Assembly: GCF_900103175.1 (NCBI RefSeq)
Contig: NZ_FNLF01000002.1
Coordinates: 2,122,136-2,186,135, forward strand
Source: Tsukamurella pulmonis
GTDB taxonomy: Bacteria; Actinomycetota; Actinomycetes; Mycobacteriales; Mycobacteriaceae
DNA: 64,000 nucleotides
Direction: 5' to 3'
This document shows positions 1 to 64,000 of this stretch, piece by piece (positions within the stretch are counted from its first letter, which is position 1; each line of letters begins with the position of its first letter). The position numbers were made by a program, and so were the translations under genes. Under the pieces are notes generated by a model. The model worked only from the letters and a program-made list of their open reading frames with translations, searched no databases and was not told the DNA's origin.

Positions 1-21
1 TGAAGTGACTGTGTTCGTCAT
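1..21 (-). CDS. 5' end of a gene running off the left edge
   Basis: Only the first seven codons are visible, reading M-T-N-T-V-T-S on the minus strand from an ATG at 19-21. A strong purine-rich ribosome binding site (GGAGGAG, complement of 24-30) sits 2-3 bases upstream of the start, which is why I call this a gene start. It is divergent from the EamA exporter, and the roughly 160 bases between them must hold both promoters. The product cannot be identified from seven residues. Confidence 0.5.
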
Positions 22-190
22 GACTCCTCCGTTCCTCACGAACCATTCGTACATCTGGTTATACGTTCGAGGGTACCCATTTGTTCCACCGCACCGGGGA
101 GGTGGGCGGCATGTTCTCCGAGGGTGAACAACTTTCCGCCGCCGGAAACGCCGATGCGGCGCGCCGGACCCGTCGCCTAGGGTGATCCGC

Positions 191-1069
191 GTGACGCCCC
201 TGATGATCCCCGCGATGTTCGTGCTCGGGGCGATCAGCCAGTACGTGGGCGCCTCCCTCGGTGTCGGCCTGTTCGAGCAGCTCTCCCCGGTCGCGGTCGC
301 GTGGCTGCGGGGCGCCGGGGCCGGGCTGATCCTGTTGCTCGTGCTGCGGCCGCGCCGCGCCGACTGGTCCCGCACCCGCCTGCGCGCCGCCGCGCTGTTC
401 GGCACTGTCACCGTCGCGATGAACATGGCCTTCTACGAGGCGATCGACCACATCGATCTGGGCACGGCCGTCGCGATCGAGTTCCTCGGCCCGATCGCGG
501 TGGCGGTGGCCGGATCGCGCCGCGCCGTCGACCTGATCGCCGCCGCGTCCGCGCTCATCGGGGTGATCTGCGTCGCGGGCGTCAACATCGACGGTGCCGG
601 CGGGTCGGGCTCCGACGGTGTCGTCGGCATCGCGTGCGCGCTGCTCGCGGCGGCCCTGTGGGCCGGCTACATCGTGCTCGGCAAGCGCGTCGCCGATGCG
701 GGCGGCGGCATCGAGGGCCTCGGTGTGGGACTCGCCGCGGGCGCCCTGGTGCTGGCGCTGCCCGGCCTCGGCCCCGATCTGGCGACCCGACCCGAGGCAT
801 TCCTGCACTGGCAGGTGTGGGTGCTGGGGCTGGGCCTCGGACTGCTCAGCTCGGTGGTGCCGTACGTCCTGGACCAGGTGGTGCTCACCCGGGTCGGGCG
901 CGAGCGCTTCGCGCTGCTGCTCGCGCTGCTCCCGGTGACCGCGACGGGTGTGGGCGCGGTCCTGCTCGGTCAGCGGCCCGGCTGGCTGGAGGCGGCGGGG
1001 ATCGCGTTGGTGGTGTTCGCGATCGCGCTCACCTCGCGCCGCACGCCCGCACCCGACACGGGTGGTTAG
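191..1069 (+). CDS. EamA/RhtA-type drug/metabolite exporter
   Basis: About 292 residues, almost entirely hydrophobic, with roughly ten predicted membrane segments arranged as two EamA repeats. It resembles the RhtA subgroup of DMT transporters, which export threonine, homoserine and similar metabolites. The repeats carry the usual pattern of small residues and a conserved PIAVAVAGSR stretch after the segment holding IEFLGP. I chose GTG 191 because AGGGTG (179-184) lies six bases before it; GTG 182 and ATG 203 are alternatives. It is followed by the peptidase gene 41 bases on, so the two could be co-transcribed, but nothing ties their functions together. The substrate is not predictable. Confidence 0.75.
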   Translation: MTPLMIPAMFVLGAISQYVGASLGVGLFEQLSPVAVAWLRGAGAGLILLLVLRPRRADWSRTRLRAAALFGTVTVAMNMAFYEAIDHIDLGTAVAIEFLGPIAVAVAGSRRAVDLIAAASALIGVICVAGVNIDGAGGSGSDGVVGIACALLAAALWAGYIVLGKRVADAGGGIEGLGVGLAAGALVLALPGLGPDLATRPEAFLHWQVWVLGLGLGLLSSVVPYVLDQVVLTRVGRERFALLLALLPVTATGVGAVLLGQRPGWLEAAGIALVVFAIALTSRRTPAPDTGG

Positions 1070-1110
1070 CCTTTCGCAGCACCTCGGCGGTCCTCGGGTT
1101 AGATTCGGGT

Positions 1111-3330
1111 ATGCACACCGGTGATGGACACTCCTCCGCTCATCCGCCCCGCCCCGACCGGGACCCGTTCGGCGGTCCGTCGGCCGGGTTCGACCGCCGC
1201 CGGTTCCTCGCCGGCTTCGGCGTGCTCGCGGGCACGGCCGTCCTCGCCGCGTGCGGGGTCTCGGCACCGAACAGCGGACCGTCGACCTCCGCCCGACCGT
1301 CGCGCCCCCTGACGGGCCCCGACCTCAGCGGCGCCGCCCCCGGCGTGCGCGTGCAGGACGACCTGTTCCGGCACGTCAACGGCGGCTGGGCGGACGGCTA
1401 CACGATCCCGGCCGACAAGGCCTCCTTCAACACCTTCACCGAGCTCTCCGATCGCGCGCTGGACCAGCTCAAGGAGATCATCGAGGGGATCAAGGACCCG
1501 CGCACCCGCAGCGACGAGGCGAAGATCCGCGATGTCTACGACTCGTTCATGGACACAGGCCGGATCGACCGGGAGGGCGCGGGCCCCATCAAGCCCGACC
1601 TCGACGCCATCGACAAGGCGGCGGACAAGGCGGCGCTACTCGATGTGATCGGCGCGCACGAGAAGCAGGGCGTCGGCGGCCTCGTGGGTTACTACGTCGA
1701 CACCGACCAGAAGGACTCGTCGAAGTACGTGCTCAGCCTCGTGCAGTCCGGCATCGGCCTGCCCGACGAGGCGTACTACCGCGACCCGAAGTACGCCGAG
1801 GTCCGCGACAAGTACCGCGCGTACCTCGAGAAGGCGGCCTCGCTCGCGGGCCTGGCCGATGCGCCGGGCGTCGCGGCGCGCGTACTCGCCTTCGAATCGT
1901 CGGTGGCGAAGGGGCATTGGGACAAGGTCCGCTCGCGCGATGCGACCGCCACCTACAACCCGTACCCCTGGACCGAGCTGGCGAAGCTGGCGCCCGGCTA
2001 CGACTGGGACCGCTGGCAGAAGGCGGTCGGCATCAAGGCCGACGACGCCAGGAACGTCGTGGTCGCGCAGCCGAGCTTCCTCACCGCCGTGGCGAAGCTG
2101 TGGGCGGACACGGATCTGAACACGCTCAAGGACCACGCCCGCATCCAGGTGGTGCGCGCCTACGCCGCCTATCTGTCCGAGCCCTTCGTGACGGCGAACT
2201 TCGATTTCTACTCCAAGACCCTCAGCGGAGTCGAGCAGCAGCGCGATCGCTGGAAGCGCGGCGTGGCGGTGGTCGAGGACGCCCTCGGCGAGGCGCTCGG
2301 GAAGCTGTACGTCGCGAAGCACTTCCCGGCGGACGCCAAGCAGCAGGCCGAGCGACTGGTGAACAACCTGCGCAGCGCCTATCGCGCGAGCTTCGAGGAC
2401 CTGGACTGGATGACGCCCGCCACCCGGCGCGCCGCGGCCGCGAAGCTGGAGAAGATCCGCACCAAGATCGGCTATCCCGACCAGTGGCGCGACTACTCGG
2501 ACTACAAGACGGACGCGAAGTCGATCGTCGCCAACGTCCGGGCGTCGGCGGAGTTCTCGAACGCCTACCAGTTGGCGAAACTGTCCAAGCCGGTGGACAA
2601 GGGCGAGTGGCTGATGACGCCGCAGACCGTGAACGCCTACTACAACCCGGGCATGAACGAGATCGTCTTCCCGGCCGCGATCCTGCAGCCGCCGTTCTTC
2701 TCGCCCGATGCGCGCGCCGCGGTCAACTACGGCGGCATCGGCGCCGTGATCGGGCACGAGATCGGTCACGCCTTCGACGATCAGGGGGCCAAGTACGACG
2801 GTGACGGCAACCTCAAGGACTGGTGGGAGCCGGCTGACCGCGCCGAGTTCGACAAGCGCACCAAGGCGCTGATCGCGCAGTACGACGCGTTGGTCCCGGC
2901 GGGCCTGCCGCCCACCAACAAGGTCAACGGCGGGCTCACGGTGGGGGAGAACCTCGCCGACCTCGGCGGCCTGTCCATCGCCATCGCCGCCTACCGGATC
3001 GCCGTCGCGAACAACGACGCCGGCACTGAGGACGCCACCGCCGCGAGCAGCGCACCGTCGGCGAGCGCGGGGCCGAGCGCCTCGCCGAGCTCGGCCCCGT
3101 CCGCTGCGGGACCGGACCTGACGCCCCTGTTCCTGAGCTGGGGCCGGATCTGGCGGAACAAGGCGCGCGAGGCCGCCGCGATCCAGTCGCTCGCCACGGA
3201 CCCGCACGCCCCCAACGAGTTCCGGGCCAACCAGGTGGTCAAGAACGTGGGTGCCTTCGCCGAGACCTTCGGGGTCAAGGCCGGTGACGGGGAGTGGCTC
3301 GATCCCAAGGACCGCGTCAGGGTCTGGTGA
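1111..3330 (+). CDS. M13-family zinc metallopeptidase, Tat lipoprotein
   Basis: A 739-residue neprilysin/PepO-type endopeptidase. The N-terminus has a twin-arginine motif (RRRFLA, 29-34), a hydrophobic stretch and a lipobox ending in Cys48 (LAAC), so it should be exported folded and anchored to the outer face of the membrane. The catalytic domain shows VNAYYNP, the zinc site HEIGH (549-553, preceded by VIG) and GENLADLGG, which supplies the third zinc ligand. The C-terminal end RVRVW matches the family. An unusual Ala/Ser/Pro-rich insert of about 40 residues (roughly 632-670) lies after GENLADLGG, inside the catalytic domain. The mycobacterial homologue Zmp1 that I remember lacks a signal peptide. 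ATG 1111 is chosen because upstream codons read through the exporter gene. Confidence 0.9.
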   Translation: MHTGDGHSSAHPPRPDRDPFGGPSAGFDRRRFLAGFGVLAGTAVLAACGVSAPNSGPSTSARPSRPLTGPDLSGAAPGVRVQDDLFRHVNGGWADGYTIPADKASFNTFTELSDRALDQLKEIIEGIKDPRTRSDEAKIRDVYDSFMDTGRIDREGAGPIKPDLDAIDKAADKAALLDVIGAHEKQGVGGLVGYYVDTDQKDSSKYVLSLVQSGIGLPDEAYYRDPKYAEVRDKYRAYLEKAASLAGLADAPGVAARVLAFESSVAKGHWDKVRSRDATATYNPYPWTELAKLAPGYDWDRWQKAVGIKADDARNVVVAQPSFLTAVAKLWADTDLNTLKDHARIQVVRAYAAYLSEPFVTANFDFYSKTLSGVEQQRDRWKRGVAVVEDALGEALGKLYVAKHFPADAKQQAERLVNNLRSAYRASFEDLDWMTPATRRAAAAKLEKIRTKIGYPDQWRDYSDYKTDAKSIVANVRASAEFSNAYQLAKLSKPVDKGEWLMTPQTVNAYYNPGMNEIVFPAAILQPPFFSPDARAAVNYGGIGAVIGHEIGHAFDDQGAKYDGDGNLKDWWEPADRAEFDKRTKALIAQYDALVPAGLPPTNKVNGGLTVGENLADLGGLSIAIAAYRIAVANNDAGTEDATAASSAPSASAGPSASPSSAPSAAGPDLTPLFLSWGRIWRNKAREAAAIQSLATDPHAPNEFRANQVVKNVGAFAETFGVKAGDGEWLDPKDRVRVW

Positions 3331-4102
3331 GTGCCGCCCCGCCGCGCCGATCCGGCTCGGCGGGGTGCAGTCGCCACGTCCAGTCCGCACCGCGGCGGCG
3401 CACGGCCGGGATCCGGGTGACCGGCCACAGCAGGTAGCCGAGCAGAACGGCGCGCAGGTGCCCGAGCGTGGAGTACATGCCGAAGAAGGGCAGCGTGAGC
3501 CGGACGAGGACGGGCAGCGCGATCATCGCGGCCAGCCGCCATCGCAGGCCGTGGATGCGGTAGACGAGCAGTCCGAGCACGCACAGGCCGCCGTAACTCA
3601 CACCGACGTCGATCATGCCGCGCAGGTCGATCTCGTCGGTGATGACCCCGTGCGCGAGAAGGCGGTTCGCCGACAGGACGGAGATCAGCGAGGCGGTCGC
3701 GCTGCCCGCGAAGTAGACCAGGGGCATCCCGATGTGGCCGAGCCAGCGCTCCGCGGGGCCGAGGACGAGCATCGTCATCAGGGTGGCGAAGACGATGTCG
3801 ATCGGCTCGATCCACAGCGCCGAGGTGATGAGCGCCTGCAGCGGGTGCGTGGCGAACCGGTCGAGGTTGGTGCTGTGCACCTGCAGCACGTCGTCGGCGA
3901 GCCCGTCGGGCAGCCCGAGCAGCATCACCGCGTTGAGGGTGACCACGAACCACAGCGCCGCGGCGACGGGGCTCGCACGCACCCACGCCCGGGCGTAGCG
4001 GGCCCAGCGCACCGTCGCCGCCGCTCCGGGACCGCCGCGCCGCACGTTCCCCGCGGCGGCCCCGCCGAGCGCCACGACCGCCAGGCCGATCAGCAGGTCC
4101 AT
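3317..4102 (-). CDS. Rhomboid-like integral membrane protein
   Basis: A 261-residue protein with about six or seven membrane segments and a basic N-terminus. A GVSYGG motif in one helix and a GH pair (STLGHLRAV) in a later helix sit where rhomboid proteases carry the catalytic Ser (GxSG) and His. The glycine after the serine is replaced by Tyr, so activity is uncertain; it may be a rhomboid pseudoprotease. The first loop (after about residue 60) ends in an amphipathic region like the rhomboid L1 loop. The gene converges on the peptidase gene, and the two stop regions overlap by 14 bases. No partner or substrate is evident. Confidence 0.6.
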   Translation of the reverse strand: MDLLIGLAVVALGGAAAGNVRRGGPGAAATVRWARYARAWVRASPVAAALWFVVTLNAVMLLGLPDGLADDVLQVHSTNLDRFATHPLQALITSALWIEPIDIVFATLMTMLVLGPAERWLGHIGMPLVYFAGSATASLISVLSANRLLAHGVITDEIDLRGMIDVGVSYGGLCVLGLLVYRIHGLRWRLAAMIALPVLVRLTLPFFGMYSTLGHLRAVLLGYLLWPVTRIPAVRRRGADWTWRLHPAEPDRRGGAALTRP

Positions 4103-4135
4103 GCGCTCAGTACAGCACCGCCGCGGGGGACCGGG

Positions 4136-5293
4136 CTAGAGGCCCATGTCCTTGGCGATGATGGTCTTCATCACCTCGGAGGTGCCGCCGTAGATGCGAT
4201 TGACGCGGTTGTCGGCGTAGAGGCGGGCGATGGGGTACTCGTTGATGTAGCCGTAGCCGCCGTGCAACTGCAGGCAGCGGTCGATGACGTCGGAGGCCGC
4301 CTCGGTGCAGAAGAGCTTGAGCGAGGCCGCATCCGCTGCGGTCAGCTGGCCCGCGTCGTGCAGCTCGAGGCCGCGATCGACGCTCGACTCCATCGCGTCG
4401 ACCTTCGCCTTGCACGCCGCGAGTTCGAACTTGCTGTTCTGGAACGAGGCGACGGTCTTACCGAAGATGGTGCGGTCCTGGGTGTAGGCCTGCGCGAAGC
4501 GGACCGCGGCGGCGGCCTGCGAGTACGCGCCGACGGCGATCGACAGGCGCTCCTGGGGCAGGTTCTGGCCGAGGTAGCTGAACCCCTTGTTCTCCTCGCC
4601 GAGCAGATCTTCGGCGGGCACCTTGACGTCGGTGAAGGAGAGCTCGGCGGTGTCCGAGGTGCGCAGGCCGATCTTGTCGAGCTTGCGGCCGACCGAGTAC
4701 CCCTCGAGCGTGGTGTCGACGACGAACAGCGAGATGCCGTGGCGGCGGTCCTCGGGCGTCGACGGGGCGGTGCGTGCGCAGACGATCACGCGGTCGGCGT
4801 TGACGCCGCCGGTGATGAAGGTCTTGGCGCCGTTGAGCACGTAGTGGCTGCCGTCCTCGGAGAGCTTCGCGGTGGTCTTCATCCCGGCGAGGTCGGAGCC
4901 GGTACCGGGCTCGGTCATCGCGATGGCGAACATCATCTCGCCCGCGGCCATCCCGGGCAGCCAGCGCTGCTTCTGCTCGTCGGTGCCCAGGCTGGTGAGG
5001 TAGGGCAGGCACAGCGCGATGTGCACGCTGGAGCCGCCGAAGGAGACACCCGCGCGGCCCAGCTCCTCGCTGATGACGGCCTGGTACTTGAACGACTCGA
5101 TGCCGGCGCCGCCGTACTCCTCGGGCACCTCGATGCCGAAGACGCCCAGCTCGCCGAGCTTGGGGTAGAAGTCCTTGGGCACGATGCCGTTCGCGTACCA
5201 CTCGTCGTAGTGCGGAACGACCTCCGCTTCGATGAAGGCGCGGAGGGTCTCGCGGAAGGCCTCGTGATCGGCGGTGTAGACGGTACGGCGCAT
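4136..5293 (-). CDS. Acyl-CoA dehydrogenase
   Basis: A 385-residue flavoprotein that introduces the trans-2 double bond in acyl-CoA beta-oxidation. All family parts are present: N-terminal helical domain, FAD-binding middle part (AIAMTEPGTGSDLAGM), the FNQ-like region with FGKTVASFQ, and the C-terminal signature LHGGYGYINEYPIAR followed by IYGGTSEVMK. Length is normal. It lies 18 bases downstream of the TetR gene on the same strand and so is probably co-transcribed with it and regulated by it. The tetR-acyl-CoA dehydrogenase unit is divergent from the thiolase. Chain-length preference cannot be told. Confidence 0.9.
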   Translation of the reverse strand: MRRTVYTADHEAFRETLRAFIEAEVVPHYDEWYANGIVPKDFYPKLGELGVFGIEVPEEYGGAGIESFKYQAVISEELGRAGVSFGGSSVHIALCLPYLTSLGTDEQKQRWLPGMAAGEMMFAIAMTEPGTGSDLAGMKTTAKLSEDGSHYVLNGAKTFITGGVNADRVIVCARTAPSTPEDRRHGISLFVVDTTLEGYSVGRKLDKIGLRTSDTAELSFTDVKVPAEDLLGEENKGFSYLGQNLPQERLSIAVGAYSQAAAAVRFAQAYTQDRTIFGKTVASFQNSKFELAACKAKVDAMESSVDRGLELHDAGQLTAADAASLKLFCTEAASDVIDRCLQLHGGYGYINEYPIARLYADNRVNRIYGGTSEVMKTIIAKDMGL

Positions 5294-5311
5294 GGTGTTC
5301 TCCTCGGGTTT

Positions 5312-5926
5312 CTAGTTCGGGGTCTCGGTGGTGTTCGCCCCGACGGTGCGCAGGGCGAGGTCGGCGTAGAAGTCGCCGATGCGGTCGGGGGTGATCTCGC
5401 CGCCGTCGTGGTACCAGCGGCCGATGTCGATGCCGCTCGAGAGCACGGCGATCGTGGCCATGCGGGGATCGGGGGTGTCGAACGAGCCGTCGGCGACACC
5501 GGCGTCGACGATCGCGCGGACCCGGCGGGTGATCTCCCGGCGCAGGCCGCCGATCTCGGCGCGGTGCTCCTCGGTGAGCGCGTCCAGTTCGTAGTTGACC
5601 ACCCGGACGCTGGTGTGCGACGAGGCGTGGTGCGTCGCGAACGCGCGCATGGTCGCGGCCAGGCGTTCGGCGGGGGAGGCGCCGGCGTCGTCGACGGCGG
5701 CGATCGCGTCGATGATCCGCTGATGGCCGACGCGGGAGAGCTGGTGCAGCAACTGCTCTTTGGACTTGTAGTGCACGTAGACCGCGGCCGGGCTCATCCC
5801 CGCGGCGGAGGCGATGTCGCGGGTGGTGGTGCCGTGGAAGCCGCGTTCGGCGAAGGCGGCTGCGGCGGCGGCCAGCAGTCGCGCCCGCGTGGCGTCCGCG
5901 CGGGACGGTGCCTCGGTGTCGGTCAT
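5312..5926 (-). CDS. TetR-family regulator, probable master repressor of the island
   Basis: A 204-residue TetR protein. The N-terminal helix-turn-helix covers about residues 12-58 (AAFAERGFHGTTTRDIASAA followed by VYVHYKSKEQLL); the C-terminal ligand domain has no obvious fixed ligand residues. It is transcribed with an acyl-CoA dehydrogenase and divergently from a thiolase. A clean 16-base palindrome (6049-6064) lies in the shared upstream region, and copies occur before two other units of the island. I infer that it binds these sites and is released by an acyl-CoA intermediate. Its sequence does not look like KstR2, the cholesterol-ring regulator, and neither does the palindrome. Confidence 0.85.
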   Translation of the reverse strand: MTDTEAPSRADATRARLLAAAAAAFAERGFHGTTTRDIASAAGMSPAAVYVHYKSKEQLLHQLSRVGHQRIIDAIAAVDDAGASPAERLAATMRAFATHHASSHTSVRVVNYELDALTEEHRAEIGGLRREITRRVRAIVDAGVADGSFDTPDPRMATIAVLSSGIDIGRWYHDGGEITPDRIGDFYADLALRTVGANTTETPN

Positions 5927-6048
5927 CGTTTCCCTCCGCTGCCCACCGCGATGCGGCCCTTCGATGCGATGTCTCTAGTGTGAACGGGACCACAGTGAAC
6001 GGTCCGTTGACGACCGGCTCTCAGTGGTGCAGAGTAAATGGTACACCG

Positions 6049-6064
6049 CTAAGCGAGCGCTTAG
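6049..6064. promoter_or_regulatory. TetR-type operator 1 (tetR/thiolase)
   Basis: CTAAGCG-AG-CGCTTAG, a perfect 7-base inverted repeat with a 2-base centre, lies 30 bases before the thiolase start and in the shared upstream region with tetR. The 18-base string TAAGCGAGCGCTTAGTCA recurs exactly in front of the SDR operon (from 7478). Recurrence at separate promoters of one pathway is the reason for calling it an operator. Confidence 0.75.
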
Positions 6065-6094
6065 TCAGCATAGTTTCAACTCGGAGGTCATCCC

Positions 6095-7312
6095 ATGCCC
6101 GAAGCAGTCATCGTCTCCACCGCCCGGTCGCCCATCGGGCGCGCAGCGAAGGGCTCGCTCAAGGACGCCCGCCCGGACGACCTCTCCGTCCAGATGGTGC
6201 AGGCCGCGCTGGCCAAGGTGCCCGGCCTGGACCCGCGCGACATCGACGACCTCATGTTCGGCTGCGGCCAGCCCGCGGGCGAGTCCGGCTTCAACATCGC
6301 CCGCGTCGTCGCCGTCGAGGCCGGTCTCGACCATCTGCCCGGCGTCACCGTCAACCGTTACTGCAGCTCGAGCCTGCAGACCACCCGCATGGCGTTCCAT
6401 GCGATCAAGGCGGGGGAGGGCGACGTCTTCATCTCCGGCGGCGTCGAGACCGTCAGCCGCTACATCAAGGGCAACTCCGACGGCCTGCCCGATACCAAGA
6501 ACCCGATCTTCGCCGACGCCGAGGCGCGCACCGCCACGTTCGCCGCCGGTGGTCAGACCTGGGTCGACCCGCGCGAGAACGGCCTGCTGCCCGACGTCTA
6601 CATCGCGATGGGGCAGACCGCGGAGAACGTCGCGCAGTTCAAGAACGTCAGCCGTCAGGACCAGGACGAGTGGGGTGTGCGCAGCCAGAACCGCGCCGAG
6701 GCCGCGATCGCCTCGGGCTTCTGGGCCAAGGACATCACCCCGGTCACGCTCGCCGACGGCACCGTCGTCAGCAAGGACGACGGCCCGCGCGCCGGCGTCA
6801 CCTACGAGGGCATCGCCGGCCTCAAGCCGGTCTTCCGCCCGGACGGCACCGTCACCGCGGGCAACTGCTGCCCGCTCAACGACGGTGCGGCGGCCGTGGT
6901 CATCATGTCCGACGAGAAGGCGAAGGCGCTCGGTCTCACGCCGCTCGCGCGGATCGTCTCCACCGGTGTCACCGGTCTCTCTCCCGAGATCATGGGCCTC
7001 GGCCCCGTCGAGGCGTCGAAGCAGGCGCTGCAGCGCGCCGGACTCTCGATCGGCGACATCGATCTCATGGAGGTCAACGAGGCGTTCGCAGCCCAGGTCA
7101 TCCCGTCGGTGCGCGACCTCGGCATCGATGTCGACAAGGTCAACATCAACGGCGGCGCCATCGCGGTCGGCCACCCCTTCGGTATGAGCGGCGCGCGCAT
7201 CACCAGCACGCTCATCAACTCGCTGCAGTGGCACGACAAGCAGTTCGGTCTCGAGACCATGTGCGTCGGCGGCGGCCAGGGTATGGCGATGGTCATCGAG
7301 CGGCTCAGCTGA
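6095..7312 (+). CDS. Acetyl-CoA C-acyltransferase (thiolase)
   Basis: A 405-residue thiolase, the carbon-carbon cleaving last step of beta-oxidation (3-ketoacyl-CoA plus CoA to acetyl-CoA plus shortened acyl-CoA). The acylated cysteine is Cys90 in VNRYCSSSLQ. NEAFAAQ, the histidine motif GGAIAVGHPFGMSGAR and the second cysteine in CVGGGQGMA are all intact, so it should be active. A ribosome binding site (CGGAGG, about 6080) precedes ATG 6095. It is monocistronic, with an operator in front and a hairpin terminator behind, and sits divergent from tetR. It probably closes the pathway encoded in the following operon. Confidence 0.92.
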   Translation: MPEAVIVSTARSPIGRAAKGSLKDARPDDLSVQMVQAALAKVPGLDPRDIDDLMFGCGQPAGESGFNIARVVAVEAGLDHLPGVTVNRYCSSSLQTTRMAFHAIKAGEGDVFISGGVETVSRYIKGNSDGLPDTKNPIFADAEARTATFAAGGQTWVDPRENGLLPDVYIAMGQTAENVAQFKNVSRQDQDEWGVRSQNRAEAAIASGFWAKDITPVTLADGTVVSKDDGPRAGVTYEGIAGLKPVFRPDGTVTAGNCCPLNDGAAAVVIMSDEKAKALGLTPLARIVSTGVTGLSPEIMGLGPVEASKQALQRAGLSIGDIDLMEVNEAFAAQVIPSVRDLGIDVDKVNINGGAIAVGHPFGMSGARITSTLINSLQWHDKQFGLETMCVGGGQGMAMVIERLS

Positions 7313-7330
7313 CCAGCGCTCGAACCGTCC

Positions 7331-7369
7331 CGGAGCGGCCCGTACGTCCTCGACGCGCGGGCCGCTCCG
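7331..7369 (+). terminator. Rho-independent terminator after the thiolase
   Basis: A GC-rich inverted repeat (CGGAGCGGCCCG at 7331-7342 with CGGGCCGCTCCG at 7358-7369), followed within three bases by a short T-run (CGTTTT). It separates the thiolase transcript from the next operon. Confidence 0.75.
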
Positions 7370-7477
7370 TCGTTTTCCGAGGCGGCGCACCGCGGACATC
7401 CGTACTGTGAGAAGGGTCACAGGAGTTCGCCGGCTCAAGGGGTCGTCACCCGGCGCGGTGTGTCGTAGGCTACAAAA

Positions 7478-7491
7478 TAAGCGAGCGCTTA
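7478..7491. promoter_or_regulatory. TetR-type operator 2 (12-gene operon)
   Basis: TAAGCG-AG-CGCTTA, identical to the core of operator 1 and followed by the same GTCA, ends 28 bases before the first gene of the long operon (ATG 7520). Its position fits repression of the whole operon. Confidence 0.75.
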
Positions 7492-7519
7492 GTCAGTTTG
7501 AATGGAAGGTGTGTGGAGC

Positions 7520-8272
7520 ATGACCCGATTCGCCGGGAAGACCGCGATCGTCACCGGAGCGAGCCGCGGCATCGGCCTGGCCATCGCGCAGCGGCTGGTG
7601 GCCGACGGCGCGAAGGTCGTCATCACGGCGCGCAAGCAGGAGGCGCTCGACGCCGCCGTCGTCGAGCTGGGCGGGCCGGACGTCGCCGTGGCCGTCGCCG
7701 GCTCGGGGGACGACGAGGCGCACCAGGATCAGGCGATCGCCACCGCGATCGAGACCTTCGGCAGCGCCGACTTCTTCGTCAACAACACCGGCATCAACCC
7801 GGTCTACGGCCCGCTCATGGACATCGACATCGCGGCCGCGCGCAAGATCTTCGAGGTCAACGTGCTCTCCACTCTGTCCTGGACCAAGAAGGTCCACGCC
7901 GCCTGGCAGAAGGAGCACGGCGGTGCGATCGTCAACGTCGGCTCGGTCGCCGGCCTGCGCCCCGCGCCCGGCATCGCCTTCTACGGCGTCTCCAAGGCGG
8001 CCGTCATCCACCTCACGGAGGAGCTCGCGGTCGAGCTGGGCCCGGACATCCGCGTCAACGCGGTCGCCCCCGCCGTGGTCAAGACCCGCTTCGCCACCGC
8101 CCTCTACGAGGGACGCGAGGAGCAGGTCTCGGCCGCGTACCCGCTCAAGCGCCTCGGCGTCCCGGACGACATCGGTTCCGTGGTCGCCTTCCTGCTCTCC
8201 GACGACGCGGCGTGGATGACCGGCCAGACGCTCACCGTCGACGGTGGCGTCCTGCTCACCGGTGGGGTCTAG
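7520..8272 (+). CDS. SDR-family oxidoreductase (FabG-like), first gene of operon
   Basis: About 250 residues with a classical short-chain dehydrogenase fold: TGASRGIG for NAD(P) binding, NNTG in place of the usual NNAG, a catalytic Ser in NVGSVAG, and the YGVSK Tyr/Lys pair. Such enzymes oxidise hydroxyacyl-CoA or reduce ketoacyl substrates. I chose ATG 7520 over the in-frame ATG at 7502 because GGAAGG (7504-7509) is well placed for it and overlaps the earlier start region. It opens a run of twelve genes with gaps of at most about 40 bases. In this context it may act as a 3-hydroxyacyl-CoA dehydrogenase; the substrate is inferred, not shown. Confidence 0.88.
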   Translation: MTRFAGKTAIVTGASRGIGLAIAQRLVADGAKVVITARKQEALDAAVVELGGPDVAVAVAGSGDDEAHQDQAIATAIETFGSADFFVNNTGINPVYGPLMDIDIAAARKIFEVNVLSTLSWTKKVHAAWQKEHGGAIVNVGSVAGLRPAPGIAFYGVSKAAVIHLTEELAVELGPDIRVNAVAPAVVKTRFATALYEGREEQVSAAYPLKRLGVPDDIGSVVAFLLSDDAAWMTGQTLTVDGGVLLTGGV

Positions 8273-8276
8273 GCCG

Positions 8277-9083
8277 ATGGCGGCCTTCGATCCGAAGGAC
8301 AAGGGCATCGTCGTCACGGGCGCGGGCAACGGCATCGGCGCAGCACTCGCGCGGGAGCTGGGCGCCCGCGGGGCGCGGGTCGTGGTGGCCGATCTCGACG
8401 CCGAGGGGGCCTCGCGCGTCGCGGACGAGATCACCGCCGCGGGCGGCACCGCGTACGCGGCCCCCGGCGACGCGGCCTCCGAGGAGGGCGTCGCCGCCCT
8501 CGTCGCCACCGCTCGCGGGCGCCTCGGCGCCATCGACGCCTGGTACGCCAACGCCGGCGTCGACCGCGGCCGCGGCCTCGAAGCCCCGGAATCCGACTGG
8601 GATCTCTCGTTGCAGGTCAACGTCATGGCGCACGTCAGGGCGGCCCGGCTCCTCGTCCCCGAGTGGGCCGAACGAGGCGCGGGCCGGTTCGTGGTCACCG
8701 CCTCGGCGGCGGGCCTGCTGACCATGCTCGGCGCCCCGGCGTACTCGGCCACCAAACACGCCGCCGTCGCCTTCGCCGAGTGGCTGTCGGTCACCTACCG
8801 GCACCGCGGCGTCGTGGTCCAGGCGATCTGTCCGCAGGGCGTGCGCACGCGGATGCTCGAGCAGTCGGGCGAACTGGAGGAGCTGCTCAGTCACGACACC
8901 GCGCTCACCCCCGAGCAGGTCGCGACGCAGGCGGTCGACGCGCTCGCCGGCGATGAGTTCCTCATCCTCCCGCACCCCGAGGTCGCGGGGTACTACGCCA
9001 CTCGTGCGGGTGCCACCGACAAGTGGCTGCACGGCATGAACAAGCTCCAGCAGCGACTGGAAGAGAAGGAGAGCACGCGATGA
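8277..9083 (+). CDS. SDR-family oxidoreductase
   Basis: About 268 residues. TGAGNGIG forms the nucleotide site, NAGV follows, and the catalytic residues lie in TASAAG and YSATK. The C-terminal region after about residue 190 is longer than in FabG and diverges from it, as in SDRs acting on larger alcohols. It starts four bases after the previous stop, and its own stop overlaps the next start (ATGA at 9080-9083), so translational coupling is likely. The substrate is unknown; a secondary-alcohol oxidation in the lactone/hydroxy-acid route is one option. Confidence 0.85.
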   Translation: MAAFDPKDKGIVVTGAGNGIGAALARELGARGARVVVADLDAEGASRVADEITAAGGTAYAAPGDAASEEGVAALVATARGRLGAIDAWYANAGVDRGRGLEAPESDWDLSLQVNVMAHVRAARLLVPEWAERGAGRFVVTASAAGLLTMLGAPAYSATKHAAVAFAEWLSVTYRHRGVVVQAICPQGVRTRMLEQSGELEELLSHDTALTPEQVATQAVDALAGDEFLILPHPEVAGYYATRAGATDKWLHGMNKLQQRLEEKESTR

Positions 9084-10069
9084 GGGCCTGGCAGGTACCC
9101 GAACTGGGGGAGCCGCTCGCCGTACTCCGGGAGGCCGACCTCCCCGTTCCCGAGCCGAGCCCCGGGCAGGTCGTGGTGCGCACGCTCGCGACGGCGGCGA
9201 ACTTCCCCGACGTCCTCATGTGCCGCGGGCTGTACCAGGTGAAGCCCGACCTGCCGTTCACCCCCGGCGTCGAGCTCTGCGGTGAGGTGGTCGCGGTCGG
9301 TGACGGTGTCGACGGCTTCGCCGTCGGTGATCGTGTGCTCGGTGGGGCGGCGCTGCCCGCGGGCGGCTTCGCGGAGTACGCGGTGCTCAGCGCCGCACAG
9401 ACCTTTCCCGCGCCGGCATCGCTCGATGACGCGCAGGCGTCGTCGCTGTTCATCGGCTACCAGACCGGGTGGTTCGGCCTGCACCGTCGCGCGCACCTGC
9501 AGGCCGGCGAGACCCTCCTGGTGCACGCCGCCGCCGGCGGCGTCGGCAGCGCCGCGATCCAGCTCGGCAAGGCCGCCGGCGCGAAGGTCATCGGCGTCGT
9601 GGGCGGCGAGGCCAAGGCGGAGGTCGCCCGCGCGCTGGGTGCCGACGTCGTGATCGACCGGCACACCCAGGATTTCGTCGAGGTGGTCAAGGCCGAGACC
9701 GGCGGCCGCGGTGCGGACGTCATCTACGATCCCGTCGGCGGCGAGACCTACAAGCGCTCCACCAAGTGCATCGCCTTCGAGGGCCGGATCCTCATCATCG
9801 GTTTCGCCGGCGGCACCATCCAGGAGGCCCCGCTCAACCACGCCCTGATCAAGAACTACTCGATCGTCGGCCTGCACTGGGGGCTCTACAACGCCCTCGA
9901 CCCGGCGGCGGTCCAGCAGTGCCACACCGAGCTGACCGCTCTGGCGGACAAGGGGTTGGTCAACCCGTTGGTGAGCGAGCGACTCTCGTTCGACCAGGTG
10001 CCGGACGGCCTGCAGCGGCTCGCGGACGGCACCACCGTGGGGCGCGTCGTCTACCAGGCGGACCGGTGA
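9080..10069 (+). CDS. NAD(P)H:quinone oxidoreductase / enoyl reductase-like (MDR family)
   Basis: A 329-residue zinc-free medium-chain dehydrogenase. The N-terminal GroES-like half carries NFPDVLMCRGLYQ and the Rossmann half the AAAGGVGSAA motif. The zinc-ligand cysteines of true alcohol dehydrogenases are missing. Relatives reduce quinones or enoyl substrates with NADPH. ATG 9080 overlaps the preceding stop, and its TGA overlaps the next GTG start (GTGA at 10066-10069), placing it inside a tightly coupled operon. In this pathway it could handle an enoyl or oxo intermediate, which is only an inference. Confidence 0.85.
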   Translation: MRAWQVPELGEPLAVLREADLPVPEPSPGQVVVRTLATAANFPDVLMCRGLYQVKPDLPFTPGVELCGEVVAVGDGVDGFAVGDRVLGGAALPAGGFAEYAVLSAAQTFPAPASLDDAQASSLFIGYQTGWFGLHRRAHLQAGETLLVHAAAGGVGSAAIQLGKAAGAKVIGVVGGEAKAEVARALGADVVIDRHTQDFVEVVKAETGGRGADVIYDPVGGETYKRSTKCIAFEGRILIIGFAGGTIQEAPLNHALIKNYSIVGLHWGLYNALDPAAVQQCHTELTALADKGLVNPLVSERLSFDQVPDGLQRLADGTTVGRVVYQADR

Positions 10070-10770
10070 CGGCGGAACCCGTGGCGGGCAGCGGCCCCGA
10101 TGGGCCGCAGGGCCGCCGGGTGGACGCCGTCCTGTTCGACTACGGCGGCGTCCTCACCCGGCCGATGCGCCACAGCATCGAGGCGTGGATCGCCGACGAG
10201 GGCATCGAACCCGCCAGTTTCACCGCCACGCTCAAGGCCTGGCTCGGACGGGACGCCCACGCGGGCAGCCCGATCCACCGGCTCGAGACCGGCGAGCTGC
10301 CCGAGGCGGATTTCGACGCGGAGTTCGCCGCGGCGCTGCGCACCCGTACGGGCGAGCCCGTGAATCCCGATGGTGTGCTGCGCCGCATGTTCGCCCGGAT
10401 CGAGGAGGACCCCGCGATGTGGGAGCTCGCCGCCGATCTGCGTGCGGCGGGCGTGCCCGTGGCGATCGTCTCCAACAGCTGGGGCGGCGGGAACCTCTAC
10501 CCCCGTGAGCGCCTCGCGGCCCTGTTCGCGCCGGTGATCATCTCGGAGGAGGTGGGGCTGCGCAAGCCCGACCCCGCCATCTTCCGACTCGCGCTCGACT
10601 CGCTCGGCGTCCCGCCCGAGCGGGCCGCCTTCATCGACGACGCGACGCCGAACATCGACGGCGCCGCCGCCCTCGGCATCCGCGCCGTGCATCACACCGA
10701 ACCCGCCACCACGCGTGCGGCCCTGCGGGAACTCGTTCCCGCCCTGGCCGATACGTCCGTCCACCCCTGA
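10066..10770 (+). CDS. HAD-family hydrolase, resembles the ACAD10 / epoxide-hydrolase N-terminal domain
   Basis: A 234-residue HAD phosphatase-fold protein. Motif I is FDYGGVLT with the likely nucleophile Asp25; the second Asp of the usual DxD is Gly (D-Y-G), as I remember for ACAD10-type domains. Motif II is VSNSWGG, motif III the Lys of GLRKPDP, motif IV FIDDATPN. A helical cap lies between about residues 35 and 110. GTG 10066 overlaps the preceding stop. In animals a domain of this type is fused to an APH kinase and an acyl-CoA dehydrogenase in ACAD10; here those two domains are separate genes 1.2-2.3 kb downstream in the same operon. It may remove phosphate from a pathway intermediate, or have lost catalysis. 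Confidence 0.85.
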   Translation: MTAEPVAGSGPDGPQGRRVDAVLFDYGGVLTRPMRHSIEAWIADEGIEPASFTATLKAWLGRDAHAGSPIHRLETGELPEADFDAEFAAALRTRTGEPVNPDGVLRRMFARIEEDPAMWELAADLRAAGVPVAIVSNSWGGGNLYPRERLAALFAPVIISEEVGLRKPDPAIFRLALDSLGVPPERAAFIDDATPNIDGAAALGIRAVHHTEPATTRAALRELVPALADTSVHP

Positions 10771-10781
10771 AGGAGAACACC

Positions 10782-11534
10782 ATGACCCAGCGCATCGCCA
10801 TCGTGACCGGGGCCGCCCGCGGCATCGGCGCCGAGGTGGCCCGCCGCCTCGCCTCCGACGGACACGCCGTCGCCGTCCTCGACCTCGACGAGGCCGCCTG
10901 CCGGGTGGTCGCCGACGAGATCACCGCCGCCGGCGGCCGCGCCATCGGCGTGGGTGTCGACGTCTCCGACGAGGAGAAGGTCGGCGCCGCCGTCACCCGC
11001 GTCGCCGAGGAGCTCGGACCGCCCACCATCCTGGTCAACAACGCGGGCATCATCCGCGACAACCTGCTCTTCAAGATGACCGTCTCCGACTGGGATTCGG
11101 TCATGGGCGTGCACCTGCGCGGCGCCTTCCTCATGTCGCGGGAGGTGCAGAAGTACCAGACCCAGGAGAAGTGGGGTCGCATCGTCAATCTGTCGTCGAC
11201 CTCGGCGCTGGGTAACCGCGGCCAGGCCAACTACTCGGCGGCGAAGGCCGGCATGCAGGGCCTGACCAAGACGCTCGCCCTCGAGCTCGGCCGCTTCGGC
11301 GTGACCGCCAACGCGATCGCTCCCGGATTCATCGCCACCGACATGACCGCCGCGACCGCCGAGCGGATCGGCGTCTCCTTCGAGGACTTCAAGACCGCTG
11401 CCGCCAAGGAGATCCCGGTGCAGCGCGTGGGCCTGCCCGCCGACATCGCGCACACCGCGAGCTTCTTCGCCAGTGAGGGTGCGGGATTCGTCTCCGGCCA
11501 GGTGGTCTACGTGGCCGGCGGGCCCAAGGACTAG
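10782..11534 (+). CDS. FabG-type 3-oxoacyl reductase / 3-hydroxyacyl-CoA dehydrogenase (SDR)
   Basis: A 250-residue SDR very close in pattern to FabG: TGAARGIG, NNAGIIRDNLLFKM, catalytic Ser in NLSSTSA, and YSAAKAG. An AAGGAG ribosome binding site (about 10769-10774) precedes ATG 10782. The family interconverts 3-oxo- and 3-hydroxyacyl thioesters. Next to a MaoC hydratase and acyl-CoA dehydrogenases it most likely works in the oxidative direction on 3-hydroxyacyl-CoA. The gene ends 31 bases before maoC. Confidence 0.9.
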   Translation: MTQRIAIVTGAARGIGAEVARRLASDGHAVAVLDLDEAACRVVADEITAAGGRAIGVGVDVSDEEKVGAAVTRVAEELGPPTILVNNAGIIRDNLLFKMTVSDWDSVMGVHLRGAFLMSREVQKYQTQEKWGRIVNLSSTSALGNRGQANYSAAKAGMQGLTKTLALELGRFGVTANAIAPGFIATDMTAATAERIGVSFEDFKTAAAKEIPVQRVGLPADIAHTASFFASEGAGFVSGQVVYVAGGPKD

Positions 11535-11565
11535 GCGCAGGACCGGACGGGAGAGGAAGACGAGC

Positions 11566-12018
11566 ATGCGGGTACTCAACGGACTCGAGGAGTTGCAGGC
11601 GGCCGTGGGGGAGCACCTCGGCTACAGCGACTGGGTCGAGATCGATCAGAAGCGGATCGACCTGTTCGCCGAGGCGACCGGCGATCACCAGTGGATCCAC
11701 GTGGATCCGGAGAAGGCGAAGGCCGGGCCGTTCGGGACGACCATCGCCCACGGCTATCTGACGCTCTCCCTCATCCCGATGCTGGTGTGGCAGATCTACA
11801 CCGTCGAGGGCACGAAGATGGGCGTCAACTACGGCTGCAACAAGGTCCGCTTCCCGGCGCCGGTGCCGGTCGGATCGCGGGTGCGCGCCGGTGTCGAGCT
11901 GGTCTCGGTGACCCCGGGCAGCGGCGGACAGCAGGTGGTGGCCCGGGTCACCATCGAGCGCGAGGGCGCGGACCGCCCGGCCTGCGTGGCCGAGACCGTG
12001 TCCGTGGTGGTCTTCTGA
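11566..12018 (+). CDS. MaoC-family (R)-specific enoyl-CoA hydratase
   Basis: A 150-residue single hot-dog domain. The hydratase-2 signature is intact: ATGDHQWIHVD provides the catalytic Asp/His, and the following GTTIAHGYLTLSL completes the motif. It hydrates trans-2-enoyl-CoA to (R)-3-hydroxyacyl-CoA and would pair with the FabG-like SDR just upstream. ATG 11566 follows a GAGAGGAAG stretch. Its TGA and the ATG of the kinase gene share one base (TGATG at 12016-12020). Confidence 0.9.
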   Translation: MRVLNGLEELQAAVGEHLGYSDWVEIDQKRIDLFAEATGDHQWIHVDPEKAKAGPFGTTIAHGYLTLSLIPMLVWQIYTVEGTKMGVNYGCNKVRFPAPVPVGSRVRAGVELVSVTPGSGGQQVVARVTIEREGADRPACVAETVSVVVF

Positions 12019-13034
12019 TGGCGGAGCAGCACCCGGGCCTCGACCTCGACGTCCTCGCGACCTGGCTCCCGCAGCACGTGGCGGGGGCGGGGGCGGACCT
12101 GAGCGCCGTGCTCATCGCCGGCGGCAAGTCCAACCTCACCTACCGCATCTCCGACGGTGCCTCGTCGTGGATCCTGCGCCGGCCACCGGTCGGGAAGCTG
12201 CTGCCGTCCGCGCACGACATGGGTCGCGAGTACCGGATGATGTCGGCGCTCGGCGGCACCGCGGTGCCGGTCCCGGTGATGTACTCGTACTGCGACGATC
12301 CCGCGGTGCTCGGCGCGCCGTTCTACGTGATGAGCGAGATCGACGGCGTGCCCTACCGCCGCGCGACCGAGCTCGAGGCGCTCGGTGCCGAGCGCACCCG
12401 GGCGATCTCCGAGCGCCTCGTGGACACCCTCGTAGACCTGCACCACGTCGATCCGGAGAGCGTCGGCCTGGGCGACTTCGGCCGCCCCGAGGGCTTTCTC
12501 GGTCGGCAGGTGCAGCGCTGGCGTAAGCAGTTCGCCGCCGCGCACACCCGCGACCTGCCCAAGGTCGACGAGCTCTTCACCGCGCTCGAGGCCCGCGTCC
12601 CCGCCGATTCGGCACCGGGGATCGTGCACGGGGACTACCGTCTCGACAACGTCCTCGTCTCGCCGCAGGACGAGCCGGCGGCCGTCGTCGACTGGGAGCT
12701 CGCGACGATCGGCGACTCGCTCACCGACCTCGCCCTGATGCTCGTCTACGGCCGGCTGGCGAAGGTCTCCGCGGGCACCGTCAGCGACGTGAGCGAGGCG
12801 CCGGGCTTCCTCGACGAGCAGCAGATCATCGACCGCTACGCCGCCGGATCGAGCCGGGACCTCGGCGATTTCGGCTTCTACATCGCCCTCTCCTGCTTCA
12901 AGCTCGCAGGCATCGTCGAGGGCATCCACTACCGCTACGTCAACGGGCAGACCGTGGGCGAGGGCTTCGCCGAGGCCGGCCAGGCAGTGAACCCGCTGCT
13001 GGACGCCGGACTCGACGCTCTGAAGGAGAACTGA
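12018..13034 (+). CDS. APH-family kinase of the ACAD10/11 type (proposed 4-hydroxyacyl-CoA kinase)
   Basis: A 338-residue aminoglycoside-phosphotransferase-fold protein. The catalytic loop HGDYRLDN has Asp206 (H204-G205-D206) and Asn211, and the Mg-binding Asp225 lies in [10 protein letters not shown]. The N-lobe has [10 protein letters not shown] as nucleotide loop. It is not a drug-resistance enzyme by context: it lies one base upstream of an ACAD10/11-type dehydrogenase. In animal ACAD10/11 and in the bacterial levulinate pathway (LvaA), this kinase type phosphorylates the 4-hydroxyl of hydroxyacyl-CoA so that a dehydrogenase-like partner can eliminate phosphate. That role is inferred here from family and neighbours. 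Confidence 0.85.
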
Positions 13035-13035
13035 C

Positions 13036-14265
13036 ATGGATTTCGCGTACGACGCCAAGACCACCGAACTGATCGGGCAGGTCAACGATTTCATGGACAG
13101 CCACGTCTATCCGGCGGAGGAGACCTTCCACCGCCAGCTGGCCGAGCTGGACGACCGCTGGGCATGGGACAGCGTCCCGGTCCTGGCGGAGCTGCGCGCC
13201 GAGGCTCGCAGCCGGGGCTTCTGGAACTTCTTCCTCCCCGGCGAGGGCGGTGCCGGACTGACCAACCTGCAGTACGCGCCCCTCGCCGAGATCTCCGGCC
13301 GCAGCCTGCACCTCGCGCCCGCGGTGTTCAACTGCGCGGCACCCGACACGGGGAACATGGAGGTGCTCAACGAGTTCGGTACCGCCGAGCAGAAGCAGCG
13401 ATGGCTCACGCCGCTGTTGAACGGCGAGATCCGGTCGGCGTTCGCGATGACCGAGCCGGACGTCGCCAGCTCCGACGCCACCAACATCGAGCTCTCCATC
13501 GTGCGCGACGGCGACGACTACGTCATCAACGGCCGCAAGTGGTGGATCACCGGTGCGATGAACCCGAACTGCGCCGTCTTCATCGTCATGGGCAAGACCG
13601 CCCCCGATGCCGAGCGTCACCGCCAGCAGTCGCAGATCCTCGTGCCCCGCGACACCCCGGGCCTCGAGGTGCTGCGCGGCATGGAGGTCTTCGGCTACGA
13701 CGACCACAGCCACGGCGGCCACGCCGAGCTGCGCTTCACCGACGTCCGCGTCCCCGCGAGCAACCTGATCGGCGACGAGGGCGACGGTTTCGCCATCGCG
13801 CAGGCCCGCCTCGGGCCCGGCCGCATCCACCACTGCATGCGCTCGATCGGCGTCGCCGAGCGCGCGGTGGAGATGATGTGCGAGCGGGTGTCGAGCCGCA
13901 CCGCCTTCGGCAAGCCGCTCTCCGAGCAGGGCGTGATCCGGGACTGGATCGCCGAGTCCCGTGTGCGGATCGAGCAACTGCGCCTGCTGGTGCTCAAGAC
14001 CGCCTGGCTGATGGACACCGTGGGCAACCGCGGCGCCCACACGGAGATCCAGGCGATCAAGATCGCCACCCCGCAGACGGTGCAGTGGATCCTCGACAAG
14101 GCCATCCAGTCGCACGGCGCGGGCGGCCTGTCCCAGGACTTCTCGCTCGCCGAGGCGTACGCCGGCATCCGCACGCTGCGCTTCGCCGACGGCCCCGACG
14201 AGGTGCACAAGAACTCGCTGGCGCGGGCAGAGCTCAAGCGCGTCGCAGCGAAGAAGGCGCAGTGA
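13036..14265 (+). CDS. ACAD10/11-type acyl-CoA dehydrogenase (phosphate-eliminating partner)
   Basis: A 409-residue acyl-CoA dehydrogenase fold ([16 protein letters not shown] flavin motif, FGKPLSEQG). Near the C-terminus it has [11 protein letters not shown]: Asp385 stands where classical enzymes have the catalytic Glu of YEGT. The ADGPDEVH string is, as I remember it, the mark of the ACAD10/11 subgroup. The gene lies one base after the APH kinase, mirroring the fused APH-ACAD order in animals. The likely reaction is conversion of 4-phosphoacyl-CoA to an enoyl-CoA. GTGA overlap (14262-14265) couples it to the next gene. Confidence 0.88.
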
Positions 14266-15443
14266 CCACCGCGCAGGAACTCGACGGGCGCATCGACGAG
14301 TTCCTCGCGGCGCACCCGCCCATCGCGACCGATCCACTGGAGTTCCTGCGCGCGCGGTACGACGCCGGGCTGGCCTGGGTGGCCTACCCCGAGGGGCGCG
14401 GCGGACTCGGGCTGTCCCGATCGCTGCAGCAGGGCGTCGACGCCCGGTTCGCCGCCGCCGGTGCCCCGGACAACCGCAGCCACGTCAACGGGATCGGGCT
14501 CGGCATGGCCGCGCCGACGATCCTCGCGTTCGGCACCGCGGAGCAGATCGACCGGTTCCTGCGCCCGCTGTGGACGGGCGAGGAGATCTGGTGCCAGCTC
14601 TTCAGCGAGCCCGGCGCGGGGTCCGATCTGGCGGGCCTCGCGACCCGCGCGGTGCGCGACGGCGACGACTGGATCGTCACCGGGCAGAAGGTGTGGACCT
14701 CGGGCGCGCACAACGCGCAGTGGGCGATCCTCGTCGCCCGCACCGACCCGGATCAGCCGAAGCACAAGGGCCTGACGTACTTCCTGTGCGACATGTCCGA
14801 CCCGGGCATCGACGTGCGCCCGCTGCGGCAGATCACCGGCGAGGCCGAGTTCAACGAGGTCTTCCTCGAGGGCGTCCGCATCCCGGACGCACACCGCCTC
14901 GGCGCGGTGGGGCAGGGGTGGCAGGTTGCGAACGCCACGCTCAACAACGAGCGGGTCGCGATCGGCGGCCGCGCCGCGCGGCGCGAGGACGGCATGATTG
15001 GCGTCGTCGCGAAGACCTGGCGCGAGCGGCCCGAGCTGCGCACGCCGGACCTGCACGACGACCTGCTCCGCCTGTGGGTGGACAGCGAGGTCGCCCGCGT
15101 GACCGCGCTGCGCCTGGGACAGAAGCTCGCCTCGGGCCAGCCCGGCCCGGAGGGCGCCGCGATGAAGCTGTCGTTCGCGCGGCTGAACCAGAAGCTCTCC
15201 GGACTGGAACTGGAGCTGCTCGGTGAGGACGGCCTGCGCTACGGGGAGTGGACGATGGTCCGCCCCGACCGGGTCGACTTCTACGGCCGCGACGCCGGGT
15301 ACCGGTACCTGCGCGCCAAGGGCAACTCGATCGAGGGCGGCACCTCGGAGATCCTCAAGAACATCGTGGCGGAGCGCGTGCTGGGCCTGCCGCCGGAGCA
15401 CCGGGTCGACAAGGACCTGCCGTGGAAGGACGTGCCCAAGTGA
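14262..15443 (+). CDS. Acyl-CoA dehydrogenase, possible alpha chain of a heteromer
   Basis: About 393 residues, GTG start overlapping the previous stop. The flavin-binding motif is [16 protein letters not shown], and the C-terminal motif [24 protein letters not shown] is that of mycobacterial FadE proteins that work in pairs. A second, shorter and more divergent acyl-CoA dehydrogenase overlaps it by four bases. Adjacent pairs of this kind in cholesterol-degrading mycobacteria form alpha2beta2 enzymes that share the active site. I infer the same here. It would introduce an alpha-beta double bond in an intermediate of the route; the substrate is not known. Confidence 0.88.
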
Positions 15444-16525
15444 GCTTCACCCCGCACCTGCTCGACAGTGACGTCGAGGACGATCTGCGCGCCGCCGTCC
15501 GCGACCTGCTCGGCCGACGGGTCGCACCGTCGGACCTGATCGCCGCCTACGACGGCGACCCCGCGCCCGGCCTGCGGTCGGAGCTCGCGGACATGGGAGT
15601 CGCCGGCCTGCTCGTCCCGGAGGAGTCCGGTGGCGCCGGAGCCGGTGCCGCCGTCGCCGGCGTGGTCGCCGAGGAGCTCGGTTCCGCGTGTGCGGCCGGT
15701 GATTTCCTCACCTCGGCGGGCATCGCCACCGCGACGGCGCTCGCTGCGGGCGCCACCGACCTGGTGGCCGCCCTCGCCGCGGGGGAGCGCACCGCTGCGC
15801 TCGCCGTGCCCTTCTCCGTGGATCCGCACGGCCCGGTCCGGGGCGTCACCGTCACCGGCGGCGCGCTCACCGGGACCGTCCGGTCGGTGGCCGGGGCACT
15901 CGGCGCCGACGTGCTGCTGGTGCCGGGCGACGACGGTGCGCTGTACGCCGTCGAAGCGTCCGCCGCGCAGATCACCGCGGTCTCGTCCCTGGACATGACG
16001 CGGCAGCTCGCGGACGTCGTCCTCGCCGACGTCCCGGGAACGCCGGTCGCCGCCGACGGCGCCGCCGCCGTCCGCGCGGGGCTGCTCACCGGGGCGGCGC
16101 TGCTCGCCGCCGAGCAGGCAGGTGTCGCCCGCTGGTGCGTCACGACGACGGTCGCGTACCTCAAGGAGCGCAAGCAGTTCGGGCGCGTGGTCGGCGGGTT
16201 CCAGGCGCTCAAGCACCGCCTCGCCGAGCTGTACGCCGACGCCGAGTCCGCCGCCGCGGCGGCACGGTCGGCGACGGTGACGTTGTCCGCCCTCGGCACC
16301 GAGGACCCGGAGACCCGGATCGCGGTCGCCGTGGCGGCGGCGTACTGCTCCGACCTCGCGGTCCGCGCGGCGGAGGAGGCGGTGCAGCTGCACGGCGGCA
16401 TCGGCATGACCTGGGAGGCGCCGGTGCATCTGTACCTCAAGCGCGCCAAGGCGGATCAGATCGGGCTCGGCACTGCGGGGCGGCACCGCGCCGCGCTCGC
16501 GGGCCTCGTCGACCTGCCCGCCTGA
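15440..16525 (+). CDS. Divergent acyl-CoA dehydrogenase, possible beta chain of a heteromer
   Basis: 361 residues, shorter than typical (about 380-400). The middle domain is shortened and very Ala-rich, and the usual TEPxxGSD flavin motif is missing. It keeps KERKQFGRVVGGFQALKH and LHGGIGMTWEAPVHLYLKR but ends without the YEGT/IEGGTSE segment. This is the pattern of the non-catalytic or half-site partner in paired FadE enzymes. It overlaps the preceding acyl-CoA dehydrogenase gene (GTGA at 15440-15443), which supports a stoichiometric complex. It is unlikely to be active alone. Confidence 0.82.
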   Translation: MSFTPHLLDSDVEDDLRAAVRDLLGRRVAPSDLIAAYDGDPAPGLRSELADMGVAGLLVPEESGGAGAGAAVAGVVAEELGSACAAGDFLTSAGIATATALAAGATDLVAALAAGERTAALAVPFSVDPHGPVRGVTVTGGALTGTVRSVAGALGADVLLVPGDDGALYAVEASAAQITAVSSLDMTRQLADVVLADVPGTPVAADGAAAVRAGLLTGAALLAAEQAGVARWCVTTTVAYLKERKQFGRVVGGFQALKHRLAELYADAESAAAAARSATVTLSALGTEDPETRIAVAVAAAYCSDLAVRAAEEAVQLHGGIGMTWEAPVHLYLKRAKADQIGLGTAGRHRAALAGLVDLPA

Positions 16526-16567
16526 GAACACCGCGCCCCGGGCGCACCGAGACAGGAAGAAGGAATC

Positions 16568-17551
16568 ATGGGAGTCGTCCACACCGTCACCGGAGACGTC
16601 GACGCCGCCGATCTCGGCGTCACCCTCATGCACGAACACGTCTTCGTGCTCACCCCGGACATCCAGCAGAACTATCCGGAGGACTTCGGTGACGAGGATG
16701 TCCGGGTGGACGACGCCGTCGCTCAGTTGCAGAAGGCCCACGACGCGGGCGTGCGCACCATCGTCGATCCGACGGTGGTGGGCCTCGGCCGCTACATCCC
16801 GCGCATCCGGCGGATCGCGGAGCGCACACCGGTGCGGATCGTGGCGGCGACGGGCGTCTACACCTACCGGGACGTGCCGCGCTACTTCATGTACCGCGGC
16901 CCGGCGCTCACCGCGATGACCGGGATCGATTTCCCGGATCCCATGGTGGACATGTTCGTCCGCGACATCACCGAGGGCATCGGCGACACCGGGGTCAAGG
17001 CCGGCATGCTCAAGTGCGCCATCGATCACTACGGGCTCACCGACGGCGTCGAGCGCGTGATGCGCGCGGTGGCGAAGGCGCACAACGCCACCGGTGTGCC
17101 GATCACCGTGCACACGCATCCCGGCTCCGAGACGGGCCTGTTGGTCAAGCGGGTGATGTGCGATGAGGAGGGAGTCGACCCGAGCCGGATCGTGCTGGGG
17201 CACAGCGGCGACTCGACCGACGTCGAGCACCTCACGGCGCTTGCCGATGCCGGGTTCACCCTCGGCTTCGATCGGTTCGGCATCAACCTCGAGACCACGT
17301 TCGAGGCCCGCAACGAGACCCTCATCGAGATGGTGCGCCGCGGCTACGCCGAACGGATCGTACTGTCCCAGGACGCCTCCTGCTACATCGACTGGATCGA
17401 CCCGAACGTCAAGGCGGGCATGACCCAGTGGCACTACACGCACGTCTTCGACGACGTCTTCCCGTACGTCCTCGAGCGAGGCGTCACCCAGGCGCAGATC
17501 GACACGATGCTCGTGGACGTGCCGCGCCGCGTGCTGACCGGGGAGGCGTAG
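16568..17551 (+). CDS. Phosphotriesterase-like lactonase (PLL family)
   Basis: 327 residues, amidohydrolase TIM barrel with a binuclear metal site. All ligands are visible: H22 and H24 (MHEH), the bridging Lys144 (GVKAG), H182 (VHTH), H212 (LGHSGD) and Asp269 (SQDAS). Two features separate lactonases from true phosphotriesterases: the Tyr in TGVYTY (about 98) and the Asp-Arg pair in GFDRFGIN (235-236). Both match what I remember of SsoPox-type lactonases. Such enzymes open gamma- and delta-lactones to hydroxy acids, with weak side activity on organophosphates. Between acyl-CoA dehydrogenases and a CoA ligase, the natural role is probably to feed 4- or 5-hydroxy acids into the pathway. It begins 42 bases after the previous gene. 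Confidence 0.87.
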   Translation: MGVVHTVTGDVDAADLGVTLMHEHVFVLTPDIQQNYPEDFGDEDVRVDDAVAQLQKAHDAGVRTIVDPTVVGLGRYIPRIRRIAERTPVRIVAATGVYTYRDVPRYFMYRGPALTAMTGIDFPDPMVDMFVRDITEGIGDTGVKAGMLKCAIDHYGLTDGVERVMRAVAKAHNATGVPITVHTHPGSETGLLVKRVMCDEEGVDPSRIVLGHSGDSTDVEHLTALADAGFTLGFDRFGINLETTFEARNETLIEMVRRGYAERIVLSQDASCYIDWIDPNVKAGMTQWHYTHVFDDVFPYVLERGVTQAQIDTMLVDVPRRVLTGEA

Positions 17552-19060
17552 ATGTCGTTCAACCTCGCGACGATGCTCCGCGAATCCGCCGACGCCGCCC
17601 CGTCGGCGCCCCTGCTCTTCGCCGGTGACGCCGAGTTGGACTACCGCACCGTCGACGCCGAATCCGGTCGGCTCGCAGCGGGTCTGATTGCGGCGGGCCT
17701 GGCTCCGGGGGACAAGGTGGCCGTGCAGCTGCCGAACCTCCCGCAGTTCGTCGTCGCCTATTTCGGCATCCTCAAGGCCGGCCTGACGATGGTCCCGTTG
17801 AATCCGCTGTTCACGGCCCGCGAGGTCGAGTACCACCTGACCGACAGCGATGCCCGGCTGTTCATCACGTCCGCTTTCTCCCTCGCCGGCGCGCTCGAGG
17901 GCGCCCGCGCCGCGGACGTGAGCGACGTCGTGGTGGTGGGCGGCGAACCGCCCGCCGGGGCCCGGGATTTCAGCGCGCTGCTCGGCGAGGACGCGAGGGA
18001 GATCCACCCGACGAACGCCGACGACACCGCGGTGCTGCTCTACACGTCGGGGACGACCGGGCGTCCCAAGGGTGCCGAGCTCACCCACATCGAGCTCTAC
18101 ATGAACTGCACCATCGCGCCGCAGCTGTTCGGCATGCGGGCCGACGACGTCGCGCTCGGAGCGCTGCCGCTCTTCCACGTCTTCGGCCTCTCCAGCGTGC
18201 TCAACGCCGCGGTGCGGTACGGCGGGTCCATGGCGCTGTTGCCGCGGTTCGAGGCGGAGGCGGCGATCGACGTCATCGAGCGTCGCCGCGTCACCGTGCT
18301 CTCGGGCGTGCCGACGATGTACGTGGCACTGCTGGGCGTCGACATCGCGGGGCGCGACGTGCGGAGCCTGCGCGCCGCGGTCTCGGGCGGTGCGTCGATC
18401 CCCGGCGGCGTGATCCGCGCCTTCGAGGAGAAGTTCCCCGGGCTGGCGATCCTCGAGGGCTACGGGCTCTCGGAGACGGCGTCGACCGCGACCTTCAACA
18501 TCAGCGCCGAACAGCGCAAGGTGCTCTCCATCGGCAAGCCCATCTGGGGCGTGCAGATGCGGGCCGTCGATCCCGACGGTGCCGAGCTCCCGCCCGGGGA
18601 GGAGAACGTCGGCGAGATCGTGGTGCGCGGGCACAACGTGATGAAGGGCTACTACAAACGGCCCGAGGCCACCGCGGAGGCGATCCGCAACGGCTGGTTG
18701 CACACCGGCGACCTCGGCTACCGCGACGAGGACGGCTACTTCTTCATCGTGGACCGGCTCAAGGACCTCATCGTGCGTGGCGGGTACAACGTCTACCCGC
18801 GCGAGGTCGAGGAGGTGCTCTACGCCCATCCGGACGTGATCGAGGCCGCCGTCGTGGGCCGCCCCGACGACCGGCTGGGGGAGGAGGTCGTGGCGCACGT
18901 CGTCCTGCGCCCCGGTTCCGCCCTCGACGAGGACGGCCTCGCCGCCTACGCGAAGGAGCATCTCGCGGCGTACAAGTACCCCCGCGCCTACTACGTGCGG
19001 GCCGAGCTGCCCAAGGGGGCCACGGGCAAGATCCTCAAGCGGGAACTGCGCGCGCAGTAG
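17552..19060 (+). CDS. AMP-forming acyl-CoA synthetase (FadD-type)
   Basis: 502 residues. The adenylate motif LLYTSGTTGRPKGAELTH, the YGLSETAS motif, HTGDLGYRDEDGYF, and the C-terminal catalytic Lys in GATGKILKREL are intact. It activates a carboxylic acid to its CoA ester using ATP. It starts directly after the lactonase stop with no gap and is the last gene of the operon, so its substrate is probably the hydroxy acid released by the lactonase. Substrate choice is inferred from neighbours only. Confidence 0.9.
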   Translation: MSFNLATMLRESADAAPSAPLLFAGDAELDYRTVDAESGRLAAGLIAAGLAPGDKVAVQLPNLPQFVVAYFGILKAGLTMVPLNPLFTAREVEYHLTDSDARLFITSAFSLAGALEGARAADVSDVVVVGGEPPAGARDFSALLGEDAREIHPTNADDTAVLLYTSGTTGRPKGAELTHIELYMNCTIAPQLFGMRADDVALGALPLFHVFGLSSVLNAAVRYGGSMALLPRFEAEAAIDVIERRRVTVLSGVPTMYVALLGVDIAGRDVRSLRAAVSGGASIPGGVIRAFEEKFPGLAILEGYGLSETASTATFNISAEQRKVLSIGKPIWGVQMRAVDPDGAELPPGEENVGEIVVRGHNVMKGYYKRPEATAEAIRNGWLHTGDLGYRDEDGYFFIVDRLKDLIVRGGYNVYPREVEEVLYAHPDVIEAAVVGRPDDRLGEEVVAHVVLRPGSALDEDGLAAYAKEHLAAYKYPRAYYVRAELPKGATGKILKRELRAQ

Positions 19061-19066
19061 TGGTCG

Positions 19067-19098
19067 GCGGCGGCACCCGGCGCTCCGGGGGCCGCCGC
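19067..19098. terminator. Possible terminator between convergent genes
   Basis: GCGGCGGC (19067-19074) can pair with GCCGCCGC (19091-19098) in the 44-base gap between the ligase and the convergent hydrolase. There is no T-run, so this is a weak call. Confidence 0.35.
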
Positions 19099-19104
19099 GC
19101 ACCG

Positions 19105-20037
19105 TCAGGCGATGACGCGCTCGACGAAGGCGATCAGCTCCGCGGTCACGTCGTCGCGCGTCTCCGGTTCGTTGTGCACCTCGTGGCGCACGCCCGGGTA
19201 CACCCGGGTGCGCACGTCGGGGTGACCGGAGGCGACGAGGGCGTTCGCCACGTGGTAGGCGCCCTCGCCGTAGTTGGTGACCGGATCCTGGTCGCCCGCA
19301 AGGATCAACACCGGTGTCTCCGGCGGCAGCGCGGCGTAGAACGCGTCCCCGTTCGCGGCGTCGTAGAGCTCGATGAAGCCGCGCAGGAACCGCGTCGACA
19401 GCGGAGCGCCGAAGTTGTTGAACGGATCGCGGGCGTGGTCGGCGACGACCTCCGCGTCCCGCGCCACCCAATCGGTCGGGCCCGCCGCTGCGCCGAAGCG
19501 CGAGACGAAGCCGTCGAAGAGCTCGGCGACGTAGTGCTCGGGGGCGGGGCCGGCCTGGTCGGGTTCCGCGGCGAGCGCGGCGCGATCGACGACGCCGTCG
19601 ATCCCGGCGATCTGCGCGGCGATACCGCACAGCACCAGGCCGTCGATCCCGTCGGGCCGCGCCGTCGCCAGCCCGCGGGCGATCATCGAGCCCATCGAGT
19701 GGCCGAACGCGACGTAGGGCAGGTCGGGGTACAGGTCCTGGACCGTCGTGCGGAGTGTGCCGGCATCGGCGACGAGCACGTGTGCGGCGTCCGCGCCGGC
19801 GTCGCCCCAGACACCCGAGCCCATCGCGGTGGCGCCGTGCCCGGCGTGATCCTCCGCGGCCACCACGAAACCGGCGTCGAGCAGTGCGGTCACCAGGCGC
19901 AGATAGCGCCGTGAGTGCTCGCCCAGGCCGTGGATCACCTGCACGACCGCGCGGGGCCGCCGCACGGGGCTGTAGATCCAGGCGCGCACGGTGTCGCGAC
20001 CGTTGACGGACGGGAAATCGGGTTCGAGGAGTGCCAT
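19105..20037 (-). CDS. Alpha/beta hydrolase, monoacylglycerol-lipase type
   Basis: 310 residues. The oxyanion region IHGLGEHSRRY, the nucleophile elbow GHSMGS (Ser114), the acid in AGDQDPVTNYGEG and the His in PGVRHEVHNE form a complete triad of the Hydrolase_4 family, like Rv0183. It has no signal peptide and is probably cytosolic. It could release fatty acids from monoglycerides or hydrolyse another ester that feeds the island. It is divergent from the transporter gene, and an operator copy lies in the shared upstream region, so it may belong to the same regulon. Confidence 0.87.
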   Translation of the reverse strand: MALLEPDFPSVNGRDTVRAWIYSPVRRPRAVVQVIHGLGEHSRRYLRLVTALLDAGFVVAAEDHAGHGATAMGSGVWGDAGADAAHVLVADAGTLRTTVQDLYPDLPYVAFGHSMGSMIARGLATARPDGIDGLVLCGIAAQIAGIDGVVDRAALAAEPDQAGPAPEHYVAELFDGFVSRFGAAAGPTDWVARDAEVVADHARDPFNNFGAPLSTRFLRGFIELYDAANGDAFYAALPPETPVLILAGDQDPVTNYGEGAYHVANALVASGHPDVRTRVYPGVRHEVHNEPETRDDVTAELIAFVERVIA

Positions 20038-20112
20038 GCCCCAGTTCTACGTGATCGGCGCCCGGACCGTCGCAGAACGATCTGAAGCCATGGAAACGGT
20101 CTCTCATCTGCG

Positions 20113-20126
20113 TAAGCAAACGCTTA
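20113..20126. promoter_or_regulatory. TetR-type operator 3 (transporter/hydrolase)
   Basis: TAAGC-AAAC-GCTTA differs from operators 1 and 2 only in the centre (TAAGCAAACGCTTA against TAAGCGAGCGCTTA, two changes) and keeps both 5-base arms. It lies in the 176-base gap between the divergent hydrolase and transporter genes, 18 bases upstream of a -35 box. Confidence 0.6.
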
Positions 20127-20144
20127 GCAATTTCGCTGAACCGG

Positions 20145-20173
20145 TTGACACGAACGTCAACGTCAAGGATTCT
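20145..20173 (+). promoter_or_regulatory. Promoter of the transporter gene
   Basis: A perfect -35 TTGACA (20145-20150) is followed after 17 bases by GATTCT (20168-20173) as a weak -10. It leaves a leader of about 35 bases before ATG 20214 and sits just downstream of operator 3. Confidence 0.55.
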
Positions 20174-20213
20174 CTGTGTCGGGGATCACACACTTCCACC
20201 TGAAGGGCCATCC

Positions 20214-21602
20214 ATGACACAGACCCACGACCCGGGCGCCGCCGCACCGGTGACCGCGAAGAAGTCGCACGGCAAACTGCTGACCGCCGGGCTGGTGAGC
20301 AGCTCGATCGAGTGGTACGACTTCTTCGTCTACGGCACTGCCGCCGCCCTCGTGTTCGACAAGGTCTTCTTCCCGGACCTGTCGCCGCTGATGGGCACGC
20401 TGATGGCGTTCGCCACCTTCGCGGTGGGCTTCGTCGCCCGCCCGGTGGGCGGCATCCTCGCCGGGCACTTCGGCGACAAGATCGGTCGCAAGCCGATGCT
20501 CATCTGGTGCCTGGTCGCGATGGGGACCGCCACTTTCCTCATCGGCTGCCTGCCCACCGCGAGCGCGATCGGCTCGCTCGCGCCGATCCTGCTGGTGTCC
20601 CTGCGCTTCGTGCAGGGTCTGGCGTGCGGCGGCCAGTGGGGCGGCGTGGTCCTGCTGCTCACCGAGTCCGCCGGCCCCAAGAAGCGCGGCTTCGCCGGCA
20701 CCTTCGGCCAGATGGGCGTGCCGCTGGGGCTGCTGCTGGGCAACCTGATGATGATCCTGATGAACGGCGTCCTCGACGACGCGGCCTTCCTCAGCTGGGG
20801 CTGGCGCGTGCCGTTCTGGGCCAGCGCGATCCTCGTACCCGTCGTGATGTACATCCACAAGAAGATCGAGGACTCGCCGGAGTTCCTCGCCCTGCAGCGC
20901 GAGGTCGCGGCCAAGAACGCCGGCAAGGAAGCGGTCGCCGCCGCTCCGCTGTCGGAGGCCATCCGCAAGCACTGGCGGAAGATCCTGCTCGGCGCGGGCC
21001 TGCTCGCCGGTACCAACTCCGCGTTCTACGTCTCGATCGCCGGCTTCGTCAGCTACGGCAGCAAGAAGCCGTCCGCGGGCGGCCTCGGAATGAACAGCAA
21101 CTCGATCCTGGCGTGCGTACTGGCGACGTCGATCGTGATGCCGATCGTGATCATGATCGCCGGTGCCGTGTCCGACCGAGTCGGCCGCCGGCCGCTCATC
21201 CTGATCGGCGGCGCCGTGCTCGTCGCCTGGGCGTTCCCGTTCTTCTGGCTCGCCGAGACCACCAACATCGGTCTGCTGCTGGTCGCGATGTTCGTCTCGA
21301 GTTTCGGTCAGGCGCTGACCTACGGCCCGCTCGCCGCGTTCATGGCCGAACTGTTCGAACCGCGCATCCGCTACTCCGGCGCCTCGCTGGCGTACCAGCT
21401 CGCGGCCGTGGCCGTCTCGGGCGTCGCACCGCTGATCATGACGGCGATCATCGCGGAGACGCAGTCCAGTACGTTCGTCTCGGTCTACCTCGCGGCCATG
21501 GGCCTGGTGACCTTCGCCAGCGCCTACCTGCTCAAGGAGACGAACGGCAAGGCGGTGCGCGAGGATCCGAACGCCGTCCCCGGCGTCCCCGTAGCGGCGT
21601 GA
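20214..21602 (+). CDS. MFS transporter, metabolite:H+ symporter (MHS) family
   Basis: 462 residues with about twelve membrane segments. The MHS signature SSSIEWYDFFVYG at the first helix and GDKIGRKPM in the 2-3 loop, repeated as SDRVGRRPL in the second half, identify the family. It imports small organic acids (citrate, shikimate, ketoglutarate and the like) with protons. With an operator of the island in front and a TetR, a CoA ligase and a carboxylase behind, it probably brings in the carboxylate substrate of the pathway. ATG 20214 is preceded by GAAGGG. Confidence 0.9.
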   Translation: MTQTHDPGAAAPVTAKKSHGKLLTAGLVSSSIEWYDFFVYGTAAALVFDKVFFPDLSPLMGTLMAFATFAVGFVARPVGGILAGHFGDKIGRKPMLIWCLVAMGTATFLIGCLPTASAIGSLAPILLVSLRFVQGLACGGQWGGVVLLLTESAGPKKRGFAGTFGQMGVPLGLLLGNLMMILMNGVLDDAAFLSWGWRVPFWASAILVPVVMYIHKKIEDSPEFLALQREVAAKNAGKEAVAAAPLSEAIRKHWRKILLGAGLLAGTNSAFYVSIAGFVSYGSKKPSAGGLGMNSNSILACVLATSIVMPIVIMIAGAVSDRVGRRPLILIGGAVLVAWAFPFFWLAETTNIGLLLVAMFVSSFGQALTYGPLAAFMAELFEPRIRYSGASLAYQLAAVAVSGVAPLIMTAIIAETQSSTFVSVYLAAMGLVTFASAYLLKETNGKAVREDPNAVPGVPVAA

Positions 21603-21647
21603 CCCGCACCGGCGTCCTTGAAGGTCCGAGCGGAGCCGAGCAGACTC

Positions 21648-22268
21648 GTGAGTGTGACGATCAGCCAATCACAGGAGCGGGCCCGCGCGAACCGCAAGGA
21701 CGCCGGTGGCGCCCGCCGGGAGGAACTCCTCCGAGCGGCGGCCGAGTGCTTCGACGACCTCGGCTACGCGGCCACCACCGTCGAACTCATCGCCGCGCGC
21801 GCCGAGACCTCGCGTCCCACGTTCTACGCCTACTTCCGCTCCAAGGACGAGATCCTTCTCGCCCTGGTCGACCGGATCGGCACGGAGCTCGAGGCCACGC
21901 AGATGCTCGACGGCATCGAGACCGACGTTCCCCGCGAGGTGATCGCGGCGACGATGCGGGCCTACGCCGACGCCGTCTTCGCCAACGGCGGCCTGGTGGC
22001 ACTGTTCGACGCGATGGCGCCGGTCCGCGACGACGTCGCCGAGATCTGGGGCCGGACCACTCGCCGCACCCATCGCCGCTACACCGCCTACCTCGAGTCC
22101 CTCGACCCGAGCACCGTCGACCTGTGCCTGCCGCCGGCGGCCCTGGTCACCATCCTCAACGACACCATCCACCACGGCGCGAAGCGGGTCGCGCGCGACA
22201 GCCCCGCCGCGCGTGAGCGATTCGTCGCGGACCAGATCCGCGTCGCCGAACGACTGATCGGCTTCTGA
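21648..22268 (+). CDS. Second TetR-family regulator of the island
   Basis: About 206 residues. The helix-turn-helix lies at about residues 20-65 (AAECFDDLGYAATTVELIAARA followed by TFYAYFRSKDEIL). The C-terminal domain differs from the first TetR, so they are not recent duplicates. GTG 21648 is chosen because GGAG (21632-21635) precedes it; GTG 21654 and TTG 21618 are alternatives. It sits 45 bases after the transporter and 26 before a CoA ligase on the same strand, so it is probably autoregulated within this second operon. Which of the two TetRs binds the shared palindrome cannot be decided from sequence. Confidence 0.85.
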   Translation: MSVTISQSQERARANRKDAGGARREELLRAAAECFDDLGYAATTVELIAARAETSRPTFYAYFRSKDEILLALVDRIGTELEATQMLDGIETDVPREVIAATMRAYADAVFANGGLVALFDAMAPVRDDVAEIWGRTTRRTHRRYTAYLESLDPSTVDLCLPPAALVTILNDTIHHGAKRVARDSPAARERFVADQIRVAERLIGF

Positions 22269-22294
22269 CGGAGCCGACGCACCGAAGGAGCCCC

Positions 22295-24028
22295 ATGACC
22301 GACCGGACCACCGACGTGGCCGCCGCACTCGACGCCGCCGCCGACGAGATCCGCGCCCTGCGCGAGCGCAACTGGCCGACGCAGGTGCCCCGCACCGTCG
22401 ACTACCCGGCCGGTACGCCCGCGATGGTCGAGCACCTGCGGCACTGGGCCCGCGAGCGCGCCGACACGGTGGCGATCGCCTTCTACGGCCGCGAGGTGAG
22501 CTACGCCGAGTACGACGAGTTCTCCGACCGGTTCGCCGGGTTGCTCGTCGAGCTCGGCGTGCGGCCCGGCGACGCGGTCGGCGTGTACCTGGGCAACTGC
22601 CCGCAGTTCGCCATCGCCATGCTCGGGATCCTCAAGGCGGGCGCCGTCCACGTCCCCGTCAACCCCCTCCTGAAGGGCCGCGAACTGCAGCACGAGCTCG
22701 AGGACGCCGGTGTCGGAGTCCTGCTGGCACAGACCGATCTGCTGGAGCTGGTCGAATCGGTCCGTGAGCGGACACCTGTGCACACCGTGATCGGCACCGC
22801 GCTGGGTGATCTGCTCACCGACGTCGCGCCACTCGCCGAGGGGGCGGCGCCCTTCGACACCGCGCCGGACCCGCGCAGCGACTGGCACCGTGTGGTCGCC
22901 GCCGCGCCCGCGCCGGTGCGGGCGTCGGATCCGGACGCGCTGGCCGCGCTCAACTACACCGGCGGCACCACGGGGCTGCCCAAGGGGTGTGAGCACACCC
23001 AGCGACACATGGCCTACACGGCGGCCACCGCCACCCTCGCGGGCGGTACCGAGGTGGGGGACCCGAGTGCGGTCGGTCTGAATTTCCTGCCCGTCTTCTG
23101 GATCGCCGGTGAGGATTTCGGCATCCTCAAGCCGCTGATCAACGGGCAGACGATCGTGCTCATGACGCGGTGGGAACCGAGCATCGCGGCGGCGCTCGCG
23201 GCGCGGTACGCGGTCACCGACATGGTGGCGACCGTCGACAACTACGTCGAACTGATGGACCTGCCCGGATTCGACGGAAGCGCCCTCCGCACCGTCGTCA
23301 ACCCGCTCGCCGTCTCCTTCGTGCTCAAGCTGACCCCCGCGGTGCGCGCACGCTGGCGCGAGCTGACCGGTCGGACCCTGCGCGAGGCCTCGTACGGCAT
23401 GACGGAGACTCACACCGCCGACACCTTCACCCTCGGCTTCCAGGACGGCGACCGCGATCTCACCGCCGACCCCGTCTTCTGCGGACTTCCGGTGCCCGGC
23501 ACCGACATCCTCGTCGTCGATCCCGACGGGGCACCGGTCCCGGTCGGGGAGACCGGGGAGATCGTGGTGCGCAGCGAATCGATCCTCACCGGGTACCACC
23601 GCCGCCCCGACGCGACCGCCGAGGCGATTCGTCACGGCTGGCTGCACACCGGCGATGTGGGGAAGATCGACGACTGGGGTGCCGTGCACTACCTCGCGCG
23701 CACCAAGGAGATGATCAAGGTGAACGGCATGTCGGTGTTCCCGTCCGAGGTCGAGGCGCTGCTCAAGGACCACCCGGCGATCGGGTCGGTGTCGGTGGTG
23801 CCGCGCCCGGACGAACGCAGGGGCCAGGTGCCGCTCGCGTTCGTCGTCTCGGCCGGGCCCGTCGACGTCGCCGAGCTCACGGCGTGGGCGCGGGAGAACA
23901 TGGCCGGGTACAAGGTGCCCGACTTCGTCGTCGTCGACGCGCTGCCCATGACGGCGACGGGCAAGGTGCGCAAGGGGGATCTGTTCGAGAGGGCCGCGCG
24001 GATCGCGGCCGAGGGGAGTGCGAAGTGA
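22295..24028 (+). CDS. AMP-forming acyl-CoA synthetase
   Basis: 577 residues. The P-loop is LNYTGGTTGLPKGCEH, where the usual SGTTG is GGTTG. SYGMTETH, HTGDVGKIDDWG, IKVNGMSVFPSEVE and the catalytic Lys in MTATGKVRKGDL are all present. An N-terminal extension of about 45 residues precedes the core. It is not a close copy of the first ligase in this island and may activate a different acid. Its stop overlaps the start of the biotin carboxylase gene (GTGA at 24025-24028), so activation followed by carboxylation of the CoA ester is a reasonable reading. Confidence 0.9.
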   Translation: MTDRTTDVAAALDAAADEIRALRERNWPTQVPRTVDYPAGTPAMVEHLRHWARERADTVAIAFYGREVSYAEYDEFSDRFAGLLVELGVRPGDAVGVYLGNCPQFAIAMLGILKAGAVHVPVNPLLKGRELQHELEDAGVGVLLAQTDLLELVESVRERTPVHTVIGTALGDLLTDVAPLAEGAAPFDTAPDPRSDWHRVVAAAPAPVRASDPDALAALNYTGGTTGLPKGCEHTQRHMAYTAATATLAGGTEVGDPSAVGLNFLPVFWIAGEDFGILKPLINGQTIVLMTRWEPSIAAALAARYAVTDMVATVDNYVELMDLPGFDGSALRTVVNPLAVSFVLKLTPAVRARWRELTGRTLREASYGMTETHTADTFTLGFQDGDRDLTADPVFCGLPVPGTDILVVDPDGAPVPVGETGEIVVRSESILTGYHRRPDATAEAIRHGWLHTGDVGKIDDWGAVHYLARTKEMIKVNGMSVFPSEVEALLKDHPAIGSVSVVPRPDERRGQVPLAFVVSAGPVDVAELTAWARENMAGYKVPDFVVVDALPMTATGKVRKGDLFERAARIAAEGSAK

Positions 24029-27000
24029 AGCTGCTCATCGCCAACCGCGGCGAGATCGCGCTGCGGATCATCCGTACCGCCCGCGAACTCGGCGTGGCGA
24101 CGGTGGCGGTCCACGCCGCCGACGATGCCGGGACGCCCCACGTCGCTGCCGCCGACGACGCCGTGGCACTGCCGGGTTCGGGCCCCGCCGCCTACCTCGA
24201 CCAGGATGCGGTGATCGTCGCCGCCACCGACACGGGCGCTGATGCGGTGCACCCCGGATACGGCTTCCTCGCCGAGAACGCCGATTTCGCCGCGGCCTGC
24301 GCCGCCGCGGGGCTGACCTTCGTCGGTCCGGATCCGGGCGTGCTGCGCACCTTCGGCGACAAGGCATCCGCCCGGGCCGCGGCCGTCGCCGCCGGGGTAC
24401 CGGTGCCGGCGGCCACCGACGGCGGGGTCGATCTCGCGACGGTGCGCGCCTTCGCCGCGGGGCGTGCCGCCGGTGTGATGATCAAGGCCGTCGCCGGCGG
24501 CGGGGGCCGCGGCATGCGCGCCGTGGTGCCCGGTCCCCGCTTCGACGAGGAGCTCGAATCCGCGTACCGCGCCTGCGTCTCCGAGGCCGAGCTCGGCTTC
24601 GCCGACGGTCGCGTCTTCGCCGAGGAACTGCAGAGCGGAGCCCGGCACGTCGAGGTCCAGATCGTCGGTGACGGCACCGAGAGCGTCGCGCTCGGCGACC
24701 GCGACTGCAGCGTGCAGCGCCGCAACCAGAAGCTCATCGAGGTGGCACCCGCACCGGCGTTGGGCGAGGACCTGCGCGCCGCGCTGCACGGCCATGCCGC
24801 CCGCCTCTGCGCGGCGGCCGGCTACCGCGGGCTCGCCACCGTCGAGTTCCTGGTGCGCGACGGCGCAGCGGTCTTCCTCGAGGTCAACCCACGGATCCAG
24901 GTGGAGCACACCGTGACCGAGGAGGTCACGGGCGTCGATCTGGTGGCCGCGCAGCTCGCGCTCGCCGACGGTGCGCCGTTGCGCGAGCTGGGCCTGCCCG
25001 CCGCCATCGGCTGCCGCGACGGCGTCGTCACGGGCGCGCCCGCCGCCGCGCACGGCACCGCCGTGCAGGCCCGGGTGAACCTCGAAGTGCCGCAGCACGA
25101 CGGCACCGTGCTGCCCGCCGCCGGCACCCTCACCGGGTACACGCCGCCGACCGGTCCCGGCGTCCGCGTCGACGACTACGGCCGCCCGGGGCTGACGACC
25201 TCCGCGCGCTACGACTCTCTACTGGCGAAGGTGATCGTGCGCGCCGCGACTCCGGCGCGCGCGTACGCGAAGGCGGATACGGCGCTGGGGGAGTTCGTGA
25301 TCGACGGCCCCGGCACGAACCTCCCCCTACTGCGCGCCGTCCTCGTCGATCCCGAATTCCGCTCCGGCCCCGTCGATACGGGGTACCTGGCGCGACGCAT
25401 CGTCGACCTCGTGCCCGAGGTCGACGCGCCCGAACCCGCCGTCGCGGCCGCCGATCTCGACGGCGACGTCCTGACCGCGACCCTGACCGGCACCGTCGTC
25501 GCCGTGGCGGAACCGGGATCGGCGGCCGAACCGGGCACCGCCCTGGTGGTGCTCGAGGCGATGAAGATGGAGCACGAGCAGGTGCTGGCGGTCCCCGTCA
25601 CCGTCGGGGAAGTACTGGTCCGGCCCGGCGAGACGGTGGCCGCGGGAACCCCGCTGCTGACGTACCACGCCGACAGCGCGGTGGGGGAGGGCACCGCGAC
25701 GGCGGACGCGCTCGATCTCGACCGGCCCCGTGCGGACCTCGACGAGGTCCGCGAACGGCACCGCGTGACCCGCGACGAGGGTCGGCCCGACGCCGTGGCC
25801 AAACGCCGGCGGCTCGGGCGGCGCACCGCCCGCGAGAACATCGACCATCTCGTCGATCCGGGCAGCTTCACCGAGTACGGGGCGCTGCTCCTGCCGGCGC
25901 AGCGCGCCCGCAGGTCCGAGGAGGAGCTGATCGCGACCGGCCCGGCGGACGGATTGATCGGTGGCCTCGCCACCATCGACGGCGCCGAGGCCATGGTCAT
26001 CTCCTACGACTACACCGTGCTCGCCGGCACGCAGGGCTGGCGTAACCACGCGAAGACGGACCGGCTGATCGACGTCGCGGAGCGCCGCGGCGTGCCGATC
26101 GTGCTGTTCGCCGAGGGCGGCGGCGGGCGCCCCGGGGACACCGATCTCGACATCGTTGCGGGACTCGATGTTCCGACCTTCCGCTCGCTCGGTGCCCTGC
26201 GCGGCCGCGTCCCGCTGGTCGCCGTCGTCTCGGGCCGGTGCTTCGCGGGCAACGCCGCACTGGCGGGGATCTGCGATGTGATCATCGCGACCCCCGATGC
26301 GAATCTCGGTATGGGCGGGCCGGCGATGATCTCCGGCGGCGGCCTGGGTGAGTTCGCGCCGGAGGCGATCGGCCCCATCGACGTGCAGCGTCGCAACGGC
26401 GTCGTGCACGTGGTCGCCGACGACGAGGCGGACGCCGTCGACCGGGCGCGCCGGTACCTCGGCTACCTCGCGGGGCCGGTCGAGGAGTGGTCGGCGCCGG
26501 ACCCGCGCGTCGCGCGCCATGTCGTTCCCGAGAACCGGTTGCGCGCCTACGACGTCCGCGCCGCGATCGCCGCGATCGTCGACGAGGACTCGACGCTGGA
26601 GCTGCGCCGTGACTACGGCGTGGGCGTCATCACCGCGCTGGTGCGGGTGGAGGGCCGGCCGTACGCGCTCATCGCGAACAGCACACGACACCTCGGCGGC
26701 GCGATCGACGCGGAGGCCGCAGACAAGCTCGCGGACTTCCTCGAACTCGCCGAGGCCCACGGGCTCCCGATCGTCTCGCTCTGCGATACACCGGGATTCA
26801 TGGTCGGCCCCGACGCGGAGGAGCAGGCCACGGTCCGTCGGTTCTCCCGGCTGTTCGTGCTCGGTGCGCGACTGACGGTGCCGCTCGGCGTGTTCGTACT
26901 GCGCAAGGGCTACGGACTCGGCGCGATGGCGATGACGGGCGGCAGTTTCCACGCGCCGCAGTTCACGGTCGCCTGGCCGACGGGCGAGATCGGCGGCATG

Positions 27001-27204
27001 GGCCTCGAAGGGGCCGTGCGGCTGGGGTTCAGCAAGGAGCTCGCGGCGGCGCCCGACGAGGCCGCCCGAGCGGAGCTGTTCGACCAGCTGCTCGGGCTCG
27101 CGTATCAGCGCGGACGAGCGCTGCACGCCGCCACCACGTTCGAGCTGGACGACGTGATCGACCCCGCCGCCACCAGAGACTGGATCCGTACCCTCACCCG
27201 GTGA
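24025..27204 (+). CDS. Single-chain biotin-dependent acyl-CoA carboxylase (BC-BCCP-CT)
   Basis: About 1059 residues joining three parts normally on two or more chains. Residues 1 to about 445 are biotin carboxylase (LLIANRGEIALRI, the ATP lid KAVAGGGGRGMR, EVNPRIQVEHTVTEE). About 475-550 are the biotin carrier with the biotinylated Lys514 in EAMKMEH. About 585-1059 are carboxyltransferase (GRRTARENIDHLVD, GGGGRPGD, and GGSFHAPQF with YGLGAMAMTG). I recall single-chain long-chain acyl-CoA carboxylases from mycobacteria with this kind of build. The partner ligase is translationally coupled. Propionyl-CoA, a product expected from odd-chain or 4-hydroxyvalerate breakdown, is one candidate substrate; longer acyl-CoA is another. 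Confidence 0.9.
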   Translation: MKLLIANRGEIALRIIRTARELGVATVAVHAADDAGTPHVAAADDAVALPGSGPAAYLDQDAVIVAATDTGADAVHPGYGFLAENADFAAACAAAGLTFVGPDPGVLRTFGDKASARAAAVAAGVPVPAATDGGVDLATVRAFAAGRAAGVMIKAVAGGGGRGMRAVVPGPRFDEELESAYRACVSEAELGFADGRVFAEELQSGARHVEVQIVGDGTESVALGDRDCSVQRRNQKLIEVAPAPALGEDLRAALHGHAARLCAAAGYRGLATVEFLVRDGAAVFLEVNPRIQVEHTVTEEVTGVDLVAAQLALADGAPLRELGLPAAIGCRDGVVTGAPAAAHGTAVQARVNLEVPQHDGTVLPAAGTLTGYTPPTGPGVRVDDYGRPGLTTSARYDSLLAKVIVRAATPARAYAKADTALGEFVIDGPGTNLPLLRAVLVDPEFRSGPVDTGYLARRIVDLVPEVDAPEPAVAAADLDGDVLTATLTGTVVAVAEPGSAAEPGTALVVLEAMKMEHEQVLAVPVTVGEVLVRPGETVAAGTPLLTYHADSAVGEGTATADALDLDRPRADLDEVRERHRVTRDEGRPDAVAKRRRLGRRTARENIDHLVDPGSFTEYGALLLPAQRARRSEEELIATGPADGLIGGLATIDGAEAMVISYDYTVLAGTQGWRNHAKTDRLIDVAERRGVPIVLFAEGGGGRPGDTDLDIVAGLDVPTFRSLGALRGRVPLVAVVSGRCFAGNAALAGICDVIIATPDANLGMGGPAMISGGGLGEFAPEAIGPIDVQRRNGVVHVVADDEADAVDRARRYLGYLAGPVEEWSAPDPRVARHVVPENRLRAYDVRAAIAAIVDEDSTLELRRDYGVGVITALVRVEGRPYALIANSTRHLGGAIDAEAADKLADFLELAEAHGLPIVSLCDTPGFMVGPDAEEQATVRRFSRLFVLGARLTVPLGVFVLRKGYGLGAMAMTGGSFHAPQFTVAWPTGEIGGMGLEGAVRLGFSKELAAAPDEAARAELFDQLLGLAYQRGRALHAATTFELDDVIDPAATRDWIRTLTR

Positions 27205-27224
27205 GGGGGCGAGGGTACGGATCC
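27182..27224. terminator. Hairpin overlapping the carboxylase stop
   Basis: GGATCCGTACCCTC (27182-27195) and its exact complement (27211-27224) form a 14-base-pair stem with a 15-base loop that contains the TGA stop. It is the first of two adjacent strong palindromes between convergent genes. Confidence 0.6.
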
Positions 27225-27225
27225 T

Positions 27226-27258
27226 CCGCGGTCACCGGCCGTGCGCCGGTGACCGCGG
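27226..27258. terminator. Bidirectional hairpin between convergent genes
   Basis: CCGCGGTCACCGGC (27226-27239) pairs perfectly with 27245-27258 (14 base pairs, 5-base loop). It begins two bases after the previous hairpin and ends exactly where the DUF6069 stop codon begins. No T-run is present, as is common in high-GC actinobacteria. Confidence 0.65.
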
Positions 27259-27687
27259 TCAGCGCACGCGGCGGTACAGAGCCTCCAGTGCCACGGTGAG
27301 CGCCGCCGCGATGACGACGTGCATCAGCGAGAGCATCAGCGTGGAGGGGCCGTCGAAGTCGGCGGCCAGGGTGCCCGCGACGGTGCCGAGCGAGGCGGCC
27401 GAACCGACCACGGCCGCGACGCGCAGGATCGGAGCCCACAGCTTCGAGAGCAGCACGGCCACGGTCATTCCCACGGCCAGCGGCACGACCGTCAGGAGGA
27501 TCACGCCGCCCGGGGCGACCGAGGCACGGGCGCCGGTCTCGTCCGACATGGTGAAGTCTCCACCGGCGGCGAGGCCGGCCAGCCACAGCACGAGGTTGAT
27601 GAGCAGGGACAGGCCCACCGCGCCGAGAACGGCGGTGGTGCGGTTGACGCGGAAGGACGACGGGGCGGCGGAATCGATGGCGGTCAT
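27259..27687 (-). CDS. DUF6069-type small membrane protein
   Basis: 142 residues with four predicted membrane segments and short loops, ending in EALYRRVR; it resembles DUF6069 proteins of unknown function. ATG 27687 is chosen because GAGGAGA lies just upstream. A further upstream in-frame ATG at 27729 is inside the -10 box of the promoter described at 27725-27755, so it cannot be the start if that promoter is used. The gene follows a two-component system on the same strand but has its own stress-type promoter. It may respond to redox-active or membrane-damaging compounds, by inference from the promoter only. Confidence 0.7.
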   Translation of the reverse strand: MTAIDSAAPSSFRVNRTTAVLGAVGLSLLINLVLWLAGLAAGGDFTMSDETGARASVAPGGVILLTVVPLAVGMTVAVLLSKLWAPILRVAAVVGSAASLGTVAGTLAADFDGPSTLMLSLMHVVIAAALTVALEALYRRVR

Positions 27688-27724
27688 GGTCTCTCCTCGG
27701 GGGTCGTTTTTCTGGAACGGATCC

Positions 27725-27755
27725 ATCACACAACCTCAAGGAATGTTTAGGTCAA
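27725..27755 (-). promoter_or_regulatory. MerR/SoxR-type promoter with 19-base spacer
   Basis: On the minus strand, -35 TTGACC (27750-27755) and -10 TGTGAT (27725-27730) are separated by 19 bases rather than 17. The spacer carries an imperfect palindrome reading ACCTAAACAT-TCCTTGAGGT. This spacing and the CCTnAA...CTTGAGG pattern are close to the SoxR box I remember (TTGACCTCAAG...CTTGAGG). The regulator is not in this window. Confidence 0.6.
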
Positions 27756-27759
27756 GCCT

Positions 27760-28395
27760 CTAGGTGAGACCGGCCTGCGCGGCGACGACAGCCGCCTGTA
27801 CCCGCGACTGCACGCCGAGCTTCATCAGCACGCGCGAGACGTGGGTCTTCACCGTCGCCTCGCCGATGTCGAGCTCCCGCGCGATCTGCTGATTCGACAG
27901 TCCGCGGCCCAGCCCGGCCAGCACGTCGCGTTCGCGGTCCGTGAGCGTGCTCAGGTCGGCACCGGACGGCTCGGCGGGCCGGGGGATCGCCGCGATCACC
28001 GCGCGGGTGACCTTCGGGTCGAGCACCGCATCGCCCGCGGCGACCGCCACGACGGCCCGGATCAGTTCGTCGCCGCCCGCCGACTTGAGCAGGAAGCCAC
28101 TCGCGCCCGCGGCGAGCGCGCCGAGCACGTACTCGTCGAGATCGAACGTGGTGAGAACCAGTACGGCGCAGTCGGTCTCGGCGACGACGGAGGCCGTCGC
28201 CGCCAGCCCGTCGACCCGCGGCATCCTCACGTCCATCACCACCACGTCGGGCTTGAGCGCGCGCGCCTGCCGCAGCGCGGCGGCACCGTCGGCCGCCTCA
28301 CCGACCACCTGCACGTCGCCGGTCGACTCGAGGAGCAGTCGCAGACCGGCGCGGATAGCCGCGTGATCGTCCGCCAGGACGACGGTGACCGTCAC
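27760..28395 (-). CDS. NarL/LuxR-type response regulator
   Basis: 211 residues. The receiver domain has the acidic pair at 9-10 (LADDH), the phosphorylated Asp55 in VVMDVRMP, the switch Thr (VLTTFD) and the Lys of FLLKSAG. The C-terminal LuxR helix-turn-helix is LTDRERDVLAGLGRGLSNQQIARELDIGEATVKTH, here split around GLGRGLSNQ. Its GTG start overlaps the kinase stop by four bases, so the two form one translational unit. The target genes are unknown; the DUF6069 gene follows but has its own promoter. Confidence 0.92.
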   Translation of the reverse strand: MTVTVVLADDHAAIRAGLRLLLESTGDVQVVGEAADGAAALRQARALKPDVVVMDVRMPRVDGLAATASVVAETDCAVLVLTTFDLDEYVLGALAAGASGFLLKSAGGDELIRAVVAVAAGDAVLDPKVTRAVIAAIPRPAEPSGADLSTLTDRERDVLAGLGRGLSNQQIARELDIGEATVKTHVSRVLMKLGVQSRVQAAVVAAQAGLT

Positions 28396-29504
28396 CTCGC
28401 CACCTCCCTCGGGATCGTCGCCCGGACCACCCAGGTCTCGCCCTCGGGGCCCGCCGTCGCCGTCCCGCCGACCGACTCCGCGCGGAAGGCGATGTTGCGC
28501 AGGCCGTCACCCGACCCGAGCGGGCCGGGCGGCAGGGCGTTTCTGGCGGTCATGCTCACATGCTCCTCCGCGAATGCGACGTCGACCTCCAGAGCGGCCC
28601 CGGGGGCGTGCTTGGTGGCATTGGTGATGACCTCCCCGAGGATCCGCGTGAGCGTCGCCTCGACCGCGGTGGGCAGCGCACCGTCGGGCAGCGCGAGCCG
28701 TACCGGGACCCCCGCCGCGTTCGCCGTCTCGATCAGCGGTTCGAGCGACTCGAGAGTGGTCCGCACCGCCGCGTCGTCGGGGGAGGTGAGCAGGTTGATC
28801 GTGGCCCGCATCTCCTCGAGGGCGGCCAGGCTGCCCGATCGGATCGACTGCAGCACCGCGGGATTCTCGGGGGTGCGCTGCGCCGCGTCCGCGAGGATCG
28901 CCACCGCGGACAGGTGCCCTGCAACGGTGTCGTGCAGCTCCCGTGCCAGGCGGCGCCGCTCGTCCGCGAGTGCGGTCGCGCGCCGGGCCTCGCCCTCGTC
29001 GCGTTCCAATTCCGCGAGCCTGCGGTAGGCGAGGACCGCGCGGCCGTACCCGATCGGCGACCAGAGGACGGCGACCAGTACGAGGACCGCGTAAATGCCG
29101 CCCTTGACCCCACCGAGAACGGACGCACCGGCCCCGAGTGCGAGCGTGAGCACCAGCACCGTCCACGAGACGACATCGCGGAGCCGATCGGAGCCGGTGG
29201 CCACCGCGAGGTAGATGACGTCCGAGAAGGCGATCCACAAGACCACCGACGGGCCGAACGGGAAGTCCCACGCCGCGAGTGCGAGCATGAGGCCGAAGGC
29301 GAGCGCGGGGCGATGTCGCGCGAGCAGCTGGACTGCGAGCGCGCCGCAGAGCAGCCCGAGCTTCACCTGCCAGGGATAGAAGTCCTCCGCCTCGTTGCGC
29401 ACCGTCCAGCCGCCGGCGGCCCACAGCAGCGCTCCCACGAGCGTGATGCCGATCGCGGGGACCGCGGCGTACTCCGACGTCCACGACCGGCCGATCGACT
29501 TCAT
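28392..29504 (-). CDS. NarL-class sensor histidine kinase
   Basis: About 370 residues. Five or six membrane segments occupy roughly residues 15-165 with almost no extracellular loop, so it probably senses a signal in the membrane. The HisKA_3 box ERRRLARELHDTVAGHL carries the phosphorylated His, followed by a degenerate HATPase_c domain (EVITNATKHAP for the N-box, and GSGDGLRNI for the G-box). ATG 29504 is preferred; ATG 29522 is possible. It is coupled to the response regulator by a 4-base overlap. The arrangement resembles LiaS/DesK-type cell-envelope sensors. Confidence 0.88.
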   Translation of the reverse strand: MKSIGRSWTSEYAAVPAIGITLVGALLWAAGGWTVRNEAEDFYPWQVKLGLLCGALAVQLLARHRPALAFGLMLALAAWDFPFGPSVVLWIAFSDVIYLAVATGSDRLRDVVSWTVLVLTLALGAGASVLGGVKGGIYAVLVLVAVLWSPIGYGRAVLAYRRLAELERDEGEARRATALADERRRLARELHDTVAGHLSAVAILADAAQRTPENPAVLQSIRSGSLAALEEMRATINLLTSPDDAAVRTTLESLEPLIETANAAGVPVRLALPDGALPTAVEATLTRILGEVITNATKHAPGAALEVDVAFAEEHVSMTARNALPPGPLGSGDGLRNIAFRAESVGGTATAGPEGETWVVRATIPREVAR

Positions 29505-29612
29505 GCGCCCATTGGAGCACATCGGGCGCAGTGCCGGGTCCGCCGAACGGAGGATGGGTGGCGCACCGTCGGGCGGACGACGGCGGGGCGCGGGCGCGGC
29601 AGAGTGCGGGGC

Positions 29613-30173
29613 ATGGACGAGTTGAACAATCCGGTGCTGTGGACGATCGCCGCGTGCGAGATCGGCTTCTGGGTCCTCGTGGTCGGGGGCCTCGTGCTGC
29701 GCTACATCCTGCGCTTGCGGCGCGCAGGCATGGTGGCGCTCGCGCTGGTGCCGCTGCTCGATCTGGTGCTGATCGCCGCCGTCGCGATCGATCTGAACCG
29801 CGGCGGGGAAGTGGGTTTCGCGCACCGACTGGCCGGGATCTACTTGGGCTGCACGGTGATGTTCGGGCACACGATGATCGCCTGGGCGGACGAGCGCTTC
29901 GCACACCGCTTCGCCGGCGGGCCCGCGCCGCGGAAGGTGCCCAAGGTCGGGCCCGAGCGCACGCGCAAGGAATGGAACGACTTCTACCGCTGGCTCGGCG
30001 CTGTGGCCATCGCGGGCGCCGTGTCCCTGGGGCTGGGCTACACCGTCGCCGATCAGACGCAGCGCGAGGCGCTCATGGGCGTCTTCGGCACCCTCGGCGT
30101 GATCACGGTGATCTGGCTCGTCACCGGGCCGCTGTGGGTCGCGGGGCGAGGGGAACGCACCGCAGAGCGCTGA
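29613..30173 (+). CDS. Polytopic membrane protein of unknown function
   Basis: 186 residues with about five membrane segments. An acidic cytosolic linker holds PKVGPERTRKEWNDFYRW between segments three and four. The start ATG 29613 follows GTGCGGGGC. I do not recognise the family by name. It is divergent from the histidine kinase with about 108 bases between them, and it ends in front of a strong terminator shared with sigA. Nothing indicates the function. Confidence 0.65.
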   Translation: MDELNNPVLWTIAACEIGFWVLVVGGLVLRYILRLRRAGMVALALVPLLDLVLIAAVAIDLNRGGEVGFAHRLAGIYLGCTVMFGHTMIAWADERFAHRFAGGPAPRKVPKVGPERTRKEWNDFYRWLGAVAIAGAVSLGLGYTVADQTQREALMGVFGTLGVITVIWLVTGPLWVAGRGERTAER

Positions 30174-30192
30174 GACCTGCCTCGGAAACGAC

Positions 30193-30230
30193 GCTGCTCC
30201 CGCGATCACCATCGTGATCGCGGGAGCAGC
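30193..30230. terminator. Strong bidirectional terminator next to sigA
   Basis: GCTGCTCCCGCGATCAC (30193-30209) pairs perfectly with 30214-30230: a 17-base-pair stem with a 4-base loop CATC. It lies between the convergent membrane-protein gene and sigA and probably ends both transcripts. Confidence 0.85.
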
Positions 30231-30256
30231 CGAGTGTCGTGGCAGCGGGGGAGCCG

Positions 30257-31705
<1,449 letters not shown>

Positions 31706-31924
31706 TTACGCCCTTTCCTACTGTGCCTGCGTGCGTCGAACTGCTGGTCCAGGGCGCGACAACGCTACCGTTCCCGTGGTACGGGGCTTCGGTGGTGGCT
31801 GCGGCGACCGGGGCGAGGTGGTTCGGCGTCTGGTCCGACGTTTCGACGTCGGACCCCCATTGTAACGATTCTTCTCGTCGCGCCCGCATTCACCTGCGGT
31901 CACAGTGCGACGAACCGGCCGGAA

Positions 31925-32668
31925 TCAGTCGCGTTGCGATGCCATCGCCGCGCCGACGATGCCCGCCGTGTTCTGCAGCTTCGCCGGGATCACCGGGGTC
32001 TGAACGTCGAGCAGCGGCACCCATTTGTCGGCTTTCCGACTGACCCCGCCGCCGACGATGATGAGGTCCGGCCAGAGCAGCTTCTCGTACTCCTGGAAGA
32101 CGCGGCTCACCTCCTTGGCCCACCGCTCGTAGCTCCATTCCTTGCGCTCCTTGACCGAGCTCGCGGCCCGGTGCTCGGCCTCCTTGCCGTCCACCTCGAT
32201 GTGCCCGAACTCGGTGTTCGGGACGAGGGTTCCGCGGTGCAGCAGGGCTGACCCGATTCCCGTTCCCAGCGTGAGCAGCAGGATCACGCCGTCGAAGTCC
32301 CGGCCGGCGCCGTAGCGGTCCTCGGCCAGGCCCGCGGCATCGGCATCGTTGAGCACCGTGACGGCCCGGTTCAACGTGGACGTGAACAGGGCGTCCGCGT
32401 CGGTGCCGATCCAGCCCGGATCGATGTTCGCGGCGCTGCGGACCGTGCCCTTGGTCACGACGGCCGGCACGGTGACGCCCACGGGGCCCGTCCAGTCGAA
32501 GTGATCGATCACCTCGCGGACGACCTCGGCGCACGCCTCCGGCGTGGAGGGCTGCGGCGTGAGCACCTTGTAGCGCTCGCCCACCAGCTCCCCGGTCTCC
32601 ATGTCCACGACACCGCCCTTGATGCCGCTGCCGCCGATATCGACGCCGAAACCCAGCTTCTCCGCCAT
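31925..32668 (-). CDS. ppgK: Polyphosphate glucokinase
   Basis: 247 residues of the ROK/PPGK family. It phosphorylates glucose using polyphosphate or ATP. The phosphate loop VDIGGSGIKGG, the catalytic stretch NDADAAGLAEDRYG and LLLTLGTGIGSAL are intact, and the C-terminal VGGGVSRKADKW fits PPGK rather than ATP-only kinases. ATG 32668 gives the usual length; M. tuberculosis PpgK is about 265 residues. It lies upstream of sigA with 219 bases between them and is divergent from suhB. Confidence 0.93.
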   Translation of the reverse strand: MAEKLGFGVDIGGSGIKGGVVDMETGELVGERYKVLTPQPSTPEACAEVVREVIDHFDWTGPVGVTVPAVVTKGTVRSAANIDPGWIGTDADALFTSTLNRAVTVLNDADAAGLAEDRYGAGRDFDGVILLLTLGTGIGSALLHRGTLVPNTEFGHIEVDGKEAEHRAASSVKERKEWSYERWAKEVSRVFQEYEKLLWPDLIIVGGGVSRKADKWVPLLDVQTPVIPAKLQNTAGIVGAAMASQRD

Positions 32669-32759
32669 TGCCTGCTCGCATTCCTCGTCGGTGCCGCACG
32701 TCGCGTCCTGGTTCCCGGGGTGCCCCCGGCGCTGACAAACTACCGCGGATTGTGGTTCT

Positions 32760-33632
32760 GTGGAGGACGTGCAACTTAACCGCTGGGAGTTGTCCGAGGT
32801 CGCCGTCGCCGTCGTCACGGAAGCCGCGCAGCGCGTCGCGGCCCGCCGGGCGGAGGTCTTCGGCGCCAACGCATTCGACGGTGCCGACGGCGCCCGCCCG
32901 GAGGGCGTGACCACCAAGTCCACGCCGACCGATCCGGTCACCGTCGTCGATACCGAGACCGAGCGCTTCGTCCGGGAACGACTCGCCGAGCTGCGGCCGG
33001 ACGACACCGTGCTCGGGGAGGAGTTCGGGGGCGACCCGGGCGAGTCCGGCGCGGTCCGGTGGATCGTCGATCCGATCGACGGCACCGTCAACTTCCTCTA
33101 CGGCGTGCCGGCGTACGCCGTCTCGCTCGGCGCCCAGGTGGACGGGGTATCAGTGGCCGGGGCCGTCGCGGACGTGGTGCACGGCACCGTCTACGCGGCG
33201 GTGCGCGACGGTGGCGCGCGCGAGATATCGCCGGACGGCACCGTCCGCGAACTGAGCGCCAACCCGATCACCGATCCTGCTCTCGCCCTCGTCGCCACGG
33301 GGTTCGGCTACGCCCGTGAGCGGCGCGAGAAGCAGGGGCGCGTGCTGGCCCAGCTGTTGCCCGCCGTACGGGACGTGCGGCGGATCGGTTCCGCCGCACT
33401 CGACCTGTGCATGGTGGCAGCGGGCCGTGCCGACGCGCACTACGAGCACGGTCTGAGTCCGTGGGACTGGGCTGCCGGCGCACTCATCGCACAGGAGGCC
33501 GGAGCGGTCGTGATCGTGCCCGCCGCCGACTCCAGCAGCGCGGACGGTGCGCTGACGCTGGCGGCCGCGCCGGGGATCGCCGAGGCGCTGATCGAGCTCC
33601 TTCGCAGCGCCGGGGGCCTCGAAGCGCTCTGA
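32760..33632 (+). CDS. suhB: Inositol-1-monophosphatase family protein SuhB
   Basis: 290 residues, the length of M. tuberculosis SuhB. Metal-binding motifs are complete: GEEFGG, WIVDPIDGTVNFLYGVP and WDWAAG near the C-terminus. It releases inositol from inositol-1-phosphate for phosphatidylinositol and mycothiol synthesis; related enzymes also act on other phosphates. GTG 32760 is chosen; GTG 32769 is possible. Its TGA is followed immediately by the reverse-strand stop of cei, so the convergent genes have no spacer. Confidence 0.93.
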   Translation: MEDVQLNRWELSEVAVAVVTEAAQRVAARRAEVFGANAFDGADGARPEGVTTKSTPTDPVTVVDTETERFVRERLAELRPDDTVLGEEFGGDPGESGAVRWIVDPIDGTVNFLYGVPAYAVSLGAQVDGVSVAGAVADVVHGTVYAAVRDGGAREISPDGTVRELSANPITDPALALVATGFGYARERREKQGRVLAQLLPAVRDVRRIGSAALDLCMVAAGRADAHYEHGLSPWDWAAGALIAQEAGAVVIVPAADSSSADGALTLAAAPGIAEALIELLRSAGGLEAL

Positions 33633-34358
33633 TCAGCGGGTGCAGGACTGGCTGTGCACCGCGGAGACGAGAGCGGGATTCGCCCCGCCGTCCGTGGCGC
33701 CGGCCGGAGCCGCACGCAGGATGCGCAGGATCTCCTGCGCATCGGTGCTGGGCTCGAGGTCGGTGAAGAACGTGCCCAGCACCAGATCCACCGAGTTGTC
33801 GCGCCGGCCGTCGTCGATCAGTTCCGCGCAGGGCGCGATGATCCAGGCCGCCGCGGCGGCGGCGCGGCCGGAATCGCCGAAGCGCAGCTGTGCCTGGCAG
33901 GCCATCTCCGGGTAGACGGGGTCGTTGCCGTACGCGCCGGTGGTGGGCGCGGCGAAGCCGTAGTCCGCGAGCTTGTTCAGGGTGGTCTCCGCGCGCCCCG
34001 ACTGGCCGGAGGCGTTGAGGACCCGCACCGTGGTCGCGGCCAGTGGGGCGGGCCGCACCGAGATCAGATCGTCGGGGGAGACGACCTCGAACCGGTTGGG
34101 CGCGGGGGCGGGCGTGGTGCCGCCGGCACGCGCGGCGGCACTGGGCGCGGGCGCGGCCGACGCCGACGCCGGGCCGGGCTGCGGGCAGGAGACCGGTGCC
34201 GCGGTCTCCTCCTGGGTGGACATCGCGCGGGCCCAGGTGGCTACCGCGATCACGGCGAGCACGGCGACGACGATGAGGATCGGCAACGTGTTGCGACGCC
34301 GGAACGGATCACCGTTCCGGTCGAATCGCCGGCCGGTGCCGGTGAGCTGGGAAACCAC
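33633..34358 (-). CDS. cei: Envelope integrity protein Cei (LytR C-terminal domain)
   Basis: About 241 residues from GTG 34358. A short basic cytosolic part is followed by one membrane segment (about residues 24-43), then a Pro/Ala/Ser-rich linker and an extracytoplasmic LytR_C domain with VRVLNASGQSG. Two cysteine pairs could form disulfides outside the cell. In mycobacteria, Cei (Rv2700) is needed for virulence and envelope integrity. The start is uncertain: an in-frame GTG further up (34496) would add about 46 basic, poorly conserved-looking residues. Gene position between suhB and the DUF4193 gene matches M. tuberculosis. Confidence 0.88.
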   Translation of the reverse strand: MVSQLTGTGRRFDRNGDPFRRRNTLPILIVVAVLAVIAVATWARAMSTQEETAAPVSCPQPGPASASAAPAPSAAARAGGTTPAPAPNRFEVVSPDDLISVRPAPLAATTVRVLNASGQSGRAETTLNKLADYGFAAPTTGAYGNDPVYPEMACQAQLRFGDSGRAAAAAAWIIAPCAELIDDGRRDNSVDLVLGTFFTDLEPSTDAQEILRILRAAPAGATDGGANPALVSAVHSQSCTR

Positions 34359-34489
34359 GGCCCCGACTGTACGGGAGCGGGCCGCCGGTGCCGGGGAGGC
34401 GGCGCGGGAGTCGGCCCGGGAATCATCGGGGCTCCGTGCGCGTTGGACGGGCAACGAGCGGACCGATCGGAGGCCGTCACGGAAAGGCC

Positions 34490-34518
34490 GTGACATCGCT
34501 TTCCGAGTGGGTTACACT
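34490..34518 (+). promoter_or_regulatory. SigA-type promoter of the DUF4193 gene
   Basis: GTGACA (34490-34495) and TACACT (34513-34518) are separated by exactly 17 bases, giving five of six matches at -35 and good agreement at -10. The predicted start is about 80 bases before ATG 34604. Confidence 0.6.
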
Positions 34519-34603
34519 CTGGGCCGCTCGCGCGGGACAACGCGCCCGGCGGTCACGGAAACCCCGAGACCCGGGGCACGAGCAAGGATGGGGATGACAC
34601 GGC

Positions 34604-34903
34604 ATGGCAACTGATTACGACGCTCCACGGCGCTCCGAGGCGGACGAGATCTCGGAGGATTCGCTGGAGGAGCTCAAGGCCCGTCGCAACGAGGGGCAGT
34701 CCGGCACGGTGGACGTGGACGAGGGTGAGACCGCCGAGTCCTTCGAGCTTCCCGGCGCCGATCTCTCGGGCGAGGAACTCAGTGTTCGCGTGGTGCCCAA
34801 GCAGGCCGACGAGTTCACCTGCACGAGCTGCTTCCTGGTGTACCACCGCAGCCGCCTCGCCGATCCGGACGGCAACGAGCTGATCTGCATCGACTGCGCC
34901 TGA
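34604..34903 (+). CDS. DUF4193 zinc-ribbon protein
   Basis: 99 residues, matching Rv2699c in length and place. The N-terminal two thirds are acidic and probably flexible. The C-terminus has two cysteine pairs, CTSC and CIDC, about 25 residues apart, forming a likely zinc ribbon. Such small acidic zinc-ribbon proteins are conserved across actinobacteria, with no assigned function that I know. It has a strong-looking promoter of its own. Confidence 0.92.
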   Translation: MATDYDAPRRSEADEISEDSLEELKARRNEGQSGTVDVDEGETAESFELPGADLSGEELSVRVVPKQADEFTCTSCFLVYHRSRLADPDGNELICIDCA

Positions 34904-34931
34904 CGGCGAAACTCTCCGCGGCGGCCCGCTC

Positions 34932-35423
34932 CTAGCCGAGCGTGGTCGCGGCGGGGATGAGCGCGAGCATCTTCTCGGGATGCCGCGTGGACACCATCCA
35001 GTACGGTGTCGGATCGTCCGGGTCGTCGAGGACCACGACGATCATCGACTTGATCCATCCCCTGTGATAGACGAACGCCGCGGGATCGAGCTGGCGGCCC
35101 AGTGCCGCACTCTTCGCCTCCGGCGGCACCGCCGCCGCGCGCGAGACCAATTCCAGCGGCAGATGGGCGTTGCCGGCCCACAGCTCCCCGTCGCGGATCG
35201 CGACACTGCCGCGTCCCATGGACCAGAGCAGGACAGCGATGACCGCGACGATCAGCACCCACGCTCCGATCATCCAATCGCCCCAGCGTGCGGCGAGTGT
35301 CACCTCGTAGCAGAGTAGGGACGCGACCACCGCGCCCGCGATCCACCAGTACCACGGCACCGTCAGCCGCTCGGAGTAGCCGCCCGCGGGCTTCGAGGTC
35401 TTCACTGTTCGATCGTCCGACAC
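34932..35423 (-). CDS. DUF3093 membrane protein
   Basis: 163 residues from GTG 35423; the M. tuberculosis counterpart Rv2698 is about 161. Two membrane segments (about residues 25-70) follow a short polar N-terminus with [11 protein letters not shown], and the rest is a cytosolic beta-rich domain with [11 protein letters not shown] and [11 protein letters not shown]. The function is unknown. It is divergent from dut with only 23 bases between starts, so the two promoters must overlap. Confidence 0.9.
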
Positions 35424-35446
35424 GCCTTCAGCGTAGTCTGCATGCC

Positions 35447-35908
35447 ATGGTGAGCCAGATACCCCTACTGCGGCTCGACGAGGGCCTCCCACTTCCCAAG
35501 CGCGCACATCCCGGCGACGCGGGCGTGGACCTGTACTCGACGATCGACGTGCGGATCGAACCCGGTGCCCGCACGCTCGTCGCCACCGGCGTGGCGCTCG
35601 CGCTGCCGCACGGCACCGTCGGTCTGATCCACCCCCGCTCCGGCCTCGCCGCGAAGCACGGGCTCACCGTGGTCAACACGCCCGGCACCGTCGACGCGGG
35701 TTACCGGGGCGAGATCAAGGTCTGCCTCCTGAACACCGATCGCGAGAGCGCCGTCGAGATCAAGCGCGGCGACCGGATCGCCCAGTTGCTCGTCCAGCGC
35801 GTGGAACTGCCCGACTTCAAGGAGGTCTCGTTCCTCGACGAGACGGTCCGCGGCGCCGGCGGCTACGGCTCGTCGGGCGGGCACGCCAGCCTCGAGTCGT
35901 CCCAGTAA
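35447..35908 (+). CDS. dut: dUTP diphosphatase
   Basis: 153 residues, one short of M. tuberculosis Dut. All five dUTPase motifs are visible: [42 protein letters not shown] and the C-terminal P-loop-like [12 protein letters not shown]. It hydrolyses dUTP to dUMP, which keeps uracil out of DNA and feeds dTMP synthesis. The enzyme is a homotrimer in the family. DUF3710 follows 42 bases downstream, the same partner as in mycobacteria. Confidence 0.96.
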
Positions 35909-35950
35909 TCTCCCGAACACACCCCTCGTAGATCCAAGGAGCACATCCCC

Positions 35951-36772
35951 ATGGCCCTCGGCCGCCGCAAGTCCAAGCAGCGCAGCACCTCGAGCGTCGA
36001 CCCGTACGCGACGATCGGACAGCCCGAGCACCACACGGCGCCGGCGCCCGTGGAGGACGACGAGGTGCAGGAGCTCGGCACCGGCGCGGGCCCGTACGAC
36101 CTCGGCTCGCTGGAGAGCACCGAGGGACTCGACGAGGGTCGCCTCGATCTCGGCTCGCTCATCCTGGCGATGCCCCCGGAATCGCAGCTGCAGGTGGAGA
36201 TGAGCCCCGAGGGCGTGCCCGTCGGTGTGCACCTGGACACCCCCGTCGGCCGCATCACCCCGGGCGTCTTCGCCGCGCCCAAGTCGGGCGGGCAGTGGCG
36301 TGAGGTCGTCACCGAGCTCGCCGACTCGCTCCGCGAGAACGGCGCGCAGGTCGCCATCGAGGACGGCCACTGGGGCCGCGAGGTCGTCGGGACGCAGCCC
36401 GACGGCATCCTGCGGTTCGTCGGTGTCGACGGTCCGCGGTGGATGGTCCGCATCGTCGTCGCCTCGCCGCTCGAGACCGCCGACCAGGCCGCGCAACTGG
36501 CGCGCGCGATGCTCGCGGAGACCGTGGTGCGTCGCGGCACCGACCCGCGGCCCGCACGTGATCACCTCGAGATCGAGCTCCCCGCCGAGCTGGTGCAGCA
36601 GTTGCAGGAGGCCATGGCGGCCCAGCAGGCGCAGCAGGAGCAGGCCGCCGCATCGATCGCGGCGCAGGTCGCCCAGCGCGCCTCCGCCGACGGCCCGGCC
36701 GCCCTGCGGCAGAGCAATCAGGACCGGCTCACGCAGGGTTCGGCGCTCACCCGCCTGAACAACCAGCAGTAA
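35951..36772 (+). CDS. DUF3710 protein
   Basis: 273 residues, equivalent to Rv2696c. There is a Lys/Arg/Ser-rich start, an acidic linker, then a compact domain with GRITPGVFAAPKSGGQW and RWMVRIVVASPLE, and a Gln/Ala-rich C-terminus that is probably helical. No catalytic motif is evident. It is co-directional with dut. Its last 26 bases overlap the 3' end of the convergent hydrolase gene. Confidence 0.9.
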   Translation: MALGRRKSKQRSTSSVDPYATIGQPEHHTAPAPVEDDEVQELGTGAGPYDLGSLESTEGLDEGRLDLGSLILAMPPESQLQVEMSPEGVPVGVHLDTPVGRITPGVFAAPKSGGQWREVVTELADSLRENGAQVAIEDGHWGREVVGTQPDGILRFVGVDGPRWMVRIVVASPLETADQAAQLARAMLAETVVRRGTDPRPARDHLEIELPAELVQQLQEAMAAQQAQQEQAAASIAAQVAQRASADGPAALRQSNQDRLTQGSALTRLNNQQ

Positions 36773-37454
36773 GGCCCTCGATCCCGGCCCGGCCCAGAAC
36801 GGCGGGGTCGGGACCCAGGTCGGCCAGGTCCACCACGACCGTGGCCGCGCCCGGGATCGCCGCGCCCCACGTCCGCGCCGTCGCGACGGCGTGGATCAGG
36901 TCGCCCTCGGCGCCCACGACGACGGCGCGCGCGGTCAGCTCGCGCAGCGCCTCCTCGGTCGGTGCGGCGTAGCCCGCCGCCTCGCGCAGGGCGGGCGCGA
37001 GGAAGTCACCGTGCGCGGCCCAGGAGCGGCTCAGCTCCCGCGCCAGCCAGGGCGGGCTCCCGGCCCGCATCCGCGCGATCGCCTCCACGGACCCGACCTC
37101 GTCCACGGTCTCGGCGGTGACCCGCGCCGACAGCGCGGCCGGCACGTCCGGTCCCGCCGGTCCGCACCACGGCGGCAGCGTCAGTACCAGGGTGACGTCG
37201 GCGTGCGGATTCTCCAGTGCCCAGCTCGCCGCGACGGCGGAACCGAGGGAGACGCCGCAGATCAGGAGGGGCCCATCGGCCGCCGCCGCGTCCAGCGCGG
37301 CGCGGTACCCGGCCTCGACGGACGGCGGTGTCGCATCGACGGCGACCGTGCGCGCGCAGAGCGCCGTCAGCGGCGCGAAGGCGCGGAGCACGAAGTCGGC
37401 GTCCGACCCCGACCCGGGCAGCAGGACTGCGGTGGTGTGCGCGGGGAACTGCAT
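36747..37454 (-). CDS. Small alpha/beta hydrolase
   Basis: 235 residues, the same length I remember for the alanine-rich Rv2695 at this position. Signs of the fold are the oxyanion strand AVLLPGSGSDADF and the nucleophile elbow GVSLGS with Ser69, and an acid in VVVGAEGDLIHA followed a few residues later by the only candidate His. It has no signal peptide. The substrate is unknown. It converges on DUF3710. Confidence 0.75.
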   Translation of the reverse strand: MQFPAHTTAVLLPGSGSDADFVLRAFAPLTALCARTVAVDATPPSVEAGYRAALDAAAADGPLLICGVSLGSAVAASWALENPHADVTLVLTLPPWCGPAGPDVPAALSARVTAETVDEVGSVEAIARMRAGSPPWLARELSRSWAAHGDFLAPALREAAGYAAPTEEALRELTARAVVVGAEGDLIHAVATARTWGAAIPGAATVVVDLADLGPDPAVLGRAGIEGLTAGCSGG

Positions 37455-37542
37455 GGGCCGAGCATGCCAGGGCGGCCGCGCGGCGCACCGTCGGCACCGC
37501 CGAGCGGGCGGTGCGGGCGTCGCGGCCGCGTAGTGTGTCCGT

Positions 37543-38232
37543 GTGACGGATGGTGCAGAGCAGGAGCGGGATACCGCGCAGGACGCCCCCGAGCCCTCGA
37601 TCAAGGAGCAGGTGCTCGAGCAGATGGGCGGCTGGCAGGGGCTGGTGTACTCCACGCTGCCCGTGGCCGCCTTCGTGCCCGCGAACGCGGCCTGGGGTCT
37701 CACCGGCGGCGCCATCGCGGCGCTGGTCGTCGCGGCCGTGGTCGCCGTGATCCGGCTCGCGACCCGCAGCTCGATCCAGCCCGCGATCTCCGGTTTCTTC
37801 GGCGTGGCGGTGTGCGTCGTCATCGCCCTGATCGTCGGCGGCAACGGCAAGGGCTACTTCCTCTACGGCATCGTCATGCAGGCGGTGTTCGCCGTCGTCT
37901 TCGCGGTCTCGCTGCTGGTGCGATGGCCGCTCGTGGGCGTGCTCTGGCACCTCTTCGACGAGCGGAAGCAGACTTCCGCCGATACCGACGGCACCGTCGC
38001 CGCGGGGGACTGGCGGTCCGATCGCCGGCAGTACCGCGCGTTCGCATGGCTGACGGTGCTGTGGATCGCGATGTTCGCGGTCCGCTTCGCCGTGCAGGCG
38101 GCGCTGTACCAGAACGACGACGTGGGCGGCCTCGGCATCGCCCGGATCATCATGGGCTGGCCCATGTTCGCCGTCGGCGTCCTGATCACCTTCCTCGTGG
38201 CGAGGCGGGTGACGCATGCTCGCGCCGAATGA
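37543..38232 (+). CDS. DUF3159 membrane protein
   Basis: 229 residues with about six membrane segments after an acidic N-terminus (PSIKEQVLEQMGGWQGLVYS). It matches Rv2693c in position and type. Several charged residues lie in the loops, but no transporter motif is seen. The next gene starts inside its 3' end (17-base overlap), so translation is probably coupled to the RNA methyltransferase. In M. tuberculosis the trkA pair lies between these two genes; here they are directly joined. Confidence 0.9.
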   Translation: MTDGAEQERDTAQDAPEPSIKEQVLEQMGGWQGLVYSTLPVAAFVPANAAWGLTGGAIAALVVAAVVAVIRLATRSSIQPAISGFFGVAVCVVIALIVGGNGKGYFLYGIVMQAVFAVVFAVSLLVRWPLVGVLWHLFDERKQTSADTDGTVAAGDWRSDRRQYRAFAWLTVLWIAMFAVRFAVQAALYQNDDVGGLGIARIIMGWPMFAVGVLITFLVARRVTHARAE

Positions 38233-39418
38233 CGTCCTCGAGCTGACCTGCGGCGCCCCCGGACACGGCGGCTTCGTCGTCGCCCGGCACGAGGGTCGGG
38301 CCGTGTTCGTGCGCGGCGCGCTCCCCGGGGAGCGGGTGCGGGCGCGGGTCACCGAGGTGAAGAAGTCCTACGCCCGCGCGAGCACCGTGGAGGTGCTCGA
38401 GGCCTCGCCGCACCGCGTGGCCGAGGCCTGCGCCGCGGCCGCCGCCGGAGCGGGCTGCTGCGATCTGACCTTCGCCGCCCCCGCTTTCCAGCGGGAGATG
38501 AAGACGCAGGTGCTGCAGGACCTGCTGGTGCGTTTCGGCGGCTTCGAGGCCGGAGCCCTCGAACCCGTCGTCGCTCCGCTCTCCGACGCCCCGCCGGCCG
38601 GGTGGCGGCACCGCGCCCGCCTCGTCGCGGACGACGACGGCCGTCTCGGACAGCACGCCCACCGCAGCGCCGAGGTCGTGGTCGCGCCGTGCGTGCAACT
38701 GCCCTCCGCCCTCGTCGATCTCGCGGCCGGCCTGCGGGCCGAGCCCGGCGCCGAGGTCGCGCTCGTGCTCGACGACGCGGGCGCCGCGCACGCCGCCGTC
38801 CCCGCGCGCCGCGGTCGCGCCGCCCGGGTCCTCGCCGGGGAGGCGCTCGCCGAGTACCGGGTCGGCGCCCGCTCGTGGCGGATCCCCGTCGGCGGCTTCT
38901 GGCAGGCCCACCGCGACGCCGCGTCCCGCTACGCGCAGTGGGTGGGCGAGTACACCGGGCGGTACGGGGGAGAACCCGGCCGGGCCTGGGATCTGTACGG
39001 CGGCGCGGGCGTCCTCGCCGGCGCGCTGGTCGACGAGGGCTTCGCCGTCGACGTCGTCGAGACCTCCGGCGGCGCGATCGCCGCCGGTAGGGAGAGCCTC
39101 GCGGACGAGCCCGTCGCCTTCCACCGGGGCGACGTCGCCTCCCGGCTCAAGGGCCTGCGGGCGCCCGGTGTCGTCGTGCTCGATCCGCCGCGCACGGGCG
39201 CCGGCGAGGCCGTGATGTCCGCGATCACGGCGGCGGCGCCGACCGCGATCGTGCACGTCGGCTGCGATCCCGCGGCCTTCGCCCGCGACCTCGGTGCGGC
39301 CTGTGAGAACGGCTATCGCCTGGCGGAGGTGTCCGCGTGCGACGCGTTCCCCGGCACCCATCATCTGGAGGCCTTCGCGGTGCTGGTGTCGGGTCGCGAA
39401 GACCGGCGTGGCCGGTAA
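38216..39418 (+). CDS. TRAM-domain, SAM-dependent RNA methyltransferase (TrmA/RlmD family)
   Basis: 400 residues. An N-terminal TRAM beta-barrel (about 5-60) is followed by the insert domain and a Rossmann methyltransferase ([15 protein letters not shown]). [12 protein letters not shown] and the catalytic Cys in [13 protein letters not shown] are complete. The family methylates C5 of specific uridines in tRNA or 23S rRNA; which one cannot be told. A CCD cluster near residue 80 may be what remains of the iron-sulfur site seen in RlmD. Equivalent to Rv2689c. Confidence 0.92.
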
Positions 39419-39458
39419 AGTGGCAAAGGCACCTCTCACGGGAGTAGACACGAGGGAT

Positions 39459-41396
39459 ATGAACCTGCTGCGCACCATCGACACCCCACGCGACCTGCGT
39501 CGGCTGGATCAGGACCAGCTCACGGCGCTGGCCGGGGAGATCCGCGACTTCCTCGTGGAGAAGGTCGCGGCGACCGGCGGGCACCTCGGACCCAACCTCG
39601 GCGTGGTGGAGCTCACGATGGCGATCCACCGGGTCTTCGACTCGCCGACCGATCCGGTGCTCTTCGACACGGGCCACCAGGCCTACGTGCACAAGATCCT
39701 CACGGGGCGCCGCGACGCCTTCGACACGCTGCGGCAGGCCGGCGGGCTGTCCGGGTACCCGTGCCGCGCCGAGTCCGAGCACGACTGGGTCGAGTCCTCG
39801 CACGCCTCCGCCGCCCTGAGCTACGCCGACGGCCTCGCGAAGGCCTTCGCGCTCAAGGGCGAGCAGCGCACCGTCGTCGCCGTGGTCGGCGACGGCGCCC
39901 TCACCGGCGGCATGTGCTGGGAGGCGCTCAACAACATCGCCGCCTCGGAGCGGCCCGTCGTCATCGTGGTCAACGACAACGGTCGCTCCTACGCGCCCAC
40001 CATCGGTGGACTCGCCAACCGGCTCACGGGCCTGCGCACGCAGCCCGAGTACGAGCGACTGCTCGGTGAGGCCCGCGCCCGGCTGCGCCGCATGCCCGTC
40101 CTCGGCGAGCCCGCCTACTCGTTCCTGCACGGCATGAAGGCCGGCATCAAGGACATGGTGAGCCCGCAGGCCCTGTTCGCCGATCTCGGCCTCAAGTACA
40201 TCGGTCCCATCGACGGGCACGACGAGGAGGCCCTCGAGGCCGCGCTGCGGCGCGCCAAGGACTTCGGCGGCCCCGTCGTGGTGCACGCCATCACCCGCAA
40301 GGGCAACGGTTACGAGCACGCGGAGAACAACGAGGCCGATCAGATGCATTCGGTCGCCGTGATCGACCCCGCCACCGGCCTCCCGACCGGCGGAGGCGGC
40401 GGGGCCCGCGACTGGACCTCGGTGTTCGCGGAGGAGTTGGTCGCGCACGGCGAGCAGCGCTCCGACGTCGTCGCCATCACCGGCGCCATGGCCGAGCCCA
40501 CGGGCGTCGCGGACTTCGGCCGCAAGTTCCCCGACCGCATGTACGACGTGGGCATCGCCGAGCAGCACGCCCTCACCTCCGCGGCCGGACTCGCGCTCGG
40601 CGGGATGCACCCGGTCGTCGCGCTCTACGCCACCTTCCTCAACCGCGCCTTCGACCAGCTGCTGATGGACGTCGCGCTGCTGGGGCAGGGCGTGACCATC
40701 GTGCTCGACCGCTCCGGCGTCACCGGGCCCGACGGCGCCAGCCACCACGGCATGTGGGACCTGTCGCTCGCCTCGATCGTCCCGGGCCTGCGCGTCGCGG
40801 TCCCGCGCGACGCCGCCCGGCTGCGCGAGGAGTTCGCCGAGGCGCTCGCCGTCGACGACGCGCCCACCCTCCTGCGCTACCCCAAGGGGGCGGTGCCCGC
40901 CGATCTGGAACCCGCACGCCGGCTCTCCGACGGTGCCGACGTGCTCGTCGAGAGTGATCCCGCCGGCGCGGACGTGCTCATCGTCGCCGTGGGCCCCTTC
41001 GCGCACACCGCGGTCGACGTCGCCACCCGCCTGCGTGATCAGGGCATCTCTGCGACGGTCGTCGACCCTCGCTGGGTCCTGCCGGTCCCGGGCTCGGTCG
41101 TCGACCTGGCCCGCACGCATCAGCTCGTGGTCACGCTCGAGGACAACGGCGTGGCCGGCGGCGTCGGCGCGGCGGTGACGGCGGCCCTGCAGCGCGCGGA
41201 GATCGACGTGCCCACCCGGGTCCTCGGCATCGATCAGAAGTTCCTCGATCACGCCTCCCGCGGTGAGATCCTCACCGGCCTCGGCCTCACCCCGGCGGAG
41301 ATCGCCTTCCGCATCACCGGTTGGGCCACGGCGTGCGCGCACGTGAGCGTCGCGGTGGAGAAGGAGCCCGCGGCGGCGCCGGAGCAGGTCCGCTGA
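39459..41396 (+). CDS. dxs: 1-deoxy-D-xylulose-5-phosphate synthase
   Basis: 645 residues from ATG 39459, which has a GAGGG site just upstream; M. tuberculosis Dxs1 is about 638. It condenses pyruvate and glyceraldehyde-3-phosphate using thiamine diphosphate, the first step of the MEP isoprenoid pathway. [14 protein letters not shown] and the ThDP motif [16 protein letters not shown] are present, with the pyrimidine-domain DVGIAEQHA and [15 protein letters not shown]. Its product feeds quinones, carotenoids and the decaprenyl phosphate used by AftC-type enzymes. Confidence 0.97.
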
Positions 41397-41462
41397 GCCG
41401 ACGCCGACGCGTCTCCTGAGAGGCCCGCGTCCCCGAGGGGCGCAGGCGAGGAGGGCTCCGCG

Positions 41463-42683
41463 CTACGCGGCGTCGAGGGCGTCCGCGACGGCGGTCACCG
41501 TCAGGCGGCGCTGCCAGTCCCGCGCGCCCGATGCGGCGAGCGCATCGTCGACGGCCGCCGCGCCGCGGGCCGTGCCGTCCCAGCACAGCTGCCGGACCGC
41601 GTCGGTCGGCAGCAGGTTCTCGACCGGTACCGCGACCTCGTCGGAGATCTCGGTCAGGGCGGCCCGGACCTTCGCGAGCCGCTCGGCCGCCTCGGGATTC
41701 GACTTGGACCAGCGGTTGTTCGCCGGAACCCCGTTGCGGGGGCCGTGCAGCGGCGGCAGCTGTGAGTCGGGGAGCGCGTTGGCCCGCTGGATCGCGCCGA
41801 GCCACCGCTTGGCCGAGCGTCGCATGCGCGGGCCGCCGAACACGGGCAGCGCCGTGAGCTCCGCCTCCGTGGTGGGGTTCTTCGCCGCCGCGTTGACGAT
41901 CGCGGCGTCCGGGAGGGTACGGCCGGGCGCGACGTTGCGCTGTTCGGCCATTTCGTCCCGGGCGAGCCACAGCTCCCGCGCGCGGGCCAGCTGGCGCCGG
42001 TTGCGCAGGGTGCTCAGCCCGGACACGCGGCGCCACGGATCCGGCTTGGGCGCCGGATCGGGCCGCGTGCGCTCGTACTCGAACTCCTCGAGCGCCCATT
42101 CGAGCTTGCCCGCGTCCTCGAGCCGTTCGTGCGCCTCGTCCCGCAGGTCCACCAGCACCTCGACGTCGAGGGCCGCGTAGTTGAGCCACTCGTGCGGCAG
42201 GGGGCGGGTGCTCCAGTCCGCGGCGCCGTGGCCCTTGGCCAGCGCGTACCCGGTGTACTCCGAGGTCATCGCCGCGAGATTGACGCGCGGCGCGCCCAGC
42301 AGCCGTCCGGCGAGCTCGGTGTCGAAGAGCGCATCGCACTCGAAGCCGTCGTCGCGCAGGCACGGCAGGTCCTGATCGGCCGCGTGCAGGACCCACTCGA
42401 CGCCCCGCATCGCCTCGATCACCGGAGCGAGGCCCTCCGGTTCGTGGATCGGGTCGAGCAGGAACAGGCCGGAGCCGGTGCGCTTGATCTGGATCAGGTA
42501 GGCGCGGGAGGAGTAGGTGAAGCCCGACGCCCGCTCGGTGTCCACCGCGATCGGACCCGTGCCACGACGCAGCGCGGCGGCGCAGTCGGCGAACTCTTCG
42601 ACAGTGGTCAGCGGCTCCGGGACGCCCCCGGCGGGTTCGGTGAGCGGAATACCGGGAACCGGTTCCGACGAGGCCTTGCCCAC
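41463..42683 (-). CDS. RNase D-type 3'-5' exoribonuclease
   Basis: About 406 residues from GTG 42683. The DEDD exonuclease domain shows ExoI IAVDTERASGF, ExoII in WVLHAADQDLPCL and ExoIII in NYAALDVEVLVDL, followed by an HRDC domain (about 205-285, SGLSTLRNRRQLARARELW). A further C-terminal region is typical of the actinobacterial version. It probably trims stable RNA 3' ends. It starts 8 bases after the DUF3000 stop, so the two form an operon, as for Rv2680-Rv2681. No clear ribosome binding site precedes the GTG, so coupling from DUF3000 is likely. Confidence 0.9.
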   Translation of the reverse strand: MGKASSEPVPGIPLTEPAGGVPEPLTTVEEFADCAAALRRGTGPIAVDTERASGFTYSSRAYLIQIKRTGSGLFLLDPIHEPEGLAPVIEAMRGVEWVLHAADQDLPCLRDDGFECDALFDTELAGRLLGAPRVNLAAMTSEYTGYALAKGHGAADWSTRPLPHEWLNYAALDVEVLVDLRDEAHERLEDAGKLEWALEEFEYERTRPDPAPKPDPWRRVSGLSTLRNRRQLARARELWLARDEMAEQRNVAPGRTLPDAAIVNAAAKNPTTEAELTALPVFGGPRMRRSAKRWLGAIQRANALPDSQLPPLHGPRNGVPANNRWSKSNPEAAERLAKVRAALTEISDEVAVPVENLLPTDAVRQLCWDGTARGAAAVDDALAASGARDWQRRLTVTAVADALDAA

Positions 42684-42691
42684 GGGCGCGC

Positions 42692-43300
42692 CTACGCCGG
42701 GCCGAGCCGGGTGGTGCCGGCCGGGGGGAGTCCGGCGGCGGTCTCGAGTACCGCGCAGAAGGCCTCGACGTGCCCGGACAGGTCGTCGCCGAGGGGAGTC
42801 CACGAGGCCCGCAGCTCCAGCTGGTGCGCGCGCGGAGGGCCGGCGATATCGCCGTAACGCACGGACGCGGTGGCCGTGACGGTGCCGCCCAGGGCGGTCA
42901 CCTCCTGGCCGCGGTCGGCGAGGGCGTCGGTCAGCCAGCTCCACGCGACCTCGGGCAGCAACGGATCCGACGCCAGCGACTCGTCGACCTCGGACTGGAC
43001 GTAGGCGACGAGCCGCATCAGGCCGTTCCACGCCTCGTGGCCGTGGGGGTCGTGCAGCAGGATCAGCCGGCCGAAGGTCTCCCCGTCGGAGTGCTCGGGC
43101 ACGACGTCGGTCTCGGGTGCGCGCACCTCGGCGCCGAGGGCGTAACTGAAGGGGGCCAGCCGCTGGGGCGGCCGGATGCTGCCGATCTCGATCTCGGGGC
43201 GGACCGTCGCCGTGTGCAGGGACTCGACGGCGACGCGGAAGGACTCCGGCTCGGCGCCGCGCGCTCCCGCCGTCTCGTCACCCGTTCCTGGTTGGCTCAC
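42692..43300 (-). CDS. DUF3000 protein
   Basis: 202 residues from GTG 43300, equivalent to Rv2680. The visible conserved blocks are EIEIGSIRPPQRLAPFSYAL, HDPHGHEAWNGLMRLVAYVQ and SWTPLGDDLSGHVEAFCAVLE. No enzyme motif is evident. It is always paired with the RNase D homologue in related genomes as I remember them, which hints at a role in RNA metabolism. It is divergent from hemE; echA15, which lies between them in M. tuberculosis, is missing here. Confidence 0.9.
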   Translation of the reverse strand: MSQPGTGDETAGARGAEPESFRVAVESLHTATVRPEIEIGSIRPPQRLAPFSYALGAEVRAPETDVVPEHSDGETFGRLILLHDPHGHEAWNGLMRLVAYVQSEVDESLASDPLLPEVAWSWLTDALADRGQEVTALGGTVTATASVRYGDIAGPPRAHQLELRASWTPLGDDLSGHVEAFCAVLETAAGLPPAGTTRLGPA

Positions 43301-43395
43301 AAACCGTGACCGTAGCCGCTCGGGCGGCGCTCCCGGCGGAGGCGCGCCGCAGGCCTCGGCCTCCGGGCGCGGAGGTCATGACATGATCGTTGGCG

Positions 43396-44469
43396 ATGAG
43401 TACCGAGGATCGATCGACGACGGCCGACGCGACGGCGTATCCGTTGCTCGATGCAGCGGCGGGGCGCACCCCCTCACACCGTCCGGTGTGGTTCATGCGG
43501 CAGGCCGGGCGCTCGCTGCCCGAGTACCGGAAGGTGCGGGAGGGCGTCGGCATGCTGCAGTCGTGCTTCCGCCCCGACCTGGTCACCGAGATCACGCTGC
43601 AGCCGGTCCGCCGGCATCGCACCGACGCCGCGATCCTGTTCTCCGACATCGTCGTTCCGCTCAAGGCGGCGGGGATCGATCTCGACATCGTGAGCGGCAT
43701 CGGCCCCGTCATCGAGCAGCCGATCCGGGACGCGGCCGCCGTCGCGGCGATGCCGCGGCTCGACGTGGCACAGGTCGAGCCGATCGCGGAGGCCGTCCGG
43801 ATGCTTCGCGGCGAACTGCCCGCCGGGGTCGCGCTCATCGGCTTCGCCGGTGCGCCGTTCACCCTCGCCTCCTACCTGGTGGAGGGCGGCCCGAGCCGCA
43901 ACCACGAGCGCACCAAGGCGCTGATGTACTCCGAGCCCGAGACCTGGCACGCCCTCCTCGACGCTCTCGCCGACATCGCGATCACCTTCCTGCGCGTGCA
44001 GGCGGACGCGGGCGCGCAGGCCTTCCAGCTCTTCGACTCCTGGGCCGGAGCGCTCTCGCTCGTCGACTACCGCGAGTACGTCCAGCCGCACTCCGCCAAG
44101 GTCTTCGCCGCCCTGCGCGAGAGCGCGCCCGCCCTGCCCGCCTTCCATTTCGGGGTCGGGACCGGCGAGTTGCTCGGCGCCATGGGTGAGGCCGGCGCGG
44201 ACGTGGTCGGCGTGGACTGGCGCGTTCCGCTCGAGGTGGCCGCCCGCCGCGTCGGGCCCGGGAAGGCGCTGCAGGGCAACCTGGATCCCGCCACCCTCAT
44301 GGCCGATCGGGACACCGTCGAGGCGCAGGTCCGGCGCGTCGTCGCCGACGCCGACGCCGCTCTCGCCACCGGTGCGACGGGGCACGTCTTCAACCTCGGG
44401 CACGGCGTCCTGCCCTCCACCGATCCCGACGTGCTGACGCGCGTCGTCGAGCTGGTGCACGCCCTATGA
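43396..44469 (+). CDS. hemE: Uroporphyrinogen decarboxylase
   Basis: 357 residues. The signature [17 protein letters not shown] near the N-terminus, [12 protein letters not shown] and [16 protein letters not shown] mark HemE, which converts uroporphyrinogen III to coproporphyrinogen III. I chose ATG 43396; a TTG two codons earlier is open. It is the first gene of a heme operon and overlaps hemG by four bases (ATGA at 44466-44469). Confidence 0.96.
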
Positions 44470-45731
44470 GCAATGTCGCCGTCGTCGGGGCGGGCATCTC
44501 CGGGCTGGTAGCGGCACTGCGGCTGCAGCAGGCGGGCGTGCGCGTCACCGTCTTCGAATCGGGCAATCGCGTCGGCGGGAAACTGCGCTCGGAGGAGATC
44601 GGTGGCGACCGCCTCGACGTGGGTGCCGAGGCCTTCGTCCGTCGCCGTCCCGAGGTCCTCGACCTCGCGGCCGAGCTCGGCCTGACCGACGAACTCGTCG
44701 AGCCCGCCGGGCGGCGCCCGGCCCTGTTCGCCGACGGTGCCCTGCGCGGCGGATTCGGCCGGACCCTGATGGGCGTCCCCGGGGACGCCGACGAGGTGCG
44801 GATCCCGTTGCGCTGGAACGCCGGCGCGGATGCTTCCATCGGGGCACTGGTCCGCTCGCGCCTCGGCGACGAGGTGGTCGAGCGCAGCGTCGATCCGATG
44901 GTCGCCGGTGTGTTCGCCGCGCACGCGGACGACGTCTCGGTCCGCGCCGCGCTGCCCGCGCTCGCCGCGCGCCTGGACGAGGGCGCGCCGTCGCTCGGCG
45001 AGGCCGTGCGGGATGTGCTCGGCCGGCCCGTCGACACCCCGGTGTTCGGTGCCTTCCGCGGCGGCTACCAGCAGCTGCTCGATGCGCTGGCCGAGCGGCT
45101 CGGTGATCGCATCATGCTCGGCGCGCCCGTGCCGGAGGTGCGTCCGGGCTGGAGCCTGCGCTGTTCGATGTTCGACGCGGTCGTGCTCGCGGTCCCCGCC
45201 CCGCAGGTGGGGCGCCTCGTCGGGCTGAGCCTGCCCGACCTGGGTGCCGCCGTGGGCGCGATCCCGGCGGCCAGCTCCGCCCTCGTGACGCTGCGCCTGC
45301 CGGAGGGGACCGAGCTGCCGGACCTGTCCGGCGTGCTCATGGCCAGTCGCGAGCAGGTCAGCGCGAAGGCGCTCACCCTCTCCGGTCGCAAGTGGGATCA
45401 CCTGCCGGGTGGGACGGTGCGGCTGTCGTTCGGCCGCCTCGGCGTGAGCAGGATCGTCGACGACGTCGACGCCGGGTTGATCGCGGCGGCGCGCGATGAT
45501 CTGGCCTACGTGCTCGGCGTGACCGCCGAACCGACCGCCGCTCACGTGCAGCGGTGGTACGAGGGCATCCCCGTGTACCTGCCGGGGCACCGCGAGACGC
45601 TCGCGGCGATCGAGGCGGCCACGCCGAAGGGCCTGGCGCTCGCCGGCGCCTACTTCGACGGCGTCGGAGTGCCGGCGTGCATCGCCCGTGCGGAGGCTGC
45701 GGCGCAGCGGGTGCTGGCCGACCTGTCCTGA
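44466..45731 (+). CDS. hemG: Coproporphyrinogen III / protoporphyrinogen oxidase (HemG/HemY/CgoX)
   Basis: 421 residues with an N-terminal FAD dinucleotide fold ([21 protein letters not shown], here split at GLV) and [21 protein letters not shown]. The C-terminal flavin motif is [19 protein letters not shown]. In actinobacteria the neighbour is HemQ, so this enzyme most likely oxidises coproporphyrinogen III to coproporphyrin III in the coproporphyrin-dependent branch, rather than protoporphyrinogen. It is translationally coupled to hemE. Confidence 0.94.
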
Positions 45732-45763
45732 GCCCGTCCCACGCGCGGGACTACGATCGGGTC

Positions 45764-46465
45764 ATGGCCAAACTGGATTACGCGGAGCTCAATTCGACCG
45801 TTCGCTACCTCATGTTCTCGGTGTTCTCGATCTCGCCGGGGGAGTTGGGTGACGATGCGCAGCGGGCGGCGGCGGCCACCGAGGCCGAGGAGTTCCTCGC
45901 GAAGATCCAGGAGGGGGATCTGGTCGTGCGCGGCGTCTACAACGTCGCGGGCATGCGCGCCGACGCCGACTACATGATCTGGTGGCACGCGGAGAAGCTC
46001 GAGGATCTGCAGGCCGCGTACAACGACTTCCGGCGCACCACCGCGCTGGGCCGGGCGAGCCGCCCGGTGTGGTCGAACTCGGCGCTGCACCGGCCGGCGG
46101 AGTTCAACAAGAGCCACATCCCGGCGTTCCTGGCGGGTGAGGACCCGGGCGCGTACATCTGCGTGTACCCGTTCGTGCGCAGCCTCGAGTGGTACCTGCT
46201 GCCCGACGAGGAGCGCCGCAAGATGCTGGCCGACCACGGCCGCGCCGCGCGCGGTTACCCGGACGTGCGCGCGAACACCGTGCCGGCATTCGCGCTGGGC
46301 GATTACGAGTGGTTGCTGGCGTTCGAGGCGCCGGAGATGCATCGCATCGTCGACCTCATGCGGGACCTGCGGGCCACCGATGCCCGTCGGCACACCCGCG
46401 AGGAGACGCCGTTCTTCTCCGGGCCGCGGGTGCCCGTGCGGGATCTGGTCACCGCGCTGCCGTGA
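45764..46465 (+). CDS. hemQ: Coproheme decarboxylase HemQ
   Basis: 233 residues of the chlorite-dismutase-like family. It decarboxylates iron-coproporphyrin to heme b using peroxide, the last step of the pathway. The conserved [16 protein letters not shown] carries the reactive tyrosine, and [17 protein letters not shown] the heme-binding histidine region. The distal Arg of true chlorite dismutases is not found at the usual place, which supports HemQ. It follows hemG by 32 bases. Confidence 0.94.
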
Positions 46466-46492
46466 CCCCCGTCGCCGGGGGCCCGGCGGCCG

Positions 46493-46927
46493 TCACTCCG
46501 TGGCGGCGGCGTCGTCCGCGTCGGGCTCCAGGCGCATCGAGATCGAGTTGATGCAGTACCGCAGATCGGTGGGGGTGTCGTAGCCCTCGCCCTCGAAGAC
46601 GTGGCCGAGGTGGCTCTCGCAGTTGGCGCAGAGCACCTCGACACGGCGCATGCCCAGCGAGTTGTCGACGCGCTCGATGATCTTCTCGCCCGCGAGCGGG
46701 GAGAAGAACGACGGCCAGCCGCAGTGGGATTCGAACTTGGCGTCCGAGCGGAACAACTCCTCGCCGCAGGCGCGGCAGCGGTAGACGCCGGTGGTCTTGG
46801 TATCGGTGTACTCGCCGGTGAACGGCGCCTCGGTGCCCGCTTGGCGCAGAACGCGGTATTCGGGGGCGGTGAGGCGCTGACGCCACTCCGAATCGCTCAG
46901 TTCCAGCTTGGGCTTGGGGTCAGTCAT
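46493..46927 (-). CDS. msrB: Peptide-methionine (R)-S-oxide reductase
   Basis: 144 residues. Two zinc-binding pairs (CRAC and CANC), the conserved HCGWPSF, and the catalytic Cys in LRYCINSISM identify MsrB, which repairs methionine-R-sulfoxide with thioredoxin. It is the last gene of a four-gene minus-strand run (ribD-like, secreted hydrolase, aftC, msrB), 9 bases after aftC. Confidence 0.96.
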   Translation of the reverse strand: MTDPKPKLELSDSEWRQRLTAPEYRVLRQAGTEAPFTGEYTDTKTTGVYRCRACGEELFRSDAKFESHCGWPSFFSPLAGEKIIERVDNSLGMRRVEVLCANCESHLGHVFEGEGYDTPTDLRYCINSISMRLEPDADDAAATE

Positions 46928-46936
46928 GACTCCACG

Positions 46937-48199
46937 CTAACCCTGTACGGCGGTTGGTGCCAGTTCGTGTTTGCCCGGTTCCTCGGCGGGTGGCAGCGGG
47001 CGGTCGATGCCGTCCTCGAGGCGCTTCTCCGCCCTCGCATCGAGGTACCGGAAGAGGAGCACGCAGAACGGCACGATGATCAGCAGGGACCAGCCGAGCG
47101 TGCACTTGAGATAGGCCAGCGAGCGTCCGAATGCGGGCCATTTGCCCGAGAGCCAGGTGTCGTAACTGAGGAAGCCGTACACGGCGACCCAGGACACCCA
47201 GTTGCCCATCACCGAGCTGCGGTAGACCACCGTCATCAGCATGGGGAACAGCAGCATCGAGTAGTAGCCCTGCCCCAGCGAACCGACGAGCCAGGACATG
47301 GTCAGGAGCGTGCCGGTAGAGGTCGCGAGCCAGAGCAGCTCGTTATTCGTGCGGTAGTACTTCCACAGCAGCCACAGCGTGACCGCGGCCATGATCACCA
47401 CGGCGGCGCGGAGGAGGAGCTCGAGCCACTCCGGCAGGCCGAAGTACTTCGCGTTCCCGGCGATGGAGCTGTTGTAGTAGTCGCGCGCCTCGCCCAGGTA
47501 CGGCAGGGTCTTGTCGAAGTACTCGGTGCGGTCCGCCGAGAGCAGCATGCCCGCGCCCAGCAGCACCAGGGGAATGCCGACCGCGGTGATCAACGCCTTC
47601 CACCACCGCCGGTTGAGGACGATGAGCAGGAGCATCACGGCCAGCAGGGGCTTGACGGCGAAGGAGAGCCCGAGCGGGATGCCCGCCCACAACGCCTTGT
47701 TCTTGAGCAGCAGCGCCATCGCGGCGACCTCGGCCAGCAGGACGAAGCAGTTGAAGTTCGTGTAGACCAGCGTGCTGGTCACGGCCTCGGTGGTCACCGC
47801 GAAGAACAGCACGACCGGCGCCACGAGGGACGTGAGCCCGTAGCCGAACATCCGGATCAAGATGTAGAGCGCCACGAGCAGCGCGGCGGCGCTGAGCCCC
47901 ACGAAGATGTACCGGGCGGTCTGCGGGTCGAAGTACCCGAACGGGGCCATGAGCAGCGTGCCCGACGGCGCGTACAGGTAGTGCGGATCGACGGTGTCGT
48001 AGTTCTCGGTGTAGACGGCCTCGTGCCGCAGGAAGCGCACCGCGGCCGCGTACACCGTGGTGAAGTCGTCCGTCTTGTTCCCGTTCGGGACCAGGATGAT
48101 CAGCCGCTGCAGCAGTGTGAGCAGGGCGAGGGGCCAGAGAATGGCCTTGACCACGAGCGCGGGGTCGGACTTCATCCGAGCGAGGGCGACTGACGACAC
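46937..48199 (-). CDS. aftC: Arabinofuranosyltransferase AftC (GT-C fold)
   Basis: 420 residues with about ten or eleven membrane segments. An acidic pair after the first segment (NGNKTDDFTTVY) fits the GT-C catalytic site that uses decaprenyl-phosphoryl arabinose. AftC adds alpha-1,3-linked arabinose branches to arabinogalactan and lipoarabinomannan outside the membrane. The assignment rests on type, length (Rv2673 is about 433) and exact neighbours (msrB, secreted hydrolase, ribD-like). By sequence alone DUF2029/GT87 mannosyltransferase would be the alternative. Confidence 0.88.
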   Translation of the reverse strand: MSSVALARMKSDPALVVKAILWPLALLTLLQRLIILVPNGNKTDDFTTVYAAAVRFLRHEAVYTENYDTVDPHYLYAPSGTLLMAPFGYFDPQTARYIFVGLSAAALLVALYILIRMFGYGLTSLVAPVVLFFAVTTEAVTSTLVYTNFNCFVLLAEVAAMALLLKNKALWAGIPLGLSFAVKPLLAVMLLLIVLNRRWWKALITAVGIPLVLLGAGMLLSADRTEYFDKTLPYLGEARDYYNSSIAGNAKYFGLPEWLELLLRAAVVIMAAVTLWLLWKYYRTNNELLWLATSTGTLLTMSWLVGSLGQGYYSMLLFPMLMTVVYRSSVMGNWVSWVAVYGFLSYDTWLSGKWPAFGRSLAYLKCTLGWSLLIIVPFCVLLFRYLDARAEKRLEDGIDRPLPPAEEPGKHELAPTAVQG

Positions 48200-48248
48200 C
48201 GCTAAACCGTACCCAACGGCGCTGCGGGCCAGGGGAGGCCCGCCGGGG

Positions 48249-49799
48249 TCATGCCGGGCAGGCGCGGGTCGACGGTGCGTCGAGCCGGTCCAGGTAGCCG
48301 ATCACCGACTTCTGCACGCAGGAGGAGCGGATCAGGGCGCCGTCGCCGATGCCGCCCCAGGTGACCTGCGAGGGCTGCGCGCCGACGACGGTGAGCTGCC
48401 CGGTCAGGGTGTCGAGCGCGGTCCGCGCGGTGAGCGGGTCGGCGGCGGAGGTCGCGACCACCGACTTCACGTCGAGTTCGGCGAGCTTCGGCGGTTCCGG
48501 CATCGTCGGCCACGCGGCGCACGCGCCGAGCTCGAGCGCGGCGGCCGCGCCGAGCCGGAACTCCGGGCCCCACGTGCGGGCCGAAGCGGCGATCTGATCG
48601 GGAGATGCCTTCGTCGAGGCGTCCGAACAGCGGGCGATGAACTGTCCGTCCGTGCCGAGCGCTTCGTCGGCGGAGCGCAGGAGAGCGCGCAGCGGTGCGG
48701 CGTCGCCGGTGCGGGCGCCCTGCAGGGCGGTCGCCAGCCGGGAGATGCGCGCATCGCGGTCGCCCGCGCCGATCCCCAGGGTGAGCACCACGGCCCGTCG
48801 GACGTCGACGTCGGTGAACGGCCCCAGCCGGCCGGCCGCGGCGTCGTCGATGATCCCGCGGATCGCGGCCGCCGGATCCGCGCCCAGCGCGCACCCGGGG
48901 CCGCACTGCGCGGCGAGGGCGTCGATGGTGGCCGACGTGCCCCGGGCGGCGTCCTCGGCGCGCTGCAGCTCCGTGCCGCCGTACCGGACGGGGGAGTCGA
49001 GCACGAGCCGTGCCACCTGCTTCGGGTGCTGCGCCGCGTACGCGAGGGCGGTGGTGGAGCCGTCGCCGACGGCGAGCAGGCCCAGCGTGGGCACGTTCCA
49101 TGCGGTGCGCAGCGCCTCGAGGTCCTCGGCCGCGGCGGTGGCGGTGTAGTCGGCGATCGTCGACTCGTAGACGTCACCACAGGCGGTGGCGGCCCGTTGC
49201 GCGGCGTCGCCGATCGCGGCGATGCGCCGGCCGACGTCCGGGCCGGGGTCGCCGCCGCTGCGCAGGACCGCCTGGTCCTCGACGGTGCGGCACCCGAGAG
49301 CGCCCGAGGCGCCGATGCCCCGGCGCTCGACTGCGACCACCGGCCGGTTCGCCAGCAGTGGGCTGTCGCCGGAGGCGAGGGTCGCGACGGCGCGCTGCCC
49401 CGTGAACTCGGTGCCGCCGACGAGGACCAGCGGAGCCGCGGCGTCCGGGGTGCCGGGGACCTTCGCCCGGGTCACCGACAGGCGCAGCGGCACCTGCGCG
49501 CCGCCGACGGGCACCGTCAGCGTGGCGCACTGCAGGGTGGCGTTGGCCGCCGGCGGGGTGCCGTAGCGGGAGGCGAGCCGGCTCGTGCAGTCCTGCCAGG
49601 CGAGCGGGTCCTTCGCGGAGGCCTTCCACTCCGGCCCCTTCGGCGCCTCCGGCGAGCCCGGGGCGGCACCGCCACCCTTCCCGAAGTCCGTCACGTAGTC
49701 GGGGGTGGGTGCCGGAACCGGTGCGCAGGCGGGCAGAACCAGGATCGCTCCGACTGCGAGACCGGCGGTCGCGAGTGCTCGGGTGCGCGCGTGGGGCAT
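48249..49799 (-). CDS. Secreted alpha/beta-hydrolase-like lipoprotein (Rv2672 type)
   Basis: 516 residues from ATG 49799. A lipoprotein signal peptide ends in LVLPAC (Cys25), so the protein should be anchored outside the cell. The body has the tripeptidyl-aminopeptidase-like fold: PLVLVGGTEFTG, VAVERRGIGASG, and a C-terminal cysteine pair. At the nucleophile elbow, where the family has G-x-S-Y-G-T, the sequence is LAVGDGSTTALAYA. The aligned nucleophile is Gly245, so the usual catalytic serine seems missing. It may be a non-catalytic relative, or may use the shifted Ser three residues on. It is 49 bases upstream of aftC. Confidence 0.8.
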   Translation of the reverse strand: MPHARTRALATAGLAVGAILVLPACAPVPAPTPDYVTDFGKGGGAAPGSPEAPKGPEWKASAKDPLAWQDCTSRLASRYGTPPAANATLQCATLTVPVGGAQVPLRLSVTRAKVPGTPDAAAPLVLVGGTEFTGQRAVATLASGDSPLLANRPVVAVERRGIGASGALGCRTVEDQAVLRSGGDPGPDVGRRIAAIGDAAQRAATACGDVYESTIADYTATAAAEDLEALRTAWNVPTLGLLAVGDGSTTALAYAAQHPKQVARLVLDSPVRYGGTELQRAEDAARGTSATIDALAAQCGPGCALGADPAAAIRGIIDDAAAGRLGPFTDVDVRRAVVLTLGIGAGDRDARISRLATALQGARTGDAAPLRALLRSADEALGTDGQFIARCSDASTKASPDQIAASARTWGPEFRLGAAAALELGACAAWPTMPEPPKLAELDVKSVVATSAADPLTARTALDTLTGQLTVVGAQPSQVTWGGIGDGALIRSSCVQKSVIGYLDRLDAPSTRACPA

Positions 49800-49835
49800 G
49801 CCGTTCACAGTAACCACGCCCGCGGTGGGCCCGCT

Positions 49836-50447
49836 TCAGCGCGCCCAGCGGGTGTAGAGGTAGCCCTCGTCGTCACCGAACACGTGGCGTCGGTGGAGGC
49901 GATCGAGCGGCAGGTCGGGGCCCGTCACGATGCGCTTGCCGCTGCCCCCGACGAGCACCGGGGACAACGTCAGGCACAGCTCGTCGACCAGGCCCTGCGC
50001 GAGCAGGGCTCCGAGCATCCCGGGGCCGCCCTCGGCGAGCACCCGGCGGTGGCCATGGGCGTAGAGGTCCTTCAGCACCTCGGCGAGGTCGACCGATGCG
50101 CCGTTGCCCGAGTACACGATCGGCTCCGGCCCACCGGGCGGGTACAGGCGCGGGGTGCGGTCGAGCGTTCCGCGCGTCACGACGGCGAGCGCCGGATGCT
50201 CCGGCGTGCCGTAGTCCTCGTCGCGCACCGTGGCCGCTCCGACCAGCACGGCGTCGGTCGCGGCGCGCATCGCACCGAAGACCCGGTGATCGCCCTGCGC
50301 GCCGAGGCCGCCGGAGCGTCCGGCCGCCGTCGCGGACCCGTCGAGCGAACTGATCATGTTCGCGCGGACGTAAGCGCGGCCCTCCGCGACGGGGTGGGCG
50401 TAGGCGAGGGCGAGGGCCGCATCGTCCGCGGGGAGGTCCTTGATCAT
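49836..50447 (-). CDS. RibD C-terminal-like (pyrimidine/dihydrofolate) reductase
   Basis: 203 residues of the RibD_C/DHFR-like fold: ANMISSLDGSATAAGRSGGLG, DAVLVGAATVRDEDYG and LAEGGPGMLGALLAQGLVDEL. It lacks the deaminase domain of a complete RibD. The counterpart Rv2671 can act as a back-up dihydrofolate reductase as I recall. ATG 50447 is chosen because the upstream codons run into the divergent zapE promoter. It is the first gene of the minus-strand run with aftC and msrB. Confidence 0.9.
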   Translation of the reverse strand: MIKDLPADDAALALAYAHPVAEGRAYVRANMISSLDGSATAAGRSGGLGAQGDHRVFGAMRAATDAVLVGAATVRDEDYGTPEHPALAVVTRGTLDRTPRLYPPGGPEPIVYSGNGASVDLAEVLKDLYAHGHRRVLAEGGPGMLGALLAQGLVDELCLTLSPVLVGGSGKRIVTGPDLPLDRLHRRHVFGDDEGYLYTRWAR

Positions 50448-50505
50448 GCAGGGACGGTAGCGCGAGATTTTCGACCGCGCCGACCACTGGATATGATCTC
50501 CAGTC

Positions 50506-51531
50506 ATGACGCTGCATCTCGTGGATCGCAACCCGACGGTGACGCCGGAGCAGATGGTGGAGCAACTCGTTCCGCCGGAGATGTTCAGCGAGGTCAGCTT
50601 CGACAGCTACATCCCCGATCCCAACGAGCCGACCCAGGCCGCCGCGGTGCAGACGGGACGCGCCTTCGTCGCCGATGTCATCAAGCTGACCAAGCAGCGC
50701 ACCAAGAAGGGCCTGTTCGGCCGCAAGAGCACCCCGCCGCACGGCGTGGGCCTGTACCTGGACGGCGGCTTCGGCGTCGGCAAGACCCACCTGCTGGCGT
50801 CGATCTTCCACAGCGTCCCGTCGCCGAAGTCCTTCGGCACCTTCGTCGAGTACACCCACCTGGTGGGCGCGCTCGGCTTCAACCAGTGCGTGGAGTACCT
50901 CGCCGACCACAGCGTCCTCTGCATCGACGAGTTCGAGCTCGACGACCCGGGCGACACGATGGTGATGTCGCGGCTGCTGACCGAGCTCGCGGCGCGCGGC
51001 GTGTCCATCGTCGCCACGTCGAACACCCTGCCGGGGCAGCTCGGCGAGGGCCGCTTCGCCGCGCAGGACTTCCTGCGCGAGATCAACAAGCTGAGCTCGG
51101 TGTTCCAGTCCGTGCGCGTCGACGGCCCCGACTACCGGCACCGCGACCTGCCGCCCGCGCCGGACCCGCTCACCGACGAGGAGCTGACGGCGATCGCCGA
51201 GGCGGACCCGACGGCCACGCTCGACACCTTCGACGCGCTCTCCGAGCACCTGTCGAAGCTGCACCCCTCGCGCTACAAGCAGCTCGTCGAGGGGATCTCC
51301 AAGGTGTGCATCAGTGGTGTGCACCCCGCGGAGAACCAGACCGTCGCGCTGCGGATCGTGGTGCTCGCCGATCGTCTCTACGACGCCGGTATCCCGGTGC
51401 TGGTCTCCGGGGCCAAGCTCGACGAGATCTTCACGCCCGAGATGCTGGCCGGCGGCTACCGCAAGAAGTACCTCCGCGCGACGTCGCGCCTGCTGGCGCT
51501 CTCGCGTTTCGCGTCGGCCGACGTGCGCTGA
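50506..51531 (+). CDS. zapE: ZapE/AFG1-family ATPase
   Basis: 341 residues. Walker A is GGFGVGKTHLL, Walker B is VLCIDEFELDD, followed by sensor ATSNTLP. An N-terminal SFDSYIPDPNEPTQAAAV region matches the family. Relatives contact the division ring (ZapE in E. coli) or assist membrane protein quality control (AFG1/LACE1). It is monocistronic, divergent from the ribD-like gene with 58 bases between starts, and ends at a clear terminator. Equivalent to Rv2670c. Confidence 0.93.
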   Translation: MTLHLVDRNPTVTPEQMVEQLVPPEMFSEVSFDSYIPDPNEPTQAAAVQTGRAFVADVIKLTKQRTKKGLFGRKSTPPHGVGLYLDGGFGVGKTHLLASIFHSVPSPKSFGTFVEYTHLVGALGFNQCVEYLADHSVLCIDEFELDDPGDTMVMSRLLTELAARGVSIVATSNTLPGQLGEGRFAAQDFLREINKLSSVFQSVRVDGPDYRHRDLPPAPDPLTDEELTAIAEADPTATLDTFDALSEHLSKLHPSRYKQLVEGISKVCISGVHPAENQTVALRIVVLADRLYDAGIPVLVSGAKLDEIFTPEMLAGGYRKKYLRATSRLLALSRFASADVR

Positions 51532-51549
51532 AGCCCCCGAACACACCAA

Positions 51550-51582
51550 CACCCGCCCGGTGATGTGTGGGCCGGGCGGGTG
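51550..51582 (+). terminator. Terminator after zapE
   Basis: CACCCGCCCGG (51550-51560) pairs perfectly with 51572-51582 (11 base pairs, 11-base loop), 18 bases after the zapE stop. The rest of the gap to csoR (51583-51718) shows nothing further. Confidence 0.75.
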
Positions 51583-51718
51583 CATGGGTGAGGGTGCCGG
51601 AGTGTGAGACGGATCTCACTTCGCTGACACCAGTCACTGTACGGGAACGTGGTGCTCCGGGGAACCGGGTTTCGCACTTTCCCACGTCGGGATCTGCGGC
51701 CCGTTCTGCCGCAGTGGT

Positions 51719-52027
51719 TCAGCGCGTGAACCGGGCGATGGCGTCTGCGGCCTCCTTGATCTTCGCCGCGGTCTCCTCCTCGTCACCCGAGCGTGCCGCG
51801 TCCACCACGCAGTGGCTCATGTGGTCCTCGAGCAGTCCCAGGCCGACGGCCTGCAGCGCCTTGGTCATGGCCGAGACCTGGGTGAGGATGTCGATGCAGT
51901 ACTTCTCCTCCTCGACCATCCGTTGCAGCCCGCGGGCCTGCCCCTCGATGCGGCGCAGCCGCTTGAGGTACTCGTCCTTGTCGGACATGTAGCCGTGATG
52001 GTGCTCGTGGCCCGTGTCGGTGGTCAT
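51719..52027 (-). CDS. csoR: CsoR-family copper-sensing repressor
   Basis: 102 residues, all-helical DUF156 fold. The Cu(I) ligands Cys44, His69 and Cys73 (KYCIDI and EDHMSHC) form the C-H-C set of copper sensors. A His-rich N-terminal tail (GHEHHHGY) may add metal affinity. It lies 5 bases after the copper ATPase on the same strand and is the last gene of the operon, so it controls its own transcript. A fitting operator lies at 54491-54510. Apo-protein represses; copper releases it. Confidence 0.93.
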   Translation of the reverse strand: MTTDTGHEHHHGYMSDKDEYLKRLRRIEGQARGLQRMVEEEKYCIDILTQVSAMTKALQAVGLGLLEDHMSHCVVDAARSGDEEETAAKIKEAADAIARFTR

Positions 52028-52032
52028 GACGA

Positions 52033-54282
52033 TCAGTATCCCTTCTCGGGGCGGAAGCTCCGCAGTCGCAGGCTGTTGCTGACCACGAAGACGGAGGACA
52101 GGGCCATTGCGGCGCCCGCCAGCATCGGGTTGAGGAGCCCGGCGGCGGCGAGAGGCAGTGCCGCCACGTTGTACGCGAACGCCCAGAACAGGTTCGCCTT
52201 GATCGTGCTCAGCGTGCGCCGCGCGAGCCGGATCGCATCCACCACGGTCCGCAGATCGCCGTTGACCAGCGTGAGGTCGGCCGCCTCGATCGCGGCGTCG
52301 GTGCCGGTGCCCATCGCGACGCCGAGGTCGGCCGTCGCGAGTGCGGCCGCGTCGTTGACGCCGTCGCCGACCATCGCCACGGCGCGACCGTCCGCCTGCA
52401 GCGCTCGCACGGTGCCCACCTTCCGCTCGGGCAGCACCTCAGCCACGACGTCGTCGATCCCGACCTGCGCGGCGATGAATCGGGCGGCGGGCTCGTTGTC
52501 GCCGGTCAGCATCAAGGGACGCAGCCCCAGGTCGCGGAGCCGGGCTACGGCCTCACGCGAGGTGGGCTTGATCTCGTCGGACACGACGAGCACGCCGCGG
52601 GCGGCGCCGTCCCAGCCGACGGCGATCGGCGTCTGGCCCCGGTGCTGGGCCTCGTCGAAGGCGGCGCGCAGGTCGTCGGGCAACGGCATCGCGTCCTCGT
52701 CGAGCAGGCTCGGCCGCCCGACGGCGACGGTGCGCCCGCCGGAACCGCCGCGGACTCCCAGGCCGGGCACGGCGGCGAAGTGCTCGACGGCACCGAGCGG
52801 TGCGGGTGCGGCCCGGACGACGGCGCGGGCGATGGGGTGCTCGGACGCCGCCTCGAGCGCGGCGGCGACGGCCAGTACCTCGTCGGCGGACTCACCCGCG
52901 GCCGCGTGGACGGCCTGCAGGGTCATCACGCCCGAGGTGATCGTGCCGGTCTTGTCGAGGACGACGGTGTCGATCCTGCGGGTGTGTTCGAGTGCCTCTG
53001 GGCCCTTGATCAGGATGCCGAGTTGGGCGCCGCGGCCGGTCCCGACCAGCAGGGCCGTGGGCGTGGCGAGGCCGAGTGCGCACGGGCAGGCGATGATCAG
53101 GACCGAGACGGCGGCGGTGAGCGCCATGGAGGCGGGTTGTCCCGCGCCCAGCCAGAAGCCCAGAGAGCCGACCGCGATCGCGATGACGATCGGCACGAAG
53201 ACGCTGGAGATGCGGTCGGCAAGGCGTTGCGCGGCGGCCTTGCCGGCCTGCGCATCCTCGACGAGGCGACCCATGTGGGCGAGCTGGGTGTCGGCGCCGA
53301 CGCGGGTGGCGCGCACCACGAGACGGCCGCCCGCGTTGACCGTCGCGCCCGTCACGGCGTCGCCGGCGCGCACCTCGACCGGCACCGCCTCGCCGGTGAG
53401 CATCGAGGCGTCCACCGCCGATTGTCCCGAGACGACGACGCCGTCGGTCGCGATCTTCTCGCCGGGGCGGACGACGAACTCGTCGCCGACGGCGAGCTCG
53501 CCGATCGGCACCAGCGATTCGACACCGTCGCGCAGCACGGTCGCGTTCTTGGCGCCCAGTTCGAGCAGGGCCCGCAGTGCGGCGCCGGCCCGGCGCTTGC
53601 TCTTCGCCTCGAAGTAGCGCCCGGCCAGGATGAACGTGGTCACCCCCGCGGCCGCCTCGAGGTAAATGCTGCCGGCGCCGTCCATCCGCTCGATGGTGAA
53701 CGTGAACGGGTGCCTCATGCCGGTGACGCCCGCCGAGCCCCAGAACAGGGCGTAGACCGACCAGCCGAACGCCGCCAGCACCCCGATCGAGACGAGCGTG
53801 TCCATGGTGGCGGTGCCGTGCCGGAGGTTGGTCCACGCGGCACGGTGGAAGGGGAGCGCTCCCCACACCACGACGGGCGAGGCCAGGGTCAGCGAGAGCC
53901 ACTGCCAGTAGTCGAACTGCAGCGCGGGAATCATCGCCATGGCGATCACCGGGACCGTGAGGGCAGCGCTGATCAGTAGACGGCGGCGCAGCGCATCGGT
54001 GGGCTCGTGCGTACGCCCGTCCGGCTCGTCGCCGTCCTCACAGCCCGGCGGCGCGGGCACGTGCGCGGAGTAGCCGGCCTGCTCGACGGTGCCGATCAGC
54101 ACCGCGGTGTCGGTCCCCCGCGGAGCGGTGACATGCGCCTTCTCCGTGGCGAAGTTGACCGTGGCGTGCACCCCGTCGAGCTTGTTGAGCTTGCGCTCGA
54201 TGCGGTTCGCACACGAAGCGCAGGTCATCCCCTCGATGGCGAGGTCGACGACGGTGTCGTCCGGGCGGGTCTCAGTGGCCAT
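52033..54282 (-). CDS. copA: Copper-exporting P1B-type ATPase
   Basis: 749 residues. An N-terminal heavy-metal domain carries [12 protein letters not shown] (Cys21, Cys24). Eight membrane segments follow, the sixth with CPC ([13 protein letters not shown]). The actuator motif [12 protein letters not shown], the phosphorylated Asp in [19 protein letters not shown] and [10 protein letters not shown] are all present. CPC plus the CsoR partner points to Cu(I) export. Its start overlaps the 3' end of the small membrane peptide gene by 11 bases. Confidence 0.94.
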
Positions 54283-54457
54283 CGTGGCCCCCGTCCGGGA
54301 TCGTCGGTGCGCCCGCGGGCGGCGCCGGAACGGCGGACGGGGCGTGGGGCGTCGTGCCGTCGGGCGACGGGTCGGCGGCGGAGCCCACCGCGAACGCGAC
54401 GACGAAGACCACGGCCAGGCCGGCCACGAACGCGCCGATCGTCGCCAGTGGATTCAT
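54272..54457 (-). CDS. Small membrane peptide with His-rich tail, first gene of copper operon
   Basis: 61 residues: one membrane segment (about 8-28) and a Pro/Ala-rich extracytoplasmic tail ending in GGHDGH. AAGGGCGG upstream of ATG 54457 could serve as ribosome binding site. It lies directly behind the CsoR-type operator and overlaps copA by 11 bases, so it is very likely a translated leader gene of the operon. The terminal His/Asp cluster could hand Cu(I) to or from the ATPase; that is inference. Confidence 0.7.
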
Positions 54458-54490
54458 CGTCGTGACCGCCCTTCCGTCTGTGTCGCGCGA

Positions 54491-54510
54491 ACTATACCCC
54501 CCTAGGGTAC
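54491..54510 (-). promoter_or_regulatory. CsoR-type operator with -10 box of copper operon
   Basis: The plus strand reads ACTATACCCCCCTAGGGTAC: a G/C tract framed by TA-rich ends (TACCC...GGGTA), the pattern of CsoR boxes. On the minus strand the left part is TATAGT, a good -10 hexamer, 34 bases before the small membrane gene, so CsoR binding would block the polymerase. Confidence 0.75.
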
Positions 54511-54585
54511 GCCGAACGGCGCGGTGGCGCTGCGGCGCACTGTAATGGTTGAAACGTCGAATGAACAGGTCGCACGCTCGAGACC

Positions 54586-54759
54586 ATGAACGAGATCGAG
54601 ACGCAGCCGCACGCCTGGGTCACCGAATCGCACCACCCGACGAGCGAAGGTGTGGTCGTGTACCAACGGTGCTCGTGCGGGGCCCGCAAGATCAAGTTGG
54701 TCGGCCGCACCGTCGAAGTACCCGTGTCGCAGCTCGGGATCGTCGCGCAGGCGGGATGA
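54586..54759 (+). CDS. 57-residue protein with CSC motif
   Basis: A short gene from ATG 54586: N-terminal ETQPHAWVTESHHPTSEG, then VVYQRCSCGARKIKL and a hydrophobic C-terminus. The CSCGA motif could bind metal as half of a zinc ribbon, perhaps in a dimer. It ends 7 bases before the CGNR gene on the same strand. Codon use is normal for this genome (GC-rich third positions). The family is unknown to me; similar short proteins with one CxCG knuckle occur in actinobacteria. Confidence 0.6.
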   Translation: MNEIETQPHAWVTESHHPTSEGVVVYQRCSCGARKIKLVGRTVEVPVSQLGIVAQAG

Positions 54760-54766
54760 TCGACGC

Positions 54767-55285
54767 GTGCAGTTCGACCACGACAACATGACCGGGGTGC
54801 GGCTCTCCGTCGACCTGGTGAATCTCCGGGTCGACGGGGAGTGGGCCGAGGATCGCGTCGCCGAGGTTCTGCGCGAGCACGAGATCCGGCGCATCGAACT
54901 GGATTCCGCGACGACCGCCGGGCTCGGCGACTGGGCGAACCTCCTTCGTGCGCCTTTTCTCACCTCGACCGTCGACGAGCGCTGCGCTGCGGTGAACAGT
55001 CTCCTCGACGCGGGGACCGCCGGCATCTACCTCACCGCGCACGACGACTGGCGGCCGCACCTGCACTTCACGCCGGAGACGGAATCTTTGCTCGGCCGGG
55101 TCAAGGCGGTCACCGCCGGCGGGCTCGCGGTCTTCACCACCGAGGCCGAGGGCGCGCGCCTCGGAGCCTGTGCCCGCGCCGGCTGCGGCCGGGTCTTCGC
55201 GGACACCAGTCGCGGTGGGCGGCAGTCCTACTGCTCGCCCCGCTGCTCCAACACCGACGCGGTACGCCGGCACCGTCGCACCTAG
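54767..55285 (+). CDS. CGNR zinc-finger transcription regulator
   Basis: 172 residues from GTG 54767. The N-terminal ABATE-like domain begins QFDHDNMTGVRLSVDLVNL and ends with the treble-clef zinc finger GACARAGCGRVFADTSRGGRQ followed by YCSPRCSNTDAVRRHR, here split at GRQ. The finger binds one zinc with four cysteines and probably DNA. The ABATE domain is thought to sense a ligand. Its stop shares the palindrome CTAG (55282-55285) with the stop of the convergent carboxylase gene. Confidence 0.88.
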   Translation: MQFDHDNMTGVRLSVDLVNLRVDGEWAEDRVAEVLREHEIRRIELDSATTAGLGDWANLLRAPFLTSTVDERCAAVNSLLDAGTAGIYLTAHDDWRPHLHFTPETESLLGRVKAVTAGGLAVFTTEAEGARLGACARAGCGRVFADTSRGGRQSYCSPRCSNTDAVRRHRRT

Positions 55286-56865
55286 ATCGGGGAGATCGAG
55301 CGGCGCTTCTGCGGCACCCGCGGCGGGCGCCGCCGAACCCGGCCCAGCGCCTCCGCGAGCATCGGCCGCGTCGCCGACGGGAGCACCACGTCGTCGATGC
55401 CGAAACCGTCGGCCGCGAGCAGCGGATCGACGTTCGCCTGGAACAGCGTGATGAGATCGCCGCGCGCCTTCGCCGGATCGGGCGCCGCCTCGTACTGCGA
55501 GCGGAACGCGAGGTCGACCGCGCTCTCGATGGGGATCGCACAGATCTCCGCGGTGGGCCACGCCAAGGAGAGATCGGCCTCGATGCTGCGGCCGCCGCCC
55601 ATCGCGATGTACGCCGCGCCGTAGGCCTTACGGGTGACGATGACGAAGCGCGGGACCGTCGCCGCCGCCAACTCGTAACCCAGACGGGCGCTGCGCCGCA
55701 CGAGGTTCGTCTCCTCGGCGCCCGCGCCGACCAGAAAACCGGGCAGGTCGATGAGGATCAGCAGCGGCAGCCCGAAGGTGTCGCATACGGCGATGAAGTG
55801 CGCCGCCTTCTCGCACGCGTTCGCATCGAGAGCGCCGGCGTGGAAGCGCGGCTGGTTGGCGACCACGCCCACCGGGCGGCCGTCGATCCGCGCGAAGGCG
55901 GTCACGATGTTCCGCGCGTGAACGCGCTTGAGCTCGAAGACCGTGTCGACGTCCGCGATCGCCTCGATGACGTCCACCACGTCGTAGGCCTGCCGCATCG
56001 ACGACGGCACCATTGTGTCGATCCCGTCCGCGGTGTCCCCGGGCTCGTACGGGCCGGCCGAGATCAACGGCTCGTCGGCGGCGGAGGCCGGGAGGTAGCT
56101 GAGGAAGGCGCGGATCGCGTCCACCGCTTCCTGTTCGGTATCGGTCACCACGTCGACCACGCCGCGCTCGGCCTGCAGGTCGGCGCCGCCGATCTCGTCG
56201 TTGGTGAGGTTCTCGCCCGTCGCGGCCTGAACCAGCGGCGCCGACGAGATCCCGATGGTGCCCATGCCGCGCACGATGGTGACGAAGTCGCAGCACGCCG
56301 AGATGTTCGCGGGCGCGCCGAAGCCCGGGCCCATCATCGCGGCGACGAGCGGCACGTGGCCGGACAGGTCGGCCAGCCGTAGCAGCAGCTTCGATCCCGG
56401 TGCGGCGAGCCGCGAGTCGAGCGCCTCCTGCATGCGGTGGCCGCCACCGTCCATGAGCATGACGAGAGGGATGCCGTCGAGCAGGGCGCGCTCGGCGCAC
56501 CGGTCGAGCTTCGCCATGCCGGTGGCGCCGTTGCTACCGCCGAGCACGGTGAAGTCGAAGGCCGCGATCGCCGCGGGACGCCCGTCGATGTAACCGATGC
56601 CGGTCACCACGCCGTCGCCGGGCGCGACCAGGGGAGCGGCGCCCTGCTGCGCCGGGCCTGGCCCAGCGAGGGCGCCGAACTCGTGGAACCCGCCGTTCGC
56701 GAGCAGCGCTACCCGTTCGCGGGCGGTCATCTTCCCGCGGGCGTGCTGCTTCGCGACCTTCTCGGCGCGTGCCTCGTCGGTGACCGCCCGGTAGGCGGCA
56801 CGAACGCGGTCGTTCAGCGCCCCCTCGGGGCTCTGATTCGACGGTGCCTGCGTGTTCTCGCTCAC
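55282..56865 (-). CDS. Acyl-CoA carboxylase beta chain (carboxyltransferase)
   Basis: 527 residues. Two crotonase-type halves are seen: GKMTARERVALLANGGFHEFG with DGGGHRMQEALDSRL in the first, and the acyl-CoA half with LPGFLVGAGAEETNLVRR and AYGAAYIAMGGG in the second. It transfers CO2 from biotin to an acyl-CoA. It has no biotin domain and no alpha-chain neighbour here, so it must work with a biotinylated subunit encoded elsewhere. Its conserved motifs differ in detail from the carboxyltransferase half of the fused carboxylase at 24025-27204, so the two are not recent copies. Confidence 0.9.
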   Translation of the reverse strand: MSENTQAPSNQSPEGALNDRVRAAYRAVTDEARAEKVAKQHARGKMTARERVALLANGGFHEFGALAGPGPAQQGAAPLVAPGDGVVTGIGYIDGRPAAIAAFDFTVLGGSNGATGMAKLDRCAERALLDGIPLVMLMDGGGHRMQEALDSRLAAPGSKLLLRLADLSGHVPLVAAMMGPGFGAPANISACCDFVTIVRGMGTIGISSAPLVQAATGENLTNDEIGGADLQAERGVVDVVTDTEQEAVDAIRAFLSYLPASAADEPLISAGPYEPGDTADGIDTMVPSSMRQAYDVVDVIEAIADVDTVFELKRVHARNIVTAFARIDGRPVGVVANQPRFHAGALDANACEKAAHFIAVCDTFGLPLLILIDLPGFLVGAGAEETNLVRRSARLGYELAAATVPRFVIVTRKAYGAAYIAMGGGRSIEADLSLAWPTAEICAIPIESAVDLAFRSQYEAAPDPAKARGDLITLFQANVDPLLAADGFGIDDVVLPSATRPMLAEALGRVRRRPPRVPQKRRSISPI

Positions 56866-56999
56866 GCTCGGAAGCTAGCAGCCAGGCGCGCGCAGTGGAC
56901 AATCGCCCCCTAAGTGTCTACTCAGTGCCCGTTGCTCACGTACTGTCAGCAGAGCGAAAACCTGGATCCGGTTGCGTAACTCGGGCGTACCATCGCGTG

Positions 57000-57482
57000 A
57001 TGGATGATGACGTCGTAGCTGGTCACACCAAGGCCGGCTCCTCCGACGCGGGAGCGAACGCGTGCGGCGATGGCCCCGCGGATTCGCCTTCCTCCGCAAA
57101 CACAGAAGGGGCTCGCGAACGTCGGGACCGTGTTCCGATCCTGATCGGTATAGGCGCTGTCGCGACCCTTGCGGTAGCAGCGACGATTGGTGTCATCGTC
57201 AGCGACGATTCTCCGCCGCCGCGTGCGAACAAGGAGACGGCGATATCGCTGTGCAAGGAGTCGATAAGCGGTCAGTTGAAGGACCCTGAGAGTGCCAGGT
57301 TCGGCGACGTCACCTCGGGAAGCGAACGACGGGACGGAGGGACTCGCGTCTGGGACGTCGCAGGCACAGTCAACGCCAAGAACAGCTTCGGCGGTTACGT
57401 GGGGACCAAACCGTTCACGTGCACCGCGACCCTGGATGAAGCCAGCGGCACGATGTCGGCGACGGGTGCCTTGCTGGAGTGA
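57000..57482 (+). CDS. Single-span membrane protein with extracytoplasmic domain
   Basis: 160 residues. An acidic, Gly/Ser-rich cytosolic start is followed by one membrane segment (about 53-75). The outer domain holds ETAISLCKESISGQLKDPESARFGDV and, further on, NAKNSFGGYVGTKPFTC (split around DVTSGSERRDGG). Two cysteines may bond. Proteins with the LKDPxSAxF pattern are common as accessory proteins in actinobacteria and phages; the function is unknown. Codon use is visibly less GC-biased than in the neighbours (many A/T third positions), which suggests recent acquisition. Confidence 0.7.
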   Translation: MDDDVVAGHTKAGSSDAGANACGDGPADSPSSANTEGARERRDRVPILIGIGAVATLAVAATIGVIVSDDSPPPRANKETAISLCKESISGQLKDPESARFGDVTSGSERRDGGTRVWDVAGTVNAKNSFGGYVGTKPFTCTATLDEASGTMSATGALLE

Positions 57483-57572
57483 CCGGTCGCGTGCGGTGAG
57501 CTCGCCGGCGTTCGGACGTCATGTTCCGCAGGATGGCGTCAAGCTCCGCGAGACAGCGGCCTGGCCTGCGAC

Positions 57573-58433
57573 TTACCTCAGCGCAGCGACCCTCCCCTGC
57601 TCTTCGCGCCCGAGCATCGCGTGGACCGCGTGCTGCTGCCCGTACGTCCAGATGTTGTTCGCGACCCAGTAGAGCAGGATCGCGATCGGCAGGATCGGGC
57701 CGGCGATGATGCTGCCCACGGGCATCACCCACAGCATCAGATTGCGCATCATGCCGGCCTGCATCGCGTTCGGAGTGTCGGTCACCTGGTGGCGCAGGGA
57801 GAACCGAGCGTTGAGATGCGTCGCCAGGCAGGCGATCAGCATCAGTGGGATCGCGACGGCTGCGATGGTCGCGAGACTCGGCACGCCGCCGAACTGACCG
57901 AACGACGCGAGCACCGTGTCGGAGCTGGACATAGAGACGGAGATCGGGGCACCGAAGAGGCGGGCGCTGAGGAACGACTGCACGTCGTGCGCGGAGAAGA
58001 CGTAGTTCGCCGTCGATGCGTTCTGTTCCGGTGTGAGGCCGAGCTGGCCGACGCCGGTTCCGGTGCGGTTGAACGAGCGGAGCACGTGGTAGAGCCCGAA
58101 GAACACCGGGATCTGCACCAGGGCGGGCAGGCAGCCGAGCAGCGGCCGGACGCCGTGCTCGCGCTGCAGCTTCTGCATCTCCGCCGCGAGCTTCTGCGTG
58201 TCCTTGCCGTGCTCGGTGCGCAGCGCGTCGAGCTGTGGCCGCATCTTCTGCATCCGGCGTCCGGTCCGTGCGGAGACCAGGCCGGGCCAGAACAGGAATG
58301 CGCGGACGGTGAAGACCAGGAACACCACGGACAGGGCCCAGGCGAAGCCGTTGTCGGCGCCCAGGACCGCGCCGAAGACGCGGTGCCAGGCCCAGAGGAC
58401 GGCGGAGATCGGGTAGTAGACGACATCGAGCAT
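57573..58433 (-). CDS. yidC: YidC/Oxa1-type membrane insertase (paralogue)
   Basis: 286 residues with about five membrane segments. MQKMRPQLDALRTEHGKD and LGCLPALVQIPVFFGLYHVLRSF are family motifs, and AILLYWVANNIWTYGQQHAV marks the last segment. The basic C-terminal tail is short. It inserts membrane proteins, alone or with SecYEG. It is not next to rpmH/rnpA, so it is probably a second copy. ATG 58433 has GAGGT upstream. The DUF6412 gene lies 90 bases upstream on the same strand, a pairing I recall from other actinobacteria. Confidence 0.9.
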   Translation of the reverse strand: MLDVVYYPISAVLWAWHRVFGAVLGADNGFAWALSVVFLVFTVRAFLFWPGLVSARTGRRMQKMRPQLDALRTEHGKDTQKLAAEMQKLQREHGVRPLLGCLPALVQIPVFFGLYHVLRSFNRTGTGVGQLGLTPEQNASTANYVFSAHDVQSFLSARLFGAPISVSMSSSDTVLASFGQFGGVPSLATIAAVAIPLMLIACLATHLNARFSLRHQVTDTPNAMQAGMMRNLMLWVMPVGSIIAGPILPIAILLYWVANNIWTYGQQHAVHAMLGREEQGRVAALR

Positions 58434-58523
58434 GAAGGAGCACCTCACAGGCAGAGCGCGCGCGAGGGACCGCGACGCGCAGGGGATGGGTTCTGCGTGT
58501 GCGGCGTGTGCCGGGAGAGGGGG

Positions 58524-58841
58524 CTACGCCGCGGAGGCGGCGAAGCCGGGTGCTCGAGGTCGACGGGGCCGCCCGGCCCCGTTGGGCATGGAACTGCGGC
58601 GATAAGCGCCGCGGAGTCGTTGATCGGGTTCGCGTCCGGTGGCCGGTCCCGACGGTGCCTGCGCGTCCCGATCCGACCAGGCGTGGCAGAGCGCGGCCAC
58701 GGCGACGGCGAGGGCGATCCCGACGAGGGCGGCGGCACCGTCGGACATGGCGACGCCGGCGACGAACAGGGCGACCACGGCGACCCACGGCGCGGAGAGA
58801 TCGTCCCAGCGGGGGAGGCTCCGGACGAGGTCGGCGATCAT
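58524..58841 (-). CDS. DUF6412-type small membrane protein
   Basis: 105 residues: two membrane segments in the first half (VAVVALFVAGVAM and ALVGIALAVAVAAL) and an Arg/Pro-rich, probably disordered cytosolic tail. It is located directly upstream of the YidC paralogue on the same strand. A role as accessory factor for the insertase is an inference from this pairing. Confidence 0.7.
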   Translation of the reverse strand: MIADLVRSLPRWDDLSAPWVAVVALFVAGVAMSDGAAALVGIALAVAVAALCHAWSDRDAQAPSGPATGREPDQRLRGAYRRSSMPNGAGRPRRPRAPGFAASAA

Positions 58842-58867
58842 GACTCCACGGTACGGCAGAAATGGCT

Positions 58868-58899
58868 GAAGCCCCGGCCGCGTACGCGACCGGGGCTTC
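58868..58899 (-). terminator. Terminator after tRNA-Gly
   Basis: GAAGCCCCGG (58868-58877) pairs with CCGGGGCTTC (58890-58899). The inner bases CGCGTACGCG are self-complementary and may extend the stem. It lies three bases beyond the tRNA 3' end on the minus strand. Confidence 0.7.
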
Positions 58900-58902
58900 T
58901 TG

Positions 58903-58974
58903 AGCGGATGACGGGATTCGAACCCGCGACCCTCACCTTGGCAAGGTGATGCGCTACCACTGCGCTACATCCGC
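58903..58974 (-). tRNA. tRNA-Gly (GCC)
   Basis: A 72-base cloverleaf on the minus strand. The acceptor stem GCGGATG pairs with CATCCGC. The anticodon stem TCACC/GGTGA encloses loop TTGCCAA with anticodon GCC. The T-loop is GGTTCGAATCC. CCA is not encoded. It is identical to the copy at 61451-61522. Confidence 0.97.
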
Positions 58975-59038
58975 GTGCCCATCGGGCGAGCAACAAGTTA
59001 CACGAACGTTGCGCCCGAAGGCGAATCGCCAGGTGGCG

Positions 59039-60031
59039 TCAGACTTCCCGCGGTAGGAGGAGGACCTTGCCGACGGAATCCTTCGACTCGAGTAGGGCCT
59101 GTCCCTGCTCGGCTTCGGCGAGGGGCAGGCGCGCCGAGATCACCGGGGCGATGAGCCCGCGCTCGACGAACGGCCACTCGTTCGCGGCCACGGCGGCGAC
59201 GATCTCCGCCTTCGAACCGGGCCCGGTCAGAGGGCGGTTGCGGACGTTGAGCCCGATCACCCTCGCTCGCTTACCGATGAGCGCGCCCACGTTCACCTCT
59301 CCGGTGAGGCCGCCCTGCATGCCGATGATGACGAGCCGCCCGCCGACGCCCAACGCGTCGACGTTCCGCGGCAGGTAGCTGCCGCCCATGATGTCGAGGA
59401 TCACATCCACCTGGCCCGCGAGCTCGGCCGCGAAATCCTGTTCGCGGTAGTTGATGACGATGTCGGCGCCGAGCTCGCGGCACCGCTGCGCCTTGCCCTC
59501 CGAGCCGACAGTGACGGCGACCCGCGCGCCGAGCGCCTTCGCGACCTGGATCGCGTGCGTGCCGATCCCGCTGCCGCCGCCGTGCACGAGCAGCAGCTCG
59601 CCCGCCGTGAGGCCGGCATCCATGACGATCGTCGACCAGACGGTGCTCGCGACCTCCGGCAGCGCCGCCGCGTCGATCAGGGAAATGCCGGCAGGGATCG
59701 GCAGCAACTGGGTCGCGGGGACGACGGCGTACTCCGCGTAGCCCCCTCCGGCGATCAGTGCGCACACCTCGTCGCCCACGGCGGGCCCGTCGACCTCGGG
59801 GCCCAGCGCGACGACGGTGCCGGACACCTCCATCCCCATCACGTCGGTGATGCCGGGCGGGGGCGGGTAGAGGCCCTGCCGTTGCAGCAGGTCGGCACGA
59901 TTGATCCCCGCCGCCTCGATCCGGACGAGGACCTCGCCGGAGGCGGGTGCGGGAGTGGGCACCTCGTCGACGACGAGATTCCCCTCCGTGTCGACGACGA
60001 TCGCGCGCATGGAGGTCTGTGCGGAGGTCAT
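59039..60031 (-). CDS. Quinone oxidoreductase, PIG3/TED2-like (MDR family)
   Basis: 330 residues. AGINRADLLQRQGLYPPPPGI, here split at GLY, is the family's N-terminal signature. The NADPH motif is HGGGSGIGTHAIQVAKALG, with YREQDFAAEL later. There are no zinc ligands. It reduces quinones by one electron with NADPH. ATG 60031 is preceded by AAAGG; ATG 60010 is possible. It follows the acetoacetate-decarboxylase-like gene by 29 bases and shares its promoter. Confidence 0.9.
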   Translation of the reverse strand: MTSAQTSMRAIVVDTEGNLVVDEVPTPAPASGEVLVRIEAAGINRADLLQRQGLYPPPPGITDVMGMEVSGTVVALGPEVDGPAVGDEVCALIAGGGYAEYAVVPATQLLPIPAGISLIDAAALPEVASTVWSTIVMDAGLTAGELLLVHGGGSGIGTHAIQVAKALGARVAVTVGSEGKAQRCRELGADIVINYREQDFAAELAGQVDVILDIMGGSYLPRNVDALGVGGRLVIIGMQGGLTGEVNVGALIGKRARVIGLNVRNRPLTGPGSKAEIVAAVAANEWPFVERGLIAPVISARLPLAEAEQGQALLESKDSVGKVLLLPREV

Positions 60032-60060
60032 GTCGGATACCTTTCGGTCGGGTGCGACGG

Positions 60061-60957
60061 TCAGCGGACGGAGAACGGGACGGGCATGTGCAGGGCCGCC
60101 TGGGCTCCAGTGTTCACGTCGAGCGCGATCGTGCGAATCGGCTTCAGTGATCGCAGGTCGTCGGACATGCGCCCTTCGCCCAGAGTGAGATCGGCGCCAC
60201 GGGGGAGGACGGTGGAGCCGGACGCGAGGACGTTGGTCTGGTTGAGGGTGGAGAACCACGCGCCGTCCCGCCGGGTGTACGAGGTGAGGGTGGAGACCTT
60301 CTCGCCACTCGCGCGCCGCTTCTGGCGCGGGGTCCGGGCGGAGAAGGCGACGTCGACGCCACCGTCGGCGTTGGCGACCCGCGCCGTGGTGCGCTCGGCC
60401 GTGATGTCGACGTCGAGGTCGGTGACCCACTTGGGGAAGCCGTAGCCGTCGTGACCGCGGACCTGCGCGATCTCGGTGTTCACCGGCAGCGAGAAGACGT
60501 AAGAGTGCAGGTGGTCGTCGGCGAGAGCGGTGACCAGATCCGCCACTCCCGGACCGCCGTGGCGCGCGGGCCGGACCGCGACGCCCACGGCGGCCTCGGT
60601 GTAGAAGTCGATGTCGCAGACGTCGTACCGGAAGAACATGACGGAGGCGAGCCCCAGGCCGGGGGCGACCTCCAGCGGGGTGAGTTCCTGCGGCAAGCGG
60701 CGGCGGATCGCCGCGGTGGGGGCCAGCATCGTCAGGCGCGCGGAGGACATGGCGTAGTAGAAGTTCGGCGTCCGCGTGGCACCGATGGGGGAGTCGACCC
60801 GGGTCTTGGGGAGCGTGCGGAAGAAGTCGACGCCCGGCACGTGCGGGTCGGCCGCCACCTCCTCCAGCGGGGTGTCCATCCGAAAACGGTCGTAGAGACC
60901 GTCCCGCGGGACGGGGACGGTGCGCCCGCCGAGATCGACGTCGACGGTGGTGTTCAT
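60061..60957 (-). CDS. Acetoacetate decarboxylase-like (ADC superfamily) protein
   Basis: 298 residues from ATG 60957, which has GAGGAG upstream. The beta-cone fold is suggested by FYYAMSSARLTMLAPTAAI near the N-terminus and GHDGYGFPKWVTDLDVDI in the middle; the Lys of FPK is at the place of the Schiff-base lysine of true acetoacetate decarboxylases. Many ADC-like enzymes instead do aldol-type or hydratase chemistry, so the reaction is open. It is the first gene of an operon with the quinone oxidoreductase, behind a promoter covered by a perfect palindrome. Confidence 0.8.
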   Translation of the reverse strand: MNTTVDVDLGGRTVPVPRDGLYDRFRMDTPLEEVAADPHVPGVDFFRTLPKTRVDSPIGATRTPNFYYAMSSARLTMLAPTAAIRRRLPQELTPLEVAPGLGLASVMFFRYDVCDIDFYTEAAVGVAVRPARHGGPGVADLVTALADDHLHSYVFSLPVNTEIAQVRGHDGYGFPKWVTDLDVDITAERTTARVANADGGVDVAFSARTPRQKRRASGEKVSTLTSYTRRDGAWFSTLNQTNVLASGSTVLPRGADLTLGEGRMSDDLRSLKPIRTIALDVNTGAQAALHMPVPFSVR

Positions 60958-60982
60958 GAGGCTCCTCGATTCGATGTGTGCG

Positions 60983-61023
60983 GTGCTTACATTGACCGTA
61001 TGCGGATATGTAAGCACTGTCAA
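60983..61023 (-). promoter_or_regulatory. Promoter with palindromic operator for the ADC-like operon
   Basis: On the minus strand, TTGACA (61018-61023, perfect -35) and TACGGT (60995-61000, -10) are 17 bases apart. The perfect 10-base inverted repeat GTGCTTACAT (60983-60992) and ATGTAAGCAC (61008-61017) lies over the spacer and the start region, 15 bases between arms. A bound dimer would block transcription. No regulator gene is adjacent. Confidence 0.7.
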
Positions 61024-61090
61024 CACGGTGAATGGGCCTGGGGGATCGACGAGGGCCGGCCCGTGCGAGCGTGCGGGCCTGGAAACGAAA

Positions 61091-61114
61091 AAACCGCCTG
61101 TCACCAGGCGGTTT
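61091..61114 (-). terminator. Rho-independent terminator after tRNA-Val (CAC)
   Basis: AAACCGCCTG (61091-61100) pairs with CAGGCGGTTT (61105-61114). On the minus strand the stem runs straight into a T-run (TTTTTT), the textbook form, five bases after the tRNA. Confidence 0.88.
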
Positions 61115-61119
61115 CTCGG

Positions 61120-61191
61120 TGGTCCTAGCTGGGATCGAACCAGCGACCTTCCCCGTGTGAAGGGGACGCTCTCCCACTGAGCCATAGGACC
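61120..61191 (-). tRNA. tRNA-Val (CAC)
   Basis: A 72-base cloverleaf on the minus strand. The acceptor GGTCCTA pairs with TAGGACC; the anticodon stem CCCC/GGGG encloses loop TTCACAC with anticodon CAC; the T-loop is GGTTCGATCCC. Discriminator A; CCA not encoded. It reads Val codon GUG. Confidence 0.97.
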
Positions 61192-61228
61192 GAGCTCGTG
61201 CGCGCCTCCGTGGTATCAGGGAGGCGAA

Positions 61229-61268
61229 CGAGAGAGAACACTAACACGACCGGTGAGTGAAACGGTAA
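61229..61268 (-). promoter_or_regulatory. tRNA promoter (minus strand, to tRNA-Val)
   Basis: TAGTGTTCTCTCTCG on the minus strand (61229-61243), with TAGTGT as -10 and a weak -35-like TTACCG (61263-61268). The element ends 37 bases before the tRNA 5' end, exactly as its mirror copy does for tRNA-Gly. A small hairpin (61203-61209 with 61220-61226) lies in the leader. Confidence 0.6.
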
Positions 61269-61374
61269 TCGGGTGTCCGACCAGCGGTTAGAGTTCGACT
61301 GTGTGAGCCGAAGAGGCTTCGGGCGTGCGCATCACCACGCCGACTGCGCGCGAAACACGGGTTTACCTGCTGAT

Positions 61375-61413
61375 TTGGCAGAGCGCTCGTTGTTCACGTA
61401 GTGTTCTCTCTCG
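61375..61413 (+). promoter_or_regulatory. tRNA promoter (plus strand, to Gly-Cys-Val tRNAs)
   Basis: -35 TTGGCA (61375-61380), an 18-base spacer, then TAGTGTTCTCTCTCG (61399-61413) with TAGTGT as -10. The same 15-base element occurs in mirror orientation before tRNA-Val. It ends 37 bases before the tRNA-Gly 5' end. Confidence 0.7.
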
Positions 61414-61450
61414 CACCGGAAAGGCGTTCTGAGCGCCGGTCCGGACGAGT

Positions 61451-61522
61451 GCGGATGTAGCGCAGTGGTAGCGCATCACCTTGCCAAGGTGAGGGTCGCG
61501 GGTTCGAATCCCGTCATCCGCT
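61451..61522 (+). tRNA. tRNA-Gly (GCC), second copy
   Basis: Identical over all 72 bases to the copy at 58903-58974 but on the other strand. Loop TTGCCAA gives anticodon GCC. It is the first gene of a plus-strand cluster with tRNA-Cys and tRNA-Val; CCA is not encoded. Confidence 0.97.
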
Positions 61523-61539
61523 CGAAGTGGGCTTACCGT

Positions 61540-61613
61540 GGCGGTGTGGCCGAGTGGTGAGGCAACGGCCTGCAAAGCCGTGCACACGGGTTCGATTCCC
61601 GTCGCCGCCTCCA
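61540..61613 (+). tRNA. tRNA-Cys (GCA)
   Basis: The acceptor GGCGGTG pairs with CGCCGCC (one G-U), anticodon stem ACGGC/GCCGT, loop CTGCAAA with anticodon GCA, T-loop GGTTCGATTCC. Discriminator T. CCA is encoded (61611-61613), unlike in the other tRNAs here. Confidence 0.96.
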
Positions 61614-61662
61614 ACACGCTCAGCCACTCCGCAACGGAGCGGCTGAGCGCCACTTCATGTAA

Positions 61663-61734
61663 GCGCGATTAGCTCAGTGGGAGAGCGCTTCCCTGACACG
61701 GAAGAGGTCACTGGTTCAATCCCAGTATCGCGCA
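61663..61734 (+). tRNA. tRNA-Val (GAC)
   Basis: The acceptor GCGCGAT pairs with ATCGCGC, anticodon stem CTTCC/GGAAG, loop CTGACAC with anticodon GAC, T-loop GGTTCAATCCC. Discriminator A; CCA not encoded. Last gene of the cluster, directly before a perfect palindromic terminator. Confidence 0.97.
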
Positions 61735-61740
61735 CAAGAC

Positions 61741-61768
61741 GAAACCCCCTGGATATCCAGGGGGTTTC
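61741..61768 (+). terminator. Terminator of the tRNA cluster
   Basis: A perfect 28-base palindrome, left half GAAACCCCCTGGAT, whose right half ends in GGGGGTTTC followed by GTC. It begins seven bases after tRNA-Val (GAC). Confidence 0.85.
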
Positions 61769-61841
61769 GTCGTATCCGGGGACCGGAGCGGCGCTCGACC
61801 GTCGTGCGACGGTGCGTCGTCCTCGGTGGTCCAATGGGGTC

Positions 61842-62399
61842 CTAGACCGGCTCAGCGCCAACGGTGAAGCCGAGATCCCCGGAGCGGACGACCGAGATCG
61901 GCGCTGAGTCCGACGGCCGGCGCCAGGCGGTGTTGTGGTGCTCGATCACGTCCGCAGCCCGCATGAGTTCGAGGCCGCGCTCGCACGTCGTCGTGTGGCA
62001 ATCCGCCAGCAGTACGACCTGGTACCCGCGCGCGTTCGCACCGCGAACGGTCGAGTCGACGCACGCCTCCGTGGCGAACCCGGCGACGACGACCGTCGTG
62101 ATCCGGGCGCGGGTGAGAACGTCCGGGAGGTCGGTCTCGGCGAATGCATCGGGGAAGTCCTTGGTGATCGTCACGTCCGAGTGCTCAGGGTGGAGCGCCG
62201 CGACGACGGCCGGTATCCGATCGCCGAACCTTTGCCGGGTGAACACGATGAGCGCGCCGGCGGCACGGGCACGGTGCAGCACCGCAGCGAGACGGGCGAG
62301 GACGCCGTCGGCGTCGTACGCGATCGTCGGAAAGGTTCCTTGGACATCGATCACGAGGAGGGCGCTCTGCGCCGCGCTCACGTGATGCCCAGCCGTCAT
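61842..62399 (-). CDS. Isochorismatase-family cysteine hydrolase
   Basis: 185 residues from ATG 62399. The triad is complete: Asp in LLVIDVQGTF, Lys in TITKDFPDAF and Cys in GFATEACVDSTVRGA. This family includes nicotinamidases and isochorismatases; the zinc-site residues of nicotinamidase are not clearly present, so the substrate is open. It is monocistronic and divergent from the VOC protein gene with about 87 bases between starts. Confidence 0.9.
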   Translation of the reverse strand: MTAGHHVSAAQSALLVIDVQGTFPTIAYDADGVLARLAAVLHRARAAGALIVFTRQRFGDRIPAVVAALHPEHSDVTITKDFPDAFAETDLPDVLTRARITTVVVAGFATEACVDSTVRGANARGYQVVLLADCHTTTCERGLELMRAADVIEHHNTAWRRPSDSAPISVVRSGDLGFTVGAEPV

Positions 62400-62486
62400 G
62401 GACAGGAGACTGCCACCATTACGGACGGGGCGTGGTCGGCTTCGGTTGTCCCCCGCGCACGCCGAGCCCTCGCTAGCCTCGATCAC

Positions 62487-62924
62487 ATGGCCATCACACT
62501 CGAGAACGTCGCGATCGCGGTCCGTGACCTGGACGCGACGATCGCGTTCTTCACCGACCTGGGGCTCACCGTCATCGGCCGCCAGACGGTCAGCGGCGAA
62601 TGGACGGACACCGCCGTCGGCCTCGACGGCAATCACGCGAAGATCGCGATGCTCCAGACGCCCGACGGCCGCGGCCACGTGGAGCTGTTCGAGTACCTCC
62701 ACCCGGACGCGATCGAGACCGAGCCGACGCTGCCCAACGAGATCGGCATGCACCGGATCGCCTTCTCCGTCGATGATCTCGACGAGTCACTGGCGATCGC
62801 CGCGAAGCACGGGTGCTTCCCCCTGCGCGGAATCGGGACGTACGAGGGCGTCTACAAGCTGACGTACGTGCGCGGCCCGAGCGGCATCATCGTCATGCTC
62901 GCCCAGGCCATCGCCCGGGACTGA
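62487..62924 (+). CDS. VOC-family (glyoxalase/dioxygenase-fold) protein
   Basis: 145 residues with two beta-alpha-beta-beta-beta units (LENVAIAVRDLDATIAFFTDLG and IGMHRIAFSVDDLDESLAIA, here cut to their cores). Metal-ligand candidates are Glu in HVELFEYL and His in MHRIAF, but the first His of typical glyoxalases is Asn (ENV). It may be a binding or isomerase type. No signal peptide. Its stop lies 4 bases from the convergent DUF1801 stop. Confidence 0.85.
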   Translation: MAITLENVAIAVRDLDATIAFFTDLGLTVIGRQTVSGEWTDTAVGLDGNHAKIAMLQTPDGRGHVELFEYLHPDAIETEPTLPNEIGMHRIAFSVDDLDESLAIAAKHGCFPLRGIGTYEGVYKLTYVRGPSGIIVMLAQAIARD

Positions 62925-62928
62925 GCTC

Positions 62929-63270
62929 TCAGGCCCGATTGACGGCGGCCGCGCGGGTGATGAGGTCGCGGAAGGCCGGCTCGTCGAGCGCGTCGGCCTC
63001 GCGGATGTCGATGGCGCGCCGGGTTCCTGCGTCGAGGCTGGCGTTGAACAGCCCGGCGGGGTCGTCGAACGAGGCGCCCTTGGCGAAGGTGACCTTCACC
63101 TTGTCCTTGTAGGTCTCGACCGTGCACAGAAGACCGCCGAGCGAGAACGTGGGCACCCCATCGGGGTTGGAGGGCTTGCGCCACTTCACCTCTTCGACGG
63201 TGTCCGGCTCCGCCTCGAGGATGAGGCTGCGGATCTGCTCGACGGTGCGCTCCCGCCAATCGCTGGTCAT
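62929..63270 (-). CDS. DUF1801 protein
   Basis: 113 residues from ATG 63270. EEVKWRKPSNPDGVPTFSLGG and KVKVTFAKGASFDDPAGLFN match the DUF1801 (YdhG-like) pattern of small alpha/beta proteins with no known enzymatic role. An in-frame GTG/ATG further upstream would add eleven residues without ribosome binding site support. Monocistronic as far as visible. Confidence 0.85.
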   Translation of the reverse strand: MTSDWRERTVEQIRSLILEAEPDTVEEVKWRKPSNPDGVPTFSLGGLLCTVETYKDKVKVTFAKGASFDDPAGLFNASLDAGTRRAIDIREADALDEPAFRDLITRAAAVNRA

Positions 63271-63340
63271 GCTCGAACGGTACGCCGACTGCGGCCGGGG
63301 CACTGGGCCCCGGCCGCCGCCGGTCGTCTCCGCGAGGGGG

Positions 63341-64000
63341 TCAGCTCACGTCCACCGAGGGGGTGTCGGTGACCTCGACGCCGCTCGAATCGGCCGTCAC
63401 GGAGCCGGTGTCGGCCTCCACGCTGGTGCTGCCGGTGGCGGGCGAGCTCACCTCGACGCCGCCGGACGGGCCGGTCACGGATGCCGAGCCGGTGCTCGGG
63501 CTGACGGTGGCCTCGCCGGCCTCCACGTGGCCGCTGGCGCCGCCGACCGGGGTGGTGACCTCGGCCTCGGCCTTGGGGCCGGTGACCGTCACGTCGCCGT
63601 TGCCGGCGACGCTGCCCGAACCCGTCGAGACGGAGGCACTGCCGCTCGCGACGGGGGTGGTGACGGAACCACTGGCCGTGGGGCCGGTCACCGAGACGCC
63701 GTCGGCACCGGCGGTGGCGCTACCGGTGGTGGCGGAGACGGTTCCGCCGCCGATCGGCGTGGACACGTTCGCCGTTCCCGAAGGTCCGGTCACGGTGGCG
63801 CCGGTCGGGGTGATGCTCCCGCCGCCGCCGTTGACGTTGAGTCCGGCCGTCACGGTGTTGAGCACGTTGACGTTCGCAGTGAGGTCGGGGGCATCGACGG
63901 TGAGGCCGCCGGTGCCGACGGTGATGGTGCCCGGCGTGACGCCCACGGAGCCGCCGCCGAGCGGGGTGGTGATCGCGCCCGACAGGCTCGGGGTGACGAG
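63341..64000 (-). CDS. Repetitive Gly/Ser/Thr/Val-rich protein, 5' end beyond the window
   Basis: The C-terminal 219 residues of a larger protein; the frame stays open to the right edge, so the N-terminus and any signal peptide are outside. The visible part has at least four units of about 34-37 residues, each beginning VTGP and followed after five residues by V(S/T)(T/S)P (VTGPSGTANVSTP, VTGPTASGSVTTP, VTGPKAEAEVTTP, VTGPSGGVEVSSP). No Cys, Trp or Arg and few hydrophobics other than Val are seen, so it is probably an extended beta-rich surface or wall protein. An internal GTG at 63946 could start a shorter form, but the upstream codons continue the same composition. Confidence 0.7.
   Translation of the reverse strand, partial: LVTPSLSGAITTPLGGGSVGVTPGTITVGTGGLTVDAPDLTANVNVLNTVTAGLNVNGGGGSITPTGATVTGPSGTANVSTPIGGGTVSATTGSATAGADGVSVTGPTASGSVTTPVASGSASVSTGSGSVAGNGDVTVTGPKAEAEVTTPVGGASGHVEAGEATVSPSTGSASVTGPSGGVEVSSPATGSTSVEADTGSVTADSSGVEVTDTPSVDVS

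Follow-up and report, generated by a model that had tools for sequence, protein, structure and literature searches.

Gamma-caprolactone is the lactone of 4-hydroxyhexanoate. Entry of gamma-lactones into metabolism by a lactonase and a CoA ligase has been described as the qsd system of Rhodococcus erythropolis (PMC6262395, PMC6476934, PMC4640858, PMC3689677), and the lactonase entry, which the initial annotation of the locus studied here had not seen described for such a module, is thus known. The qsd system is reported to use gamma-caprolactone, which strongly induced qsdA and qsdC (PMC6476934). Published accounts of its induction differ: N-acyl-homoserine lactones (AHLs) were reported to induce qsd (PMC6262395), whereas, in the available text of another report, gamma-lactones did not bind QsdR and OC8HSL did not induce qsdA (PMC4640858). 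The published route leads through 'a beta- or omega-oxidation step' into the beta-ketoadipate pathway, and the genes neighbouring qsdA had already been suspected as pathway members (PMC3689677). We found no coupling of qsd to an ACAD10/11-type kinase-dehydrogenase or to phosphate elimination in the literature searched.

A separate line of work concerns animal ACAD10 (HAD-APH-ACAD) and ACAD11 (APH-ACAD), which have already been joined in print with the lva operon of Pseudomonas putida (PMC11342911, PMC12440821). LvaC has the ACAD10/11 active site, and the lva operon is described, in the available text, as having no homologue of the HAD domain (PMC12440821). The HAD domain of ACAD10 retains a single Asp in its DxD motif and has negligible phosphatase activity, and mutation of the remaining Asp gave higher kinase activity (PMC11342911).

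Gene content and conservation of the operon

The window, a stretch of 64,000 nucleotides from Tsukamurella pulmonis, contains an operon of ~11.5 kb with genes for a HAD protein, an APH kinase, an acyl-CoA dehydrogenase (ACAD), a phosphotriesterase-like lactonase (PLL), a CoA ligase and beta-oxidation enzymes (Table 1). All operon genes of the initial annotation were found in place with unbroken reading frames, which confirms its description of HAD, APH and ACAD as separate genes of one tight operon; the PLL and ligase genes joined without a gap, the MaoC and FabG-like SDR genes and the paired ACAD genes that it had listed were present as well. Gaps within the operon range from -4 to +42 bases, with 0 between lactonase and ligase, and the ACAD10-type gene begins one base past the APH gene. 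The APH protein contains HGDYRLDN and the ACAD10-type protein ADGPDEVH, as noted in the initial annotation. The thiolase gene lies 207 bases ahead of the operon. The order at the other end is PLL-ligase-MFS, with a reversed alpha/beta hydrolase gene in between.

Table 1. Positions of the genes and operator sites in the window
Feature	Position	Strand	Basis or remark
TetR1, TetR-type regulator	5312..5926	-	divergent from thiolase; NCBIfam TetR matches, all below cut-off
Operator palindrome TAAGCGAGCGCTTA	6050..6063	.	between TetR1 and thiolase
Thiolase, acetyl-CoA acyltransferase	6095..7312	+	NF005890 785 bits, cut-off 580
Second operator, identical to first	7478..7491	.	upstream of SDR1-ligase operon
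SDR1, SDR oxidoreductase	7520..8272	+	NF005559 315 bits, cut-off 215
SDR2, SDR oxidoreductase	8277..9083	+	models listed all below cut-off
QOR, MDR oxidoreductase, zinc/quinone-reductase type	9080..10069	+	Pfam ADH_N, ADH_zinc_N; TIGR02824 243 bits, below cut-off
Stand-alone HAD	10066..10770	+	GTG start; PF00702 61 bits; TIGR02247 83.9 bits, below cut-off
FabG-like SDR, 3-hydroxyacyl-CoA dehydrogenase candidate	10782..11534	+	TIGR01830 253 bits, below cut-off 297.75
MaoC-type hydratase	11566..12018	+	PF01575 103.6 bits
APH-fold kinase, ACAD10/11-kinase-like (predicted 4-hydroxyacyl-CoA kinase)	12018..13034	+	PF01636 168 bits
ACAD10/11-type acyl-CoA dehydrogenase	13036..14265	+	ACAD11 460 bits; diagnostic residues; tree
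ACADb, ordinary acyl-CoA dehydrogenase, larger partner	14262..15443	+	TIGR03204 166 bits, below cut-off; outside ACAD10-type clade
ACADc, smaller acyl-CoA dehydrogenase partner, IpdE2-like	15440..16525	+	NF050027 IpdE2 135 bits, below cut-off 450
PLL, phosphotriesterase-like lactonase	16568..17551	+	PF02126 293 bits; 4if2 370 bits
Acyl-CoA ligase	17552..19060	+	NF004837 492 bits, cut-off 476
Third operator copy TAAGCAAACGCTTA, related site	20113..20126	.	before MFS gene
MFS metabolite/H+ symporter	20214..21602	+	PF00083/PF07690; TIGR00883 388 bits, below cut-off

The cluster is kept at all eight named Tsukamurella loci, which were picked by their lactonase, one of them (L015) being without the ligase. 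In the family draw, the PLL gene is linked to an ACAD10-type gene in 14 of the 16 listed genomes of the genus, the present one counted; the exceptions have only an unlinked lactonase of 58% identity (G424) or none at the cut-off (G378).

The dehydrogenase, kinase and HAD proteins

The dehydrogenase matched ACAD11 with 460 bits, compared with at most 152 bits for any ordinary ACAD of the PDB, the entry 4hr3 (446 bits) being set apart. In ACAD11, R626, H634 and R637 bind the 4-phosphate and D753 is the catalytic Asp (PMC12440821). The window protein has R258, R263, H266, R269 and D385, of which R258, H266, R269 and D385 correspond to these four residues. Across 61 aligned rows (51 distinct) the four are invariant, except for H634 (60/61); none of the other three ACADs in the window has this set of four, although ACADb has an Arg at the position of R637. 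A tree that left out P. putida LvaC, and for which the tool gave a long-branch warning, placed ACAD11 within the clade of the window ACAD with a support of 100/100, in agreement with the proposed ACAD10/11 affiliation.

The kinase has 9o56 (225 bits), 3dxp (219 bits) and the ACAD11 kinase (191-194 bits) as its best solved relatives. Its catalytic motifs HGD...N and DWE (D206, N211 and D225) are present and invariant in 41 rows (35 distinct), as expected from the initial assignment to the ACAD10/11 type. In the ACAD11 kinase, R86 and R176 are arginines that contact CoA. These comparisons support the view that the ACAD and the APH protein are both ACAD10/11-like; the dehydrogenase thus does not group with FadE-type enzymes, as represented by the ordinary ACADs used, an outcome that would have spoken against the initial interpretation. 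The kinase gene is not always near the HAD-ACAD10 pair: at two loci (L080, L081) the queries used found no APH gene nearby, and APH homologues lie elsewhere in both genomes. An ACAD11-like APH-ACAD fusion in bacteria, to which long open frames had pointed, was rejected at the 10 distinct places (11 loci) checked, where a stop or a change of frame separates the APH part from the ACAD part. One 695-residue APH frame (L065) continues into a Cyclase-family frame (PF04199) and was not counted as a fusion because both parts are separate matches in L068.

Motif I of the HAD protein reads FDYGGVLT, a D-Y-G-G form in which Gly replaces the second Asp of DxD, and all 24 rows of the alignment (23 distinct) show D-[YFW]-G-G. 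The best NCBIfam family for all six HADs scored was TIGR02247 (HAD-1A3-hyp), which we take to cover the HAD domain of animal ACAD10. The window protein reached 83.9 bits and the other five, each encoded near an ACAD10-type gene, scored 66-91 bits, all below the curated cut-off of 125.4, and full membership of TIGR02247 was rejected. As the counterpart of the ACAD10 domain, as initially proposed, the protein is thus backed by its D-x-G motif and by its best match, but not by the curated threshold.

Shared operator and linkage to lactonases

The thiolase gene had been said to share an operator with the operon, and we indeed found an identical TAAGCGAGCGCTTAGT at 6050 (thiolase) and 7478 (operon). 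The relaxed palindrome TAAGCNNNNGCTTA, with a shuffle expectation of 0.00 for the window, occurs at three places in the whole 4.78 Mb genome. This count alone is unremarkable because the reversed-pattern control gave two places genome-wide; the remarkable point is that all three sites lie inside ~14 kb of the window, where they cover thiolase, operon and transporter. At the eight named Tsukamurella loci, the second site is also found upstream of SDR1 in six and the third in the same place in seven, and the same operator adjoins TetR1 homologues in L076 and L079. TetR1, whose best solved relative is 3him (137 bits), likely reads this operator. No support was found for QsdR as the regulator, its structure 4ZA6 being absent from the matches listed for both TetRs (for TetR1, the best 60 of 95). 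Neither sigma-70 promoters nor terminators turned up in a scan of 5900-7600, although an inverted repeat of 15 pairs lies at 7331-7369.

The best solved match of the PLL is the phosphotriesterase homology protein 4if2, presumably M. tuberculosis PHP (Rv0230c). In the window PLL, H22, H24, K149, H182, H212 and D269, presumed binuclear metal ligands by mapping on SsoPox, are conserved, as they are in QsdA. All eight published qsd primers matched one genome (G332) exactly, in which qsdA-qsdC-qsdD is followed by HAD, and ACAD10-SDR-APH-FabG-ACADb-ACADc-QOR-thiolase lies 9.8 kb from qsdA. Identities to the primer-identified proteins were 57% for the PLL (QsdA) and 37% for the ligase (QsdC), and that of the MFS protein to its equivalent at the QsdD position (L157) was 62%. 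Largely the same genes as in the window adjoin qsdA-qsdC-qsdD in the primer-recognised genomes, and this gene set is the best candidate for the qsd step after CoA activation.

Among 122 lactonase homologues in 118 genomes of the family, 49 (9 genera) have an ACAD10-type gene within 10 kb and 52 (11 genera) within 25 kb, against ~1.75 expected; 70 have none within 25 kb, some of the contigs being short. The lactonase is thus repeatedly linked to ACAD10/11-type modules. Linkage is seen for none of the 23 PLLs of a genus (g2) that looks like Mycobacterium, and 15 of the 25 named PLL loci are without an ACAD10-type gene. Modules without a lactonase are common; among 246 genomes of the class, 148 have an ACAD10-type gene and 44 a PLL gene (at different cut-offs), which makes the lactonase an optional entry. 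In Nocardioides phosphati, HAD, APH, ACAD and lactonase genes are consecutive and overlapping, in the domain order of ACAD10.

Proposed pathway, alternatives and relation to known systems

With gene identities, diagnostic residues, ACAD phylogeny, genetic linkage and a shared operator established for the cluster, we consider it quite probable that the operon serves the catabolism of lactones and 4-hydroxy acids and holds the parts of ACAD10 as separate genes. We infer the substrate, enzyme activities, reaction order, transport, regulation and role of the HAD protein as follows. A gamma-lactone would enter, probably via the MFS symporter; the PLL would open the ring, the ligase would produce 4-hydroxyacyl-CoA, the APH kinase would phosphorylate the 4-hydroxyl group, and the ACAD10-type flavoenzyme would eliminate the phosphate, yielding 2-enoyl-CoA. 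The rest of beta-oxidation, down to acetyl-CoA and a shortened acyl-CoA, would fall to MaoC, the SDRs, the thiolase and ACADb/c, a complete route predicted from gene content only. The HAD protein would most likely restrain the kinase, by analogy with the HAD domain of ACAD10.

Other readings of the cluster are less probable. The lactonase might merely recover lactones that form spontaneously, with one SDR serving as a 4-keto reductase; the operon does hold three SDR genes, ACAD10-type modules often lack a lactonase, and a kinase with an ACAD partner is known from LvaA/LvaC (PMC11342911, PMC12440821). We regard this as unlikely, since the PLL gene sits inside the operon and its linkage to such modules recurs, also at the qsd locus, for which one group reported strong induction by a gamma-lactone (PMC6476934). 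It is more doubtful still that the cluster is a quorum-quenching island in which the lactonase opens AHLs, the remaining enzymes degrade the acyl chain and the kinase-ACAD pair is incidental. PLLs also hydrolyse AHLs, and the PLL is close to QsdA; the breakdown of AHL acyl chains, however, would be expected to take an amidase and ordinary beta-oxidation rather than a 4-hydroxyacyl-CoA kinase, and the scan of the operon proteins revealed no recognisable amidase. The reported AHL induction of qsd (PMC6262395) speaks for this reading, the strong induction of qsdA and qsdC by gamma-caprolactone (PMC6476934) against it. That the cluster is an island for sterol- or isoprenoid-type acyl-CoA degradation, with the lactonase as a passenger, seems the most improbable of these readings. 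IpdE2, a steroid ring-degradation enzyme, is the best match of ACADc, albeit far below cut-off, and such pathways typically have paired ACADs. Among the operon proteins scanned (for several, among the best 25 families), no steroid-specific family scored above its cut-off, and the ACAD shares its active site with the 4-phosphoacyl-CoA enzymes that have been studied (PMC12440821). A KstR2-type steroid island, suggested by the IpdE2-like ACADc and a KstR2 match of TetR1 (69 bits), was unsupported, the thiolase being NF005890 and no steroid-specific family reaching cut-off among the matches listed.

For the HAD protein, the alternative to a kinase regulator is an active phosphatase on 4-phosphoacyl-CoA or another dead-end phosphate, a serious possibility to which we give somewhat less than an even chance. 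All 24 HAD rows (23 distinct) retain the nucleophile Asp, the Ser of motif II, the Lys of motif III and the DD pair of motif IV, and the phosphatase YihX, which also lacks the second Asp, is a weak relative (38 bits). The negligible phosphatase activity reported for the ACAD10 domain and the raised kinase activity of its Asp mutant argue against a phosphatase (PMC11342911).

More tentatively, the middle of the qsd gamma-lactone route may be an ACAD10/11-type phosphate elimination, with a lactonase feeding a bacterial HAD-kinase-dehydrogenase set, the D-x-G HAD acting as a feedback regulator of the kinase, and animal ACAD10 being a fusion of such genes. If true, quorum-quenching lactonases (qsd), levulinate catabolism (lva) and animal ACAD10/11 would be joined; the new part is the lactonase side, and we found no paper that joins all three lines. 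It would also provide a concrete, genetically linked candidate for the entry of ring-opened gamma-lactones into beta-oxidation, and a separate-gene bacterial system for studying the puzzling HAD domain of ACAD10.

The closest described systems each share part of this arrangement. The lva operon likewise has separate genes for an APH kinase (LvaA, whose partner is LvaB) and an ACAD (LvaC), and a CoA ligase. It differs in being described for levulinate, with no lactonase named in the available text (PMC11342911, PMC12440821). Animal ACAD10 and ACAD11 contain the same kinds of domain as the window proteins; ACAD10 resembles them further in the gene order of N. phosphati and in a HAD motif I without the second Asp, and differs in that the bacterial proteins are separate and their HAD falls below the TIGR02247 cut-off. 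The 4if2 protein belongs to the same PLL family, but the PLLs of the genus taken for Mycobacterium are unlinked to ACAD10-type genes. The qsd operon shares the PLL lactonase, CoA ligase and MFS transporter. As published, these stand under a divergent QsdR (qsdR-qsdA-qsdC-qsdD), an arrangement that the window does not show: its lactonase and a ligase of only 37% identity end one operon, which has a different TetR and operator and also includes the beta-oxidation genes and those for HAD, APH and the ACAD10-type enzyme.

Composition of the operon and its ACAD10-like proteins

In the T. pulmonis genome (4.78 Mb, two contigs), a divergent TetR gene (TetR1) precedes a thiolase gene, which is followed, after 207 bases, by an 11.5-kb operon of twelve genes. 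These are arranged in the order SDR1, SDR2, QOR (an MDR oxidoreductase), HAD, a FabG-like SDR, MaoC, APH, the ACAD10-type dehydrogenase, ACADb and ACADc (the larger and the smaller of a pair of ordinary acyl-CoA dehydrogenases), PLL (a phosphotriesterase-like lactonase) and a CoA ligase, with intergenic gaps of -4 to +42 bases. The coordinates and motifs assigned to these genes by the initial annotation proved correct on the window sequence. A gene for a rhomboid-like protein (PF20401) adjoins a further ordinary acyl-CoA dehydrogenase gene and TetR1 (Table).

In a search of all PDB chains, the ACAD10-type dehydrogenase matched best ACAD11 (8v3u/8v3v/2wbi, 454-461 bits) and 4hr3 (446 bits); the next-best among the 58 listed sequences scored only 152 bits. 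According to PMC12440821, the 4-phosphate is bound in ACAD11 by R626, H634 and R637, with D753 as the catalytic base. The window equivalents are R258, H266, R269 and D385, respectively (the printed ACAD11 chain is numbered one below that paper). R626, R631, R637 and D753 were invariant in 61 aligned rows, and H634 was retained in 60 of them; with duplicates and close relatives sharing a sequence, 51 rows are distinct. The full 4-phosphate and catalytic set was absent from the window's three other acyl-CoA dehydrogenases in the alignment; an arginine at R637 occurs in ACADb, and R631 in two of the three. In a tree of 42 rows (40 different), drawn without P. putida LvaC, ACAD11 fell within the ACAD10-type clade (26 rows, support 100/100) and the other window dehydrogenases outside it. 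The precise position of ACAD11 within the clade (87/81) is not firm, because long branches meet at the junction between the clade and ACADc, the ACAD11 row is long, and the ACADc rows are odd in composition. Of 29 loci other than the window, 9 have a relative of ACADb after the ACAD10-type gene, so a paired ordinary dehydrogenase is a common companion of this gene.

The solved relatives of the APH kinase are 9o56 (225 bits), 3dxp (219 bits; labelled an acyl-CoA dehydrogenase, yet matched by the kinase) and the kinase of ACAD11 (191-194 bits). Its catalytic Asp and Asn and the DWE motif did not vary across 41 rows (35 distinct).

For the window HAD and five HADs near ACAD10-type genes, the best NCBIfam family was TIGR02247, which we take to cover the HAD of animal ACAD10, at 66-91 bits; none of the six reached its cut-off of 125.4 bits. 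Motif I reads D-[YFW]-G-G in all 24 aligned rows (23 distinct), with the nucleophilic Asp kept and the second Asp replaced by Gly. The HAD domain of ACAD10 is described in PMC11342911 as having a single Asp of DxD and negligible phosphatase activity, and mutation of the remaining Asp as raising kinase activity. By analogy with that domain, the window HAD is plausibly a regulator. An active phosphatase is a serious rival to this reading, because the motifs other than the second Asp are intact (the Ser of motif II, the Lys of motif III and the DD of motif IV are all retained) and YihX-type phosphatases likewise lack the second Asp.

Divergent HAD genes lie ~0.05-1.2 kb from ACAD10-type genes in many actinobacteria, and two loci (L080 and L081) have an HAD-ACAD10-type pair without a nearby kinase.

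Linkage of lactonase and ACAD10-type genes

In a class draw of 246 genomes, ACAD10-type genes, HAD and PLL were found, at different E cut-offs, in 148, 88 and 44 genomes, respectively. Judged against the best 150 of a longer list of ACAD10 places, at least 36 of 95 HAD matches (29 within 3 kb, many divergent) and at least 6 of 47 PLL matches had an ACAD10-type gene no more than 10 kb away, as against ~0.3 and ~0.18 expected from random placement in 5.5-Mb genomes; one genus supplied four of these six genomes with a linked PLL. Among 301 genomes drawn from the family, PLL was present at E <= 1e-100 at 122 places in 118 genomes, and 112 of these 118 also carried an ACAD10-type gene at E <= 1e-130 (187 places). 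Of the 122 PLL places, 32 had the two genes no more than 5 kb apart. The count rose to 49 (9 genera) at a limit of 10 kb and to 52 (11 genera) at 25 kb, where chance predicts ~1.75, and was still 52 at 50 kb. By genus, 14 of 16 PLL places in g1, 16 of 23 in g124 and 11 of 21 in g5 were linked; since related species are counted separately, independent linkage events are fewer than these counts. Gene orders, in the part of the places for which surroundings were fetched, vary among the linked loci. The remaining 70 places, including all 23 of genus g2, had no linked ACAD10-type gene, and several of the contigs end early.

Among 25 named PLL loci, the operon cluster was present at all eight from Tsukamurella (one, L015, without the ligase), which hold the closest named relatives of the window lactonase (91-95% identity). 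Nocardioides phosphati (L020) has HAD-APH-ACAD10-PLL, and N. immobilis (L016) has ACAD10-ACADb-ACADc 7-9 kb upstream of PLL; an ACAD10-type gene was not found at the other 15, of which five are shorter than 17 kb. The N. phosphati genes, which overlap in turn by 4, 1 and 4 bases, follow the N-to-C domain order of ACAD10 and then add the lactonase (Table). In Tsukamurella sp. M9C (L012, 12.5-18.3 kb), the ligase and an alpha/beta hydrolase gene, close together elsewhere among the named loci, are ~6 kb apart, with a ligase-like gene in the stretch between them.

Table. Coordinates of features in the window and in two other loci
Sequence	Feature	Position	Strand
Window	Rhomboid-like protein	3317-4102	-
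Window	Ordinary acyl-CoA dehydrogenase	4136-5293	
Window	Operator TAAGCGAGCGCTTA, 5' of thiolase	6050	
Window	Operator TAAGCGAGCGCTTA, 5' of SDR1	7478	
Window	Operator variant, 5' of MFS gene	20113	
Window	Single-chain acyl-CoA carboxylase	24028-27204	+
N. phosphati	HAD	7055-7732	
N. phosphati	APH	7729-8769	
N. phosphati	ACAD10-type	8769-10004	
N. phosphati	PLL	10001-10981	
L065	APH frame running into Cyclase-family frame	11479-13566	

Putative regulon and proposed route

The operator pattern TAAGCNNNNGCTTA has three sites genome-wide, all inside one ~14-kb stretch in the window. As a reversed-pattern control gave two sites, the evidence lies in this clustering and not in site number. The eight named Tsukamurella loci start inside the thiolase gene, so that counts there cover two sites: an operator stands 5' of SDR1 in six and 5' of the MFS gene in seven. 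The pattern also adjoins TetR1 homologues in two further loci (L076 and L079) and is present in five short loci. From this placement, the thiolase, the operon and the transporter look like one small regulon, with TetR1 as its putative regulator.

Behind the third operator, downstream of MFS-TetR2-ligase2, lies a gene for an acyl-CoA carboxylase of 1058 aa that has biotin carboxylase and carboxyltransferase on one chain; it may serve odd-chain products by carboxylating propionyl-CoA or a longer acyl-CoA. In one genome (G250, locus L120), relatives of ligase2 (62%) and of the MFS protein (57%) lie within 4 kb of PLL, an arrangement that fits MFS-TetR2-ligase2, as a third operon, belonging to the same pathway.

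Among solved structures, PLL scored highest with 4if2, a phosphotriesterase homology protein (370 bits), and next with SsoPox-type chains (232 bits). H22, H24, K149, H182, H212, D269, Y98 and R236, presumably metal and lactone-site residues as mapped from SsoPox, are common to the PLLs of the window, N. phosphati and locus L064 and to a primer-identified QsdA, with which the window protein shares 57% identity. In two genomes of family f27 with a linked lactonase, APH is followed by a Cyclase-family frame (L065, where PF04199 scored, and L068), which might encode another hydrolase for the lactone pathway.

Judged from relatives of each enzyme, the most likely route would begin with uptake of a lactone and its opening by PLL to a 4-hydroxy acid, which the ligase would convert to 4-hydroxyacyl-CoA. 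APH would then form 4-phosphoacyl-CoA with ATP, and the ACAD10-type enzyme, with a redox-active FAD, would remove the phosphate to leave 2-enoyl-CoA. MaoC, an SDR and thiolase would release acetyl-CoA and a shorter acyl-CoA, on which ACADb/c may act in the next round. PMC11342911 and PMC12440821 describe such kinase and dehydrogenase chemistry for ACAD10/11 and also for the LvaA/LvaC pair of the levulinate operon.

Comparison with the qsd locus

The Rhodococcus erythropolis qsd locus comprises qsdR, qsdA (lactonase), qsdC (ligase) and qsdD (MFS), according to PMC4640858 and PMC6262395. Gamma-caprolactone is stated to induce qsdA 80-fold and qsdC 270-fold (PMC6476934); a differing result on induction appears in PMC4640858, in which gamma-lactones were not bound by QsdR and OC8HSL did not induce qsdA.

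We used the published qsd primers as probes. Primer qsdA-F matched exactly in 6 of 29 genomes, always within PLL. All eight primers matched G332 without mismatch, and 6 to 8 of the eight matched G319, G355, G385 and G470 within two mismatches; because of these matches, we infer that the five are R. erythropolis-group genomes. In G332, qsdA, qsdC and qsdD are followed by HAD (65% identical to that of L064), ligase and MaoC genes on the opposite strand, and SDR2; 9.8 kb from qsdA come the ACAD10-type gene (80% to L064), SDR1, APH, FabG, ACADb, ACADc, QOR, thiolase and an SDR. Identities to the window proteins are 80% for FabG, 69% for ACADb, 53% for ACADc, 69% for QOR and 36% for thiolase. The other four genomes have the same arrangement; at the second PLL locus of another genome, G412, a recognised HAD was missing.

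In the open-access literature, searched mostly through the titles and abstract openings of the papers listed (15 of 73 in one case), we did not find qsdA, lactonase or gamma-lactone joined to lvaA, 4-hydroxyacyl-CoA, levulinic, acyl-CoA dehydrogenase or haloacid dehalogenase, and the accessible parts of papers that mention both qsdA and acyl-CoA dehydrogenase do not connect the two. The initial annotation had proposed a lactone/4-hydroxy-acid operon, with the three domains of animal ACAD10 as separate genes and a lactonase entry step for which it knew of no description in such a module. The genes are as it described them, and its interpretation holds in part: the lactonase entry is already known as qsd, and the reading is strengthened in that ACAD10-type modules travel with PLL lactonases, qsd included. 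Through the G332-type loci, nine operon gene kinds (HAD, MaoC, SDR, APH, ACAD10-type, FabG, ACADb, ACADc and QOR) recur beside the characterised qsd genes, and the qsd locus and the window both have a lactonase, a ligase and an MFS gene with those nine kinds nearby.
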